Part shown: one piece after another, positions 1-64,000 of the stretch
How the letters are laid out: every line of letters starts with the position of its first letter
Position numbering within the stretch: position 1 is the first letter of the stretch
Assembly: GCA_003024785.1 (NCBI GenBank)
Contig: PUQB01000192.1
Coordinates: forward strand, 358,588-422,587
DNA: 64,000 bases
Source: Selaginella tamariscina
Taxonomy: Eukaryota; Streptophyta; Lycopodiopsida; Selaginellales; Selaginellaceae
Direction of reading: 5' to 3'
Notes under the pieces: generated by a model
What the model was told of the DNA's origin: nothing
Databases searched by the model: none
Seen by the model: the letters and a program-made list of their open reading frames with translations, nothing else
Program-made: the position numbers and the translations under genes

Positions 1-577
1 TGTATCGTCAAGGCACAACCCTATATTGTGTTGCCTCAACTTCCATACAATAGAGGTACATGGTAGCCTACCCAACATTGGCGAGGTCTTATCAAATGCA
101 CATTTTAAGGGTCAGAAGTTGAGGCTTGTCTTTAGCTTTCTCCTCCATGTCGAGCTTTCTCTGCCTTGAGGGATCAAAGAGGGTTCTAGAGTTGGCATTT
201 GAGAGCCCATTCGTGGTACTTGGTTGCAACTCTTGAATCTAAGGGGTTAGATTGATAGCCCATATTATTTGGGAAACAGTGTCATATGAGATGTGACACT
301 AAGCTAGATGGCATAATACAATGCCTAAGGCACACCTTTTGGGATTGTCTCATGGGAGTTAATGCTAAGGGGTGGATACTCTAGTACTCATATTAGGGTG
401 TTAAGCCTTGGGCATCGACTCAAGGGAGGTTAGGTCTCATAACTAGGTGTGTTATTGACACACTTGGCTAGGGGCTGTTCTCCTTGGGATCCAGGGGTTG
501 AACAACCTAAATTCATAAGCAAGAGCTTTTCATGAGGCTCTCACAAGGTCATGTACTTAGGGTTATCCAAACCTAAC
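1..577 (+). repeat. Fragment of a long-type gypsy LTR (3' part missing)
   Basis: The stretch matches, in order, the middle part of the solo LTR at 61274-62956. Shared landmarks are the GTCAAGGCACAACCCT block, the 'caagggaggttaggtctcat' block and the 'cacttggctagggg' block. It stops where element 1 begins at 578, so element 1 seems to have landed inside this older LTR. The window edge cuts its left side. No coding potential was seen. Confidence 0.7.
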
Positions 578-1528
578 TGTCATAGTTTTTATTGTGACTC
601 GACCCTTTACTTTGGGGTTTGACTATTGTTACCTACCGAGATGTGTGATGAACCCTAGTTGTAGTGAGAAACAACCCCGCTTAGTGCACTTAGGTGTTTA
701 GGGGTAGTTCAGCCAGTTGTCATTAGGTATCTCGAGAAACGCTAGGTGAAGGTATTAAAAAACTCTCCCTCGATTTAACATTACAAGATAGGTTTTCTAT
801 TAAATATAGCTTGTCAAAAAAGGGTTACGGACACCCTTAGGGTTGCCCTAACCCCACGCCCTAATACTCCCCCCTAGGGGTTAGGTTTAGGGTTAGGTTA
901 GGGCATCTCAATTTCATTAAGGGTTGGCATATTTGTGCTAGCCCACTTACTCATTTAAGAAAACAAGGAGGGGGCTCCGTCACATAATTAAGGTAGAGTG
1001 TATGTAATGAGGCTTCCTGGTTCAAAAGAGAGCTCGTTAACCTCCTACCTACCGGTGCAAGTTAAGCTTGTGTCATCAAGGCGCAACCCTTTATTGTGCC
1101 ACTCAAACTTCCACACAATAGGGGTATGTCCCACCTTTGGGTTAAACTATCCTTATCGTTGGCAGAATCTCGCCTTTGTGACCAGGTACGTCACTTCCAA
1201 GGAATTAGTCAAATTCCTTGGTCCAAAAACCTGCTCGCAAGCTCAAAGGCATTGCTCGAGTTCACATTCTGCAGAACTAGTGGTTGAGACCTTGCTCCGC
1301 CGCCTCAACCACGCCAAGCTAGGAACGATACCTATAGCTCGGCTAGTCCATGTATCTTGATTCACAAGGTGAGCCTCGTTCGTGGACTTGGTCAACTAGG
1401 GGCTTAAGTTTTTAAAGGTTGGGTTCATAATATGGGTTACTTTACCAGATTCCGTGGGGTTTCCAGAGAGGGGATTCCAAGGTTGGCACCTAGTGAGCCG
1501 CCTTTGTGGCACCAGTAAAAATCTGACA
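578..1528 (+). repeat. 5' LTR of element 1
   Basis: It starts TGTCATAG and ends ATCTGACA, the same inverted-end pattern as the LTRs of elements 3 and 4, and is about 951 bp. It is followed immediately by a tRNA-iMet primer site. It contains the family's AACCCTAGG-rich segment and a decayed promoter-like motif (CACATAATTAAGG near 980) where sister copies read CACATAAATAAGG. Confidence 0.85.
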
Positions 1529-1530
1529 AT

Positions 1531-1542
1531 TGGTATCAGAGC
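1531..1542 (+). other. Primer-binding site (initiator tRNA-Met)
   Basis: TGGTATCAGAGC lies two bases downstream of the LTR end. This is the standard plant retrotransposon site complementary to the 3' end of initiator tRNA-Met, used to prime minus-strand DNA synthesis. Confidence 0.9.
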
Positions 1543-1849
1543 AAGTTCTCTGTGGTCAGTAGGACTAGCTTAAGTATAGGGTGTTTCAGTGTTTAATAAC
1601 TCTAAATTCTTGATCTACTCTATTTCTTTCGGTTAACATGTCTGTATTCTGCGCAGAGAGTTTGATCTGTGAGTTATCAATCTTCGAGAACACTTGCTTA
1701 GTGAGTCGGCGTGAGATTCTAGGTATGTCGAAAGTCTTATGCTAGTTCAAGCTGATGTGTGGGTGTACAACATGTGCAGGGTATTTCCAACTTCATATTG
1801 GGATTATTCCAAGTATATTCTCCAAGTGTTGAAACTATGGTTCAATACG

Positions 1850-2990
1850 ATGAGCAAAAGAAAGCAACCAGAGCCTAAGGCAGAGAAAGCTGTCGTAGAG
1901 GCTCAAAATGAGAGATGGATGAGGCTGACCCAGGTTGACCCCTAGAGTTAGGTAGCGGCCTAGTTGGCGTGAAATAATGATGGATGCCTAAACAAACTTC
2001 GAGGGGATATTTTAAGGTTGAACAATCAATTGGTAATGTTGCTGATCGAATTCCAGCAGTTACCACATTACCAGATGTTCCACACAAAAAAAGAAATAGA
2101 GTCATGTTTCTCTGAATCGAATTCTTCAGCATATGAAGGTGGAAGTGGTCCCAGTAAGTTCAAACCGGTTAAACCTTTGGATTTTATGGGTTCAAAGGAT
2201 TACAAGGTTTTGGATGATTGGTTATATGATATGGAAAGTTATTTCGAGGCTGCTTCCATGAGAAAGACAGAAAGGATTGCGTGTGCCAAGCAATTTTTCA
2301 AAGGAGAAGCTAAGACTTGGTGCGAATAGTTGAAGGTGAACTTGAATATCGAAACAGCTGGAAACACATAAAAAGGAGATCAAAAAGCAGTATATGCCGG
2401 ATGATCTTGGGTTGTGATTGCGTGCTGAATTTGGCAGCTTGTAAACAAGGAGTTCGGGGAAACCCGTGGACCATGTTTATCGGTTTGAAAGTGTACGGCG
2501 TTTGGTTCCGAACATGAGCGATAATGAAGCTCAAAGTTGCTTCATGACTAGCTTGAATGAGAAGATGCAAAAGAAGATCCTAAGGTACAAGCCAACAAGT
2601 TATCGGGAATGTCAGGAGGCAGCTCAAAAGGTTGCTTATGGCATGTCCTTAAAAGACTTGTACAATAAGGCGGAGGAAGCAAAACCTAAACCGAGGAGTT
2701 TTCCTCTAAAGTCTGGGTTCAGAAGGTTTGATAGGCGACCAAATCAATCACCATCAATTCGAAGTGCAAGTCCCTTTGCTGGCAATTCTAAATTTTTGGA
2801 TACATCAAGACCCATTGGATCTCGAAAACCGTTAGCGTTACCACCACCTCAGCAGGCCAAGGGCTTGGCTTCAAAGTCTACTCCCTCGCAATCCATAGGC
2901 GAGGTTCCGACATGTTATAATTGTAACAAGCCTGGTCATGTAGCTTGACAATGTTGGGCACCTTCATAACAATTGGGTCATTTCAAGGCG
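1850..2990 (+). pseudogene. gag of element 1, broken
   Basis: This encoded the capsid/nucleocapsid polyprotein that packages the element's RNA. The start is chosen at the ATG giving MSKRKQPEP, conserved in the two sister copies. The retrotransposon gag core (KFKPVKPLDFMGSKDYKVLD, about 2157-2215) is recognisable. It is followed by MSDNEAQSCFMTSLN (about 2515) and a CCHC zinc knuckle (CYNCNKPGH, about 2910-2945). The knuckle is interrupted by a TGA directly after GHVA. At least three frame changes separate the parts, so no functional Gag can be made. Confidence 0.85.
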
Positions 2991-3039
2991 ATGGTAGAAG
3001 AGGAAGTTGTTGAATCAGAAACGTTTAAAGATCTAGAAG

Positions 3040-4876
3040 ATGAGTCAAAAGAGGTAATGTTGTGCCAGACACAACCTGCCTTATTCGTTATTCAAGACAA
3101 AATTGACCCTTTGCTATATTTGACAGGAAGAATATGAGGGGACCAAGTCCAAATGATGATCGATACTGGAGTAATATACAACTTCATATTGACTAGTCTA
3201 GCTCGTCGATTGAATTTGGATCGCTTAGTTGTCTTAATATGATGAGGTTTGACTTTATTTTGGGTATGGAATGGTTTCATAAGTAGTCGAAATGAGGGGT
3301 TCCGGAGATAATCGAATCACGCTTGCAGCAGATAAAAAGGACATTATAAAAATAACGCTCAAGATGGAAACGCTAACTGATAAGGATTGAAATCCTATGT
3401 TTCTTACATTAACTCAGTTGTGTAAGGCGGTTAGACATTGGGAACGTGTATTTCTTACAATGGTGTTAGATACTGTTGGAGTCAAAATAGGAGATGGTCA
3501 AGAATCTATTCCCGAACCTATTTTGGAACTCTTAAACATGTTTAAGGATGTGTTACCAGAAGACTTGCCGCTCGAATTACCTCCACTTCGAGATGTGGAC
3601 CATAGGATAGAGATTCTGCCAGGTTCGTCTCCACCGGCAAGAGCCCCATATCGAATTGAATCCTCAAGAGTTAATAAAATTGAAGAGACAGTGACATAAT
3701 TGATTGGTTGAGGACACATTCGACCTAGTCGATCGCCATATGGTGCCCGATCCTATTTGTAATGAAAAAGGATAGTACATGCGAATGTGCGTGGACTATC
3801 GAGTGTTGAACGCATAATTATCAAAAATAAGTATCCTCTTCCACAAGTGGACGACTTATTTGATAGGCTATCTAAAACAAAGTATTTTTCAAAAATAGAC
3901 TTGAGATCTGGATACCATCAGATTTGGGTAGCAGAGAATGACATCGAGAAACCGCTTTTCGAATGCGTTATGGATCATTTAGTTTCTAGTCTTACCATTC
4001 GGGTTGTGCAATGCTCCAGCAACTTTTTGCACAATGATGGATGATGTGTTTAGAGACTATCTAGATGAGTTCATAGTGGTGTATATTGATGACATCTTGT
4101 GTTCAGTTTGACAATTGAAAAACATGTGGAACACTTAGAAAAAGTGTTTTAAAGGTTGAGAGAGAACCAGTTGTATGCTAAAGAAAGCAAGTGTGCGTTT
4201 GGTCAAACCAAATAGATTTTTTGGGACACTCATCTCAGGTGGGAAGGTTGCCATGGATCCAAAGAAAATTCAAGCTATTATCAAGTGGACGACTTTGAAG
4301 GACGTCCCATGAAGTTAGATCATTTCTTGGTCTAATAGGGTATTACGAAGATTCATAAAGGGTTACTCGAAGATAGCAGCATCATTGATAGATCTTACGA
4401 AAAACATTCCGTGGCATTGGACTCCAAAGTGCCAACGCATTTGTCAAACTCAAAGAAGCTATATCTTCTGAGTTAGTTTTGCAATTACCCATTTTGAGGT
4501 AGAGTGTGATGCTTCCGACTTTGCAATTGGTGGTGTATTGCAATAGAAAGGACATCTAGTGTCCTTTTTCTTGAAGAAGTTGGATGCCTCATAAATTCAA
4601 TGGCCTACTCACGAAAAGAGATGTATGCTATTGTTGCTTCTTTAGTATTGGCGTCACTATCTTCCAAGTCATGGCACTATGGTTTGGACGGATAGTGTAA
4701 CTCTAAGGTACTTTGAAACGCAGCCGAAACTATCATAAAGTATACTAGATGGCAGCAAAAGCTAGCTCAATTTCAACTTGAATTAGACATAAGTTGGAAA
4801 AGATAATGTGGTAGTTGATGTACTCAGTAGGAAGGTACATCTTCATATTATGTCAGCACCCGTGTCAACTTTGGTG
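3040..4876 (+). pseudogene. pol part 1 of element 1: protease, reverse transcriptase, RNase H, broken
   Basis: The domains are in gypsy order. The aspartic protease is at about 3150-3290; the motif reads MMIDTG followed by VIYNFI, where the sisters have ATYNFI. Reverse transcriptase lies at about 3600-4320: [10 protein letters not shown], then [28 protein letters not shown], and the catalytic YIDD at about 4083. RNase H is at about 4440-4830, with [12 protein letters not shown] at about 4508. Many stops fit C-to-T change, such as the TGA in the protease lead-in where the sisters have an Arg codon. The frame continues at 11008 once element 2 is removed. Confidence 0.88.
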
Positions 4877-4881
4877 GATGA
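4877..4881. repeat. Target-site duplication, left copy (element 2)
   Basis: GATGA directly precedes the left LTR. The same five bases follow the right LTR at 11003-11007. Five bases is the usual duplication length for gypsy integrases. Confidence 0.92.
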
Positions 4882-5421
4882 TGTCATGACCCGATACAAG
4901 ATATAGGATTCGGAATACAGGATACGGGTTACAGAATATGCCTGTAGGATATGCCATAGGATATGCCTAAGGATAAGGGACATGTGGACTCATCTTAGCC
5001 TCTACATGCATGCAGCCACTTTTAGATGCATGCAACCATTTTAGCACTCATGCCTAGATTAGCTCTTGGAGTTGTGAGCATAAAAGCTCCGACCTAATTG
5101 TTGTACAATCAGTTACTATCAACACCAGTCTTACTACGATCAATCTTGTCTTGTCTTGTTCTTGTCTTGTCTGCTCCTGTCTCTTGCCCTTGTCTTGTTC
5201 CTGTTCCTTCTTCCTGTCTGCTCCTGGATCCTATCCTGTCCTGTCCTCTGGATCCTATCCTGCTCCTGTCTTGCTCCTGGATCTGTCTGTTCCTGTCTTG
5301 CTCCTGGATCCTGTCCTACTTCTTGCTCCTGTTCCTAGTTCCTTCCGCTCCTGTCTCTCCTGAGTCAAGCCTTCCTGTTCTGGAATCCTTTTCCTTCCTG
5401 TTCCTGGATCGTGGCTTGACA
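4882..5421 (+). repeat. 5' LTR of element 2
   Basis: About 540 bp, paired with 10446-11002. The 3' half is a long pyrimidine-rich run built from TCCTG, GGATCC and CTTG words. A TATA-like CATAAAAG at 5079-5086 is probably the promoter, with the transcript start a little downstream. Confidence 0.9.
5079..5086 (+). promoter_or_regulatory. TATA-like box in element 2 LTR
   Basis: CATAAAAG is kept in both LTRs (here and at 10656-10663) at the boundary between the ordinary and the pyrimidine-rich halves. That is where U3 would give way to R. The role is inferred from position. Confidence 0.45.
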
Positions 5422-5514
5422 GTTTGATAGTAACTCTTTCATAGCTTTCCGTTTTCCAGCTACTTTTTTTTCCTTGATTCTTTTTTCATTTTCCTCCTTT
5501 TTCTTTCATAGATC

Positions 5515-6480
5515 ATGGCTGATTTTGAGCACTTTCAACGCGAGCACCAAATGTTGCTTCATGAGCTGGCCACTTTGCGCCAAGTGGTCACCGATCTGCA
5601 AGGTTCCACCAATGCGGCATGCAGCTGCTGATGCATCCTCCAAGGCTGCTGCGCAGGCTCTCTCTCAGGCATCGGTGGTTCCCTCTTCATCGAACTTTTC
5701 TTCGGAGCCGAAGATTAGCATGCCAGAAAAGTTCAGTGGCAATCGTGCCGATTTCCAAGGTTTCCTGAATCAGATCCGGCTCTTGATCCGCATGCAACCA
5801 CGCGCTACTCGACTGATGCACAAAAGGTGGCTTTTGGCATCCTTACTAAGTGGATCTCCACGGGCTTGGGTTGCCCCCTTGCTGGAGCGTGACGACCCAT
5901 TGATGGAAGACTTTGAAGGTTTCGTGGCTGCCTTTGAAGCCTGCTTTGGAGATCCTGATAAGTACCGTTCCGCATGCACGAAGTTACGGAAGCTCACTCA
6001 AGGATCCCGACCAGCTTCCGTCTATGCATCCGAATTTCAGCAACTTTGCACGAACATTCCATGGGACGAGACTGCATTGATCGAACACTTCCGTTTTGGG
6101 TTGAGGGATGACGTGAAGGACCTTCTCCTTACGTTACCGGATGCCCAAACATTAGAGATCATGCAACAAGCTTTCGTTGCGACAACCGTTTGTTCGAGCG
6201 TCGTCAGGAAAGATCCCGTCAGCAGTTCCTGCAAACCAATCCTGCAGCTGTGGTACATGTTCCTGCACCACCTTCTGGAGTAGTTCCTATGGAGGTTGAG
6301 AAATCCAAGCGTGGCTCTTTTCCGCTGCTGAGAAGCAACGTCGTCGCAGTGAGAACCTATGCTTGTATTGTGGTGAGCAGGACACAAGGTGGCAGATGTC
6401 CTATTAAAGCCAGGAAGTTCAAGACGCGTGAAGTTGAAGCTGAAGTTCAGTCGGAAAACTTCAATGTCCACTTCGTCTAG
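5515..6480 (+). pseudogene. gag of element 2, frameshifted
   Basis: The ATG at 5515 opens MADFEHFQREHQMLLHELAT, a short coiled-coil-like leader, but this frame stops at about 5630. The gag core then runs in a second frame: KISMPEKFSGNRADFQGFLN at about 5710-5775, followed by an FGDPDKYRSACTKLRKLTQG block at about 5946-6005. This is the retrotransposon capsid family (the DUF4939/Retrotrans_gag-like fold shared with PEG10/LDOC1 relatives). A degraded zinc knuckle (CLYCGEQ) lies near 6360. At least two frame changes make it non-functional. Confidence 0.82.
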
Positions 6481-6489
6481 GAGCCGCGA

Positions 6490-6890
6490 AGTTGGACGTA
6501 GGTGCAGGCTCCATTGGTGCTGCTCATACCATTCCATCACTCAAGTTTCCTGTACACATTCATCTTAATAATCGAGAGCTCAAGGAGTTTGCCTTGTTAG
6601 ACACTGGTGCAAATGCATGCTTCATGGATGACACTTTTGCAACTCAACATGGCATTTCGGTGGTGAAGTTGAAGCGTGCAGTTCCTGTAGAGGTGGCCGA
6701 TGGGCGTCTGATTGCTTCTGGCGCAGTTACCCATGCTACCAACCTCTCTCTGCAGTCATGGCACATTCAACTGTTCAATTTCCTTCAACTTGATCAAGAC
6801 TCGGTCGACTCCCATCATTTTGGGCATGCCATGGTTCGTTGTTGCAAATCCGCAGATCGACTGGAGGTCTAGGACGCTCACGTTTTCCTC
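6490..6890 (+). pseudogene. Protease segment of element 2
   Basis: A retropepsin-like aspartic protease domain, meant to cut Gag and Pol apart. The catalytic motif LLDTGANACFMD (about 6595-6630) is intact, and the flap region VADGRLIASGAV is seen downstream. A frame change near 6770 cuts off the C-terminal part (PWFVVANPQIDW), which continues in another frame. Confidence 0.85.
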
Positions 6891-7539
6891 TCCGACAGCT
6901 AGGATCAATCCTGTACCTTCCTGCGTGCAGGATACATCCTTAGTATCTGAGGCAGTACAAGCTACAGGATTGACCGTGCCTGTTCCTGTACCAGTGTTGA
7001 AGACTCCTCCTCGACAGGATTCACCTCATGTCAGTTCCTCAGCACATCCGCAGGCTCTCTCCACTCCTGTAAGTTTGCGGTTTGTACAGGGTTCTTCCAA
7101 TCCTGTATCAGTGTCGAAGGTTCCTCCTCAACAGGATCCACCTCCTGTTGGTTCGTCAGCACATCAGGCTTCCCACTCCTGTGCAACCACGGACTTGTAC
7201 AGGATTCTTCCAATCCTGTACACTTGTCAACATCCACACAGGTTTTTTCCAATCCTGCCTCTTTTCGTTACTCTACTTCTGTTCCACCCCCAAGATCCTT
7301 CCTCTTTTTCAGTCACAGCTCCCTCCTTCTCCTCTCCGAGTTCTTACCACTACCATGCATGAACTTGCCACTGATCCTGCTCCTTTCCATCTTTTTGCCT
7401 TTCAAGTAACTCCTACGTCCTCTTTACCTTTCCTGTATCCGACTCCCTGTTTTTCAATCTCCTTCTCCTACTCCTTCCTTCTCCTTCCTCCTTCTTCCCT
7501 ACCATCCAAGTATCACTTTAGGACGTTTTTGACAAACAC

Positions 7540-8125
7540 AAGGCTGCAGTTCTTCCTGTTCACAGGTCCTACGACTGTCCTATTGATCTTGCGGAAGGAA
7601 AGACTCCACCGTTCGGACCGATTTGCATGTCACACAGAGTTGGAGGTTCTTCGTCAGTACATCGAGGACAACTTGGCATCCGGCTTCATTCGTCACTCAA
7701 AGTCCCCTGCAGGAGCACCTATCTTCTTTGTCAAGAAGAAAGGATGGGAGTTTACGTTTGGTTGTGACTACAGGGGTTTGAATCAAGTCACCATCGGAAC
7801 CGTACTCGTTGCCATTGATCCCGGAACTTCTCGATCGGCTGCGAGAAGCAAAGGTGTTCATGAAGATCGACTTACGAGGGGCCTACAATCTTGTATGGAT
7901 TCGTCTAGGCAATAAGTGGAAGACTTACCTTTTGTACAAGGTATGGACATTTCGAGTACACGGTGATGCCTTTCGGATTACCAATGCCCCAGCCATGTTC
8001 CAACACATGGTGAATGACATCTTTCGTGACTTCTTGGACCAGTTTGTGGTGATTTACCTCGATGACATTTTGATTTCTCCAAGGACCAGGCGGCACATGA
8101 CAAGCAGTGTACGATTAGTTCTATA
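7540..8125 (+). pseudogene. Reverse transcriptase segment of element 2
   Basis: The fingers/palm region begins with the block ending ASGFIRHSKSPAGAPIFFVK (about 7672-7735), then [11 protein letters not shown] (about 7763). After a frameshift come [20 protein letters not shown] and the catalytic [11 protein letters not shown] (about 8047-8080), whose YLDD box is intact. Between 6900 and 7540 is a low-complexity Pro/Ser-rich linker. The gene is broken by frameshifts but all core motifs are readable. Confidence 0.87.
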
Positions 8126-8845
8126 GAGCGGCTTTGCGAGCATGGCCTATATGCAAAGTTGGAGAAGTGTTTTTTTCGACAGGGATTCTGTGGAGTTCTT
8201 GGGCTACATCGTCTCTCCTGCTGGCGTTTCCATGGACATGCACAAGGTGAAGACCATCGTGGAGTGGGAGAGGCCCAAGTTGTACGAGATGTACAATGTT
8301 TCCTTGGCTTTGCAAACTTCTACAGGCGGTTCATACAGGACTTCTCCAAGCGTGTACTTCCACTCACGGAACTCACCAAGCGCACAGGGTTTTCTCTTGG
8401 TCCGACAAGGCGGAACATGCATTCACAACACTCAAGGACGCCTTCACGACAGCTCCGATTTTAGCACATCCTGATCCTTCCGTCCTTTCTTCGTTGAAGC
8501 AGATGCCTCGGATTTTGCAGTAGGATCATCCTATCACAAGTTGGAGAAGACAAGTTGCTTCATCCTGTAGCTTTTCACTCTCGTAAGTTCCTTTCGGCGG
8601 AGATCAATTACGAGATTCATGACAAGGAACTCAAGGCCATTGTGGATTCGTTCGAGGAGTGGCGGCATTTCCTGGAAGGTGCTGCACATCCTGTACAAGT
8701 TCTTACGGATCACAAGAACCTGGAGTTTTCAAACGGCTCGAGTTCTCAGTCGGCGACAGGCTAGGTGGGAGTTCCTATCACGTTTTGATTTCGTCATCGT
8801 CTACAGGCCCGGTTTTGGAATGGCAAGGCGGACGCATTGTCTAGG
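8126..8845 (+). pseudogene. RNase H segment of element 2
   Basis: The connection region FLGFANFYRRFIQDFSKRVL (about 8305-8360) leads into the RNase H core. The matching [20 protein letters not shown] block and the catalytic-region [20 protein letters not shown] (about 8617-8676) are clear. The first catalytic Asp region (EADASD in relatives) is frameshifted near 8500. The role was to degrade the RNA strand of the RNA-DNA hybrid. Confidence 0.85.
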
Positions 8846-8879
8846 CGCTCTTACCTTGCACCGACCGGGCGATCCTGCA

Positions 8880-10140
8880 TATGACTGTCAAAGGCAAGTG
8901 TTGTTGGGTCCTGATCGATTCCGGCTTGCGGCACTACAGGTTCATCAGGCTCCAGCAAATTCAACACTCCTACAGGACATCCGTTTCGCAGTTGGCTACA
9001 GACGACTTGGCAAAGAATGTGTTCTCACACATTCATCCTGACATTGCAAGTTCCTCTTCCTCCAGTTCCCGTTCAGACTACAAGTTGTTCGCCATACAGG
9101 ATGGACTCCTGTACCGGGAAGGTCTCCTGTACGTTCCTGTTGGTATTTCCAGGACTCGTGTGGTACAGGATTGTCATGATACCCCGGCTACAGGACATTT
9201 TGGTGTGGCCAAGACAGTGGAGTTGGTGACTCGCAACTATTGGTGGCCTGGGTTGCGAGGTTTTGTGGAAAGGTTTGTACGGAGCTGTGACACTTGTAAC
9301 AGGTCGAAGATGCCTCATCATGCACCCTCTGGTCTTCTTCGTCCTCTTCCTGTTCCTTCTGCTCCTTGGAGATCCATTTCTATGGATTTCCTCACAGATC
9401 TTCCTCCTCGTGGATTCGATGCAGTTCTTGTGGTGGTTGACCGTTTCACCAACAGGCTCATTTCCTACCCTGCAACAAGACAGCTACAGGTCAGACAACT
9501 GCTGAGTTGGTGATCCGTGAAGTGTTCCGACATCATGGTCTTCCTGAGAGCATTGTTTCTGATCGAGGTCCACAATTCATGTCCAAGTTTTGGCGAGAGC
9601 TTCTTCGAAGTCTACAGTTAAAGCGGATCTTTCTTCAGGATATCATCACAAACTGATGGGCAGTCAGAACGCACAATTCAGACCTTGGAGTAATTCTTAT
9701 TGCTTCATCAGTTACCAACAGGACAACTGGTTGGACCTTCTTCCAATGGCGGAGTTTGCCTACAACAACTCCGTTCACGCATCTACAGGCCAGACACCTT
9801 TCTTTGCTCTTACAGGCCACCATCCACGTTTTGACTTTGCTCCTCCTGCTTCTCCTTTTTCCGCTCCTAGTACAGGATCGTCTCCAGCATCTTGTCAGGT
9901 ACAGGATGATCTCCAGGTTCATCTTCAGCAGGCACAAAACGATACAAGCATCATGCTGATGCTCACCGTCAGTCGGCACCTGCATACAAGATTGTGATCT
10001 CGTGTGGCTTCTTCGTCGACATATTCGCACCAACAGGCCTTCTTTTAAGTTGGATTTTCAATGATTGGGCCCTTACAGGATTGTGGCGGAGGTCAATCCT
10101 ATAGCTTTCCGACTCGAGTTACCATTACGGTGAAACTTCA
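8880..10140 (+). pseudogene. Integrase of element 2
   Basis: The HHCC zinc-binding domain is recognisable: HDTPATGHFGVAKTVELVT then CDTCNRSK (about 9176-9308). The catalytic core follows with MDFLTDLPPRGFDAVLVVVD (first Asp, about 9381) and SDRGPQFMSKFWREL (second Asp, about 9559). The region of the third acidic residue (near 9660) is frameshifted. From 9700 to 10000 the C-terminal part reads LPMAEFAYNNSVHASTGQTP, typical of gypsy integrases. Confidence 0.88.
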
Positions 10141-10199
10141 TCCTGTGTTTCACACCTCTTGTTGGAGCCGTATCATCCTTCTTCTCTTCCTGGTCGTGC

Positions 10200-10430
10200 T
10201 TCTTCCCTCCCCTCCTGTGGTCATTAACATGAACCTGAGTACGAAGTTGCAGCCATCCTTGATTCTCGTCTTCATCGCCGCCAACTCCAATACTTGGTGG
10301 ATTGGAAAGGTTATTTGCCTACTATCGCACTTGGGAACCTGCATCCAACTTACTCCATGCTTCTTCCAAGGTTGCTGCCTTCCATGGCATTATCTGCTAA
10401 ACCAAGTCCCAAGACTCGTGGAACTCGTCT
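10200..10430 (+). pseudogene. Chromodomain at the integrase C-terminus of element 2
   Basis: Across two frames the segment spells a chromodomain: LQYLVDWKGYLP (about 10280-10320) and TWEPASNLLHASSKVAAFHG (about 10330-10390). The aromatic/hydrophobic positions are as expected for the methyl-lysine cage. In chromoviruses this domain steers integration to marked chromatin. It places element 2 in the chromovirus branch. Confidence 0.8.
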
Positions 10431-10445
10431 TTAGGGAGGAGGTGC
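10430..10445 (+). other. Polypurine tract of element 2
   Basis: TTTAGGGAGGAGGTGC directly precedes the 3' LTR. It is the expected primer for plus-strand DNA synthesis. Confidence 0.8.
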
Positions 10446-11002
10446 TGTCATGACCCGATACAGGATACATGATTCCAATATAGGATATGGGTTACAGGAT
10501 TTGCTTGCAGGATATTCCTACAAGGATATGCCACAGGATATGCCTAGAGGATAAGGGACATGTGGACTCGTCTTAGCCTTGCATGATGCAGCCACTTTTA
10601 GATGCATGCAACCATTTTTAGCACTCATGCCTAGATTAGCTCTTGGAGTTGTGAGCATAAAAGCTCCGACCTAATTGTTATACAATCAGTTATTATCAAC
10701 ACCAGTCTTTCTACAATTAATCTTGTTTTGTTGTCTTTTATCTTGCTTCTTGTCTCCTGCCCTTGTCTTGTTCAGTTCCTGTCCTGTTCCTATCTCGCTC
10801 CTGGATCTTGTCCTGCTCCTGTCTCGCCTGGATCCTATCCTGCTCCTATCTTGCTCCTAGATTCTGTCTTGTTTCTGTCTTGCCTAGATCTCTTGACTCC
10901 TGAGTTCCTAGTTCCTATCCCGTTCCTTGTCCTACTCATGAGTCAAGCTTCCTTGTTCTCGGAATCTTACTCACTTCCTTGTTCTTGGATCGTGGCTTGA
11001 CA
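10446..11002 (+). repeat. 3' LTR of element 2
   Basis: About 557 bp, TGTCATGACC...GGCTTGACA, the direct-repeat partner of 4882-5421. The two LTRs differ by scattered substitutions and by length changes in the TCCTG-rich half, so the insertion is not very recent. Confidence 0.9.
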
Positions 11003-11007
11003 GATGA
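11003..11007. repeat. Target-site duplication, right copy (element 2)
   Basis: GATGA is the partner of 4877-4881. Element 1 sequence resumes directly after it (AATTTGTGATGGCGTATCC), matching the uninterrupted sisters. Confidence 0.92.
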
Positions 11008-11910
11008 ATTTGTGATGGCGTATCCTCAAGACAAGTTTGCTAAGAAGGCTTTGAGCTTGGTGGCAAAGAGGAAACAAGTTCATCAATTACAAAAAGGTGG
11101 TAATATTTCAGCATGAATAGAAAGTCGAATGGATACACCCAAATGGGCGCATTTTGTGGTACGAGATGGAGTTCTTTATTATAAAGAAAGGAGACTCTAT
11201 GTTCCAGAGGGACATGGAGGGAGAGGTTGTTAAGAGAGCATCACGAGGTTCCTTTGGCAGGACATGGTGGAAGGCATAAGACGTTGGCTTTGTTGAAACA
11301 GGGATTTTATTGGCCGGGTATGATAAACGATGTTGCCAAGTATGTTAAGACATGCCCACATGTCAATAAGTGAAGAGTCGATCGCAAAAATGAGCTGAAA
11401 AGTTGCAGTGTCTATCGATTCCAGAGCAGCCATTTCAAAGTGTTACTTTGGACTTTATCATGGGATTGTCAAAATTTTGTAGTTTTAACGCACTCATAAT
11501 GGTGGTTGATCAGTTTTCAAAGGTTGGTCATTTTGTTCCAACTGTAGAGATAGTGAATGTAAAACAAGCAGCAAAGTTGTTCTTCCACGAAGTTGTAAGA
11601 GTGCGAGGGTTACTGAAAACGATGATCTCAGATCAGGATCCTTGATTTTTGGGCAAGTTTTGGGGAGTTCGGTACGATGCTGAAGTTTAGTACAACTTAC
11701 CATCCGCAAATAGATGTTCAAAAGGAGAGGGTGAACCAGCAAGTCGAGGACTATCTCAGATGTTATGTTCAATGTGATTAACTTGATTGGGCTGAACAAT
11801 TGGATATGGCTGAGATATGTTATAATAACTCAACACACACTGTGATCAGGTGTAACCCGATGGAAATGTTAACTGGGAATAAGGGTAGTATTCCTCAGAG
11901 TATGGTGTTA
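11008..11910 (+). pseudogene. pol part 2 of element 1: integrase, truncated
   Basis: This continues the pol frame interrupted by element 2. The zinc domain (HHEVPLAGHGGRHKT region about 11240-11285, then CPHVNK about 11355, where the sisters have CPTCQQ) has lost a Cys. The core reads VTLDFIMGLSKFCSFNALIM (about 11442-11500) and MISDQDP (about 11625). It ends at the MVL codons at about 11910, losing the C-terminal and chromodomain parts. Stops interrupt several places. Confidence 0.85.
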
Positions 11911-12186
11911 TCATACTAAAATACACCTATTTCGAGCTACACATGTAGCGTGAAATGGTCTGAGGAAATCAATATCCCACTTCTCAAAAGGTGTAGAACA
12001 AGAACAATAGGATTAAGCGGCATCAAATCTCCACAAGTCGGCCTCCTCACCCTCTGGCAAGGATCACAGTGCTTCACATAATCTACTAGATCATGATACA
12101 AAGTCAGCCACCACTAACCAGCTTGCAACATAGTCTAGGCTATCACTGTTGGACCAAAATGACCCCATATGGCAAATCATGGCAAG
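11911..12186 (-). pseudogene. Integrase zinc domain and core start of element 5
   Basis: The minus strand reads GHFGPTVIA, then YHDLVDYVKHCDPCQRVRRP with the CxxC of the HHCC finger, then CGDLMPLNPIVLVL. Family members have the same order before the GIDF catalytic region. Two TAG codons sit where Gln or Tyr is usual. The segment is cut at 11911, just inside the catalytic core. Confidence 0.8.
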
Positions 12187-12527
12187 TGTCACGACCTTGT
12201 GCAAAGGGCGAAACCTTTAGAACAAGGGTAGAACCTTTGAGTTGAAAGAGGAGTTGTATTCAAGAGAGAAAATGAATACAAAATGAAACACAAAGCCGAA
12301 TACTGATGTTGAATGATTCTGAGAAACTTGAAATTGGAACCTGTTTATATATCTGAGGTCCTGAGGATTGTGTGGTCCACAATTGGTATGGAACATGCGT
12401 ATGAATATATGCCTTGCTGTTGATGGTGTAATTTAGTATTCAGGATCATACGGACAAGTTGGTTAACACATATGTGTGTTAGTGGAAAGGTCTTGGGTTC
12501 AAGTCTTGTGAAAGGCAAAAAAATGTA
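12187..12527 (+). mobile_element. Small 341-bp insertion with a tRNA-like segment, flanked by GCAAG
   Basis: It lies between two integrase segments of element 5. GCAAG occurs directly on both sides (12182-12186 and 12528-12532). It begins TGTCACGACC, like an LTR end, but does not end in CA. At 12455-12503 it holds AAGTTGGTTAACAC and GGGTTCAAGTCTTG. These resemble the A and B boxes of a tRNA at normal spacing, followed by an A-run at 12517-12523. It could be a tRNA-derived SINE-like element or a small solo LTR; neither is proven. Confidence 0.4.
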
Positions 12528-12599
12528 GCAAGAGCAAGAAGAAATCACATGGGAACCTCATGTGGTAACACACATCGTCGTAACACTCCATCTCTTACA

Positions 12600-13506
12600 G
12601 TCCTATACACTTGTCTTGCTATAAGGGTGTACACTTGTCTTGCTATAAGGGTGAAATGTGTCAATAAGTGTTTCATCTCTTGCAATCCTATACACTTGTC
12701 TTGCTATAAGGGTGAAATGTGTCAATAAGTGTTTCTTCTCTGCCCTAGTATATTCCTTAGGATATTCTCCTATTGCCAAAAAGAAAGTATCCATCTCTTT
12801 CATCCTATACACTTGTCTTGCTATAAGGGTGAAATGCGTCAATAAGTGTTTCTTCTCTGCCCTAGTATATTCCTTAGGATATTCTCCTATTGCCAAAAGG
12901 TATGCTACACTTGTCTTGCTATAAGGGTGAAATATGTCAATAAGTGTTTCTTCTCTGCCCTAGTATATTCCTTAGGATATTCTCCTATTGCCAAAAGTAT
13001 CCATCTCTTTCAATCCTATACACTTGTCTTGCTATAAGGTGAAATGTGTCAATAAGTGTTTCTTCTCTGCCTAGTATATTCCTTAGGATATTCTCTATTG
13101 CCAAAAGGTATGCCACATTTGCTAACCAATTGGGTATCACGCTATAAGGGTGAAATGTGTCAATAAGTATTTCTTCTCTGCCTAGATATTCCTTAGGATA
13201 TTCTCCTATTGCCAAAAAGTATGCCACATCTGCTAACAATTGGGTATTCACTTATAAGGGTGAAATGTGTCAATAAGTGTTTCAAAAAGTATGCCACATC
13301 TGCTAACCAAATGGGTATCACTTATAAGGGTGAAATGTGTCAATAAGTGTTTCAAAAGTATGCCACATCTGCTAACCAATTGGGTATCACTTATAAGGGT
13401 GAAATGTGTCAATAAGTTTTCTTCTCTGCCCTAGTATATTCTTTTAGGATATTCTCCTATTGCCAAAAAGTACGCCACATCTGCTAACCAATTGGTATCA
13501 CTTCTT
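12600..13506 (-). repeat. Tandem repeats of an integrase-linker coding segment
   Basis: On the + strand the words CTTGTCTTGCTATAAGGG, GTGTCAATAAGTGTTTC, CCTTAGGATATTCTCC and GCCACATCTGCTAACC recur about eight times at irregular 55-125 bp steps. On the minus strand the units encode variations of FLAIGEYPKEYTRAE and LIDTFHPYSKT. This is the usual position of the linker between RNase H and the integrase zinc finger of Athila/Tat-type polyproteins. Parts stay open (12603-12896, 12985-13251). Another copy lies beyond element 6 at 18431-18597. Confidence 0.8.
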
Positions 13507-14374
13507 TGTTAAACAGGAAAAAGGGCTCTCTGCCTCACCTTTCCCTATTTAACCTGTTTTCCTTCATGCAGACAAGAAACCTTTCATACAATGTACAGGA
13601 AAGGCTACACCCTTTCCTTTCTCAACTCTCAATATATCATATATATATATCAGACTTCTCCCAGTGCCACTATGACTGGTCTCCAAAGTCAAGGGCAAGA
13701 ACGGATTTTGGCTATGCCTGTTAGATCCATTCATTGAGAGTAGACATACACACACACAAGATTCTCTAATATGCACCTTTCATTACTAACATGAATACAA
13801 GAGACAAAGTGTAGAGAACCTCTATCTCCTGCTAAAACTTCAAATCGAGACCCCTTCTCCTGTTAGAACTTCAAATGGAGACCTTCTGGAGACCCCTTCT
13901 CCCTTGCCCTAACTACTCTTAACTACCCTTCCTCCACCACGTCATCCTTTTCCTTTACGAGATTTCCTTTTCCTATTCCTTTTCCTTTTCCTTTTCCTTT
14001 TCCTTACTTACCTTTTCCTCTTGGTAAGGATTTTCCTTCTTCACAGCCTTTCCTTCCTTTTCCTTACTCACCTTTTCCTCTCGGTAAGGATTTTCCTCCT
14101 TCACAGCCTTTCTTTCCTTTTTCTTACGCACCTTTTCCTCGGTAAAGATTTTCTTCCTTCATAGCCTTTCTTTCTTTCCTTTTCCTTACGCACCTTTTCT
14201 CTCGGTAAGGATTTTCTCCTTCACAGCCTTTCCTTCCTTTTCCTTACGCACCTTTTCCTCTTGGTAAGGATTTTCCTCCTTCACAGCCTTTCCTTCCATG
14301 CTTACTACAGACCTTCCTACCCTTATTCTCTCTACAATAGGATGTCCTATGCTCCTAATATTTTACCTTTAACA
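13507..14374 (-). repeat. 3' LTR of element 6
   Basis: Direct-repeat partner of 17581-18426 with the same internal minisatellite. Its + strand left end TGTTAAACAGG has one base more than the TGTTAACAGG of the partner. Confidence 0.9.
13960..14300. repeat. 60-bp minisatellite inside the element 6 LTR
   Basis: About five units, each with TTCACAGCC, CCTTTTCCTT, ACGCACCTTTTCC and CGGTAAGGATTTTC, at roughly 60-bp steps. The same array with slightly different units is at 18020-18360 in the other LTR, so it was present before insertion. Confidence 0.85.
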
Positions 14375-14388
14375 CTGCCCCTCCTTAT
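14375..14388 (-). other. Polypurine tract of element 6
   Basis: The minus strand reads AATAAGGAGGGGC and then the LTR start TGTTAAAGG. This is the normal position for a plus-strand primer. Confidence 0.75.
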
Positions 14389-15032
14389 TTGTTGCTGTGT
14401 CCTCACGGCAACTATCCTACTCCTTCCTTTGGATGTTTATCTTCATGGTACTGTGGATTCTCTCCTTTATACTTCAAAAGTTGTTCTTCACTTTCCTAAG
14501 TTCTTGGTTGGAAGTTGATACCTTAAGTTGTAGCACTTGATTTCCTGCATCTTGTTCCTTAGGATCAGGATTTGCTTTCTTTTCCTGTTCCTGAATAGTT
14601 TTTCCTTCATGTTCCTTTGGCTTCTTTTCTATGTTTATATTCCCTTGCTTTAAAGGATCTGTGGTATACACATATGTATACTCTAAAGGTTGTTCTGCAA
14701 ATCAATCTTATACAGGATTGCCTTATAAAACTTTTTCTGTAATCCAGGTTTGTCGTTTTCCTTCTGCTGAACAGTTTTTTTTTTTCAGCACTACGTGAAG
14801 GTCAATATTTGTTAAGACCTTTAAGTTAGGATATGCTTTTTAGGATTTCTACCTCTTTCTGGTCATCTAGCCCATTAAACTAATCACATCCTTCTAAAAC
14901 AAGAGGTCGGATTTTATTTTTAACATATCTTTTAGTAGATTATAAATCATTAGTTTTCCTTCTCCTTCTTCTACCATCATCTTTTCTGTTTTCCAGTTCT
15001 GAATAACTTATCAGACTTAATCCATATTCTGG

Positions 15033-15266
15033 CTAAGAACATAGTATAAACAATGTCCTTTTCTTCTTTTTGTAGGACAAGCAAGGATATCCTAAATTTG
15101 AATCCTTTTCTGTGATAGTGACTCCTCTCATTATGTCTAGTGACCTTACACTTCGTTGATCAGCCATTTTAAGGTTAAATGGGGCATGTTGGATTGGTCC
15201 TAAACCCATCCTTTTACATTCACCTTCTTCAATAAAATTCACACCTGAACCTCCATCTATTAACAC
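15033..15266 (-). pseudogene. Protease domain of element 6
   Basis: The minus strand reads MLIDGGSGVNFIEEGE and further FNLKMADQRSVRSLDIMRGV. This is the retropepsin catalytic Asp in the LIDGGS variant found in Tat-type elements, with the downstream flap region. The frame is open for 77 codons and then runs off into unrelated residues. The likely role was cutting the Gag precursor. It joins the Gag frame only through a frame change. Confidence 0.75.
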
Positions 15267-15499
15267 TCGTTTTAGCTTATTTCTTCCACATTACTGTGAT
15301 GCAAGGAACTTGTCCATCATAATCACCTTCATACAGTACTTCCTTATCCATTTTACAAACTGTATATCCTTTACTCGAAGGTGATGTTTGTTGAACTGAA
15401 CTTAATGCATTTAATATCTGGTTTCTTATGTAAGGAGCTACCCGTATCAACTGTCCAAGCGTAACCTTTACCTCCTGATTTATAGCTTGGTGATACATG

Positions 15500-17560
15500 G
15501 AATCCATTGTTTTATCATGTAATGATAATAATGAAAAACTTTGTTCACCTTTATCTATATCACCTTTGTTTATACCTTCTGATTCATTATCAGTCCGACT
15601 TTCTGGTCTGAATCCTGCTCTTGCTCGTTTACCTTTCCTGTAACAAGCTCTCCTTCTTGTTAGGAATAGTAACTACCTCTCCTTCTCCACCATAACAAGA
15701 GGATTCCTTCTTCTTCTCTTGAAGAGCTATAACTGCCCTTGCAACGGTGGATACTCATCCTTTTCCTCCTCTATTTGAATTAGCCGTGTTTGTAGGCTGT
15801 ACATTTGTAGTTTTGGTGGAAGTAGGAGGTTGTACATTCCTCCTAGGACATTCCCTAGAGATATGTTCATGTTTCACCACATGTATAACAAACCTGGGAA
15901 GGAAAATTCCTACCCTGTGATCCTTGTTTATCATTTCCTTGGTTATAGGAATCATTTCTACCTCTTTGACCTTGATATGGTCTTTCTCTCTCTATATTGC
16001 CTATCATTTCTTTCAGGATAAGGTCTATCATTCTGCCACGCCTTATATGGACCATTTCTCCTGCATAATACCTTTCCTCTCTAATTTCGTAAGGATTATC
16101 ATTCCTTCTATCATAATATCCAGTATTCCTATGCTGATAAGGAATCTCATTCCTTCTGCCATATGATATATTATTCTTGTTCTCATAAGGAACAGCATTA
16201 TCATTCCTCTCATTCCCACGGTTCCTATTAGGTGGGAACCTTCTAGGAGGTGGACGTTCATCTGTCCTCCTTTCTCTCTCTATGCGAGCCACATTCTGAT
16301 TTAGGAAATGTTTACAGTTCCTAGCCACATGTCCTTCTTTCGCATATCTGGCATGTAGGCATTGCAGTCTACATTCCTCTACTGTATAACCAGAATTATT
16401 ACATTTAGTACACCATACTTTTCCTTTAACTCCTCTTAATGTCATTCCTTTAAAGTTTTCATCATTTGAGCCAATGCTTTCTCATCTATAGGATATTTTC
16501 AAACTTTTACTACATCAGCTTCCTCTTCCTCTTCATCAGAGGATTCTTCCTTTCTTCCATATTTTTCAAACTTTCCTTCTGCAATCTTTTCTATCTGCCT
16601 TCTTTTCTTCTCATATATTTTTAATTGATTAATGAGATCCTCTCTATTCTTTTCATTGATAGTAAGTGCTAGATCTCTATATGGTTTTAGCAACCCTTGC
16701 TTATACCATTGCAATAAGGCATCCATCTTCCATATGCTTTACACTTTTTCTCATGTTTCTTAAAACGGTGTGTATATTCATCTATCTTTTCTGTTTGCCT
16801 TGAAGGATAGTCCTTAACTTCTCTAAATGTTCCTCCGGCAATTCCTCCTTTCTGAAATATTCCTTAAATGCATCAGTAACCTTCTGATAATTCTCTCTGA
16901 CTTCCTTTTCTAAATCATAATACAATCAGAGGCATTCCCTTCAATGTATGTGGAAATATAAGCAGCCTTTCTGCATCCGTCACCTTATACAGTTTTACTA
17001 CCTCTTCAAATTGTTGTAAGTGCCTTTTCGGATTTTCCTTCTTTCCTGCAGAGAATGTGGGATACTCACCGTACCCCAAACATTCCCGGGAAAAGTGCCA
17101 TATTTGTAATAATCTTTTGCTCTGGTGTATTTCCTCTTACACCTTCCTCCCTTCCTCTCGGGAGTTCTCAGGAGATCCTTCTCCTTGCAATCGCGGTCTA
17201 TGAATAGGCACTCCTTCCGTTCCTCTCACAGTCTCCTCTAAACCAGCTGTTTGATATTGCTCCAATTTTCTGGATCAGCCTCAGATTTCTGTATTGTTTC
17301 TGCAATATCCTCTACTATCTGCCAGGATATTTTGACGTCTATTTTTCGTCAGTTTCAGGTTGCTGTAGGGCAGCCACTCTATTGGCCTGCCTTTGGTTCC
17401 TTTGATCAGCTAAGGCTGGATTCAGGACGATGGTTCCTCCAAGGTTCCATTCATTCCTTCTCCTTACACATCCGGCTCTACACCTCTGAGCCTTTTTCAA
17501 AATGAGAATTTTATCCTTTTTAGCCTCTTTTTCAATGAATGCTAACACTGCAATGGCGAA
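15500..17560 (-). pseudogene. Gag of element 6
   Basis: Starting from MLAFIEKEAKKDKILILKKA (17548), the capsid core of the Retrotrans_gag family can be read in shifting frames at about 17100-16750 (GEYPTFSAGKKENPKRHLQQ). It is followed by the open charged stretch MDALLQWYKQGLLKPYRDLA to EEEEADVV (16726-16499). The nucleocapsid part has CCHC-like knuckles: CTKCNNSGYTVEEC (about 16410), a GHVARNC one (about 16330), and CYTCGE with ISREC (about 15880). Between them lies an Arg/Asn/Tyr-rich segment. Several frameshifts separate these pieces. Confidence 0.8.
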
Positions 17561-17580
17561 ATCCCATCGTGGTCGCCAAT
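17560..17580 (-). other. Primer-binding site region of element 6
   Basis: The minus strand after the LTR end reads ATTGGCGACCACGATGGG. Tat/Ogre-type elements have a similar TTGGCGAC... sequence here. The priming tRNA is not identified. Confidence 0.6.
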
Positions 17581-18426
17581 TGTTAACAGGAAAAAGGGCT
17601 CTCTGCTCACCTTTCCCTATTTAACCTGTTTCCTTCACGCAGACAGGAAACCTTTCATACACGTACAGGAAAGGCTACACCCTTTCCTTTCTCAACTCTC
17701 AATATATCTGTATATATATATCAGACTTCTCCAGTGCCACTATGACTGGTCTCAAAGTCAAGGGCAAGAACGGTTTTGGCTATTGCCTTGTTAGATCCAT
17801 TCATTGAGAGTAGACATATACACACACAAGATTCTCTAATATGCACTTTCATTACTAACATGAATACAAGAGACAAAGTGTAGAGAACCTCTATCTCCTG
17901 CTAAAACTTCAAATCGAGACCCCTTCTCCTGTTAGAACTTCAAATGGAGACCCTTCTGGAGACCCCTTCTCCCTTGCCCTAACTACTCCTTAACTACCTT
18001 CCTCTCACCACGTCATCCTTTTCCTTTAAGAGATTCCTTTCCTTTTCCTTTTCCTTTCCTTACTTACCTTTTCCTCTTGGTAAGGATTTTCCTTCTTCAC
18101 AGCCTTTCCTTCCTTTTCTTACTCACCTTTTCCTCTCGGTAAGGATTTTCCCCTTCACAGCCTTTATTTCCTTTTCTTACGCACCTTTTCCTCTCGGTAA
18201 AGATTTTCTTCCTTCATAGCCTTTTTTCCTTTTCCTTACGCACCTTTTCCTCTCGGTAGGATTTTCTCCCTTCACAGCCTTTCCTTCCTTTTCCTTACGC
18301 ACCTTTTCCTCTCTTGGTAAGGATTTTTCTCCTTCACAGCCTTTCCTTCCATGCTTATACAGACCTTCCTACCCTTATTCTCTCTACAGTAGGATGTCCT
18401 ATGCTCCTAATATTTTACCTTTAACA
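17581..18426 (-). repeat. 5' LTR of element 6
   Basis: About 846 bp, nearly the same as 13507-14374 apart from scattered single-base indels. The primer site adjoins its internal edge. Confidence 0.9.
18020..18360. repeat. 60-bp minisatellite inside the other element 6 LTR
   Basis: Same unit and copy number as 13960-14300, differing by small indels. Confidence 0.85.
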
Positions 18427-18430
18427 CTTC

Positions 18431-18597
18431 TATAGCAAATACATCGGTTGTCTTGCTATAAGGGTGAAATGTGTCAATAAGTGTTTCTTCTGCCCTAGTA
18501 TATTCCTTAGGATATTCTCCTATTGCCAAAAAGTACGCCACATATGCTAACCAATTGGTATCACTTCTATAGCAAATCATCGGTAGAACAACAATTT
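18431..18597 (-). pseudogene. Integrase-linker segment of element 5 beyond element 6
   Basis: The same coding repeat as 12600-13506 continues here. The minus strand reads YQLVSICG or, in another frame, YVAYFLAIGEYPKE. The CCAATTGGTATCACTTCT sequence seen before element 6 recurs here as CACTTCTATAGC, showing where element 6 entered. Confidence 0.7.
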
Positions 18598-19990
18598 TGC
18601 ATCTGGTAGCTCATCTTTCACACTTTAGCTACCTCCATGTGCGTAAACTAGAGAGATGGTTTTGCTGGGGCGCTTGGCTTCACAACCATGTGGAAATCGA
18701 AGCAAAGCCACCTAACAATCCTCCTTGTTGTTACAAAGGCTTAAGGATAGAAGATACCTTAGAGCCATATGATCCAAATTGCTTCCCCAGTAAGTAATGG
18801 CAGTACTTTTGGACATAAATAACCAAATTGAGCCCTTCTCTCTCTATAGCTGAGTAATTACACTCAACTACTAAAAGCTGACAACTTGCATACACCTGAT
18901 TGAGCTAAGATACTTCCAATAGAAAAACTAGATGCATCTACATGAACATGAAACTCCTTGTTCCCATTGAGGCGATTGCAAACACTGGAGCAGTCACCAA
19001 GGCCCTCTTCAGCTCTTCAAAAGCAACTTGGCAATCTGGAGTCCACAAGTAAGGAAGTATCTTTCCTCAATAGCTTGGTAAGAGGTAAGCACTTGTTAGC
19101 ATAATATTGACTAAATTTACAATGATACCCCACATGTCCAAGAAAAGCTTGAAGTTGCTTCACATTCTCGGGAGAGGAAGTTGCTCAATGACAGCCACTT
19201 TAGCTGGATTTATAGCTTGACCTTCCCTAGAAACCACACGTCCCAAAGTATCCCATGTGTAGCTCCAAACACACACTTGGTAGGATTCAAAGAGATTCCA
19301 TATTCAATACAATGTCGCAAGCACTTCTCCACCTTCTCAATATGATTGTTTGCTAAAATATATACAAAAAGTCATTAAGAAATACCTCCATAAAATCACA
19401 GAGGTAATCTCGAATGCTACAGTCACCACATGCTAGAAAGTAGCAAGAGCATTGCAAAGCCCAAAAGGCATAACTTCCATGCAAAACAACCCCACTCTGT
19501 AACAAATGCAGTCTTCTCCACCTCTGGAGCAATTGCCACCTGATTATAACTGTTATATCCATCCAAGAAAGATAAAGTTCATAACCAACCACATTGTCAA
19601 GTACCAATTTGTGAAGAGTACCGAAAAACCGTCTTTCACTGTGGCATCATTAAGCTTTCTAAAATCCACACATACACGAAGCTTATTGCTCTTTTTATGC
19701 ACAATTACGATGGGAAAAGCCACTCTATACCCTCACCACCACAATAAAATCGATAGCACAGAAGTGTGTCAATTTCTTCACGGACAACCCTTAAATAGTT
19801 CGGGTTCATCCTGTACGGTCTCTGTCTCATTGGCCATACACCATGTGTCAAGACAATTTGATGCATACAAAGCTGTTGAGATATACCATGCATCTCTTGG
19901 TATGTCCATGCAAAAGCTTCTCGGTAAGTGGTAAATAACTTGTATAACGCTCCTCCTCCACACTTGGTAATTGGGATCCAATTTGCACCA
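18598..19990 (-). pseudogene. Reverse transcriptase and RNase H of element 5
   Basis: On the minus strand, MHGISQQLCMHQIVLTHGVW and RPYRMNPNYLRVVREEIDTL (19893-19760) form the segment leading into RT. The palm motif reads FMEVFLNDFLYIF (about 19400-19360). Here the first Asp of the usual L-D-D catalytic pair is Asn (codon AAT), a G-to-A type change that would inactivate the enzyme. The downstream thumb/connection and RNase H region to 18600 is full of stops. Confidence 0.75.
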
Positions 19991-19999
19991 ACTTAGGAT

Positions 20000-20640
20000 C
20001 TTTGCTCAGGCCCAAGTTAATCTTTCCTCTTAACATGTTCAGCAACCCATGGATTAACAAAAGCTCAAGAAAAACTCCCCCTCTTCCCATAAGGAAAATC
20101 TTGAAGGGTACTAAAAAAAACCAGAAGCTGAATTCTCCTTCATGATTGGCTACTTCCCTCATAAAAATTCCCTATGAGGCTGATCATTTACCAATTCTAT
20201 CGCTTCAAAAAGAGAATTTTGCTTGACTTCAGTTAATATAGCTCTTTTTAGCCTCTTAGCAGCCTTCTTCTGCACTTGAATTGGCTTTTGAACCTCTTCT
20301 CGCCTAATCACATGCTTTGGAAGTCCCTTTCTTGAGTGTGGAGTCCTTGTGTTTGCATATACCATAGATTGGCTAATACTCTATAGCTTGGTAGGGATTT
20401 AGACAATTGGGGGCAATCTGTCTCCACTCCTTATAGCGATAACATTGAGGAGGCCCTCCTCGCCGTTGTGTAGCTGCTGGTTTAGAGGATGCTGGAGCAC
20501 TGCTCAGCTACATAGATTGGAGATACACTAGCTAAGTATGGCTGCAATTGATAACTTGGATATTGTGCAGGTGCTACTGCTAGTGGCATGACATGCAGTT
20601 GAGGTATCTGTAGACCAGGCTGCAAGACACACCCTCCTAC
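20000..20640 (-). pseudogene. Spacer/protease region of element 5
   Basis: Minus-strand frames at 19848-20162 and 20159-20365 read HGLLNMLRGKINLGLSKDPK and KAAKRLKRAILTEVKQNSLF. This lies between gag and RT where the protease belongs, but I could not identify a clear catalytic D-S/T-G motif. Confidence 0.5.
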
Positions 20641-22040
20641 CTATTGTGCTCTACCTTGCAGATAATAGCAATCATTTGTAGCATGATTGCTACACCCACA
20701 CACCTTACATTGCTATGTTAGAGGTGCCAGACTTGCAAGAGTAGGACAATCAACAGGGAGATGTCCATAACCCTACACATTGGTATGTTCCTTAACTTGT
20801 TAAGGATGTCCAGCTTGTCACAGGGACGTGTGGTTGGCCAATGACGCCGGAGGAGCCACACTTGGTCACCAATTGTGAATGCCTCTCTACTTCTTTAATC
20901 CAATTGAACTATAGGTCTATCATTTGCTTGGTGAGAGCTCCCAAGATATCTTCCTTTAAATTAGTAAGCTTTGAATGAGTAACAACAGCATTGGAACTTG
21001 GTAGTGCATTAGAGCTTGGAAGTTGATGTGGTACTGTGGTACTCACAGAGGTCGATGCCTTGTTATAGTCCAGGTTTCCCAAGATAGAAGCCGACAGTCC
21101 TCTCATGGATAACAAACTTGATTCTCCCAAGCTACTGTAATCCATACCCACTGGAATAGACAACTGAATAGGGAGAATCGGATGGTGATATCCCCTTACT
21201 GTAGGTAGCATTGTGTGGTGAGGTTGTGCACATTGTGTGCACAACTTAGCTTGTTCCTAGTTAGCTGCATGTCTAATGGCCTCTAACAGGTTCTTTGGAC
21301 TTTGGATACGAACATGGAAAGCAAGCTCTTCTAGTAGCTCATCCACAAAGTATTTCACCTGTTCACTTGGAGCTACAGGATAATCCTTCTTGAGCAACAG
21401 GCGCTAGAATCTATTGATATAGCTTTGGAGGCCTCTACTGGAAGCAACTTGATATAGCTTAGCTCATCATTGATTCTCTTAATAAAGCCCACCGGTCTAA
21501 AGTGATCTTCAAAGGTAGACTTAAGTGCTGGCCAAGAGATGAAAGAAGCATTCCCCTAACCATTTAGTAGCCCCTTCATTCAATGTACCTGAAAGAGCCT
21601 AAGCCTCTCTACATCTGAAGCTCTTGATTAGTCCGGCTCACATTAAGGAATGTTTGCACATGTGCATCTGGATCACCAATACCATTGAAGACATGGTACT
21701 TCATTCATGTTAGCCTTGGAGATGGGCTAATTGGTGGATCAACAAATCGGGACAGCTAGAGCCACTCATGTAGTAATATGTGAAGAGGGTACAAACATAA
21801 AGGTACTCGATGTGCCTTCCTCACTCCCCACACACTGTCCTTTGCTGCTCTTCAGTGAGTACAAGTTGTCTCATTGCTCTCTTAGAATACCGATCTCTCT
21901 CTTTCTTCTTTTGTAGCTTTTGTTCTGATGTAAACTCACTAGGGTACATACACTACTTCTCGTAGCAAACCCCAGAGGTGGAGATAGCTAAGAATCTGTG
22001 TCTCCAAGCTTCTCTACCACACCCTTCGGCTCTTTTGCAC
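20641..22040 (-). pseudogene. Gag of element 5
   Basis: The minus strand contains NASFISWPALKSTFEDHFRP and INDELSYIKLLPVE (about 21560-21400), a typical Retrotrans_gag core. Next comes an open Ser/Leu-rich stretch (21244-20909), then a knuckle-like CKVCGCSNHATNDCYYLQG (about 20715-20655). Stops and indels break the frame in several places. The role was capsid formation and RNA packaging. Confidence 0.72.
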
Positions 22041-22054
22041 ACGACTTCGATAGT

Positions 22055-22081
22055 GTTTTGGCAACGGAACCAAAAAATGTT
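22055..22081 (-). other. LTR end and primer-binding region of element 5
   Basis: The minus strand reads GGCTACA, then ACATTTTTTGG, then TTCCGTTGCCAAAAC. Athila/Tat elements carry a TTGGCGCCGTTGCC-like primer sequence just inside the 5' LTR, and this is a decayed form of it. Confidence 0.55.
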
Positions 22082-23450
22082 GTAGCCTAATCACACTTAA
22101 TAAGTAATTAATTCTTTTTATTAAGTTTAGCAAGAACATCTACTATTAATCTTTTTCATTTGCTGCCATAAGTAGGACATGGAACTTCTACAAGTTGATC
22201 ACCAATCAATAATTTCGCATTTAGTTCCCACTCTAGGTTTTTCAAGGTATTTGTCTTCTCTTTCCTCACTCAAAACAACCTTACTTGGTTGGGAAAAAGA
22301 TGATGAAGTTGCTTACACACCAAGGCGCTCCCACATGCTTTTCTTTTTAAACCATCTTTTTCTTCTCATAAAAAGATACAAAAACTATTTCCCATCAGAA
22401 AACACTAGAAATCTTAATACCCTTTTCTTCATGCACCTTTCCTTTGTTGCTGGTAACCGCAGCATATACTTGGAACCAAAATATTTCACATATTCCTTTG
22501 CCACCCTTAACTTCAAACAAGAACAGAATTTCTGAATTTCATAAACTTAAGCTCTCTAAAATCCTCTTAGCAAGATCTACAACTTCTCTAAAAGACTCGT
22601 CATCAAAATCTCACTTGTTCACATATCCTACTCAACCTAATATATCTCCATACACAAACATCTTTTGAACACTTTATTGACATACATGTATCTATAGACC
22701 TTTTACTACTCATACATGGACCCTTCTAAAATATACCTAGAATATTCCATACATAAAGAATATTCTTTGCATGAACCAGCTTATCATAGTTTTACTTTGC
22801 GTATCTAGTCAAAAACAAAAAAAAACAAGAATTAAATAAGAAAACCCCAAAATATTCCTCATATTTTTCAAAATAAAAAAAGGAAAGAAAATAACCTAAA
22901 AATTCTTTTTACAAAGTCTAAGGATGTAAGAAACTCTTCTACTTTTGTGTATGTTGACCACTTAATTTAATTAAATTTAATGGTCTTAATTGACCTAATT
23001 TCTTTACATCAACACTTATGCTCATGCCATATGGTTTATATAACTTGTTAAGTATCCATGTCAAAAATATTCACGTTGTTTCAATAAGATGTAAATTCTT
23101 ATGTTTGCTAAGTTGAAATATAGTGTTAATCAATGTTGCAAGTGATATTGCACTCATATCTTTCTTGTCATAATGTTATCCATGTTATGCAAAAATTGCA
23201 TGCTTTCCAAGAAAAAACGTTTTCCTTCTTGAATACATAAGGGGCTTCACTCATGAAATCTAAAAGAGAAGACTTCTATGTGATTAGGAGAATTTTGGTG
23301 GGCAAGTTTTATTAATTTTTCCTTTAACTTTATAATTTATAAACTTTATCACTAATAATTTCCACATGAACACTAACCATTTTCCATAACATAGAACCAA
23401 CTCTCAACTGAACAAGACTTGACTCGAGTTGACTTTTCGTCAACGTGACA
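22082..23450. other. AT-rich sequence, probably 5' LTR of element 5 plus flank
   Basis: The element 5 LTR should run rightwards from here, but no second LTR copy exists in the window, so its outer end cannot be set. The stretch has only short chance frames. No repeats, tRNA genes or coding motifs were recognised. Confidence 0.5.
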
Positions 23451-23620
23451 CACCATGCATGATCCATATTAATATGTACTGTCTCTCTTCTCTCAAACAT
23501 ACACACCATGCATGATCCATATTAATATGTACTGTCTCTCTTCTCTCAAACATACACACCATGCATGATCCATATTAATATGTACTGTCTCTCTTCTCTC
23601 AAACATACACACCATGCATG
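23451..23620. repeat. 53-bp tandem repeat, just over three copies
   Basis: CACCATGCATGATCCATATT recurs at 23451, 23504 and 23557, with a partial copy at 23610. Each step is exactly 53 bp and the copies are practically identical. The unit also contains ACTGTCTCTCTTCTCTC. A diverged partial copy of the CT part follows at 23641-23668. Confidence 0.95.
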
Positions 23621-23730
23621 AATTTAATTTAATTTGTTAACACACTCTCTCTTCTCTCATACATACATCTCTTATCATTATAATTCTCCTAAAAAGTTTG
23701 AAAATCATTTTGGTCAACTAATGCCAATCG

Positions 23731-26700
23731 TTACACATCTTTATATTTTAACAATTCATGAGGTGTACCGTAAACAACAACACACCTCTCACTATGCCCA
23801 CATAGTGCCTTCTCCTTCTCATTATCCATTATGGAATGACTCATGTTATATGATTTATCAACATATTCATGTTCTTGCATGCATTTAAGAAACTCTTTCA
23901 ATTTATCTTCAATATATTCAGGATCTTTCTCCTCAACCACAAATTTAACCATCCTCCCTAGCCCATCCATCATATAAGCTTGCCCAGGCAGTTTCCAAGC
24001 ACCGAACTTCATCTTTGTTTGCAACACCTTTTCTTGCTCCTTCCACATACCCTTACTACTATATATCGCGGCCATGAGTATATAAGCAGATGCTTTTTTC
24101 TTATTTAAATTCACTAATGATTTAAAAGCCATCCTTCCTATTTCAACATTCTCCCATTTGCGACAAGCACCCAAGAGTGTCATCCATGTCACTGCATCAG
24201 GATCACAAGGCAAATTTTGTAACAAATCAATAGCTTCATCTAACTTATTTGTGCGACCCAAAGGTCAACCATGCAATTGTAATGCATCACAGTAGGGGTG
24301 AGTCCATACTGTATAGGCATTACCTTAAGGTACTCCCATGCTTTTTCTATCATACCTGCATGGTTACAACATCCAAGGATACACAAAAATGTAATAGCAT
24401 TTGGTCGAAAATCTTGATCTTGCATTACCTTAAAAAGGCTAAAGACAAAATAGTGTTTCCAAACCTACCATAACCTATTAAGAGCGCATTCCACGTTGAT
24501 ACATCCCTTGCTTGTGGGTGCAAATCAAATACTTCACGAGCCTCTTCCATATTCCACATTTGGCATAGAAGTCTACTAAAGATGTTACTACATAAGCATC
24601 AAATTCTCTTATCTCTGAATGGAACTTTGTCCAATGGCTAAGGCCCCATTCAAACCACATGCCTTGAGAGCAGCAACATATGTCACACAATTGGGCACAC
24701 ATCTGCACTCATTTTTCATTCTAGAGAAGCAATCCAAGGCAACACGACCCTGCCCATCATCCGCATAGCCCAGGATTAGAGTATTCCAGGACACCACGTC
24801 CGGCTGCTGGATATTGTCAAACACGTTCCTAGCATATACCATGCTACCACACTTGGCATACATATCTATGAGTGTGTTCTGCACGAACTGATTCATGTGG
24901 CAACCAATCTCCATATGAATCAATCTACCTCGTTCCAGACAACTTTTCTTCCCAGTTTCATCTCCATTTGCTGCCAGTGACATACATGCCTTGAGGGCAG
25001 CAAGATAAGTCACGCAATTGGGTGCACATCTGCACTCCTCTTTCATTCTGGAGAAGCAGTCCAGAGCAACAAGACCCTGCCCATCGTCCGCATAGCCCAA
25101 GATCAGAGCAGTCCAGGATACCACGTCCGGCTCTTGGATACTGTCAAACACGCTCCTAGCGTATACCATGCTGCCGCACTTGGCATACATGTCTACGAGC
25201 GTGTTCTGCAGAAACAGATTCATATGGCAACCAATATCCAAATGTATCTCTCTACCTCGTTCCAGACACCTTCTCTTTCCAGTTTCATCTCCATCTACTG
25301 CCAATGACGTGCATGCCTTGAGGGCAGCAAGATAAGTTGTGGAATCGGGGGACATCTTCTCTCGTCCTTCATCCTCGAAAACAAGTCCAAGGCAGCAAGA
25401 CCTTGTGCACTGTCTGCATATCCCAGGATCACAGCATTCCAGGACACCACGTCCGGCTTCTGGATACTGTCAAACACGCTCCTAGCGTCTACCATGCTGC
25501 CACACTTGGCATACATGTCTATGAGCGTGTTCTGCACGAACTGATTCATATGGCAACCAATCTCCAAATGTATCTCTCTACCTCGTTCCAGACACCTTTC
25601 TTTCCAGTTTCATCTCCATCTGCTGCCAGTGACGTGCATGCCTTGAGGACAGCAAGATATCGTGGAATCGGGCAGACATCTTCTCTCGTCCTTCATCCTC
25701 GAAAACAAGTCCAAGGCAGCAAGACCTTGTGCACTATCTGCATATCCCAGGATCACAGCATTCCAGGAGACCACGTCCGGCTCCTGGATACTGTCAAACA
25801 CGCTCCTAGCGTCTACCATGCTGCCGCACTTGGCATACATGTCTATGAGCGTGTTCTTCACGAACTGATTCATATGGCAACCAATCTCCAAATGTATCTC
25901 TCTACCTCGTTCCAGACACCTTTTCTTTCCACTTTCATCTGCTGCCAGTGACGTGCAGCCTTAAGGGCAGAAACAAATGTGACGGAATCAGGAGCACATC
26001 TTCTCTTTCCTTCATCCTCGAAAACAAGTCCAGGGCAGCAAGACCCTGTCCACTGTCCGCATATCCCAGAATCACAGCATTCCAGGACACCACATCCGGC
26101 TCCTGGATGCTGTCAAACACGCTTCTAGCGTCTACCATGCTACCACACTTGGCATACATGTCTATGAGCGTGTTCTGCACGAACTGATTCATATGGCAAC
26201 CAATCTCCAAATGTATCTCTCGACCTCGTTCCAAACACCTTTTCTTTCTAGTTTCATCTCCATCTGCTGCTAGTGACGTCAGGCCTTGAGGGCAGCAAGA
26301 TAAGTCACGCAATTGGGTGCATATCTGCACTCCTCTTTCATTCTGGAGAAGCAGTCCAGGGCAACAAGACCCTGCCCATCGTCTGCATAGCCCAGGATCA
26401 AGCAGTCCAGGACACCACGTCCGGCTCCTGGATACTGTCAAACACCTCCTAGCATCTACCATGTTGCCACACTTGGCATACATGTCTACAGCGTGTTCTG
26501 CACGAACTGACTCATATGGCAACCAATCTCCAAATGTATCTCTCTACCTCGTTCCAGACACCTTTTCTTTCCACTTTCATCTCCATCTGCTGCCAGTGAC
26601 GTGCAGGCCTTGAGGGCAGCAAGATAAGTCGTGGAATCGGGCGGACATCTTCTCTCGTCCTTCATCCTCGAAAACAAGTCCAGGCAGCAGACCTTGTGCA

Positions 26701-26950
26701 CTGTCCGCATATCCCAGATCACAGCAGTCCAGACACCACGTCCGGCTCCTGGATACTGTCAAACACTGTCCGAGCGTCTACCATGCTGCCGCACTTGGCG
26801 TACATGTTGATGAGTGTTGCTGCAACATACATGTTCGACTCGTTCCAGTTTCCACTGCCTTTGCATGGACTCGTTTCCCCTTGTGCAGGTCTTTTTTCCT
26901 GGTACAGGACTTTAAGTCAGAAAGGAGATCATGGACATGAACATTTCTGA
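23731..26950 (-). pseudogene. PPR-DYW protein (organellar RNA-editing factor type), decayed
   Basis: PLS-class PPR proteins are imported into plastids or mitochondria and bind RNA in a sequence-specific way. With a C-terminal DYW domain they edit C to U. From N to C terminus the minus strand shows LLSDLKSCTRKKDLHKGKRV (about 26990-26930). Then comes a long run of repeats with NTLIDMYAKCGSMVDARSVF, SWNAVILGYADS and LDLFSRMKDERRC. Then come PNAITFLCILGCCNHAGMIE (about 24410), the E/E+ region (DAVTWMTLLGACRKWENVEI, about 24200), and the start of DYW (KEKALCGHSERCVVVYG, about 23810). DYW breaks off after about 20 residues, losing the terminal zinc and DYW residues. Frameshifts between repeats make it a pseudogene unless they are sequencing errors. 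Confidence 0.85.
24700..26830 (-). repeat. About seven tandem 327-bp PPR triplet repeats
   Basis: The word TGTTCTGCACGAACTG, or its close form, ends at matching points at 24881, 25208, 25534, 25858, 26177 and 26500. Steps are 327, 326, 324, 319 and 323 bp, with a weaker seventh copy near 26820. The clean unit of 327 bp is 109 codons, one P-L-S triplet plus a Lys/Glu-rich insert (DGDETGKKRCLERGREIHLE). Steps that are not multiples of three cause the frame changes. Confidence 0.92.
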
Positions 26951-27203
26951 TTGCTGATTGTTGCCGCTTCATTTCCCAGTCATCAACTGCTTGGAAGTTG
27001 TTGACCATCCATTCCAAGTAGCCATTGTCAACCTGATTGATGTGCTTGCCACTGTGCTTTCCAAAATCAAACACATCTTGCCGCATGGAGTACACTCGAA
27101 ACGAACCGTGCCTATGGCCAGTTCTCCAGGTACTGCCAATTCCCTCACATCGCACCTGTGGCCATGCAAAGTACCAATCATCGCGACTACTCCAGGTGCT
27201 CAT
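26951..27203 (-). CDS. Short FGKH-type domain upstream of the PPR array
   Basis: The minus strand reads DVFDFGKHSGKHINQVDNGY and LEWMVNNFQAVDDWEMKRQQ (about 27080-26960). It runs in the same frame into the first PPR-like motif at about 26930. The pattern FGKHxGK...YLxWMVNN resembles the DUF3820 family, small domains often seen near exonuclease-like proteins. The upstream stretch in a neighbouring frame (GTLHGHRCDVRELAVPGELA) may belong to the same protein. Whether it was the N-terminus of the PPR protein or a separate exon/gene cannot be decided here. Confidence 0.45.
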
Positions 27204-27282
27204 ACTATATTACTAGAAAGGATGCAAGAACTCTTCTATCAGGCACAGCGCAAGGGTAAGGCCGTCTACAGAACCAACCTAG

Positions 27283-27594
27283 GGCAGGAGATTCGTCTAC
27301 TTCGACTTCTCAGGCTCCAACCCACAAGTTTTCGTGGCTGACCACATGGATGTCGACCGTGCTGCAAGCTATGTGGAGAGTCCAGGACCGTCCGACACTA
27401 AGGCCAATCACTACGAGTTTGCAAAGCAGGGAGTACACCAGTACAAGGACTGCCGGGAGTGTGCAAACGCAGTTGGCCTAGACATCACAGACATGCCAGC
27501 CCGTTATTACATCTGTGGAGGAGTCCCCAAACATATATTTTACACGGGTCCAAGGGAGCTCAAGCGCCTTATCTTGCGCATGTCAGCGATATAG
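27283..27594 (+). CDS. Unrecognised open frame, about 100 codons
   Basis: It is open from just after a TAG at 27280 to the TAG at 27592. It contains GRRFVYFDFSGSNPQVFVAD, GVHQYKDCRECANAVGLDIT and PARYYICGGVPKHIFYTGPR. Composition is protein-like and hydrophilic with four Cys, and there is no signal peptide or membrane segment. The first in-frame ATG is at 27346; the upstream part may be an exon continuation. I do not recognise the family. It lies head to head with the minus-strand FGKH/PPR segment and has no visible partner. It could be a gene remnant or exon. Confidence 0.4.
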   Translation, partial: GRRFVYFDFSGSNPQVFVADHMDVDRAASYVESPGPSDTKANHYEFAKQGVHQYKDCRECANAVGLDITDMPARYYICGGVPKHIFYTGPRELKRLILRMSAI

Positions 27595-27599
27595 CTGCT

Positions 27600-28257
27600 T
27601 CATGAATATCTTCTTTGTTTAGGTTGAGGTTGATTGTGGGACGGGGTTAGGAGGGTTGCGGTTGCAACTGGCCGTTCAGAGCATTCTTTTTATCCACGCA
27701 ATACATCTGTTATGCCTTTTCAAGCGCCGTGCTCACACTGGACACAGGTCCTTTCATTCGCACCTCTTTTTGTCCTTACCATAGGAATGTGTATATTCAA
27801 CGAGTTCAACCCAGTTAGTCAACGGTGGATAAGATGAATCAAAAACAAGTTTGTGACGAACCACAACAAGTTCGTGATGAATTTCGCAGCAAACCACAAA
27901 GTCAATGCTAGTCAGGAACCCAATCAATGGCACAAAGATGGTCAACGAATATTCAACGACGGTGAATGACATTTTAACACCGGTCGATGAAACTACATAC
28001 GTTTTCAATGCTGTTCAATGACAAGTCAACCCCAGTCAACCTGGAGGTCATCAAAGGTCAACCTCAAAAAGTTCACTACTAACCTGTTTGAGGTTCACCA
28101 CAAACACTACTAGCCACGTGTCAATTGTTTTGGCATTTGGTTAATAGCATAGTTCGTGAGAGGAAATTGTACTATAGGGAAGTTTACATCTCAGCTTTTC
28201 ATTATGCAATAAGGGTTCTTTGAGGTTGAGCAATGGCAAAAATAAAAGCCATCGAGA
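27600..28257. other. Intergenic, no feature recognised
   Basis: Short chance frames only. Between 27840 and 28080 the words GTCAACG, GTTCGTGA and GGTCAACC recur loosely, but no clear repeat unit could be set. Confidence 0.5.
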
Positions 28258-28464
28258 GTGTCATAATTTTTACTATGACTCGGCTTTTTATTTTAGGCAA
28301 AACTAAAACTTATTTTCTAGAAAACTCTCCCATGACTTTGACATGCCAATTAGCTTTTTCAGTTGTATCAAATGTTAAATAGGGTTAAAACCCCTAAGGT
28401 TGCCCTAACCCACGCCCTAAAATCCCTTGGGTTTAGGGGTGAGAATTAGGATAGAGTAGCTAGT
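28258..28464 (+). repeat. LTR fragment of the element 1/3/4 family
   Basis: It opens TGTCATAATTTTTACTATGA and keeps the AACCCCTAAGGTTGCCCTAA segment of that LTR. It ends where a different LTR-like sequence begins. Internal parts are deleted. Confidence 0.65.
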
Positions 28465-29117
28465 TGATGGTCCATCAAACCACTAGTCGATGCGAACAAG
28501 CGGGGGGCTAAACGGTCGAGCGGGAAAGGTACAACGGTACTAATCGATAGTGACGACTGTCAGGTGGCACTGATAGTGGGCTGGATCCAATCATCCGGAT
28601 TAACTACCACAGTACGCGGACAGCACGTGTGAGGGAGGCGCATTAATGCCACAGAGTAGGACTCAGTCACAGGCGCAGACCAGTAGGGGAGTGCCACATG
28701 ACCTAGGGTCTAGCACCGGCCGACCCACTATATAAGCAAGAAGGTCAGTAGTGGGTTGGGGTCCTTCTAGTCAGTCTTCTTCTTTGTATCTTGCTCCACC
28801 TTCTCTAGGGGAAGGGGCCATCTTGTATCTTGACATGCAATATATATCTAGATCTCTTCTATCTATTGTGCCTCCCACTAGATTGTCCTCTTCCTTCCCC
28901 TCTCCTCATCTGCTGTATCCTTCCATGAAGGTAGTAGCATTGCCCTAAGGGAACCCCTACCCACATGTACACAGACCCTTGCCATTATGTTCAGGTAGAG
29001 GCCATCACCGCATATTCCAGCATCTCCCGAGGTAAGGGCTGACTTACCACGGACCCCTAGGACTGGACATTGGCAACAGTGTCCTGGTGACCACCGAGCT
29101 ACATAAGTCACCTCACA
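28465..29117 (+). repeat. Probable 5' LTR of a degraded gypsy element (element 7)
   Basis: TGATGGTCCA...ACCTCACA, about 653 bp. It carries a good TATA box (28729-28735) and is followed at 29118 by ATTGGCATGCGGAGTCCCC, a decayed Tat/Ogre-like primer region. Gag sequence follows on the same strand. No second LTR copy was found, so the boundaries are inferred from the end bases and neighbours. Confidence 0.55.
28729..28735 (+). promoter_or_regulatory. TATA box in the element 7 LTR
   Basis: TATATAA in the context CCCACTATATAAGCAAG, near the middle of the LTR, as in plant retrotransposon promoters. Confidence 0.55.
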
Positions 29118-30500
29118 ATTGGCATGCGGAGTCCCCAACGACCATTTGTGTCAATCATGGAGAGATATTAATTACACACAAATAGAGTTCACCATAGTAA
29201 GCAGAGTTGTGGCTTGGAGAAGGGATTAGAGAGTCGAGATTAACTCGTTTGAACAACTGGAGATCAGCGAGTACCAGCTGGCCAAGAGCATGTGTCAGAC
29301 TGGCTAAGAGTGGCTAACGGAGGTACCCCGAATGCCACAGTCGGCCCGCCTCACCTGTCCAAGGGAATGACGCAACACCACATGGGCCGAACCTCTGAGA
29401 AACGAAAAACTCGGCACAATACCATCGAAAGCCGGTCGCAAGCTGTAGACGACAAAGAAAGGTATGAAGAACCCCTAGCACGTTCTAATAGAATCCAGGT
29501 GTAGGAATGGGCAGGAACAAGCAACACCTGGACGGCGACCTCGCCTGGCAATGGCCTACAACATAGAGTGGAATAGATGGTAGGATGATGGAAGCCTTGC
29601 ACCCCCTCCCGACGTGGGTGAAAGTGGGCTATGACGAGCCCCCACACTAGAGAGTGAATTCGTGTTCGATGAGTACCCCCAAGGGAGAAGACCTCGTGCC
29701 AAAAAAACCAGAGAGGGAAGGCATGTGCTAGAGGCAGGAGAACTTGAGTGGCGACGTTAGCATAGGTAGTGATAGGGGACGAGCCAGAGGTTCTATGTGG
29801 CCAATGCTACGAGAAGACGCCAAGGTAAGAAACCCAGGGCCATCGTCACCCACCAGGGTGGACCATGGATACTCAAAAAGAGGGAGGAAGAGCCTCATTG
29901 GAAGGCCCCTAAAGGGCATTGACCACCACGAAGAAACCTTTGCACTAGAAGTTCAATCGATCAGACGACATAACAGGCCAGGGTGAGTACCAAGATGATG
30001 GCCTGAGGCTCCGAAAGGCTGAGCTATAGATGGGAAGACCACCCGCTCGAAGGCAATGGACGTCAATGAGCTGACAATTGAGAGGAGGTGCCATGAGGAG
30101 GGCCACACAGTGGTCACTCTGGGCAAGGGATGAGCATTTTGTTCCAGGGCGAGGGAAATCCGCCCAAGTGAGCGAGATAGTACCAACCACTCGAGGGAAT
30201 TCTGCAAAGGCACATGGCAGAGCCGTGACAACCATGAGACGAGGAGATACCATCTCAGGGTGAGGAGAATCTGCCCTAGCAGCCATGATCATTCTAACAC
30301 TGCAAAGGGATTCCTCAAGGTTGCACGATCCTGCCAAGCCACCCGCTGGATGAGGGAATACCGTCCAATTGAGATATGCCTCGCCACCAACCATCAGGCT
30401 GGTCCCGTAAAGGGGCCCTTGAAGGACAGTCGGGAGGAGCCCATCCTTGTCTCCAACCCTCAATCGAAGGGTGGGGGTGCAAGGGAGGAAAAAGGTACCC
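29118..30500 (+). other. Leader region of element 7, no intact frame
   Basis: GC-rich for this window, with short broken frames on both strands. No gag core or other motif was recognised before about 30510. It probably represents the long untranslated or N-terminal gag leader of this element class. Confidence 0.45.
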
Positions 30501-30509
30501 GTAGGATAC

Positions 30510-31660
30510 CAAAACATGGACTACAACATGTTCGAAGTGGAGGATCCAAACTGAAGCACCTCCCATGCTCAACAGGATGCCATGGGAGTCGATCCAGTGA
30601 CATTACTAGTCCACACACTCAATCGAATGCAAGAGAGCACAGTGATAGTGCCCTTACCCGTGTTCCGAGGAGCGAGGGGTGAAGACATTGACCAACATGT
30701 ACCGAAGTTTGAGTAGGTGTGTGAGTTGAGAAGCGTAAGTGACAACCATAGGAAGTTGAGCGCATTTGCATGCACTCTAGACAAGAAGGCACACGCATGG
30801 TAGATGCGATTCCACGAGGCAAATGAAGAAGCTCGCTAGGAAATCATGTGGAGGGCGTTTCTGGATACCTTCCGGGAGGAGAAGAACGAGGAAGAGGTAA
30901 TTCATGAACTATAGCTAACTTGAAGTAGAAAGCAGGAGAATCGGTTGATGAATACATAGTTCGCATGCTAGGGTACATCGCTTGGTTAAGGGATTCCCCT
31001 GTCGACCTAACCAAGAAGATGTGGTACCGGAAGGGATTGTGGTCGGAGATTCGTAAGTGGATCGGGCTGGACGACGATTGAATGTTGATAAGTTACTTTG
31101 GTATGCCAATAAAGTAGAAAGCGAGAAGATAAGAAACATCAAGAGAAGAAGACGCAAGACAAATTAGATGCGAGGGGGCAAATGACACTACCACGGAAGA
31201 GGAGAACCTCTCAGACGCCCCAAAGCCCACCAAAAGGGAGCAATGGTCGAGAGCCAAAGAGCACGTACAACCACAGCAAGGGGAGGCCCACAAGGCAGCA
31301 GCATGGAAGGAGGACCTAATTGCAACACTGGCTCAGAGACCTAATTGTAACACCACATGCAGAGATAAGTATTGTTGGGTATATAACATTCACGGGTCCC
31401 ACAACACGAACAATTGCTATCGACTGGCTGAGCTCATGAGTAACAGGCTACCATATACAGCCGCATTAGCGGTGGAATAGAAGGCAGAGGGGGACACAAA
31501 GAGTCGGAGGAGCTATGGGTGCAAAACAAATGGGAATGACTAACCTCGCAGAAGGTCACGATTAGGAAACTATAGTTAGAGGTCCCATTCCCAGGAGCGG
31601 TAGCTCTATCGACCAAGGTACAACGACATGGATAGATGGCCAGAACGCTGGAGATGATTT
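30510..31660 (+). pseudogene. gag of element 7, broken by stop codons
   Basis: The frame reads PLPVFRGARGEDIDQHVPKF (about 30650-30710), RKLSAFACTLDKKAHAW (about 30750) and FLDTFREEKNEEEVIHEL (about 30858-30910). It shows the Retrotrans_gag order of substrate-like PxFxG, LxxxAxxW and FxxxFRE. A knuckle-like KYCWVYNIHGSHNTNNCYRL is at about 31367-31426. Several in-frame TAG/TGA/TAA codons fall at positions compatible with Gln or Trp codons hit by C-to-T or G-to-A change. Confidence 0.7.
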
Positions 31661-32179
31661 GCACCCTATGTGGTGGCTAGCAGCCGCTCTACTGGTGCTC
31701 TTGGATATTGTTGATCAAGCCAATGCTGAAGCGCAAGCACCCAACACCGCAAGGGTGGCAAACGAATAGATCCCCACTGGTCCGACACCAATCCCCACGT
31801 TGCAGGCCAACTAGGTAATGGTGGTATTACTAGAACGAGATGGCAGGGAGAACACAACACTACAAACTCAACTATGGAAGAGACAAGGTGTCCACATGCT
31901 CACAAAACCAAGGGAAAGGGGAGGCATCACGAGAAGGAACGAGTAGCAAAACCCTCGGGGTTGAGGCAGTGGGCGAGGAGGCGCACCAAAGTGCCAACCA
32001 CTCTAGGGCCGGCAGAGCCCAACTAGAGCCAAGGATTGGGGGGAACCCGAGGATGTAGGAACACCTCTCAATCAGCATAGGAGAGGCCAAGGCATCGATG
32101 AACAAGGTGTGCCATTCACCCCATCCGTGCTATGCAGGGCTCAGCCACATGGATCAGCCAGACCCTAGCCAAGGGGCAC

Positions 32180-32375
32180 AATGATTGCAATGGACTTCAT
32201 GGATGATGTACCGACCATTCCACTTCAAGTGGCGGGCCACACAATCAGCAACATAATCATAAACGGAGGGTCGGCAGTGAACATCATGTCAAAGGAACTC
32301 CATCATGAGCTGAGTATGCCAATCCCAGAGCCTACTCCCTTCCACGTACGCATGCAAACCAAGCTGAGGTAACAC
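32180..32375 (+). pseudogene. Protease remnant of element 7
   Basis: The frame reads MIAMDFMDDVPTIPLQVAGH, then IIINGGSAVNIMSKELHHEL. This is the retropepsin box of Tat-type elements in the form x-D-G-G-S-A-V-N, but the catalytic Asp is Asn (AAC). That is a G-to-A type change that would kill the activity. The frame stops soon after. Confidence 0.7.
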
Positions 32376-33540
32376 CCAAGGGTATCCTAAGGGTAGTGGA
32401 AGTCAAGATCCAAACTATCAAATTTTGGATAAATATAGTTATCCTCAGTATGCACACAAAAGGGGATTCAACTTGCTTCTAGATCGCCCTTGGCTTAGGG
32501 GCGCAAAGTGCAGCACGACTGGGAACACCAGCAAGTAAGATTCTGTGCCAGGAGGGGACTGATATCCGTGTCAGCAAAGCAAGTCCTAGCACCCCCGCAA
32601 GAGTTCCGAGCGCTAGAATACCATGAGCCATGCAAGCATGAAGGACTGGACGATGACAAAGCATCAACCTCCCGTGCCGATCCAGAAGGCTCGCCCTGTG
32701 TAAGTTAGGAGTGCCCTCACTAGGGAAGGCACAAGCGGACAGGTAGAGGACCACAGGGGAGCGCTCGAAGCCCAAGGCAATACAAACACAATACATGAGC
32801 TTAGGGAATGAATCACTGACCACCTTCGCAATTCCAGAAGAGTAACCCAAAGGTACCATGGCCAGACGGGAGCACCACCTAAGGAAGGCCAACCCAAGCC
32901 TGGTAGTAGACTTAACCACCACCAACGGCCCCATGCCAACCTAAGCCTCAGCCGAGAATACCCACAGCCATAACTAATTAGAGATCAACTAGAGAAGTTA
33001 GGGAGGGAGGACCTCCGGCAGGGATATCACCTGCTAGAAGTAATTCGCAAAGTTCTAGGTGTGGCACACATGGGATTGGTGGCTGGAGACCTCGGAGGGA
33101 AGGAAATAACTGGGAAGGCCCTACATATAGGACTAGGGGGCTTCACTAGACGTCATCAGGATGGCAAGGAGCGGCAATATCAGACAATCACTACGACAGA
33201 CAGCCAACAAAAACCACTTTGAGATGAACATCCCCTCATATGGAGCCTAGATTGAGGTGCACTGGGACAAAGCAGCCACTGTAACAGAGAACCCCCAAGG
33301 AAGCACGTCATAGGGGTGGTGCGGCCAAGAGGAAGACCTGCAACCACACATGTGGTCAGCTCACAGGGTCACATGGTTCACGAGGGTGGATCGCACACGT
33401 GAGGTACATACTACAAAGGCAATGATCGTTGAGCAATGCCATCATTGCGAATCAAGGATAGGGATAGTCGCGCCAAGTCACCTCAAAGGACATCATGAGG
33501 ACTGCCACATCGGCTGTGCCTTGGGAAGGAGATGTACAAT
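32376..33540. other. Decayed sequence, no clear domain
   Basis: Broken frames on both strands. The + frame 32508-32708 (VSAKQVLAPPQEFRALEYHE) could be the end of the element 7 polyprotein, but I recognise no reverse transcriptase or integrase motif. Confidence 0.4.
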
Positions 33541-33558
33541 GCAACGCTGTCAATCACC

Positions 33559-33900
33559 ATGATGACGAAATGGACAAAGTGGAACAGGCCAATGGTCATC
33601 CGAGAAATTCGCATGTCCTACGGAAGTCAGGTAAGGACGGCGGAGCTTATCGCTCTCATGCACTCTAGATTCAAGGAGATAATCGAGTGCCCCAACGTCT
33701 AGAAGGTCAGAAGGTAGATGTGCTTGCTAGGGTTCTTCGACCTTCCGTGGGGAGAAGTGGAGAACCTAGGATTTGCCAAGAGAGCTAGGCAATTTATCCA
33801 GTCTGCATGGTAGCAAGCCAAACTGAGTGGGCAGTGATCCGGTTTTTCTTAGAAGGTAGCACATCCTTTCACATAGGGTTCAAAAAGCTGGCAACATTAT
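33559..33900 (+). pseudogene. Unrecognised decayed coding sequence
   Basis: One frame reads MMTKWTKWNRPMVIREIRMS, QVRTAELIALMHSRFKEIIE and CLLGFFDLPWGEVENLGFAK. It is protein-like but interrupted by five stops (three TAG, one TGA, one TAG), each one base from a Gln or Trp codon. It was probably part of a mobile element that later suffered cytosine deamination. I do not recognise the family. Confidence 0.4.
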
Positions 33901-35284
33901 TCCAACTATTGGAGGATGGCTCACAGTAGGAGAATTATTGGAGGTTGAGCCACAGAGGTCTACCACCAGAGGAAACGAGGCGTTACAACATGAGGGGGGC
34001 ATACAGGAAAGGGAAGAAGCGGCCGAGTTCATAGCATTGATAACCTTCATGTTCACTGGAAGAACAGAGAGACAAATCACCATGCAACTAGCGAACGGCC
34101 TCTCTAGAGCTTGGGAAGGAGTCACGGTGAATTAGGCAGATAGCCTCAGACAATACCTGGTTCTGACACTAACCCCTGGGATCTACGAAATTTGGACCGG
34201 GTCCGAGCGAAGACTTTCCATGGCCGGCCATATTGATATCATGACCGTTGATCTAGTTCGCCAAGCTACAACTTCAATATCGGCACAACTTTGAGCTGGT
34301 ACAATAGGGACACAAGGGGAAGAGTAGACCGAAACAAGTCAAATCAATTAAGGGAAACAGTCGAAACCTCCGGAGTCGTCGAGAGAGCAGCAAGAGACAA
34401 CACCTCTCTTGAGCAAGAACAACCCAAGCATCGGGAACCCCGCAAGAAGGGGCGAAGACCCCAGATGGCAGAACCCATATGGGGGATTCTGCTGGCAATA
34501 GGGCCCCCATTACCACGGAATTCAACACCAGAAATGGTTGGACGGCCTACCAAACCAGCACAACCGGATGATCGAGAGGGGACATGGGGCGATTCCAAGG
34601 AAGAGTCTGAAGATGCCTACCAGCATTTCCATGTCAATGGCCGGTGGGCCTCATCGGCTCATCTCAAACTTGCGAAAACCTTTGACCAATTAAGGGAAGC
34701 AGTGGTGGTGTATAATGACCTCAACCTCCCATGCGTGACTAAGGAACATGACACCATAGTAACTAAGCTTACAGAATAGCGACAGGTTGTGCAGGAGGAT
34801 GCCGAGAAATCTAGGGAACTACTCCTCTAGGGAGCCCAATTGTATGAGGGAGGTACGATAGCCTCCAAAGACTCCACGACCACCACATGCACACACATGG
34901 GCAGGCCATAGCAGAGAAAGAGCAGCAAAACCATGAACTCGTGACTAGGATCGAACAAAGGGAAAGGGAGCTTGAGGAAACCTGAGCAAAGTTGGCAGCT
35001 GTCAGGGAGGAACTACACCAGCACATCACCCAACTCATAGAAGCCAAGGCCACACTCACGACCAACCGAGAGGAACCCACACCAAGGGGGCCAGGGGCAA
35101 TTGTCCCATTTCAACCAAACGTGGGAGAGAGCACGGCTTGGACAAGACCTTGAGATACAAGACCAAGGCATTATTGGAGCTAGAAGCAGTTGGAGGAGAC
35201 CATAGGAGCGATGACAAGGAATTCTAGAGCGAGCATAGAGATCACAGGTACGAATAAACTCTTCCACCTATTGGTGTAGTCGAG
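33901..35284 (+). pseudogene. Unrecognised decayed coding-like stretch
   Basis: The + frames 33938-34135 (EFIALITFMFTGRTERQITM) and 34291-34779 (RWASSAHLKLAKTFDQLREA) are protein-like. After 34740 a Glu/Lys/Gln-rich coiled-coil-like segment follows with stops. The stretch may continue the sequence starting at 33559. No family was recognised; it could be an unknown transposon ORF. Confidence 0.35.
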
Positions 35285-36155
35285 GCCACTAATAGTTACA
35301 GCTAATTAGTTCCACTGTTTTTGTAATGCCAAAGTGATCAGCAAGCGGAGTGTCGTGATGAGACTGTAGCACTTGAAGTCAAGTGTCACCCGGTGGAACA
35401 TAAACCAAGTCATTACAAGAAGAAGCAGACTGTTGGCAAATTGGAATAAATTGTAGTTGGGTCGTGAGACAAATGGAGTGTTACCTACGAGGTGACTCAA
35501 GATATCCTGAGCTAGTGGATCAAAGACGGGTTCAGAGTGAATAGTGTCAAGAAGGCCGAAGTCAAAGGGTGCAACATGAACGGCCAATGCTTGGAGGCAT
35601 TTGGGACTAAGTACCACTTGCTTTTGTTGGTCAAATTCGATGTCACCAACATGCGGTGCCAAATATGCTCGTTGTGAAAGCGTGTTGGATTGATTTTAGT
35701 AAGTGCTAGGTCAATACTTAATCTCAAAGTCAAACCGAGAGAGGACCTAATGGGTCCAACAAGCTTAACGTCAATTCAGAACTTAAGCCTGAGAGAAGTA
35801 AATCAAGTTCTAGTGATCAATGAAGACAGTTACCTTGTGCGGGGAGTCTTCAAGAAACCTTCGCCACTCTTGGAAGCAATCCATGATAGTTAAAAGTTCC
35901 TTGTCATGAATCCCATAGTTAACTTCCATAGCCATGAACTTGTGCTAGTGGAATCCTACGGGGTGTAGATCATTGTCGGAGCCATACTGATAGAGAATAC
36001 CACCCAAAACAAAGTCAGACGCATTTGTCTCCATCACAAAGGGTTTGGTCGAGTCAAGATGAAGCAAGATCGGAGACGAGGTAAAAGCAAACTTGAGTGT
36101 GATAAAAATGTTCTCAGCCTCCATAGACACTTGAATGGAACCTCCTTGGTGAGCT
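35285..36155 (-). pseudogene. Element H pol part 2: RNase H and integrase N-terminus
   Basis: The minus strand reads AFTSSPILLHLDSTKPFVME, TNASDFVLGGILYQYG (RNase H first catalytic region, 36090-36000) and HDKELLTIMDCFQEWRRFLE (about 35900-35840). Later the integrase approach VVLSPKCLQALAVHVAP appears, with the first zinc ligand region near 35350 (DTPLADHFG). It is the continuation of the RT fragment at 43432-43754, separated by element 3. It is broken by stops and ends at about 35285. Confidence 0.8.
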
Positions 36156-36160
36156 GATTC
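36156..36160. repeat. Target-site duplication, left copy (element 3)
   Basis: GATTC before the left LTR; partner at 43427-43431. Confidence 0.9.
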
Positions 36161-37114
36161 TGTCAGAGTTTTTACCTGGTGCCACAAAGGCAGCTTGCTA
36201 GGTGCCAACCCTGGAATCCCCTCTCTGGAAACCCCACGGAATCTGGTAAAATAACCCGTATTAGGAACCCAAGCCTTAGGAACTCCAACCCTAACTGACT
36301 AAGCCCAACGAACGAGACTCACCTTGTGGATCAGGATACACGGACTAGCTGAGCTTTAGGTGTCGTTCCTAGCTTGGCGTGGTTGAGGCGGCCGGAGCAA
36401 GGCCTCAACCACTAGTTCTGCGGAACGTGAACTCGGGCAATACCTTTGAGCTTGCGAGCAGGTTTTCGGACCAAGGAATCTGGCTAACTCCTTGGAAGTG
36501 ACGTGCCTTGGTCTCAAAGGCAAGATCATGCCAACGATAAGGATAGTCTAACCCTAGGGTGGGTTGTACCCCTGTCGTGTGGAAGTTTGGGCGGCACAAC
36601 AGAGGGTTGCACCTTGACGACACAAGCTTAGCTTGCACCGGTAGGAGGTTAACGAGCTCTCTTTTGAACCCAGGAAGCCTCACTACATATACTCTACCTT
36701 ATTTATGTGACGGACCCCCCCCCCCCCTATTTACCTAAATGAGTAAGTGGGCTGGCACGAAATGCCAGCCCTTAAAGAAACTAGTTGTCCTAACCTAACC
36801 CTAAACCTAACCCCTAGGGGGGGGTATTAGGGCGTGGGGTAGGGCAACCCTAGGAGTGTCCCTAACCCTTATTTTGACAAGCTATACTTTAAACCTAGAA
36901 CGTCAAACCGGGGGAGAGTTTCTAGAAGGTAAGTTCTAGCTTCGCCTAGAGTTTCCTGCAAATACCTAATGACACCCGGCCGGACCATCACCAGATACCC
37001 AAGTGCACTAAGTGGGCCTGTTTCCTACTACATCTAGGGTTCGTCACACAACTCGGTAGGTAACAACAGTCAAACCCCAAAGTAAAGGGTCGAGTCATAG
37101 TAAAAACTATGACA
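36161..37114 (-). repeat. 3' LTR of element 3
   Basis: TGTCAGAGTTTTTACC...AAAACTATGACA on the + strand, about 954 bp, partner of 42455-43426. The GGGGAGTGTG purine run just inside (minus strand, 37115-37130) is the polypurine tract. Confidence 0.93.
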
Positions 37115-37519
37115 CACTCCCCGCCTTTGAAAATGTCAACGTCCTCGTTGACGTCTAACTCCAAGACTAGATAATGTTAGAGAAAACTAACCAAAACTAA
37201 CATATCACTCTATGCGGAGTCAGCCAAAAGTTCACAAGTTTTATTACCCCCCTTGCATTACGCGAAGCCAAGTACTTCAGAACCGTCGTTCACTGAGTCG
37301 TAGACCAGCTGCCGGAGGCACCACCTGCGACATGAAGTCATGGAGACCTTTTGCACGTCTGCAAAGTCTGTCACCCGACGCACACAACACAGTGGTTAAT
37401 TTCTTTACGTAACTAGAATTTATATTGGAGGCCTCTAGTTAGTGTTGTTGCCGGCCCCTTGGTTAATAAGAAATAAAGGTTCACTTTATTTCTGATCATC
37501 ATTACCAACAGTTTGAGAC

Positions 37520-37690
37520 CTCGCCTCAAACTCATTCACTACTCCATCGCGTTCTGCAGATTCTCCAATGGTTCCCATGTCGACTCGCATGCCGGGTAAC
37601 CTTTCCACTTAACAAGATATTCACGTTTACGTTTTCGTCGTCCATGAATGTTCCTCCCCTTTAATATCGCCTCAACTTCGAATTCTTTTC
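37520..37690 (-). pseudogene. Chromodomain of element 3
   Basis: The minus strand reads REYLVKWKG, YPACESTWEPLENLQNAMEL in slightly shifted frames at the C-terminal end of integrase. It binds methylated histone tails in the chromovirus family and guides integration. A frameshift near 37690 separates it from the integrase frame; element 4 keeps the join intact. Confidence 0.82.
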
Positions 37691-37698
37691 CTCACCAA

Positions 37699-38830
37699 CT
37701 AATTCTGGCGGCGGACGTAAACTACGATATCTATCCGGATGTTTCTCATCCTTGTGGAATGGCTCGAGTAAATGACATGAAACACATTGTGTATTCCTTC
37801 CAACTCTGGAGGAAGATCTAACCCATAAGCCACTTTCCCTACTTGCTTCACCACCTTGTATGGACCTATGTAGTGCGATAGAAACTTCCTCGAAAGAGTC
37901 GTTGGAACCTTCAGGTTTTTGGTACTCAACAATACCATATCCCCAACCTGATACTCTACATCCCGTCGATGTTTATCGTACTGCTGACGATACCTTTCCT
38001 GTGCTGCAGCCATCGCTTGACGAGCAGCTTCCCATGTTCGATACAATTGTCCCGTGAACTCTGCTACAGATGGAACTCGATTGCTATCGTCTTTCGGTAA
38101 CACCATACTCTGAGGAATACCACCCTTATTCCCAGTTAACACTTCCATCGGGCTACATCCGATTGCATGTGTGTCGAGTTATTGTAACATATCTCAGCCA
38201 TATCCAAGTGTTCAGCCCAATCAAGTTGATCACCTTGAACATAGCATCTGAGATAGTCCTCGACTTGTCGGTTTACCCTCTCCGTCTGACCATCCGTTTG
38301 TGGATGATAAGCCGTACTAAACCTCAGCATCGTCCCAAATTGCTTGAACAACGTTCCCCAAAACTTGCCAGTAAATCGAGGATCCCGGTCTGAGATCATC
38401 GTTTCCGGTAGCCCTCGCACTCTTACGACTTCGTGGAAGAACAACTTTGCTGCTTGTTTTGCATTCACTGTCTCTACAGTTGGAATGAAATGAGCAACCT
38501 TTGAAAATCGATCGACCACCACCATAAGAGCATTGAAACCACAAGATTTTGGCAATCCCATGATAAAGTCCAAAGTAACACTTTGAAATGGCCGCTCTGG
38601 AATCGGTATACATTGTAACTTCCCAGCTCGTTTTTGCGAACGACTTTTCACTTGTTGACATGTGGGGCATGTCTTGACATACTTGGCAACATCGTCTATC
38701 ATACCCGGCCAATAGAATCCCTGTTTCAACAAAGCCAACGTCTTGTGCCTTCCACCATGCCCTGCCAAAGGAACGTCGTGATGCTCTCTTAATAGCCTCT
38801 CCCTCCATGTCCCTTCTGGAACATAGAGTC
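37699..38830 (-). pseudogene. Integrase of element 3
   Basis: The zinc domain is HGGRHKTLALLKQGFYWPGM, then CPTCQQVKSRSQ (about 38760-38650). The catalytic core has VTLDFIMGLPKSCGFNALMV (first Asp about 38570) and ISDRDPRFTGKFWGTLFKQF (second Asp about 38400), with the third acidic residue in QTERVNRQVEDYLRC (about 38280). The C-terminal part reads YQVGDMVLLSTKNLKVPTTL (about 37960). Frames 38136-38768 and 37699-38148 overlap after a base loss near 38165. Confidence 0.9.
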
Positions 38831-39081
38831 TCTTTTCTTTATAATAAAGAACTCCATCTCGTACTGCAAAATGGCCTGTTTGAGTGCATCCATTCGACTT
38901 TCTATTCCTGCTGGAATATTACCATCTCTTCGTAATTGATGAACTTGTTTCCTCTTTGCCACCAGGCTCAAAGCTTCCTTGGCAAACTTGTCCTGAGGAT
39001 ACGCCGTCACAAATTCATCCACCAAAGTTGACACGGGTGCTGACATAATACGAAGATGACCCTTTCTACTGAGTGCATCAG

Positions 39082-39560
39082 CTACCACATTGTCCTTTCC
39101 CGCTTATGTCTGATTTCAGGCTGAAATCGTGCCAACTTCTGCTGCCATCTAGCATACTTTGGTGATAGCTTCGGCTGCGTTTCAAAATACCTTAGAGTTA
39201 CACTATCTGTCCAAACCACAGTGCCATGACTTGGAAGATAATGACGCCAATACTCCAAGGAAGCAACAATAGCATACATCTCCTTTTCGTGAGTAGGCCA
39301 TCGAGTTTGCGCGGCATCTAACTTCTTCGAGAAAAAGGACACTGGATGTCCTTTCTGTTGCAATACACCACCAATTGCAAAGTCGGAAGCGTCACATTCT
39401 ACTTCAAAGGGATCTTCAAAGATGGGCAACTGCAAAACTGGCTCAGAAGAGATAGCCTCTTTGAGTTTGACGAATGCACGTTGGCACTCTGGAGTCCAAT
39501 GCCATGGAATGTTTTCGTAAGATCTGTCAATGGGGCCGCTATTTCTGAGTAACCCTTTAT
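39082..39560 (-). pseudogene. RNase H of element 3
   Basis: The minus strand reads [20 protein letters not shown] (catalytic Asp, about 39400), [20 protein letters not shown] (catalytic Glu, about 39290) and [16 protein letters not shown] (third acidic residue, about 39210). The frame is open for 117 codons. A base loss near 39100 cuts the link to integrase. Confidence 0.9.
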
Positions 39561-39599
39561 GAATCTTCGGTAATACCCTGTCAGACCAAGAAATGATCT

Positions 39600-40330
39600 A
39601 ACTTCATGCACGTCTTTTAAGTCATCCACTCAGTAATAGCTTGAATTTTCTTTGGGTCCATGGCAACCTCCCCACCTGAGATCAAGTGTCCCAAGAAATC
39701 TATCTTGGTTTGACCAAATGCGCACTTGCTTTCTTTAGCATACAACTGGTTCTCTCTCAACCTCTGAAACACTTTTTCTAAGTGTTCCACATGTTCTTCA
39801 ATTGTCGAACTGAAAACCAGAATGTCATCAATATACACCACCACGAACTCGTCTAGATAGTCTCTAAACACATCATCCATCATTGTGCAAAAAGTTGCTG
39901 GAGCATTGCACAACCCGAATGGCAAGACTAGAAACTCAAATGATCCATAACGCGTTCGAAAAGCGGTCTTCTCAATGTCATTCTCTGCTACCCGAATCTG
40001 ATGGTACCCGACCTCAAGTCTATTCTTGAAAAGTACTTTGCTTTTGATAGTCTATCAAACAAGTCGTCCACTCGCGGAAGAGGATACTTGTTTTTGATAG
40101 TTATCGCGTTCAGTGCTCGATAGTCCACACACATTCGCATCGTACCATCCTTTTTCATTACAAACAAGATCGGTGCACCATATGGTGATCGACTAGGTCG
40201 AATGTGTCCTCGACCAACCAATTCCGTCAGCTGTCTCTTCAATTCAATCAACTCTTGAGGATTTAACCGATATGGGGCTCTTGCCGGTGGAGACGAACCC
40301 GGCAAAACTCTATTCTGTGGTCCACAGCTC
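39600..40330 (-). pseudogene. Reverse transcriptase of element 3
   Basis: Two open pieces. The first has [40 protein letters not shown] and IDLRSG (40305-39990). The second has [20 protein letters not shown] and [12 protein letters not shown] with the intact catalytic YIDD (about 39845-39810). One missing base near 40010 separates them. Confidence 0.92.
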
Positions 40331-40542
40331 GACGTGGAGGTAACTCAGGCGGCAAATCTTCCGGTAACACATCCCTAAACATGTTCAAGACTTCCAAAAT
40401 AGGTTCGGGAACAGTTCTTGACCATCTCCTATTTTGACTTCACCAGTATCCAAAACCATTGCAAGAAACACACGTTCCCGATGTCTAACTGCTTTACGCA
40501 ACTGAGTTAAGGTAAGGAACATAGGATTCCAATCCTTATCAG

Positions 40543-40950
40543 TTAGCGTTTCCATTCTGAGCGTGTTTTTCTAATGGCTTCTTTATCTGCTGCAAGCGTG
40601 ATTCGATTATCTCCGGAACCCCTCATTTCGATTACATGTTTATGGAACCATTCCATACCCAGAACAAAGTCAAACCCCGTCATATTCAAGACAACTAAGT
40701 CTAGCTTAGCCTTCCAATCTTTGATTTGGACAGGAACTGCCCTTGCTATATTATTAGTATTTTGAGAACCTTTGCCAAAATTGATCTTTATTTCACACAT
40801 CTTTATTACATCCAAATTCAATCGACGAGCTAGACTAGTCGATATGAAGTTGTATGTTGCTCCAGTATCGATCATCATTCGGACTCGGTCCCTCGTATCC
40901 TTCCTCTTCTGACTCATCTTCCGGATCTTCAAGCGTTTCTGGTTCAGCAA
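40543..40950 (-). pseudogene. Protease of element 3
   Basis: MMIDTGATYNFISTSLARRL holds the DTGA catalytic motif (about 40880-40860). FDFVLGMEWFHKHVIEM follows as the second conserved region. About 75 bases present just upstream in element 4 (56258-56333) are deleted here, removing the gag-protease linker and changing the frame. Confidence 0.9.
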
Positions 40951-42127
40951 CTTCCTCTTCTACCATCGCCTTGAAATGTCCTGATTGTTGTGAGGGTGCC
41001 GGACACTCTTTAGCAAAATGACCAGGCTTGTTACAATTATAACATTTCACGACCCCGCTTGCGGAACGCGGGGAGCAGACTTTGGAGCCGATCCTTTGGC
41101 CTGCTGAGAAGGTGGTAACGCCAATGGTTTTCGAAATCCGGTGGGTCTTGATGTGTCCAAAAACTTGGAACTGCCGACAAAGGGACTTGCACTTCGAATT
41201 GATGGCGATTGGTCTGGTCGCCTATCAAACCTTCTGAACCCAGACTTTGGAGGAAACTTCCTTGGTTTAGGTTTTGCTTCCTCCCCTTTGTACAAGTCTT
41301 CTAACGACATGCCATAAGCAACCTTTTGAGCTGCCTCTTGACATTCCCGATAGCTTGTTGGCTTGTACCTTAAGATTTCTCTTCGCGTCTTCTTATTCAA
41401 GCTAGCCATGAAGCAACTTCGAGCTTCATCATCGCTCATATTTGGCACCAATCGCCGTACACTTTCGAATCGATAAACGTGGTCCATAGGACTTCCCCGA
41501 ACTCCCTGTTGACAAAGTGCTAGGTCAGCACGCAATCGCAAACGAGATCATCCGGCATATACTGCTTTTTGATCTCCTTTTTCATGTGCTTCCAGCTGTT
41601 TCGGTATCCACGTTCACCTTCAACAATTCGCCACCAAGTCTTAGCTTCTTCTTTAAGAAATGCTTGGCACATGCAACCTTTTCAGTCTTTCTCACGGAAG
41701 CAGCCTCAAAATAGCTTTCCATATCGTACAACCACATCCAAAACTGTGTAATCCTTTGAACCCATGAAATTCGAAGGCTTTACCGGTTTGAATTTACTGG
41801 GACCTCTACCACTTCTTCTGTTGAAGAATCTGATTCAGAGGAACCTGACTCTGAGTCATGCTTCTTCTTCTTTTTCCGTGTGTCTAGTTGCGGAACATCC
41901 GGCACTGCTGTATTTGTTGGAATCCGAACGGCAACATTATCGATTCGGTCGTTCAACCCCAGAACATCCCCTCGAAGTTCATTTAGGGCATCCATCATTA
42001 TTTCTCGCCAACCAGGTCGTTGTCTAACCCTAGGGGGTCGACCTGGATCAACCTCATCCATCTCCTCATTTTGAGCCTCTGCGACAGCCCTCTCTGCCTC
42101 AGGCTCTGGTTGCTTTCTCTTGCTCAT
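40951..42127 (-). pseudogene. gag of element 3
   Basis: The start MSKRKQPEPEAERAVAEAQN at 42127 is shared with the sisters. It is followed by a Lys/Ser-rich stretch (DTRKKKKKHDSESGSSESDS), then a capsid core broken by small deletions (41770-41545). The open C-terminal capsid follows (MDHVYRFESVRRLVPNMSDD, 41485), then the knuckle CYNCNKPGHFAKEC (about 41045-41000). Most breaks are single-base indels. Confidence 0.88.
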
Positions 42128-42454
42128 TGTATTGAACCCTAGTGTCAACACTCGGAGAATATGCTCGGAATATTCCCAATGTTAAGTTGGAAACACCCTG
42201 CACAGGTTGTACACCCACACACATCAGCTTGAACTAGCATAAGACTTTCGGACATACCTAGAATCTCACGCCGACTCACTGAGCAAGTGTTCTCCGAAGT
42301 TTGACAACTCACAGGATCAAACTCTCTGCGCAGAATACAGACATGTTAACCAAAGCGATAGAGTAGATCAAGAATTTAGAGTTATCTAAACATTGAAACA
42401 CTCTATGACTTAAGGTAGTCCTACTGACCGCAGAGAACTTGCTCCGCTACCAAT

Positions 42455-43426
42455 TGTCAGAGTTTTTACCTGGTGCCACAAAGGCAGCTTGCTAGGTGCC
42501 AACCCTGGAATCCCCTCTCTGGAAACCTCACGGAATCTGGTAAAATAACCCGTATTAGGAACCCAAGCCTTAGGAACTCCAACCCCTAACTGACTAAGCC
42601 CACGAACGAGACTCACCTTGTGGATCAGGATACACGGACTAGCCGAGCTTTAGGTGTCGTTCCTAACTTGGCGTGGTTGAGGCGGCCGGAGCAAGGCCTC
42701 AACCACTAGTTTTGCGGAACGTGAACTCGGGCAATACCTTTGAGCTTGCGAGCAGGTTTTCGGACCAAGGAATCTGGCTAACTCCTTGGAAGTGACGTGC
42801 CCTTGTCTCAAAGGTAAGATCCTGCCAACGATAAGGATAGTCTAACCCTAGGGTGGGTTGTACCCCTGTCGTGTGGAAGTTTGGGCGGCACAACAGAGGG
42901 TTGCACCTTGACGACACAAGCTTAGCTTGCACCGATAGGAGGTTAACGAGCTCTCTTTTGAACCCAAAAAGCCTCACTACATATACTCTACCTTATTTAT
43001 GTGACGGACCCCCCCCCCCCGTTTACCTAAATGAGTAAGTGGGCTGGCACGGAAATGCCAGCCCTTAAAGAAACTAGTTGTCCTAACCTAACCCTAAACC
43101 TAACCCCTAGGGGGGGGGTATTAGGGCATGGGGTTAGGGCAACCCTAGGGTTAGGTCAACCCTAGGAGTGTCCCTAACCCTTATTTTGACAAGCTATACT
43201 TTATAACCTAGAACGTCAAACCGGGGGAGAGTTTCTAGAAGGTAAGTTCTAGCTTCACCTAGAGTTTCCTGCAAATACCTAATGACACCCGGCCGGACCA
43301 TCACAGATACCCAAGTGCACTAAGTGGGCCTGTTTCCTACTACATTTAGGGTTCGTCACACAACTCGGTAGGTAACAACAGTCAAACCCCAAAGTAAAGG
43401 GTTGAGTCATAGTAAAAACTATGACA
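42455..43426 (-). repeat. 5' LTR of element 3
   Basis: About 972 bp. Compared with its partner it carries a small duplication of the GGGTTAGGTCAACCCTAGG segment near 43145 and few substitutions, pointing to a fairly young insertion. A decayed iMet primer site (ATTGGTAGCGGAGC on the minus strand) adjoins at 42454. Confidence 0.93.
42989..43006 (-). promoter_or_regulatory. TATA-like box of the element 3 LTR
   Basis: CACATAAATAAGGTAG on the minus strand, directly next to a G-run (C-run on the + strand, 43008-43020). The same pair of features recurs in every LTR of this superfamily in the window, so it is probably the core promoter. This is inferred from conservation and position. Confidence 0.5.
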
Positions 43427-43431
43427 GATTC
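43427..43431. repeat. Target-site duplication, right copy (element 3)
   Basis: GATTC, partner of 36156-36160. Element H resumes directly after it. Confidence 0.9.
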
Positions 43432-43754
43432 AATAGAAGCACAATTTTGGAGAAGTCTTTAATGAAGTGCCGTATAAATTGGCAAAGCCAAGGAAACATT
43501 GGATGTCTCAAGTTGACTTTGGCATTTTCCACTCAAGAACTATTCACACCTTGGCTAGGTCCATGGAGATTCCAGTGTGTGACACCATGTATCCTAAAAA
43601 CTCAACCTAGTGAAATTGACACTTCTCCAACTGGGCATAGAGACCATACTACCGAAGTCTTTTCAAAACCTAACGAACATGTTGCTGATGTTCCTCCCTG
43701 TCTTTAAAAAAATAAGGATGTCATTCAAGTAAATAATCACAAACCAGTCAAAGA
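43432..43754 (-). pseudogene. Element H pol part 1: reverse transcriptase palm/thumb
   Basis: The minus strand reads DWFVIIYLNDILIF (43740-43700), then FLGYMVSHTGISMDLAKV and CFLGFANFIRHFIKDFSK (about 43530-43450). The catalytic pair is N-D in place of D-D, from an AAT codon. The sequence continues into RNase H at 36155 once element 3 is removed. Its upstream part is cut at 43754 by the LTR that begins at 43755. Confidence 0.82.
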
Positions 43755-45116
43755 TGTCAGAGTTTTAACCCGGAGGGCTAACACGTGGCAACATGTGACC
43801 ACCAAGTGGCCTTCCAGCGTCAATTCCCTGTGTGAGCAACATTAAATCTTCCAAGATAATCCTAAAAGTCTGACTCAAATGCCTAGTTAAATAGAAGACT
43901 TAGAGTCCTACCCTAAGCCCCCTAGAATGACCATCCCCGAACCCTAGAGAATATCCCAAGTAGACTTTAGAATCCTATCCTAGTAGACCTAGACAGGCTC
44001 ATGCCCTAACCTCATCAAGGAGATGTGCCTTACACATACCCTCATGATAAAGCTAAGGCATCGCCACTTATCCCTTGAGAAATCAACCCTCATTTCGGCG
44101 TACAACCCCTTTAGGACGACAAGGGTACCCTGAACCACGGCTAACCTTTGAGGGTTTGAGTGGTCAAGTTATACCCTAGACCTAGGGCTAGTACTTAGTG
44201 AGGGCACGAGTGTGCGCCGTAGACGACCATGAGTGTTCTACTAAGCAAAATCCCTTAGGCTAGGTTTGGATAACCCTAAGTATATGACCTTGCGAGTGTT
44301 TCACGAAAGGGCTTATGCTATCAAGCTTAGGTTGTTCAACCCCTGGATTCCAAGGAGAACACTCCCCTAGCCAAGTGTGCCTAAGCACACCTAGTTATGA
44401 GACCTAACCTCCCTTTAGCAAATGCCCAAGGCTTAGCACCCTAGTGCGAGCACAAGCATGTCTGTTTGCTAGAGTATCCAACCCCTTGGCGACAAGCCCA
44501 TGACATAACCCAAAGGGCGTGCCTCGGGTGTTGTATCGTGTGACGTCTAGCCCAATGTCACATCTCCATGTGACACTGCCTTCCACGATGTGGGTTATCA
44601 TGCCATAACCCTTAGATTTGAGAGTTGCACCAAATGCCACAAACGTGGCTCTTAAATGCCAACTCTAGAACCCCTTAGTGAACCCTAAGGAACTAGGTAA
44701 TGTGAACCTGTCAAACAAGATCCCACGTCCACAGTTGGACAAGGACACAAACGTGCCTTGCTTGGCTGTGAGTGCTACACCTAGCTTGACATGGAGGAGG
44801 AGGCTGGAGACAAGCTTCTACCTCTGCTTCTTGGAATGTACAATCTGACAAGACCTCCTAGACATGGATTCACCAACGTTAAGGGTAAGCTACCTCGAAG
44901 GTGGGATGTACCCCTGTCATCTGGAAGTTAGGGCGGCACAATAGAGGGTTGTGCCTTGACGACACAAGCTAGAGCTTGCACCGGGAGAAGAGTAACGAGC
45001 TCAATCATGAACCAAGAACCCCACTCCTACATACTACCTTATTTATGTGATAGAGCCCCCCCCCCCCCCCCCCCCCCCCTCACTTTCCTGTATGTGTAAG
45101 TGGGCTGGCACTAAAA
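43755..45116 (-). repeat. Long-type LTR, minus orientation, one end missing
   Basis: It begins TGTCAGAGTTTTAACCCGGA and follows, reversed, the solo LTR at 61274-62956. The TATA-side G/C run (45056-45079) is included. It stops at GGCTGGCACTAAAA, where a + oriented copy of the same LTR begins, so the outer ~360 bp are missing. Confidence 0.82.
45056..45079. repeat. C homopolymer of 24 bases
   Basis: The longest of the C/G runs that lie beside the TATA-like box in each LTR of this superfamily (others at 36715-36727, 43008-43020, 52068-52080, 58417-58429 and, as G, 61661-61670). Confidence 0.9.
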
Positions 45117-46033
45117 TTCTAGAGTTGGCATTTAGAAGCCACTTTTGTGACACTTGGTGCAACTTTTGAATCTAAGGGCTATGGCATGATAGCCCACATC
45201 AGGGAAGGCAATGTCACATAGAGATGTGACACTGGGCTAAACGTCACACGATACAACACCCGAGGCACGCCCTTTGGGGTTGTGTCATGGGCTTGTCGCT
45301 AAGGGGTTGAATACTTTGACAAATAAACATGCTTGTGCTCGCACTAGGGTGCTAAGCCTTGGGCATTTGCTCAAGGGAGGTTAGGTCTTGTAACCAGGTG
45401 TGCTTAAGCACACTTGGCTAGGGGAGTGTCCTCCTTAGAATCCAAGGTTAAAACAACCTAAGCTTGTTAACATGAGCCTTTCCATGAAGCACTCGCAAGG
45501 TCATGTACTTAAGGTTTTTCAAACCTAGGCTTAGGGAGTTTACTTAATAGAACATTCGTGTCCGCTTACGGCGCACACTCGTGTCCTCACTAAGTACTAG
45601 CCCTAGGTCTAGGGTAATGACATGGCCACCCAAACCCTTAGGGGTTAGTCGTGGTTCAAGGTACCCCTTGTCGCCCTAAAGGGGTTGTACTCCCGAATGA
45701 GGGTGATTCCTCAAGGGGTAAGTGACGATGCCTTAGCTTTATCATGAGGGTATGTGTAAGGCACATCTCCTTGATGAGGTTAGGGCATGAGCTTGTCTAG
45801 GTCTACTAGGATAGGATTCTAAAGTCTACTTGGGATATTCTCTAGGGTTCGGGGATGGTCATTCTAGGGGGCTTAGGGTAGGACTCTAAGTCTTTTGCCT
45901 AATTGGGCCCCTAAGTCAAACTCTTAGGGTTATCTTGGAAGACTTAGCGTGCTCACACAGGGTGATGACGCCAAATGGCCACTTGGCAATCACGTGTTTG
46001 CCACGTGTTAGCCCTTTGGGTTAAAACTCTGAC
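45117..46033 (+). repeat. Long-type LTR, plus orientation, 3' part
   Basis: TTCTAGAGTTGGCATTTAGA through TTAAAACTCTGACA matches the last ~917 bp of the solo LTR at 61274-62956. It is the reverse complement of 43755-44672, so the two form a large inverted repeat with a 444-bp spacer. Confidence 0.82.
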
Positions 46034-46898
46034 ACAACCCTTAGGAACTTAAGCCCCTAGCTAACTAAGTCCATGAACGAGGCTCACCTTGTGAATTAAG
46101 ATACGCAGACCAATTGAGCTATAGGTATCGTTCCTAGCCTGGCATGGTTGAGGCGGCCGAAGCAAGGCCTCAACCACTAGTTCTGTGGAACGTGAACTCG
46201 GGCAATGCCTTTGAACTTGCGAGCAGGTTTTCGGACTAAGGAATTTGACTAACTCCTTGGAAGTAACATACCCCCGTCACAAAGGCGAGATCCTACCAAC
46301 AATAAGGATAGTTTAACCCAAAAGTGGGATGTACCCCTGTCATGTGGAAGTTTGGGCAGCACAACAAAGGGTTGCGCCTTGACGACACAAGCTTAACTTG
46401 CATTAGTAGGAGGTTAACGAGTTCTTTTTTAAACCCAAGAAGCCTCACTACACGTACTCTACCTTATTTATGTGACGGAACTCCCCCCTTGTTTTCCTAC
46501 ATAAGTGGACTGGCACGGAAATGCCAACCCTTAGTGAAAAGAGATGCCTAACCTAACCATAAACCTAACCCCTAGGGGGGGTATTAGGGCGTGGGGTTAG
46601 GGCAACCCTAGGGTTAGGTCAACCGCAGGGGTGTCCCTAACCCTTTTTTGATAAGTATACTTTGTGAAAAACCCTAACCTAGAACGTCAAAACGGGGGAG
46701 AGTTTTTCTAAATGGAAGTGCTAGCTTTGCCAAGAGTTTCTTACAAATACCTAACGACACCCGGCCGGACCATCATTAGATACCCAAGTGCACTATGTGG
46801 GCCTGTTTCTTCTACATCTAGGGTTCGTCACATAATCCAATAGGTAACAACAGTCAAACCCCAAAGTAAAAGGGTCGAGTCATAGTAAAAATATGACA
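46034..46898 (-). repeat. Truncated solo LTR of the element 3/4 family
   Basis: It matches the element 3 LTR from the CTTAGGAACT block to AAAATATGACA, lacking the first ~120 bp on the + strand side. No internal element sequence adjoins. The minus-strand TATA-like box is near 46462-46480. Confidence 0.8.
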
Positions 46899-47650
46899 AT
46901 CCTACTGAGCTACAAGTGCTACTCTTAGCTTAACATGGAATAGGAGGCTGGGGACAGGCCTCAACCTTTGACTCTTGGAACATGCATTCTAACAAGACCT
47001 CCTATGCATGGATTCACCAACATTAAGGGTAGGCTACCCTAAAGGTGAGACATACTCCTATTGTTTAAAAGTTAAGGCGGCACAAACAAAGGGTTGTGCC
47101 TTGGCGACACAAGCTAGAGCTTGCACCAATAAAAGAATAACGAGCTCTATCATGAACTTAAGAACTATCCTACATATACCCTACCTTATTTATGTGACAG
47201 AGTCCTCCCCGCCCCCCCCTTTTCCTAATTATGTAAGTGGGCTGGCATAGAATGCCAGCCCCTTAGTTAATGAGATGAGTTTTCACCTAACCTAACTCTT
47301 ACTCCTAACCTACCCAAGGGGAGGGGATTTTTAGGGCGTGGGTTAGGGTAACCCTAGGGTTAGGTCAACTCTAAGAGTGTTCCTAAACCCCATTTATCAC
47401 GCCAAACTCATCTAATCTAACAAAAAAACTTAACTGAGACATCAAAATTGGGGAGAGTTTTTTAGAAGGTAAGTTTTACCTTCACCTAGAGTTTCTCGCC
47501 ATTCTAGGGACAATTGGCCGAACTACCCCTAAACACCTAAGTGCACTAAGCGAGGTTGGTTTTTCACTACATTTAGGGTTCATCAACATAGTACAATAGG
47601 TAACAACAGTCAAGTCCAAAGTAAGGAAAAGTCATAGTATAAACTATGAC
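46899..47650 (-). repeat. Diverged LTR fragment, related to the long type
   Basis: It ends GTCATAGTATAAACTATGACA and keeps the ACCTTATTTATGTGACAGAG promoter block and a C-run (47211-47218). It is more diverged than its neighbours and lacks the other terminus. Confidence 0.7.
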
Positions 47651-50600
47651 ATACATAGTCTAGTGTGGTCTAACGACACGGAACATGTAGCTTTGTTAAG
47701 CAAGCAGTCTACAGTACTACTCACAAGTTATCTCATAAATGCACTATTTAGGAAATGGACAAAAACATGTATAATATATGTATACATACATACAATATAA
47801 TATTGCTTGTATACATATATTTATAAGAGATATTATTTTTCAAACATGCATATGTATATAACTCAAGGACAAAGTATATCGAAATGGTAAGATAACTATT
47901 GAGTCCATGATTAAGCTAGCTCTTATTAAGAATCATTATGACCAAATAATTTATGAATGTATACATGAGACATGTGTCTTTTATATATACATGTGTATAT
48001 ACACATGTAGGCGTTCAACTTATATATTTTTTGTATTTTATTTTCATAAATTGGTGTACATCATTAAAATACATATGAAAACACATGCACATGCACACAC
48101 AATTACTACATACATGCATGTATAAGTTGAAATCATTTATTTTATTTTGTTAATGCAGATATATTTAAAGATGTTCATTATTTTTATTCTACTTTGTATG
48201 CTTATGGTACTTAACTAGAGCTGTGTTTGCTTGTTGAATGAGCAAGAAAAAATCTACATGTACTAATGTACATCTTAAATTTGATTGTGACTCTTATTTT
48301 TTTAATTTTTATATGGGTAACAATTTCTTTTATGGTGTTATGAAAAACTCAATCTTAAATTATTGAAAGTTTAAGAAGCTCCCATATGTGTATGTTAAAT
48401 TAAACTTTAGTGCGATGGAATGTAGGTAGCATCACTTGTGTATCATTTATATAAATTTGACTTAAGATTTAAAAAAACAGTCAATTAATATAATATTGAC
48501 TTTATGGTGTGAACAATGTTTTTGGTTAACTTCTTATTCCACCAATTTGATTTAAGTTAATTACAATTAATCTTTTTCTTTCTTATAAAATTCAAGCTGC
48601 AAATTTTCGATTGCAATATGCGAAAGTATTTTTGAAAGTTTTATTTCTTATAATTTACAATTTTCACAATTGTTAACGAGTACATACCACTTTACAAGTA
48701 ATTCAAAATAATTATTTATACCAAACAACTAATTTATTTGGTGAGAAGAACTTTATAGGTGCATGTGTATGTATGAGTTATGCATGTGATGTGCATTATA
48801 ATGAAAAATTTAAGACATATTTTATATTTATATATATAATAATTAGTTCTTTTTTTTCACACACACATCTTTACATGTAAGGTGTGTAATATATATATGA
48901 CATAAGTAACATATCCTTTCAGATTTAACATAGTACATTTTTTATTTATTGCAGACAAGCTTATACCTCCATGTTAGAAAATGCATCCTTATAATAAAAC
49001 AAGATATTTGTGTTTAATGAAATCATTTGTTTTTGTTTTATTTTTCAAGATGCATTTTTTTAATGTTAAGTAAAAGCTTGCCTACGATAAACAACAAATA
49101 TAATATGTTAAATCTCAAAAAATATGTGATTACATCGTATATATATTACACACTTCACATATAAAGATTTATACATAAGAGAGAAAACTAATTGTTATAT
49201 ATATAAAATAAAATAGTATTACGCTTTTCGTTAAAAGCACACCATATGCATAACTTAATAATATACACTACATATATACATTATAAATCACACATGCACT
49301 TGCAAAATTCTTCTCATTAAACAGATTAGTTGCTTGATAAAGATAATTATCTCTCAAATGTAATATGTACCCACTAATAATTGGTATAACTTTAACATAA
49401 TTTATTCTATGGTATATTTAACAATTTTATTTTTGCAAATATTCATATAAAATGCTAGAAAATATGCTAAATATTTAAAACATTAGAATATCATCACATA
49501 TACATGCATAAATATGATTATGCTGAATATATATGTATTTAAATTTATTTAAAATTTAGATTCTTTTATAGATGTGTATGCTTGTAAATATATTTATAAA
49601 ATTTATTTTTTATTAATATTTATAACTATATACTAAGTGTATACTTTGTATATATTAATTATTTTTATGAATTTCAAGACTATATAAAATATAATTTCTC
49701 TTTATACTTTACTTCTCAATTACTTACAAAGATATTGTTAAATAATAATGTTTATATATATTCAAACACATATGTTGTTTGCTGGTTAACACATGTATTA
49801 AACAAATTAACAAGTAATGCAAAAACATAAAATATATATGATATATTTAATAAATATATTAAAAAAAATGAATCTTAGCAATTGATTTTGATTCTTTAAG
49901 TATATTTTTCCTCAAAAATAATAATAATTTTTTATATTTTAATATTAAATATGGACCATTGATTTATTTTCAAAAAATAATTAACAGTGTTATCTAGATA
50001 TATTCGTAGATTACTTGAGGTTTACAACACTAATCAACATCAAAATATGTAATAGATCTAGGATATTTTTATATTTACACTAATAATACATATTTATATT
50101 GTCAGTAATTGAGTGAAAACTGTATTAAGAGAAAGAATATTATATATACATAGTATGAAAATCATTAATAATTCTAAATTATAATAAAATATTAACTTTA
50201 TAGGACGTATGAAGAATACATATATACGTATATATTTTATAAATTTAGATGCATACACATTTATGCATTAAAGAAATTAAATACATGTATGTATGTAAAT
50301 TTATTTGTTTATATATTTCAATTCTCATAAATAAAACTTAATATATTAAATTTATATGTAAGCATAAGACTAAACAAACTTTTTTAAAGTTTATATATAG
50401 ATTTCATATGATGGTCTTTCTTTCCAATTTTTCCTCATCTTCGCTATAATTTAATACTTATGTTTATTTCTTAAATATTTGTATATTAATTATATACAAG
50501 TAATCTTATATAATAAAGTTTATTTAGTGTGTATGTCTATTGTCTGTGAGTTGGTCATCAACGCCCATCAATAGCCATTCTACATCCATTTGACAATTAT

Positions 50601-50691
50601 CCTACAAAGTCTATCCCATGACTATCCTAAAGTTAATATGATGGTTATCTAAACTCAAAAGGATAAGTTTAAGGTGAGTTAAGGGTCTATG
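47651..50691. other. 3-kb AT-rich island without recognised genes
   Basis: Composition is dominated by A and T, with many ATATAT, TTTTAT and ACATATGTAT words and short CACACA/TGCATGTG patches (48085-48120, 48760-48800). No frame longer than about 72 codons and no transposon protein motif was found on either strand. It is flanked on both sides by minus-oriented LTR fragments. It could be ancient intergenic DNA or the interior of a decayed non-coding LTR element. Confidence 0.6.
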
Positions 50692-50976
50692 TCAGAGTTT
50701 TAACCGAAAGGGTTAATACATAGCAACACGTGGTTATCAAGTGGCCACCTAGTGTCAACACCCTCTGTAAGCAACACTAAGTTTTTCAAGACAACCTTGA
50801 AAATTTAACAAATGTCCAATTAAGTATAAGACTTAGGGTAAGACCCTAAGTCCCTCTATAATGACTACCCTCTAAACTTTAAAGGATAACCTGAGTAGTC
50901 TTTACTTGCCTCAAGAGACCTAGGCTCATGCCTTAACCCTACCAAGGAGATGTGTCCCACATATACCCACATGACA
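50692..50976 (-). repeat. Long-type LTR fragment
   Basis: TGTCAGAGTTTTAACCGAAA followed by AACACGTGGTTATCAAGTGG and the CAAGGAGATGTG block. It is the terminal ~285 bp of the long LTR, then unrelated sequence. Confidence 0.75.
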
Positions 50977-51514
50977 CATAAATTTCATTCTCGATGAAAA
51001 TCAAATTCAAAGTCAAATTTGCAATCAAGTGTCATATTAATACTACCATTTGCCTTTCACAACTGACTTGTATTTTTTTTAAATACACCGACCAGTTCAG
51101 GGAGCAAATATAAGTTAACATACCTTTTTATCAACTAATGTGGAAATTAAAAAACTCAATGCCTCAAACCGGCGATCTCTAGATATCACATGTCTCAACT
51201 GACCCATTTTTATTGTACTCATTCCCTAAAGAGCACAACAACTAGGTTATTCATAATTTTTAATTCCTTATCTTGCTAAGTTTAAATACTGAATTTTAAA
51301 ATTTAATTCCTACGATAAGAATCTCCTTGAACTCGTAATATTACACCGCTTCGTAACATTATATTCATTTTTAATTCTCAAACTGATTATGTAAATGTTT
51401 TCCCCTCCGAAGTTATAAAATATAACCTCTCCACTAATTTAACAATTAGTGTTTTGATAAGCTCCTATAAAATAATCCCTATTCCATTAATAGTTGCAAT
51501 TTCGATATTGATAC
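50977..51514. other. AT-rich intergenic stretch
   Basis: No genes or repeats recognised. It forms the left flank of element 4. Confidence 0.5.
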
Positions 51515-52493
51515 TGTCAAGAGTTTTTACCTAGTGCCACAAAGGCGGCTTGCCAGGTGCCAACCCTGGAATCCCCTCTCTTGGAAACCCCACGGAACCT
51601 GGTAAAGTAACCCGTATTAGGAACCCAAGCCTTAGGAAGTCAAACCCCTAGCTGACTAAGTCCACAACGAGACTCACCTTGTGAATCAGGATACACGGAC
51701 TAGCCGAGCTTTAGGTGTCGTTCCTAGCTTGGCGTGGTTGAGGCGGCCGGAGCAAGGCCTCAACCACTAGTTTTGCGGAACGTGAACTCGGGCAATGTCT
51801 TTGAGCTTGCAGGCAGGTTTTCGGACCAAGGAATCTGACTAACTCCTTGGAAGTGACGTGCCCCTATCTCAAAGGCAAGATCCTGCCAACGATAAGGATA
51901 GTCTAACCCTAGGGTGGGTTGTACCCCTGTCGTGTGGAAGTTTGGGCGGCACAACGGAGGGTTGCACCTTGACGACACAAGCTTAGCTTGCACCGGTAGG
52001 AGGTTAACGAGCTCTCTTTGAACCCAGGAAGCCTCACTACATATACTCTACCTTATTTATGTGACGGACCCCCCCCCCCCTGTTTACCTAAGAGTAAGTG
52101 GGCTGGCACGGAAATGCCAGCCCTTAGAGAAAATGGTTGTCCTAACCTAATCCTAAACCTAACCCCTAGGGGGGGGTTTAGGACGTGGGGTTAGGGCAAC
52201 CCTAGGGTTAGGTCAACCCTAGGGGTGTCCCTAACCCTTATTTTGACAAGCTATAATTTGCAAAGAACCCTAACCTGGAACGTCAAAACGGGGGAGGGTT
52301 CTCTAAATGGAAGTGCTAGCTTCGCCTAGAGTTTCTTGCAAATACCTAACGACACCCGGCCGGACCATCACTAGATACCCAAGTGCACTATGCGGGCCTG
52401 TTTCTTCTACATCTAGGGTTCGTCACATAATCCAGTAGGTAACAACAGTCAAACCCCAAAGTAAAGGGTCGAGTCATAGTAAAAACTATGACA
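51515..52493 (-). repeat. 3' LTR of element 4
   Basis: TGTCAAGAGTTTTTACC...AAAACTATGACA, about 979 bp; partner 57870-58841. The polypurine run GGCGGGGAGTG (minus strand) adjoins at 52494. Confidence 0.93.
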
Positions 52494-52871
52494 CACTCCC
52501 CGCCTTTGAAAATGTCAACGTCCTCGTTGACGTCTAACTCCAAGACTAGACTAGGTTAGGAAAAATTAACTGAAAACTAACGCTAATCACTCTATGCGGA
52601 GTCAGCAAAAAGTTCACAAGTTTTATTACCCCCCTTGCATTACGCGAAGCCAAATACTTCAGAACCGTCGTTCACTGAGTGAGAACTCAGCTGCCGGAGG
52701 TACCACCTGCGACAAGAAGTCATTTGGAGACCTTTTGCACGTCTGCAAAGTCTGTCACCCGACACAGACAACAAGTTAGTTAATTTCTTTTAGTTAACTA
52801 GAATTTATATCGGAGGCCTCTAGTTAATGTTGTCTGTCGGCCCCTAGGTTAAGAAGAAATAACTTTATTCC

Positions 52872-53648
52872 TTAATTAGTTTGAGACCTTGCCTCAAACT
52901 CATTCACCAACTCCATCGCGTTTTGTAGATTCTCCAATGGTTCCCATGTCGATTCGCACGCCGGATAGCCTTTCCATTTGACGAGATACTCAAACTTACG
53001 TTTTCGCGGTCCATAAACCTTCCTTTTGCCCAATATGGATTCGACTTCGTACTCCGTACCTTCATGAACCAGCTCAGGGGGCGGACGTAAGTTTTCATAT
53101 CTTTGCGGATGTTTCTCATCTTTGTGGAATGGCTCGAGCAAATTGACATGAAACACATTGTGTATTGTTCCCAACTCTGGAGGAAGATCCAACTCATAAG
53201 CCACTTTCCCTACTTGCTTCACCACCTTGTATGGACCTATGTAGTGCGATAGAAACTTCCTCGAAAGAGTCATTGGAACCTTCAGGTTTTTGGTACTCAA
53301 CAATACCATATCCCCAACCTGATACTCTACATCCCGCCGATGCTTATCGTACTGCTGACGATACCTTTCCTGTGCTGCAGCCATCGCTTGACGAGCAGCT
53401 TCCCATGTTCGATACAATTGTCCCGTGAACTCTGCTACAGATGGAACTCGATTGCTATCGTCTTTCGGTAACACCATACTCTGAGGAATACCACCCTTAT
53501 TCCCAGTTAACACTTCCATCGGGCTACATCCGATTGCAGTGTGCATCGAGTTATTGTAACATATCTCAGCCATATCTAAGTGTTCAGCCCAATCAAGTTG
53601 ATCACCTTGAACATAGCATCTGAGATAGTCCTCGACTTGTCGGTTCAC
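52872..53648 (-). CDS. Integrase C-terminal half plus chromodomain of element 4 (open 258-codon piece)
   Basis: This is the longest open retroelement piece in the window. It reads MNRQVEDYLRCYVQGDQLDW with the third catalytic acidic region, then YQVGDMVLLSTKNLKVPMTL and KFLSHYIGPYKVVKQVGKVA, the typical integrase C-terminal fold. The chromodomain follows: YEVESILGKRKVY, KFEYLVKWKGYPACESTWEP. The last two supply the aromatic and acidic residues of the methyl-lysine pocket. The open frame is a fragment: the N-terminal catalytic part lies upstream in other frames, so it is not an independent gene. Confidence 0.85.
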   Translation of the reverse strand: MNRQVEDYLRCYVQGDQLDWAEHLDMAEICYNNSMHTAIGCSPMEVLTGNKGGIPQSMVLPKDDSNRVPSVAEFTGQLYRTWEAARQAMAAAQERYRQQYDKHRRDVEYQVGDMVLLSTKNLKVPMTLSRKFLSHYIGPYKVVKQVGKVAYELDLPPELGTIHNVFHVNLLEPFHKDEKHPQRYENLRPPPELVHEGTEYEVESILGKRKVYGPRKRKFEYLVKWKGYPACESTWEPLENLQNAMELVNEFEARSQTN

Positions 53649-54200
53649 CCTCTCCGTTTGACCATCAGTTTGCGATGGTAAGCTGTACTGAACTTGAGCA
53701 TCGTACCAAACTGCTTAAAACGTTCCCCAAAACTTCCCGTAAACGAGGATCCCGATCTGAGATCATGTTTCCGGTAGTCCGCACTCTTATGACTTCGTGG
53801 AAGAACAACTTTGCTGCTTGAATTGCATTCACTGTCTCTACAGTTGGAATGAAATGAGCAACCTTTGAAAACGATCGACTACCACCATGAGCGCATTAAA
53901 ACCACAAGATTTTGGCAATCCCATGATAAAGTCCAAAGTAACACTTTGAAATGGCCGCTCTGGAATCGGTATACACTGCAACTTCCCAGCTCGTTTTTGC
54001 GATCGGCTCTTTACTTGTTGACATGTGGGGCATGTCTTGACATATTGGCAACATCATCTATCATACCCGGCCAATAGAATCCCTGTTTCAACAAAGCCAA
54101 CGTCTTGCCTTCCACCATGTCCTGCCAAAGGAACATCGTGATGCTCTCTTAATAGCCTCTCCCTCCATGTCCCTTCTGGAACATAGAGTCTCTTTTCTTT
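53649..54200 (-). pseudogene. Integrase N-terminal and core region of element 4, frameshifted
   Basis: Zinc-domain and DFIMGLPKSCGFNAL blocks can be followed in several frames. Compared with element 3, single bases are missing at several points (for example near 53680, 53755, 53870 and 54043), so no frame stays open. Confidence 0.82.
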
Positions 54201-54365
54201 ATAATAAAGAACTCCATCTCGTACCGCAAAATGGCCTGTTTGAGTGCATCCATTCGACTTTCTATTCCTGCTGGAATATTACCATCTCTTCGTAATGATG
54301 AACTTGTTTCCTCTTTGCCACCAGGCTCAAAGCCTCCTTAGCAAACTTGTCCTGAGGATACGCCG

Positions 54366-55148
54366 TCACAAATTCATCCACCAAAGTTGACACGGGTGCT
54401 GACATAATCGAAGATGACCCTTTCTACTGAGTGCATCAGCTACCACATTGTCCTTTCCCGCTTTATGTTTGATTTCAGGCTGAAATCGTGCCAACTTCTG
54501 CTGCCATCTAGCATACTTCGGTGATAGCTTCGGCTGCGTTTCAAAATACCTTAGAGTTACACTATCTGTCCAAACCACAGTGCCATGACTTGGAAGATAA
54601 TGACGCCAATACTCCAAGGAAGCAACAATAGCATACATCTCCTTTTCGTGAGTAGGCCATCGAGTTTGCGCGGCATCTAACTTCTTCGAGAAAAAGGACA
54701 CTGGATGTCCTTTCTGTTGCAATACACCACCAATTGCAAAGTCGGAAGCGTCACATTCTACTTCAAAGGGATCTTCAAAGATGGGCAACTGCAAAACTGG
54801 CTCAGAAGAGATAGCCTCTTTGAGTTTGACGAACGCACGTTGGCACTCTGGAGTCCAATGCCATGGAATGTTTTCGTAAGATCTGTCAATGGGGGCTATT
54901 TCCGAGTAACCCTTTATGAATCTTCGGTAATACCCTGTCAGACCAAGAAATGATCTAACTTCATGCACATCTTTTAAAGTCATCCACTCAGTAATAGCTT
55001 GAATTTTCTTTGGGTCCATGGCAACCTCCCCACCTGAGATCAAGTGTCCCAAGAAATCTATCTTGGTTTGACCAAATGCGCACTTGCTTTCTTTAGCATA
55101 CAACTGGTTCTCTCTCAACCTCTGAAACACTTTTTCTAAGTGTTCCAC
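54366..55148 (-). CDS. RNase H and RT thumb of element 4 (open 260-codon piece)
   Basis: It opens with [20 protein letters not shown], then [20 protein letters not shown] and [20 protein letters not shown] (connection). RNase H follows with [40 protein letters not shown] and [13 protein letters not shown]. The three catalytic acidic regions are intact. A base change near 55148 puts the RT palm in another frame, so this is a piece of pol rather than a gene. Confidence 0.87.
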
Positions 55149-55726
55149 ATGTTCTCAATTGTCGAACTGAAAATCAGAATGTCATCAATATACACCACTA
55201 CGAACTCGTCTAGATAGTCTCTAAACACATCATCCATCATTGTGCAAAAAGTTGCTGGAGCATTGCACAACCCGAATGGCAAGACTAGAAACTCAAATGA
55301 TCCATAACGCGTTCGAAAAGCGGTCTTCTCAATGTCATTCTCTGCTACCCGAATCTGATGGTACCCCGATCTCAAGTCTATTCTTGAAAAATACTTTGCT
55401 TTTGATAGCCTATCAAATAAGTCGTCCACTCGTGGAAGAGGATACTTATTTTGATAGTTATCGCGTTCAGCGCTCGATAGTCCACACACATTCGCATCGT
55501 ACCATCCTTTTTCATTACAACAAGATAGGTGCACCATACGGCGATCGACTAGGTCGAATGTGTCCTCGACCATCAATTCTGTCAGCTGTCTCTTCAATTC
55601 TACTAACTCTTGAGGATTCAACCGATATGGGGCTCTTGCCGGTGGAGACGAACCTGGCAAAATCTCTATCTGTGGTCCACAACTCGACGTGGAGGTAACT
55701 CGGCGGCAAGTCTTCTGGCAACACAT
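55136..55726 (-). pseudogene. Reverse transcriptase palm of element 4
   Basis: [40 protein letters not shown] and [12 protein letters not shown] with intact YIDD (about 55200-55180). The upstream fingers region has lost bases near 55450 and 55520. Confidence 0.9.
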
Positions 55727-55923
55727 CCTTAAACATGTTCAAGACTTCCAAAATAGGTTCAGGAACAGATTCTTGACCATCTCCTATTTTGACTTCACCA
55801 GTATCCAAAACCATTGCAAGAAACACACGTTCCCGATGTCTAACTGCCTTACGCAACTGAGTTAAGGTAAGGAACATAGGATTCCAATCCTTATCAGTTA
55901 GCGTTTCCATTTGAGCGTGTCTT

Positions 55924-56475
55924 TTAATGTCTCTTTATCTGCTGCAAGCGTGATTCGATTATCTCCAAACCCCTCATTTCGATTACATGTTTATGGAACC
56001 ATTCCATACCCAAAACAAAGTCAAACCCCGTCATATTCAAGACAACTAAGTCTAGCTTAGCCTTCCAATCTTTGATTTGGACAGGAACTGCCCTTGCTAT
56101 ATTATTAGTATTTTGAGAACCTTTGCCAAAATTGATCTTTATTTCACACATCTTTATTACATCCAAATTCAATCGACGAGCTAGACTAGTCGATATGAAG
56201 TTGTATGTTGCTCCAGTATCGATCATCATTCGGACTCGGTCCCCTCGTATCCTTCCTGTCAAATATAGCAAAGGGTCAGTTTTGTCTTGAATAGCGAATA
56301 AGGCAGGTTGTGTCTGGCACAACATTACCTCTTCTGACTCATCTTCCGGATCTTCAAGCGTTTCTGGTTCAGCAACTTCCTCTTCTACCATCGCCTTGAA
56401 ATGTCCTGATTGTTGTGAGGGTGCCGGACACTCTTTAGCAAAATGACCAGGCTTGTTACAATTATAACATTTCAC
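55924..56475 (-). pseudogene. Gag zinc knuckle and protease of element 4 (open piece)
   Basis: CYNCNKPGHFAKECPAPSQQ (knuckle, 56470-56410), an acidic linker, LCQTQPALFAIQDKTDPLLY, and the protease with MMIDTGATYNFISTSLARRL. All are in one frame of 183 codons. This shows gag and protease were translated as one polyprotein. The linker is the part deleted in element 3. The frame stops soon after FVLGMEWFHKHVIEM. Confidence 0.9.
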
Positions 56476-57548
56476 ACCCCGCCTGGAACGCGGGGGAGCA
56501 GACTTTGGAGCCGATCCTTTGGCTGCTGAGGAGGTGGTAACGCCAATGGTTTCCGAAATCCGGTGGGTCTTGATGTGTCCGAAAACTTGGAACTGCCGAC
56601 AAAGGGACTTGCACTTCGAATTGATGGCGATTGATCTGGTCGCCTATCAAACCTTCTGAACCCAGACTTTGGAGGAAACTCCTTGGTTTAGGTTTTGCTT
56701 CCTCCCCTTTGTACAAGTCTTCTAACGACATGCCATAAGCAACCTTTTGAGCTGCCTCTTGACATTCCCGATAGCTTGTTGGCTTGTACCTTAAGATTTC
56801 TCTTCGCGTTTCTCATTCAAGCTAGCCATGAAGCAACTTCGAGCTTCATCATCGCTCATATTTGGCACCAATCGCCGTACACTTTCGAATCGATAAACGT
56901 GGTCCATAGGACTTCCCCGAACTCCCTGTTGACAAAGTGCCAGGTCAGCACGCAATCGCAAACCGAGATCATCCGGCATATACTGCTTTTTGATCTCCTT
57001 TTTCATGTGCTTCCAGCTGTTTCGGTATCCACGTTCACCTTCAACAATTCGCCACCAAGTCTTAGCTTCTTCTTTAAGAAACTGCTTGGCACATGCAACC
57101 TTTTCTGTCTTTCTCACGGAAGCAGCCTCGAAATAGCTTTCCATATCATACAACCAGTCATCCAAAACCTTGTAATCCTTTGAACCCATGAAATTCGAAG
57201 GCTTTACCGGTTTGAATTTACTGGGACCTCCACCACCTACTTCCGTCGAAGAATCTGATTCAGAGGAACCTGACTCTGAGTCATGCTTCTTCTTCTTTTT
57301 CCGTGTGTCTGGTTGCGGAACATCTGGCACTGCGTATTCGTTGGAATCCGAACGGCAACATTATCGATTCGGTCGTTCAACCCAAACATCCCCTCGAAGT
57401 TCGTTTAGGGCATCCATCATTATTTCTCGCCAACCAGGTCGTTGTCTAACCTAGGGGGTCGACCTGGATCAGCCTCATCCATCTCCTCATTTTGAGCCTC
57501 TGCGACAGCCCTCTCTGCCTCAGGCTCTGGTTGCTTTCTCTTGCTCAT
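56462..57548 (-). pseudogene. gag N-terminal part of element 4
   Basis: The start MSKRKQPEPEAERAVAEAQN is at 57548. The capsid core (SNFMGSKDYKVLDDWLYDME, 57205-57140; WRIVEGERGYRNSWKHMKKE, about 57050) is open over 179 codons. It is followed by RRFDRRPD-type basic and Pro-rich segments up to the knuckle. Three frame changes. Confidence 0.87.
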
Positions 57549-57869
57549 CGTATTGAACCCTAGTGTCAACACTCGGAGAATATGCTTGGAATATTCCCAA
57601 TGTGAATTGGAAACACCCTGCACAGGTTGTACACCCACACACATCAGCTTAAACTAGCATAAGACTTTCGGACATACCTAGAATCTCACGCCGACTCACT
57701 GAGCAAGTGTTCTCCGAAGTTTGACAACTCACAGGATCAAACTCTCTGCGCAGAATACAGACATGTCAACCGAAAGCAATAGAGTATCAAGAATTTAGAG
57801 TTATCTAAACATTGAAACACCCTACACTTAAGGTCCTACTGACCGCAGAGAACTTGCTCCGATACCAAT

Positions 57870-58841
57870 TGTCAGAGTTTTTACCTGGTGCCACAAAGGC
57901 GGCTTGCCAGGTGCCAACCCTGGAATCCCCTCTCTGGAAACCCCACGGAATCTGGTAAAGTAACCCGTATTAGGAACCCAAGCCTTAGGAACTCAAACCC
58001 TAACTGACTAAGTCCACGAACGAGACTCACCTTGTGAATCAGGATACACGGACTAGCCGAGCTTTAGGTGTCGTTCCTAGCTTGGCGTGGTTGAGGCGGC
58101 CGGAGCAAGGCCTCAACCACTAGTTTGCGGAACGTGAACTCGGGCAATGTCTTTGAGCTTGCGGCAGGTTTTCGGACCAAGGAATCTGACTAACTCCTTG
58201 GAAGTGACGTGCCCTATCTCAAAGGCAAGATCCTGCCAACGATAAGGATAGTCTAACCCTAGGGTGGGTTGTACCCCTGTCGTGTGGAAGTTTGGGCGGC
58301 ACAAGGAGGGTTGCACCTTGACGACACAAGCTTAGCTTGCACCGGTAGGAGGTTAACGAGCTCTCTTTGAACCCAGGAAGCCTCACTACATATACTCTAC
58401 CTTATTTATGTGACGGACCCCCCCCCCCCTGTTTACCTAAATGAGTAAGTGGGCTGGCACGGAAATGCCAGCCCTTAGAGAAAATGGTTGTCCTAACCTA
58501 ACCTAAACCTAACCCCTAGGGGGGGTTTAGGCGTGGGGTTAGGGCAACCCTAGGGTTAGGTCAACCCTAGGGGTGTCCCTAACCCTTATTTTGACAAGCT
58601 ATAATTTGCGAAGAACCCTAACCTGGAACGTCAAAACGGGGGAGGGTTCTCTAAATGGAAGTGCTAGCTTCGCCTAGAGTTTCTTGCAAATACCTAACGA
58701 CACCCGGCCGGACCATCACTAGATACCCAAGTGCACTATGCGGGCCTGTTTCTTCTACATCTAGGGTTCGTCACATAATCCAGTAGGTAACAACAGTCAA
58801 ACCCCAAAGTAAAGGGTCGAGTCATAGTAAAAACTATGACA
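57870..58841 (-). repeat. 5' LTR of element 4
   Basis: About 972 bp, very similar to 51515-52493. In the first ~170 bp I see roughly eight differences, most of them single-base indels. Confidence 0.92.
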
Positions 58842-59071
58842 CATGTCCATTGTACTCTTGCCAAATTGCACGGCTCGTACTGCATTGAATCGTGGAGGAG
58901 ATGCAAAGCGTCAGCGTCCAGTGGCAAAAAGGCGGTTTGTTTTCAGCAAGTCCCACAACGCCAGATGATTCCCCTCCATGGGCGGCCTCAACCTCTCTCC
59001 TTTGCGGGCTCCATGCCCAACAACCAAACCTCACATGTCCCTCCCTGCCAATGTAGCTCCCCACGGGCACT
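58842..59071 (+). other. Common leader of the tRNA units, no gene seen
   Basis: Also present at 61137-61273 and 62957-63057 in unit 2. Long frames here (for example 58834-59139 on the minus strand) are only the complement of the tRNA-Val region and have no family resemblance. Confidence 0.6.
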
Positions 59072-59145
59072 AGTTTCGTGGTGTAGCCAGTTATCACGTC
59101 AGTCTCACACACGAAGGTCCCCAGTTCGAGTCTGGGCAAAAACCT
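59072..59145 (+). tRNA. tRNA-Val (CAC), probably decayed
   Basis: D-arm/A-box region GTGTAGCCAGTTATCAC, anticodon region AGTCTCACACAC (CAC anticodon), and B box AGTTCGAGTCTGGG. Compared with the copy at 63058 it lacks one T in the 3' anticodon stem and has an extra A in the 3' acceptor strand (CAAAAACC). It may be non-functional. Confidence 0.75.
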
Positions 59146-59360
59146 TTAGCGCCCTAAACCCTAAAGGCTGGTTTAGGGTTTAGGGTTTAGACCTAAGGGC
59201 TGGTTTAGGGTTTAGACCAACTCCCTAAACCCTAAAGGCGACACTAAATTGTGCCCTAAAGAAACAAGAACTTTTGTGCCCTAGCGCCCTAAACCCTGAA
59301 GTGGCCTAAACCTAAAGTGGGTGACATTAAATTGTGCCCTAGCATCCTAAACCCTAAAGC
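59146..59360. repeat. Telomere-like CCCTAAA / TTTAGGG blocks
   Basis: CGCCCTAAACCCTAAAGGC is followed at once by the opposite strand form GGTTTAGGGTTTAGGGTTTA. Further short CCCTAAACCCTAAAG groups continue to about 59360. The plant telomere unit is CCCTAAA. The blocks are interstitial and partly inverted. Confidence 0.8.
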
Positions 59361-59401
59361 AACAAGAACTCAGAACTTCTTCGAGCAACCGGCACCATGC
59401 A

Positions 59402-59472
59402 TGCACTGCCTGGGAATCAAACCCGGGTCTGTACCGTGGCAGGGTACTATTCTACCACTAGACCAGCAGTGC
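59402..59472 (-). tRNA. tRNA-Gly (GCC)
   Basis: On the minus strand it begins GCACTGCTGGTCTAGTGGTA and has the anticodon region CCTGCCACGG (GCC). The acceptor GCACTGC pairs fully with GCAGTGC. The T-loop reads TTTGATT rather than TTCGATT, and one T-stem pair is C:A. It is otherwise the normal 71-base nuclear form, the only gene of the cluster on this strand. Confidence 0.9.
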
Positions 59473-59584
59473 ACCAACTTCTGATGCTGACGACACAAGA
59501 TGGATATGCAGCATCACATATACACATCAGAATGCCAATTGGTACGGTCCTAGAATATTCTCTACGATGCGGTGTGCTTGTCAG

Positions 59585-59657
59585 GCCGGCCTAGCTCAGT
59601 TGGTAGAGCGTGAGGCTCTTAACCTCGTGGTCGTGGGTTCGATCCCCACGGCCAGTG
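59585..59657 (+). tRNA. tRNA-Lys (CTT)
   Basis: 73 bases. A box TAGCTCAGTTGGTAGAGC, anticodon loop CTCTTAA (CTT), B box GGTTCGATCCC. Anticodon and T stems pair fully. The acceptor has one C:A mismatch and one G:T pair. Confidence 0.92.
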
Positions 59658-59678
59658 TGTCTTGACAACAGCATGCAT

Positions 59679-59829
59679 TTTCCTAGCTTTTAGGCCATAT
59701 TGAGGGGATTGTGGCATTTTCCTAGCTTTTAGCCATATTGAGGGGGATTGTGGCATTTTCCTAGATTTTAGGCCATATTGAGGGGATTGTGGCATTTTCC
59801 TAGCTTTTAGGCCATATTGAGGGGATTGC
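59679..59829. repeat. 38-bp minisatellite, four copies
   Basis: Unit CATTTTCCTAGCTTTTAGGC followed by CATATTGAGGGGATTGTGG, with single-base variants. It lies between tRNA-Lys and tRNA-Leu and is absent from unit 2. Confidence 0.93.
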
Positions 59830-59888
59830 TTGCTTGGCACCGAGCCCATGCCATTTCAGTAGTGCCCAATAACCGTCCTAGCTTCCAG

Positions 59889-59972
59889 GTCAGGATGGCC
59901 GAGCGGTCTAAGGCGCCAGACTCAAGTTCTGGTCTCTCATTGGAGGCGTGGGTTCGAATCCCGCTCCTGACA
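59889..59972 (+). tRNA. tRNA-Leu (CAA)
   Basis: 84 bases with a long variable arm. Acceptor GTCAGGA pairs perfectly with TCCTGAC. A box GGCCGAGCGGTCTAAGGC, anticodon loop CTCAAGT (CAA), B box GGTTCGAATCC. It looks fully intact and is the best-preserved gene of the cluster. It has no intron, although many plant Leu-CAA genes carry one. Confidence 0.95.
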
Positions 59973-60060
59973 CACATGCAGTGTGGCATTTTAGAAATGC
60001 CACTCCTAGCCATCCGGCCCTGACACTCTGGGGTGCTCGACAAAAATGTTTGCGTACCTT

Positions 60061-60163
60061 GGGGTGGTGGCGCTGATGGTTAGCGCGTAGGTCTCATAGC
60101 TATCGAGCAATCCTGAGGTCGAGAGGCTTGAAGAGGTCGAGAGTTCAAGCCTCTCTCACCCCA
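60061..60163 (+). tRNA. Elongator tRNA-Met (CAT) with intron and an 18-bp internal insertion
   Basis: It begins GGGGTGGTGGCGC, has anticodon loop CTCATAG, then a short intron (about 11 bases, GCTATCGAGCA) at the usual position 37/38 for plant elongator Met. It ends in GAGAGTTCAAGCCTCTCTCA and CCCCA. Between the variable loop and the T-arm, GAGGCTTGAAGAGGTCGA is inserted. That insertion is a near copy, partly inverted, of the T-arm and would spoil folding. Confidence 0.85.
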
Positions 60164-60256
60164 TCGCCTTTGCCGCCCATTGCGTGTCAGATGACACTCT
60201 GGGATCCTGAGGACGTCACTCTATCGGTGGGGATGTAGATGTCACTCTAGTCGGTT

Positions 60257-60339
60257 GTCGCTTTGGCCGAGTGGTTAAGGCATGTGCTTGCTAAGTACAT
60301 GGGTTTCACCCGCGAGAGTTCAAGTCTCTCAAGGCGACG
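60257..60339 (+). tRNA. tRNA-Ser (GCT)
   Basis: GTCGCTTTGGCCGAGTGGTT start, anticodon region TTGCTAA (GCT), long variable arm, B box AGTTCAAGTCT, end AGGCGACG. One extra A in the 3' acceptor strand (AAGGCGAC) compared with the unit 2 end. Confidence 0.9.
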
Positions 60340-61080
60340 TAACTCCCTCGAAAAGGTACACACGGAATATTCTCATCTTGGTTATCCATGGAATATTCCC
60401 TTCTTGGTTTCATGGGGTTTTGAGTTGTGTTTGTAGAAGATATTCATGAATATTCCCATCTTGCTTTGGGATGAGTCACAAGTAAACCCCCCCAAGGAAG
60501 AAATTTTGGAATATTCCCTTCTTGTTTTTTCATGGGTTTTGTGTGTTGTGTTGTATGTGACTCCCAAAGGAAGATATTTATAAAATATTTCTATCTTGGT
60601 TATTCATGGAATATTCGCTTCTTGGCGTCATTGGGTTTCGGGTTGTGCTATATGCGACTCCCAAGAAGATATTCATGGAATATTCCCATCTTGCTTTCAG
60701 TTGTGCCGTACGCCGTAACTCCCCAAGAAGATATTCATGGAATATTCCTTCTTGTTTCATGTGCAATGTAACTCACCCAAGAAGATATTATGGAAAATTC
60801 CTTTATGTGTTGTCCCCTTCTTGGTTTCACGGGTTTTCGTGTTGTGTTGTGTTGTAACTCCCCCCATGAAGATACTTGTGGAATATTTCCTTCTTGGTTC
60901 CATGGGTTCCCGTGTCGTGATTCTTGTATGTAACTTAACTCCCCAAGAAGATATCCATGGACTATTCTGCTCTTTCCTACGGGAGTTCGAGTCTCTTGAT
61001 ATTCTTTGGAATATCCTTCTTACCATAGCAGGTTCGGCATTCTAAGAGTCCTTGGAATATGCACGCTTTGAGAAGGGGTG
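60340..61080. repeat. Irregular repeat field built on GGAATATTCC palindromes
   Basis: GGAATATTCCC or GGAATATTCC-like words recur more than eight times (e.g. 60365, 60390, 60510, 60607, 60678, 60738). They are commonly preceded by GATATTCATGGA and followed by TTCTTGGTTTCATGGG at 40-100 bp steps. Each is an inverted-repeat palindrome resembling a GAAnnTTC heat-shock-type box; any such role is speculation. The window ends as unit 2 enters the same field. Confidence 0.75.
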
Positions 61081-61273
61081 TCTCGAGACAAAGCCATAGC
61101 CTGCAAAAGATATTCCGATAACTCTATTGGATATGGGCATGTCCATTGTACTCTTGCCAAATTGCACGGCTCGTACTGCATTGAATCGTGGAGGAGATGC
61201 AAAGCGTCAGCGTCCAGTGGCAAAAGGGCAGTTTGTTTTTCGGCAAGTCCCACAACGCCAGATGATGCCCCTC

Positions 61274-62956
61274 TGTCATAGTTTTTACTATGACTCGACC
61301 CTTTACTTTGGACGTTGACTGTTGTTACCTACTGTACTATGTTGATAAGCCCTAGGTGTAGAAGAAACAGGCCCACTTAGTGCACTTGGATATCTAGTGA
61401 TGGTCCGCCGGGTGTCATTAGGTATTTGCAAGAAACTCTGGGCGAAGCTAGCACTTCCATCTAGAAAACTCTTACCTTGGTTTTCCATGTCCCGGTTGGA
61501 TTAATGGCTATTCTGGTGAGTTCGACATGTCGGATATGCTTAGAAATACCCCCAGGTTTGACAGGTTAGGGTTTAAGGGGTCGATGGATAACTCACCAAG
61601 TATGTTCCCTCTGGAATGAGATTTCAATGCTAGCCCACTTATGTAAACAGGAAAACAGGGGGGGGGGGGCCTCTGTCACATAAATAAGGTAGTATATAGA
61701 GTGAGGGTTCCTGGGTTCATGACTGAGCTCGTTACTCTTCTCCTGGTGCAAGCTCTAGCTTGTGTCGTTAAGGCACAACCCTCTGTTGTGCCGCCTAACT
61801 CCAGATGCCAAGGGGTACGTCCCACCTTTGGGGTAGCTTACCCTTAACGTTGACGAATCCATGCCTGGAGGACTTGTCGGGATACATTGTTCCAAGAAGC
61901 AGGGTTGAGGCTTGTCTCCAGCCCCCTCCTCCACGTCAAGCTAGGTGTAGCACTCACGGCCAAAGCAAGGCACATCCATGTCCTTGTCCAACTGTGGGCG
62001 TGGGATCTTGTTTGACAGGTTCACTGAGGGGTTCTAGAGTTGGCATTTAAGAGCCACGTTTGTGGCACTTGGTGCAACTCTTGAATCTAAGGGCTATGGC
62101 ATGATAGCCCACATTGGGAAGGTAGTGTCACATGGAAATGTGACACTGGCTAAACGTCACAAGGTACAACGCCTGAGGCATGCCCTTTGGGGTTATGTCA
62201 TGGGCTTGTCGCCAAGGGGTTGGATACTTTAGCAAACAGACATGCTTGTGCTTGCACTAGGGTGCTAAGCCTTGGGCATCCGCTCAAGGGAGGTTAGGTC
62301 TCATAACTAGGTGTGCTTTGACACACTTGGCTAGGGGAGTGTTCTCCTTGGAATTCAAGGGTTGAACAACCTAAGCGTGTTAGCAGGAAGCCTTTCGTGA
62401 GGCACTTGCAAGGTCAAGTGCTTAGAGTTTCCCAAACCTAGCCTTAAGGAGTTTGCTTAGCAGAACACTCGTGTCCGCCTACGGCGCACACTCGTGTCCT
62501 CACTAAGTATTAGCCCTAGATCTAGGGTATAACTTGGCCACTCAAACCTTAGGGGTTAGTCGTGGTTCAAGGTACCCCTTGTCGCCCTAAAAGGGGTTGT
62601 ACTCCCGGATGAGGGTGATTCCTCAAGGGGTAAGTGACGATGCCTTAGCTCTGTCCAGGGTATGTGTGGAACACACGTCTCCTTGATGGGGGTTAGGACA
62701 TGAGCCTGTCTAGGTCTTCTAGGGCAAGATCCTAAGTCAACTAGGGTTATCCCTCAAGGGTTCTGGGGCAGACATTCTAGGGGAGACTTAGGCTAAACCC
62801 TAAGTCTCCTGTCCACTTGGGCATTAGAGTCTAACCCTAGGGGTCGTTGGGGTTGTTCTGGGAAACTTAGCGTTGCTCACAGAAGTGATGACGCCAAATG
62901 GCCACATGCAGCCAACGTGTTGCCACGTGTTGGCCCTTTGGGTTAAAACTCTGACA
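61274..62956 (+). mobile_element. Solo long-type LTR with CCCTC duplication
   Basis: TGTCATAGTTTTTACTATGA...TTAAAACTCTGACA, 1683 bp, flanked by CCCTC (61269-61273 and 62957-62961). Removing it and one CCCTC restores the unit 1 sequence. There is no internal region, so it arose by recombination between two LTRs. The first part resembles element 3 LTRs; the later ~900 bp is found only in the long type. It is the complete reference for the LTR fragments at 1-577, 43755-46033 and 50692-50976. Confidence 0.93.
61674..61691 (+). promoter_or_regulatory. TATA-like box of the solo LTR
   Basis: GTCACATAAATAAGGTAG directly follows a G-run (61661-61670). It is the same motif pair as in the element 3 and 4 LTRs. 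Confidence 0.5.
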
Positions 62957-63057
62957 CCCTCCGTGGGCGGCCTCAACCTCTCTCCTTTGCGGGCTCCATG
63001 CCCAACGACCAAACCTCCACGTGTCCCTCCCTGCCAATGTAGCTCCCCACGGGCACT

Positions 63058-63130
63058 GGTTTCGTGGTTAGCCGGTTATCACGTCAGTCTCACACACTGA
63101 AGGTCCCCAGTTCGAGTCTGGGCGAAACCT
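63058..63130 (+). tRNA. tRNA-Val (CAC), unit 2 copy
   Basis: GGTTTCG acceptor pairs fully with CGAAACC. The anticodon stem TCAGT/ACTGA and T-stem CCCAG/CTGGG pair fully, with anticodon CAC. The D-arm lacks one base (GTGGTTAGCC against GTGGTGTAGCC in unit 1). Better preserved than the unit 1 copy. Confidence 0.85.
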
Positions 63131-63330
63131 TTAGCGCCCTAAACCCTAAAGGCTGGTTTAGGGTTTAGGGTTTAGACCAACTCCCTAAACCCTAAAGGCG
63201 ACACTAAATTGTGCCCTAAAGAAACAAGAACTTTTGTGCCCTAGCGCCTAAACCCTGAAGTGGCCTAAACCTAAAGTGGGCGACATTAAAATTATGCCCT
63301 AACATCCTAAACCCTAAAGCAACAAACTTC
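63131..63330. repeat. Telomere-like blocks, unit 2
   Basis: Same CCCTAAACCCTAAAGG / GGTTTAGGGTTTAGGG arrangement as 59146-59360, with small deletions. Confidence 0.8.
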
Positions 63331-63453
63331 TTCGAGCAACGGGCACCATGCATGATGCTGACGACACAAGATGGATATGCAGCATCAATATACACATCAG
63401 AATGCCAATTGGTACGGTCCTAGAATATTCTCTACAATGCGGTGTGCTTGTCA

Positions 63454-63525
63454 GGCCGCCTAGCTCAGTTGGTAGAGCGCGAGGCTCTTAACCTCGTGGT
63501 CGTGGTTCGAGCCCCACGGCCGGTG
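63454..63525 (+). pseudogene. tRNA-Lys (CTT), unit 2 copy, decayed
   Basis: A box, CTT anticodon and B box are present. One G is missing from the acceptor 5' strand (GGCCGCC) and one from the T-stem (CGTGGTTCGA), so the cloverleaf is poor. Confidence 0.75.
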
Positions 63526-63622
63526 TGTCTTGACAACAGCATGCATGTGGCATTTTAAAATGCCACTCCTAGCCATCCGGCCCTGACACTTTGGGGTGCT
63601 CGACAAAGCTGTTGCGTACCTT

Positions 63623-63705
63623 GGGGTGGTGGCACAAATGGTTAGTGCGTAGGTCATAGCTATCAAGCAATCCTGAGGTCGAGAGTTCAAGCCTCTCTCA
63701 CCCCA
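63623..63705 (+). pseudogene. tRNA-Met, unit 2 copy, anticodon arm damaged
   Basis: GGGGTGGTGGCAC start and intact T-arm and acceptor end. The anticodon region reads GTAGGTCATAGC where unit 1 has GTAGGTCTCATAGC, so two bases of the loop are lost. It lacks the 18-bp insertion of the unit 1 copy, showing that insertion is unit 1 specific. Confidence 0.8.
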
Positions 63706-63765
63706 TCGCCTTTGCCGCCCATTGCGTGTCAGATGACACTCTGGGATCCTGAGGACGTCACTCTA

Positions 63766-63954
63766 GTCGCTTTGGCCGAGTGGTTAAGGCGTGTGCCTGC
63801 TAAGTACATGGGTTTCACCTGAGAGACTTGAAGATCCTGAGGACGTCTCTAGTCGCTTTGGCCGAGTGGTTTCACCTGAGAGACTTGAAGATCCTGAGGA
63901 CGTCACTGCTAAGTAATGGGTTTCACCCGCGAGAGTTCAAGTCTCTCAGGCGAC
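63766..63954 (+). pseudogene. tRNA-Ser (GCT), unit 2 copy, rearranged
   Basis: A 5' part with GCT anticodon (63766-63820) is followed by GAGAGACTTGAAGATCCTGA. Then come a second partial 5' part (63852-63871), the same GAGAGACTTG block again, and finally an anticodon-to-3' end piece (63906-63954, AGTTCAAGTCTCTCAGGCGA). The gene has been broken and partly duplicated within about 190 bp. Confidence 0.85.
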
Positions 63955-64000
63955 GTAACTCCCTCGAGAAGGTACACACGGAATATTCTCATCTTGGTTA

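Follow-up and report, generated by a model that had tools for sequence, protein, structure and literature searches.

Results

The window, a 64,000-nucleotide stretch of Selaginella tamariscina DNA, contains two tandem units of tRNA genes, the first of which abuts an LTR retroelement. The features are as follows.

51515..58841, minus strand: Ty3-type LTR retroelement with a chromodomain, abutting unit 1; LTR pair 51515-52495 / 57870-58843 (98.2%)
58842..58976, plus strand: leader of unit 1; 96.3% identity to 61138-61273
59073..59144, plus strand: tRNA-Val(CAC), unit 1, damaged; cmscan 27.9 bits (cut-off 29); acceptor-stem changes relative to the commonest array copy
59401..59473, minus strand: tRNA-Gly(GCC), unit 1; cmscan 50.1 bits, also ARAGORN; commonest core copies 58.8
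59585..59657, plus strand: tRNA-Lys(CTT), unit 1; cmscan 61.0 bits, also ARAGORN; best core copies 67.9
59675..59828, no strand: 3.9 tandem copies of a 39-bp repeat, separating Lys from Leu in unit 1; TRF, 94% matches
59889..59973, plus strand: tRNA-Leu(CAA), unit 1; cmscan 57.3 bits; sequence of the commonest array Leu
60061..60163, plus strand: tRNA-Met(CAT) with intron, unit 1; cmscan 36.2 bits
60257..60339, plus strand: tRNA-Ser(GCT), unit 1; cmscan 42.3 bits, also ARAGORN; best core copies 56.5
60366..60967, no strand: degenerate AATATTCC-rich repeats, remainder of unit 1; self-matches 67-69%
61138..61273, plus strand: leader of unit 2; 96.3% identity to 58842-58976
61274..62956, minus strand: LTR-like insert of 1,683 bp that splits the unit-2 leader; ends TGTCATAG...CTCTGACA; flanking 5-bp direct repeat CCCTC
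63058..63130, plus strand: tRNA-Val(CAC), unit 2, D arm one base short; cmscan 49.1 bits; core copies 62.7
63453..63527, plus strand: tRNA-Lys(CTT) of unit 2; damaged, with an altered acceptor and a T arm that lacks one base; cmscan 42.5 bits, some positions unpaired
63623..63705, plus strand: tRNA-Met(CAT) with intron, unit 2; cmscan 45.5 bits
63766..63955, plus strand: tRNA-Ser(GCT), unit 2, its variable region broken by about 105 bases; cmscan 41.8 bits, obtained only when the match spans the break

The six genes of unit 1 were placed by cmscan and ARAGORN within 1.27 kb (59,073 to 60,339), with Gly on the minus strand, which bears out the six isotypes in about 1.3 kb described in an earlier note on this DNA. 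Scanning of the window with cmscan retrieved nine tRNA matches at or above the Rfam gathering score, all of them within 59,402 to 63,955, and a tenth below the cut-off, the Val gene of unit 1. ARAGORN called six genes in the window and eight on the same stretch with introns allowed, whereas 200 dinucleotide shuffles of positions 58,842 to 64,000 gave one call in total, ruling out chance matches. Val and Met are the damaged genes of unit 1. The Met gene, identified as homologous to copies called as Met by ARAGORN, is 103 bases long against 85 in the commonest array copy, an excess of 18 bases. The Leu gene looks functional, as the earlier note proposed, its sequence being that of 21 of the 42 full-length array Leu copies. 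A nuclear insert of organelle DNA was rejected because of the intron in Met, a trait of nuclear elongator Met genes in the available text of PMC11700998, and because the Leu and Gly cores lie one to two mismatches from dispersed genes of the same genome. The reading of these genes as nuclear in type, mixed in isotype and arranged in tandem is supported.

The leaders of units 1 and 2 start at 58,842 and 61,138, a spacing of 2,296 bp. Five matching blocks of 79.8 to 96.9% identity connect the two units and skip the Gly and Leu stretches. The genes present in unit 2 are Val, Lys, Met and Ser; Lys and Ser are damaged, and the interruption of Ser is read by ARAGORN as a 104-base intron. The whole unit had been described as repeated; a second unit is indeed present, but it is not intact, with Gly and Leu missing, Ser interrupted and the leader split. 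The LTR-like insert responsible for this split matches, in reverse orientation, LTR sequences within the window, and it is also found in the matching stretch of contig C661. In the Ty3-type element, whose pieces were translated without repair, the Pfam domains Chromo, RT_RNaseH and SH3_Tf2-1 are recognised, and the five bases flanking it on each side (GATAC and CATGT) differ from one another.

The contig of the window ends inside unit 2, as could be expected if the duplication were an artefact of assembly. Contigs C394, C909 and C661 moreover have about 20 kb in common at 99.2 to 99.8%, which shows that the assembly holds redundant copies. Nevertheless, the matching blocks of the two window units diverge by up to 20%, genes are missing from the second, and the units of C661 differ among themselves. 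The same arrangement recurs on another contig in a 4,617-bp alignment at 95.8%, and assembly duplication, which the earlier note had named as its refutation, is therefore rejected; we give it almost no credence.

The first 20 bases of the unit leader, with at most two mismatches, have 51 matches genome-wide (control, 0). The main array, on C661, is a head-to-tail repeat of multiple isotypes with 19 consecutive Val-led units over 42 kb, spaced by 2,103 to 2,550 bp, so that the expectation of further units is confirmed. These units fall into two subtypes, one of about 2.1 kb (Val-Gly-Lys-Ser) and one of 2.4 to 2.55 kb (Val-Gly-Lys-Leu-Met), with ten and nine members when sorted by gene content. 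The defining deletions were seen in two units that were read, and the two gene sets are complementary, together retaining all six genes. Internal blocks of at least 5 kb on C661 are 97.7 to 98.4% identical, while aligned spacer columns between contigs show 79 to 91% identity, and units within the main array are closer to each other than to units on other contigs. The C661 copies equal the chosen core sequence in 13 of 19 cases for Val, 11 of 19 for Gly, 7 of 19 for Lys, 7 of 9 for Leu, 4 of 8 for Met and 7 of 11 for Ser, with cmscan scores of up to 67.9 bits (Lys) and 62.7 bits (Val). Scattered units on C1182 and C971 are damaged or incomplete, like those of the window, and the arrays thus combine a uniform core with edges that vary and abound in pseudogenes. 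On C313, C632, C572 and C643, matches to Lys and Leu were considered as dispersed genes, but leader matches on C643 and C313, and the closeness of Leu, Gly or Lys matches on C632, C572 and C643, which lie only a few kilobases apart, speak against this; judging from these matches, the four contigs probably carry further, diverged array loci.

Clustered Leu and Gly copies are distinguishable from dispersed ones, which were compared by core match alone. All 28 perfect matches to the Leu core are on array contigs, and seven matches with GAGTGG in place of GAGCGG in the D arm are elsewhere. Likewise, 43 matches to the Gly core with zero or one mismatch are on array-bearing contigs, whereas 13 of the 18 with two mismatches are elsewhere. 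The existence of these dispersed Leu-type and Gly-type cores excludes the arrays as sole source of the two isotypes. The family search found 62 high-scoring tRNA genes among the 63 of 15,756 candidates that were scored; one of those listed, C971:726294, shares a contig with array units but lies far from them, and nearly complete confinement of genomic tRNA genes to arrays, as in Entamoeba, was not found in this search. Twenty dispersed genes that were read, all of other isotypes than those of the array, have AT-rich surroundings, with an upstream A+T of 0.60 to 0.88 against means of 0.40 to 0.57 by gene class in the array. A TTTT run occurs within 20 nt downstream of 8 of these 20 genes of other isotypes but of only 9 of 258 array copies; within 45 nt, it is found for 69 of the 258 array copies, including 51 of 52 Lys copies.

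Transitions among distinct gene variants, with the direction of change assumed from the core sequence, are concentrated at CG (100/1379) and CHG (61/1024) relative to CHH (33/2972) and A or T (12/3606). Spacers give 144/1504, 210/1626, 201/7476 and 387/10261, respectively. Six LTR copies, which served as methylation control as two LTR pairs had too few changes, lean the same way (CG 36/400, CHG 34/342, CHH 74/2094). An excess at CG (20/142 versus 25/633 at CHH) is shared by the PPR repeat of the window, together with a smaller one at CHG (14/220), and hence only the CHG excess sets the array apart from that repeat; the array copies are related, so that these counts are not independent. The concentration at CG and CHG, as in methylated heterochromatin, suggests long-term silencing by DNA methylation. 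Between arrays, median likeness is 95.2 to 98.5% for genes and 88.3 to 96.7% for flanks; Lys is an exception on one side, its 3' flank being more alike than the gene. This slight excess is compatible with some constraint but is too weak to prove function.

Discussion

Our preferred explanation, which we consider probable as a whole, is that the window lies at the edge of a nuclear family of tandem arrays that is homogenised, largely silenced and decaying at its margins. The unit measures 2.1 to 2.55 kb and in its fullest form comprises Val-CAC, Gly-GCC (inverted), Lys-CTT, Leu-CAA, Met-CAT (with intron) and Ser-GCT. Unequal crossing-over and segmental duplication would have amplified this six-gene cluster, and the same processes would keep the array core uniform. 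Most copies may be silenced by dense methylation of heterochromatic cytosines, and deamination at the methylated cytosines would let edge copies decay. The edge units are broken and pierced by LTR retroelements. The core genes keep a sound structure and might be expressed in places of open chromatin, as has been reported for the Ser-Tyr-Tyr cluster of Arabidopsis.

The arrays could instead be an active bulk supply of the six tRNAs under dosage selection, perhaps feeding tRNA-poor organelles. The intact structure and high scores of core Lys and Val genes fit this, as does the slightly greater conservation of most gene classes over their flanks. In the available parts of the sources, the plastome of S. 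tamariscina has six (PMC7827865) or eight (PMC6486807) tRNA genes, and the mitochondrial genome of S. moellendorffii has no annotated tRNA genes, with import favoured (PMC6486807). Genes and spacers alike, however, bear the mutation pattern of methylated DNA, leaders are richer in G+C with few T runs nearby, many array copies are damaged and dispersed Leu-type and Gly-type cores are present, which makes bulk supply unlikely. A narrower version, in which the arrays are a dedicated source of array-specific tRNAs that is turned on in some cells or conditions, such as drying or rewetting, and also serves organelles, is very improbable, and any link to the scarce plastid tRNA genes of S. tamariscina is speculative.

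Alternatively, the repeat may be a satellite, maintained solely by the spontaneous expansion of tandem DNA, with the tRNA genes as passengers, no copy of which matters. Such DNA would tolerate transposon insertions and common damaged or truncated copies, and its genes would be barely more conserved than their flanks, as is seen here; nevertheless, Val, Gly and Leu are mostly intact in the core, and all six genes are kept between the two subtypes. This account, which we think improbable, departs from the homogenised, silenced and decaying family only in denying any use of the core copies.

Tandem tRNA repeats of mixed isotypes and kilobase size are present in an animal, Xenopus laevis. Among plants, the Arabidopsis SYY (Ser-Tyr-Tyr) cluster (PMC12308677) resembles the Selaginella arrays in being a head-to-tail arrangement of mixed isotypes in a plant nucleus, with a uniform core, variable pseudogene-rich flanks and clustered copies that differ in sequence from dispersed ones. 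It has two isotypes per unit rather than six, and the Selaginella arrays differ further in their several loci, two deletion subtypes and internal retroelements. SYY is methylated and silent in most tissues, and the Selaginella arrays show a methylation-like decay in their sequence. A mixed-isotype repeated unit had been thought unusual for a plant nucleus, a view not supported in that form: the accessible text of a 50-species survey (PMC12652284) already describes ten clusters, from Ath, Cre and Cpu, in which two to five isotypes are repeatedly arranged. These share with Selaginella the recurring tandem sets of different isotypes, but they reach at most five where Selaginella has six, the examples in the legend have two and three isotypes in identical copies, unlike Selaginella, and no lycophyte is named among the ten in that text. 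In Entamoeba (PMC2652664), arrays also combine several isotypes per unit with homogenised units, one E. invadens unit holding six tRNA genes and 5S RNA in 2,364 bp, and the short tandem repeats between genes typical of that system have a counterpart in the 39-bp repeat of unit 1. Almost all Entamoeba tRNA genes are in arrays, whereas Selaginella has plentiful dispersed genes, and damaged units are common. Given these precedents, the two-to-five-isotype plant clusters and the Entamoeba arrays, the Selaginella family is a large addition to a known type.

Plant genomes hold more tRNA genes than are apparently used, for reasons that are unsettled, and here a family of multi-isotype tRNA arrays is found in an early vascular plant. 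The arrays offer a test of whether silence is the default state of clustered tRNA genes and whether it can be lifted, and since at least two of the tRNAs carry array-specific bases, sequencing of mature tRNAs could separate array transcripts from dispersed ones. That Selaginella plastids have lost tRNA genes to an extreme degree, as given in the available text of PMC7827865 and PMC6486807, raises the further question of whether nuclear array tRNAs reach the organelles.

tRNA genes of the two units in the window

In a covariance-model search (cmscan) of the window, nine tRNA matches reached the gathering score, all within 59,402 to 63,955, and a tenth, the Val gene of unit 1, fell narrowly below threshold (27.9 versus 29). 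ARAGORN called six tRNA genes in the window and eight once introns were allowed; 200 dinucleotide shuffles of the tRNA stretch (58,842 to 64,000) gave one call in total. The six isotypes that the earlier note had placed within about 1.3 kb are present in 1.27 kb of unit 1, as Val-CAC, Gly-GCC (minus strand), Lys-CTT, Leu-CAA, Met-CAT and Ser-GCT. The Met gene was identified by homology to copies read as Met by ARAGORN, which misreads the Met intron in most copies and calls them Ala or Ser. Unit 2, which starts 2,296 bp after the start of unit 1, had been described as a repeat of the whole unit; it has no Gly or Leu, and of the four genes that remain (Val, Lys, Met and Ser) Ser is interrupted, so that the repetition is partial. 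The gene copies of the window have lower cmscan scores than core array copies, except for Leu, which is the same as the commonest array Leu sequence.

The array family in the assembly

The array family is real and large. The window forms the terminal 64,000 bases of its contig, C496, which is 422,587 bases long; the assembly comprises 1,391 contigs and 300,702,823 bases. With unit 1 as the query, at least 144 matching pieces were found on contigs C496, C661, C1182, C909, C394, C971, and C503 (40 of 301 candidates scored). The expectation that more units lie beyond the window was borne out by a genome-wide count of the first 20 bases of the leader, the sequence opening each unit, which gave 51 matches on 11 contigs with at most two mismatches, redundant contigs included (45 in the analysed stretches and six elsewhere); the control gave none. 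The 25 stretches taken from the array contigs were merged into eight, together 245.5 kb, in which ARAGORN found 243 tRNA genes.

The most regular array lies on C661, where 19 consecutive units opening with Val are spaced by 2,103 to 2,550 bp (44,015 to 86,059). Ten units form a 2.1-kb subtype with Val, Gly, Lys and Ser, and nine form a 2.4- to 2.55-kb subtype with Leu, eight of which have Met, the last unit showing neither Met nor Ser. The deletion in the shorter unit, read in one unit, extends from the Lys-Leu spacer into the 3' end of Met, and an exact search found the 5' end of Ser in one of the nine longer units. A second group on this contig (128.6 to 143 kb) has units in reverse orientation, and window positions 58,849 to 63,354, including the LTR-like insert of unit 2, match C661:134885-130301 with 95.8% identity over 4,617 bp. 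Units are 7 to 15 kb apart on C1182 and irregularly spaced on C971. Blocks of at least 5 kb within C661 are 97.7 to 98.4% identical, whereas a C661 unit and units of other contigs agree at 79 to 91% of their aligned spacer columns, with many gaps.

C909 and C394 end in 99.2 to 99.8% copies of the C661 array, with about 20 kb common to all three contigs, and C503 and C971 have common pieces (86 to 97%). These shared stretches are unmerged haplotypes or recent segmental copies, and genome-wide counts are therefore inflated. The S. tamariscina row of a review table, from a source available in part, gives 150 and 300.73, taken as expected and assembled Mb (PMC8558194); provided that the figures have this meaning, the assembly may contain both haplotypes.

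Intactness and surroundings of the array genes

The analysed stretches contain 321 gene matches, 258 of them spanning 90% or more of the gene length. Matches at or above the cmscan cut-off numbered 153 and 83, in 23 of the 25 stretches, the top scores being 67.9 bits (Lys) and 62.7 bits (core Val). The commonest sequence and, in the uniform main (core) array of C661, the reference sequence of each class account for the following copies.

Copies with the commonest sequence (at least 90% coverage, redundant contigs included) and with the core sequence (C661 core array)
Val: 27/51; 13/19
Gly: 23/49; 11/19
Lys: 13/52; 7/19
Leu: 21/42; 7/9
Met: 8/37; 4/8
Ser: 8/27; 7/11

Between arrays, genes resemble each other slightly more than the 60-nt sequences flanking them do (medians 95.2 to 98.5% versus 88.3 to 96.7%, at most 12 copies per group); Lys is the exception, its 3' flank being more similar between arrays than the gene itself. 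These comparisons suggest constraint that is at best weak.

The surroundings differ from those of 20 dispersed tRNA genes outside the arrays, which are part of 62 listed by the tRNA family search, belong to other isotypes (Lys-TTT, Arg, Asn, Ile, Cys) and may include one organelle-type gene. Upstream A+T has class means of 0.40 to 0.57 in the array (maximum 0.66), compared with 0.60 to 0.88 for the dispersed genes. Nine of the 258 array copies, each of them a Leu gene, have a TTTT within 20 nt downstream, compared with 8 of 20 dispersed genes; within 45 nt, the counts are 69 of 258 (51 of them Lys) and 9 of 20.

All 28 perfect matches to a 36-base Leu core, among 59 (letters compared for all but the last four), are on array contigs. 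Seven have GAGTGG for GAGCGG (C459, two on C490, C530, C582, C628, and C926), two of them with one extra mismatch. In four others the anticodon stretch is altered, and these resemble a different Leu isoacceptor. The search with a 38-base Gly core yielded 67 matches, compared by mismatch count rather than by letters: 43 with zero or one mismatch, on contigs bearing other array matches; 18 with two, 13 of them on contigs without other array matches; and six with three. For Leu and Gly, dispersed relatives therefore exist, and the array genes differ from them.

Mobile elements and mutation pattern

Two mobile elements touch the units.
Unit 2 leader: LTR-like insert of 1,683 bp, flanked by a 5-bp direct repeat
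51515-58841: Ty3-type element adjoining unit 1; the five-base flanks on its two sides differ

The latter is related to a second Ty3-type element at 36155-43429; their LTR pairs are 95.6% (36155-43429) and 98.2% (51515-58841) alike and their bodies about 93%. Words resembling the plant telomere repeat (CCCTAAA/TTTAGGG) fill the Val-Gly spacer of the units (59149-59360 and 63131-63340). Elsewhere in the window, 12630-14376 and 17580-18569 form a dispersed duplication (93.8% over 883 bp) of a stretch with nested tandem repeats, and the very AT-rich 48708-49350 (G+C of 0.216 in 48 to 50 kb) has a 71% match to its own reverse complement. A PPR gene region (24658-26824, minus strand; Pfam PPR in the reading) carries a 324-bp in-tandem repeat of about 6.7 copies at 86% (TRF), and its protein is growing through duplication of whole repeats. 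Among 120 listed hits, its highest identities (48 to 49%) are with Selaginella moellendorffii proteins, and the lowest E-values belong to one metagenome protein and one Sphagnum protein.

Gene transitions were scored against the core sequence in distinct variants, leaving out those below 80% identity.

Transitions by context (CG; CHG; CHH; A or T)
Gene variants: 100/1379; 61/1024; 33/2972; 12/3606
Spacer flanks, outlying copies: 144/1504; 210/1626; 201/7476; 387/10261
Control, six PPR repeat copies: 20/142; 14/220; 25/633
Control, six LTR copies: 36/400; 34/342; 74/2094

Fisher tests on the gene variants (CG versus CHH, p = 1.5e-25; CHG versus CHH, p = 5.9e-16) overstate the case because the array copies are related, and transversions are also common in the spacer flanks. 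By these counts, a CG excess is found everywhere. The excess of CHG over CHH is 5.4-fold in array genes, 4.8-fold in array spacers, 2.8-fold in the LTRs and 1.6-fold in the PPR gene. CHG methylation in plants is chiefly a mark of silenced repeats. The CHG excess, the lower upstream A+T and the scarcity of nearby T runs in the array may thus be signs of silencing.

Known clusters and a model for the array

In the available parts of the sources, PMC12652284 surveys 50 species, among which are two lycophytes, and lists ten clusters, in Ath, Cre, and Cpu, in which two to five isotypes recur; PMC11700998 describes flowering-plant clusters of Pro, Tyr-Ser, and Ile; and PMC2652664 deals with the arrays of Entamoeba, one of whose units, 2,364 bp long, contains six tRNA genes and 5S RNA. 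A mixed-isotype repeat is thus less unusual for plants than the earlier note had held, since the kind is already known, yet six isotypes per unit is the most of any plant case in the literature covered. The array family is unreported in the accessible parts of the literature found on Selaginella tRNA genes and plant tRNA clusters, to which the S. tamariscina genome paper does not belong. The Arabidopsis Ser-Tyr-Tyr cluster is active in root cap cells and silent in most tissues, and the discussion doubts methylation alone as its silencer (PMC12308677, available in part).

The array displays repetition, a uniform core, decay at its edges, transposon insertion and a methylation-like mutation pattern. 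Unequal exchange probably amplified it and probably keeps homogenising it, heterochromatin would silence it, and edge units beyond the reach of homogenisation would decay. The sequence differences between array and dispersed genes of Leu and Gly make expression of the array genes testable.
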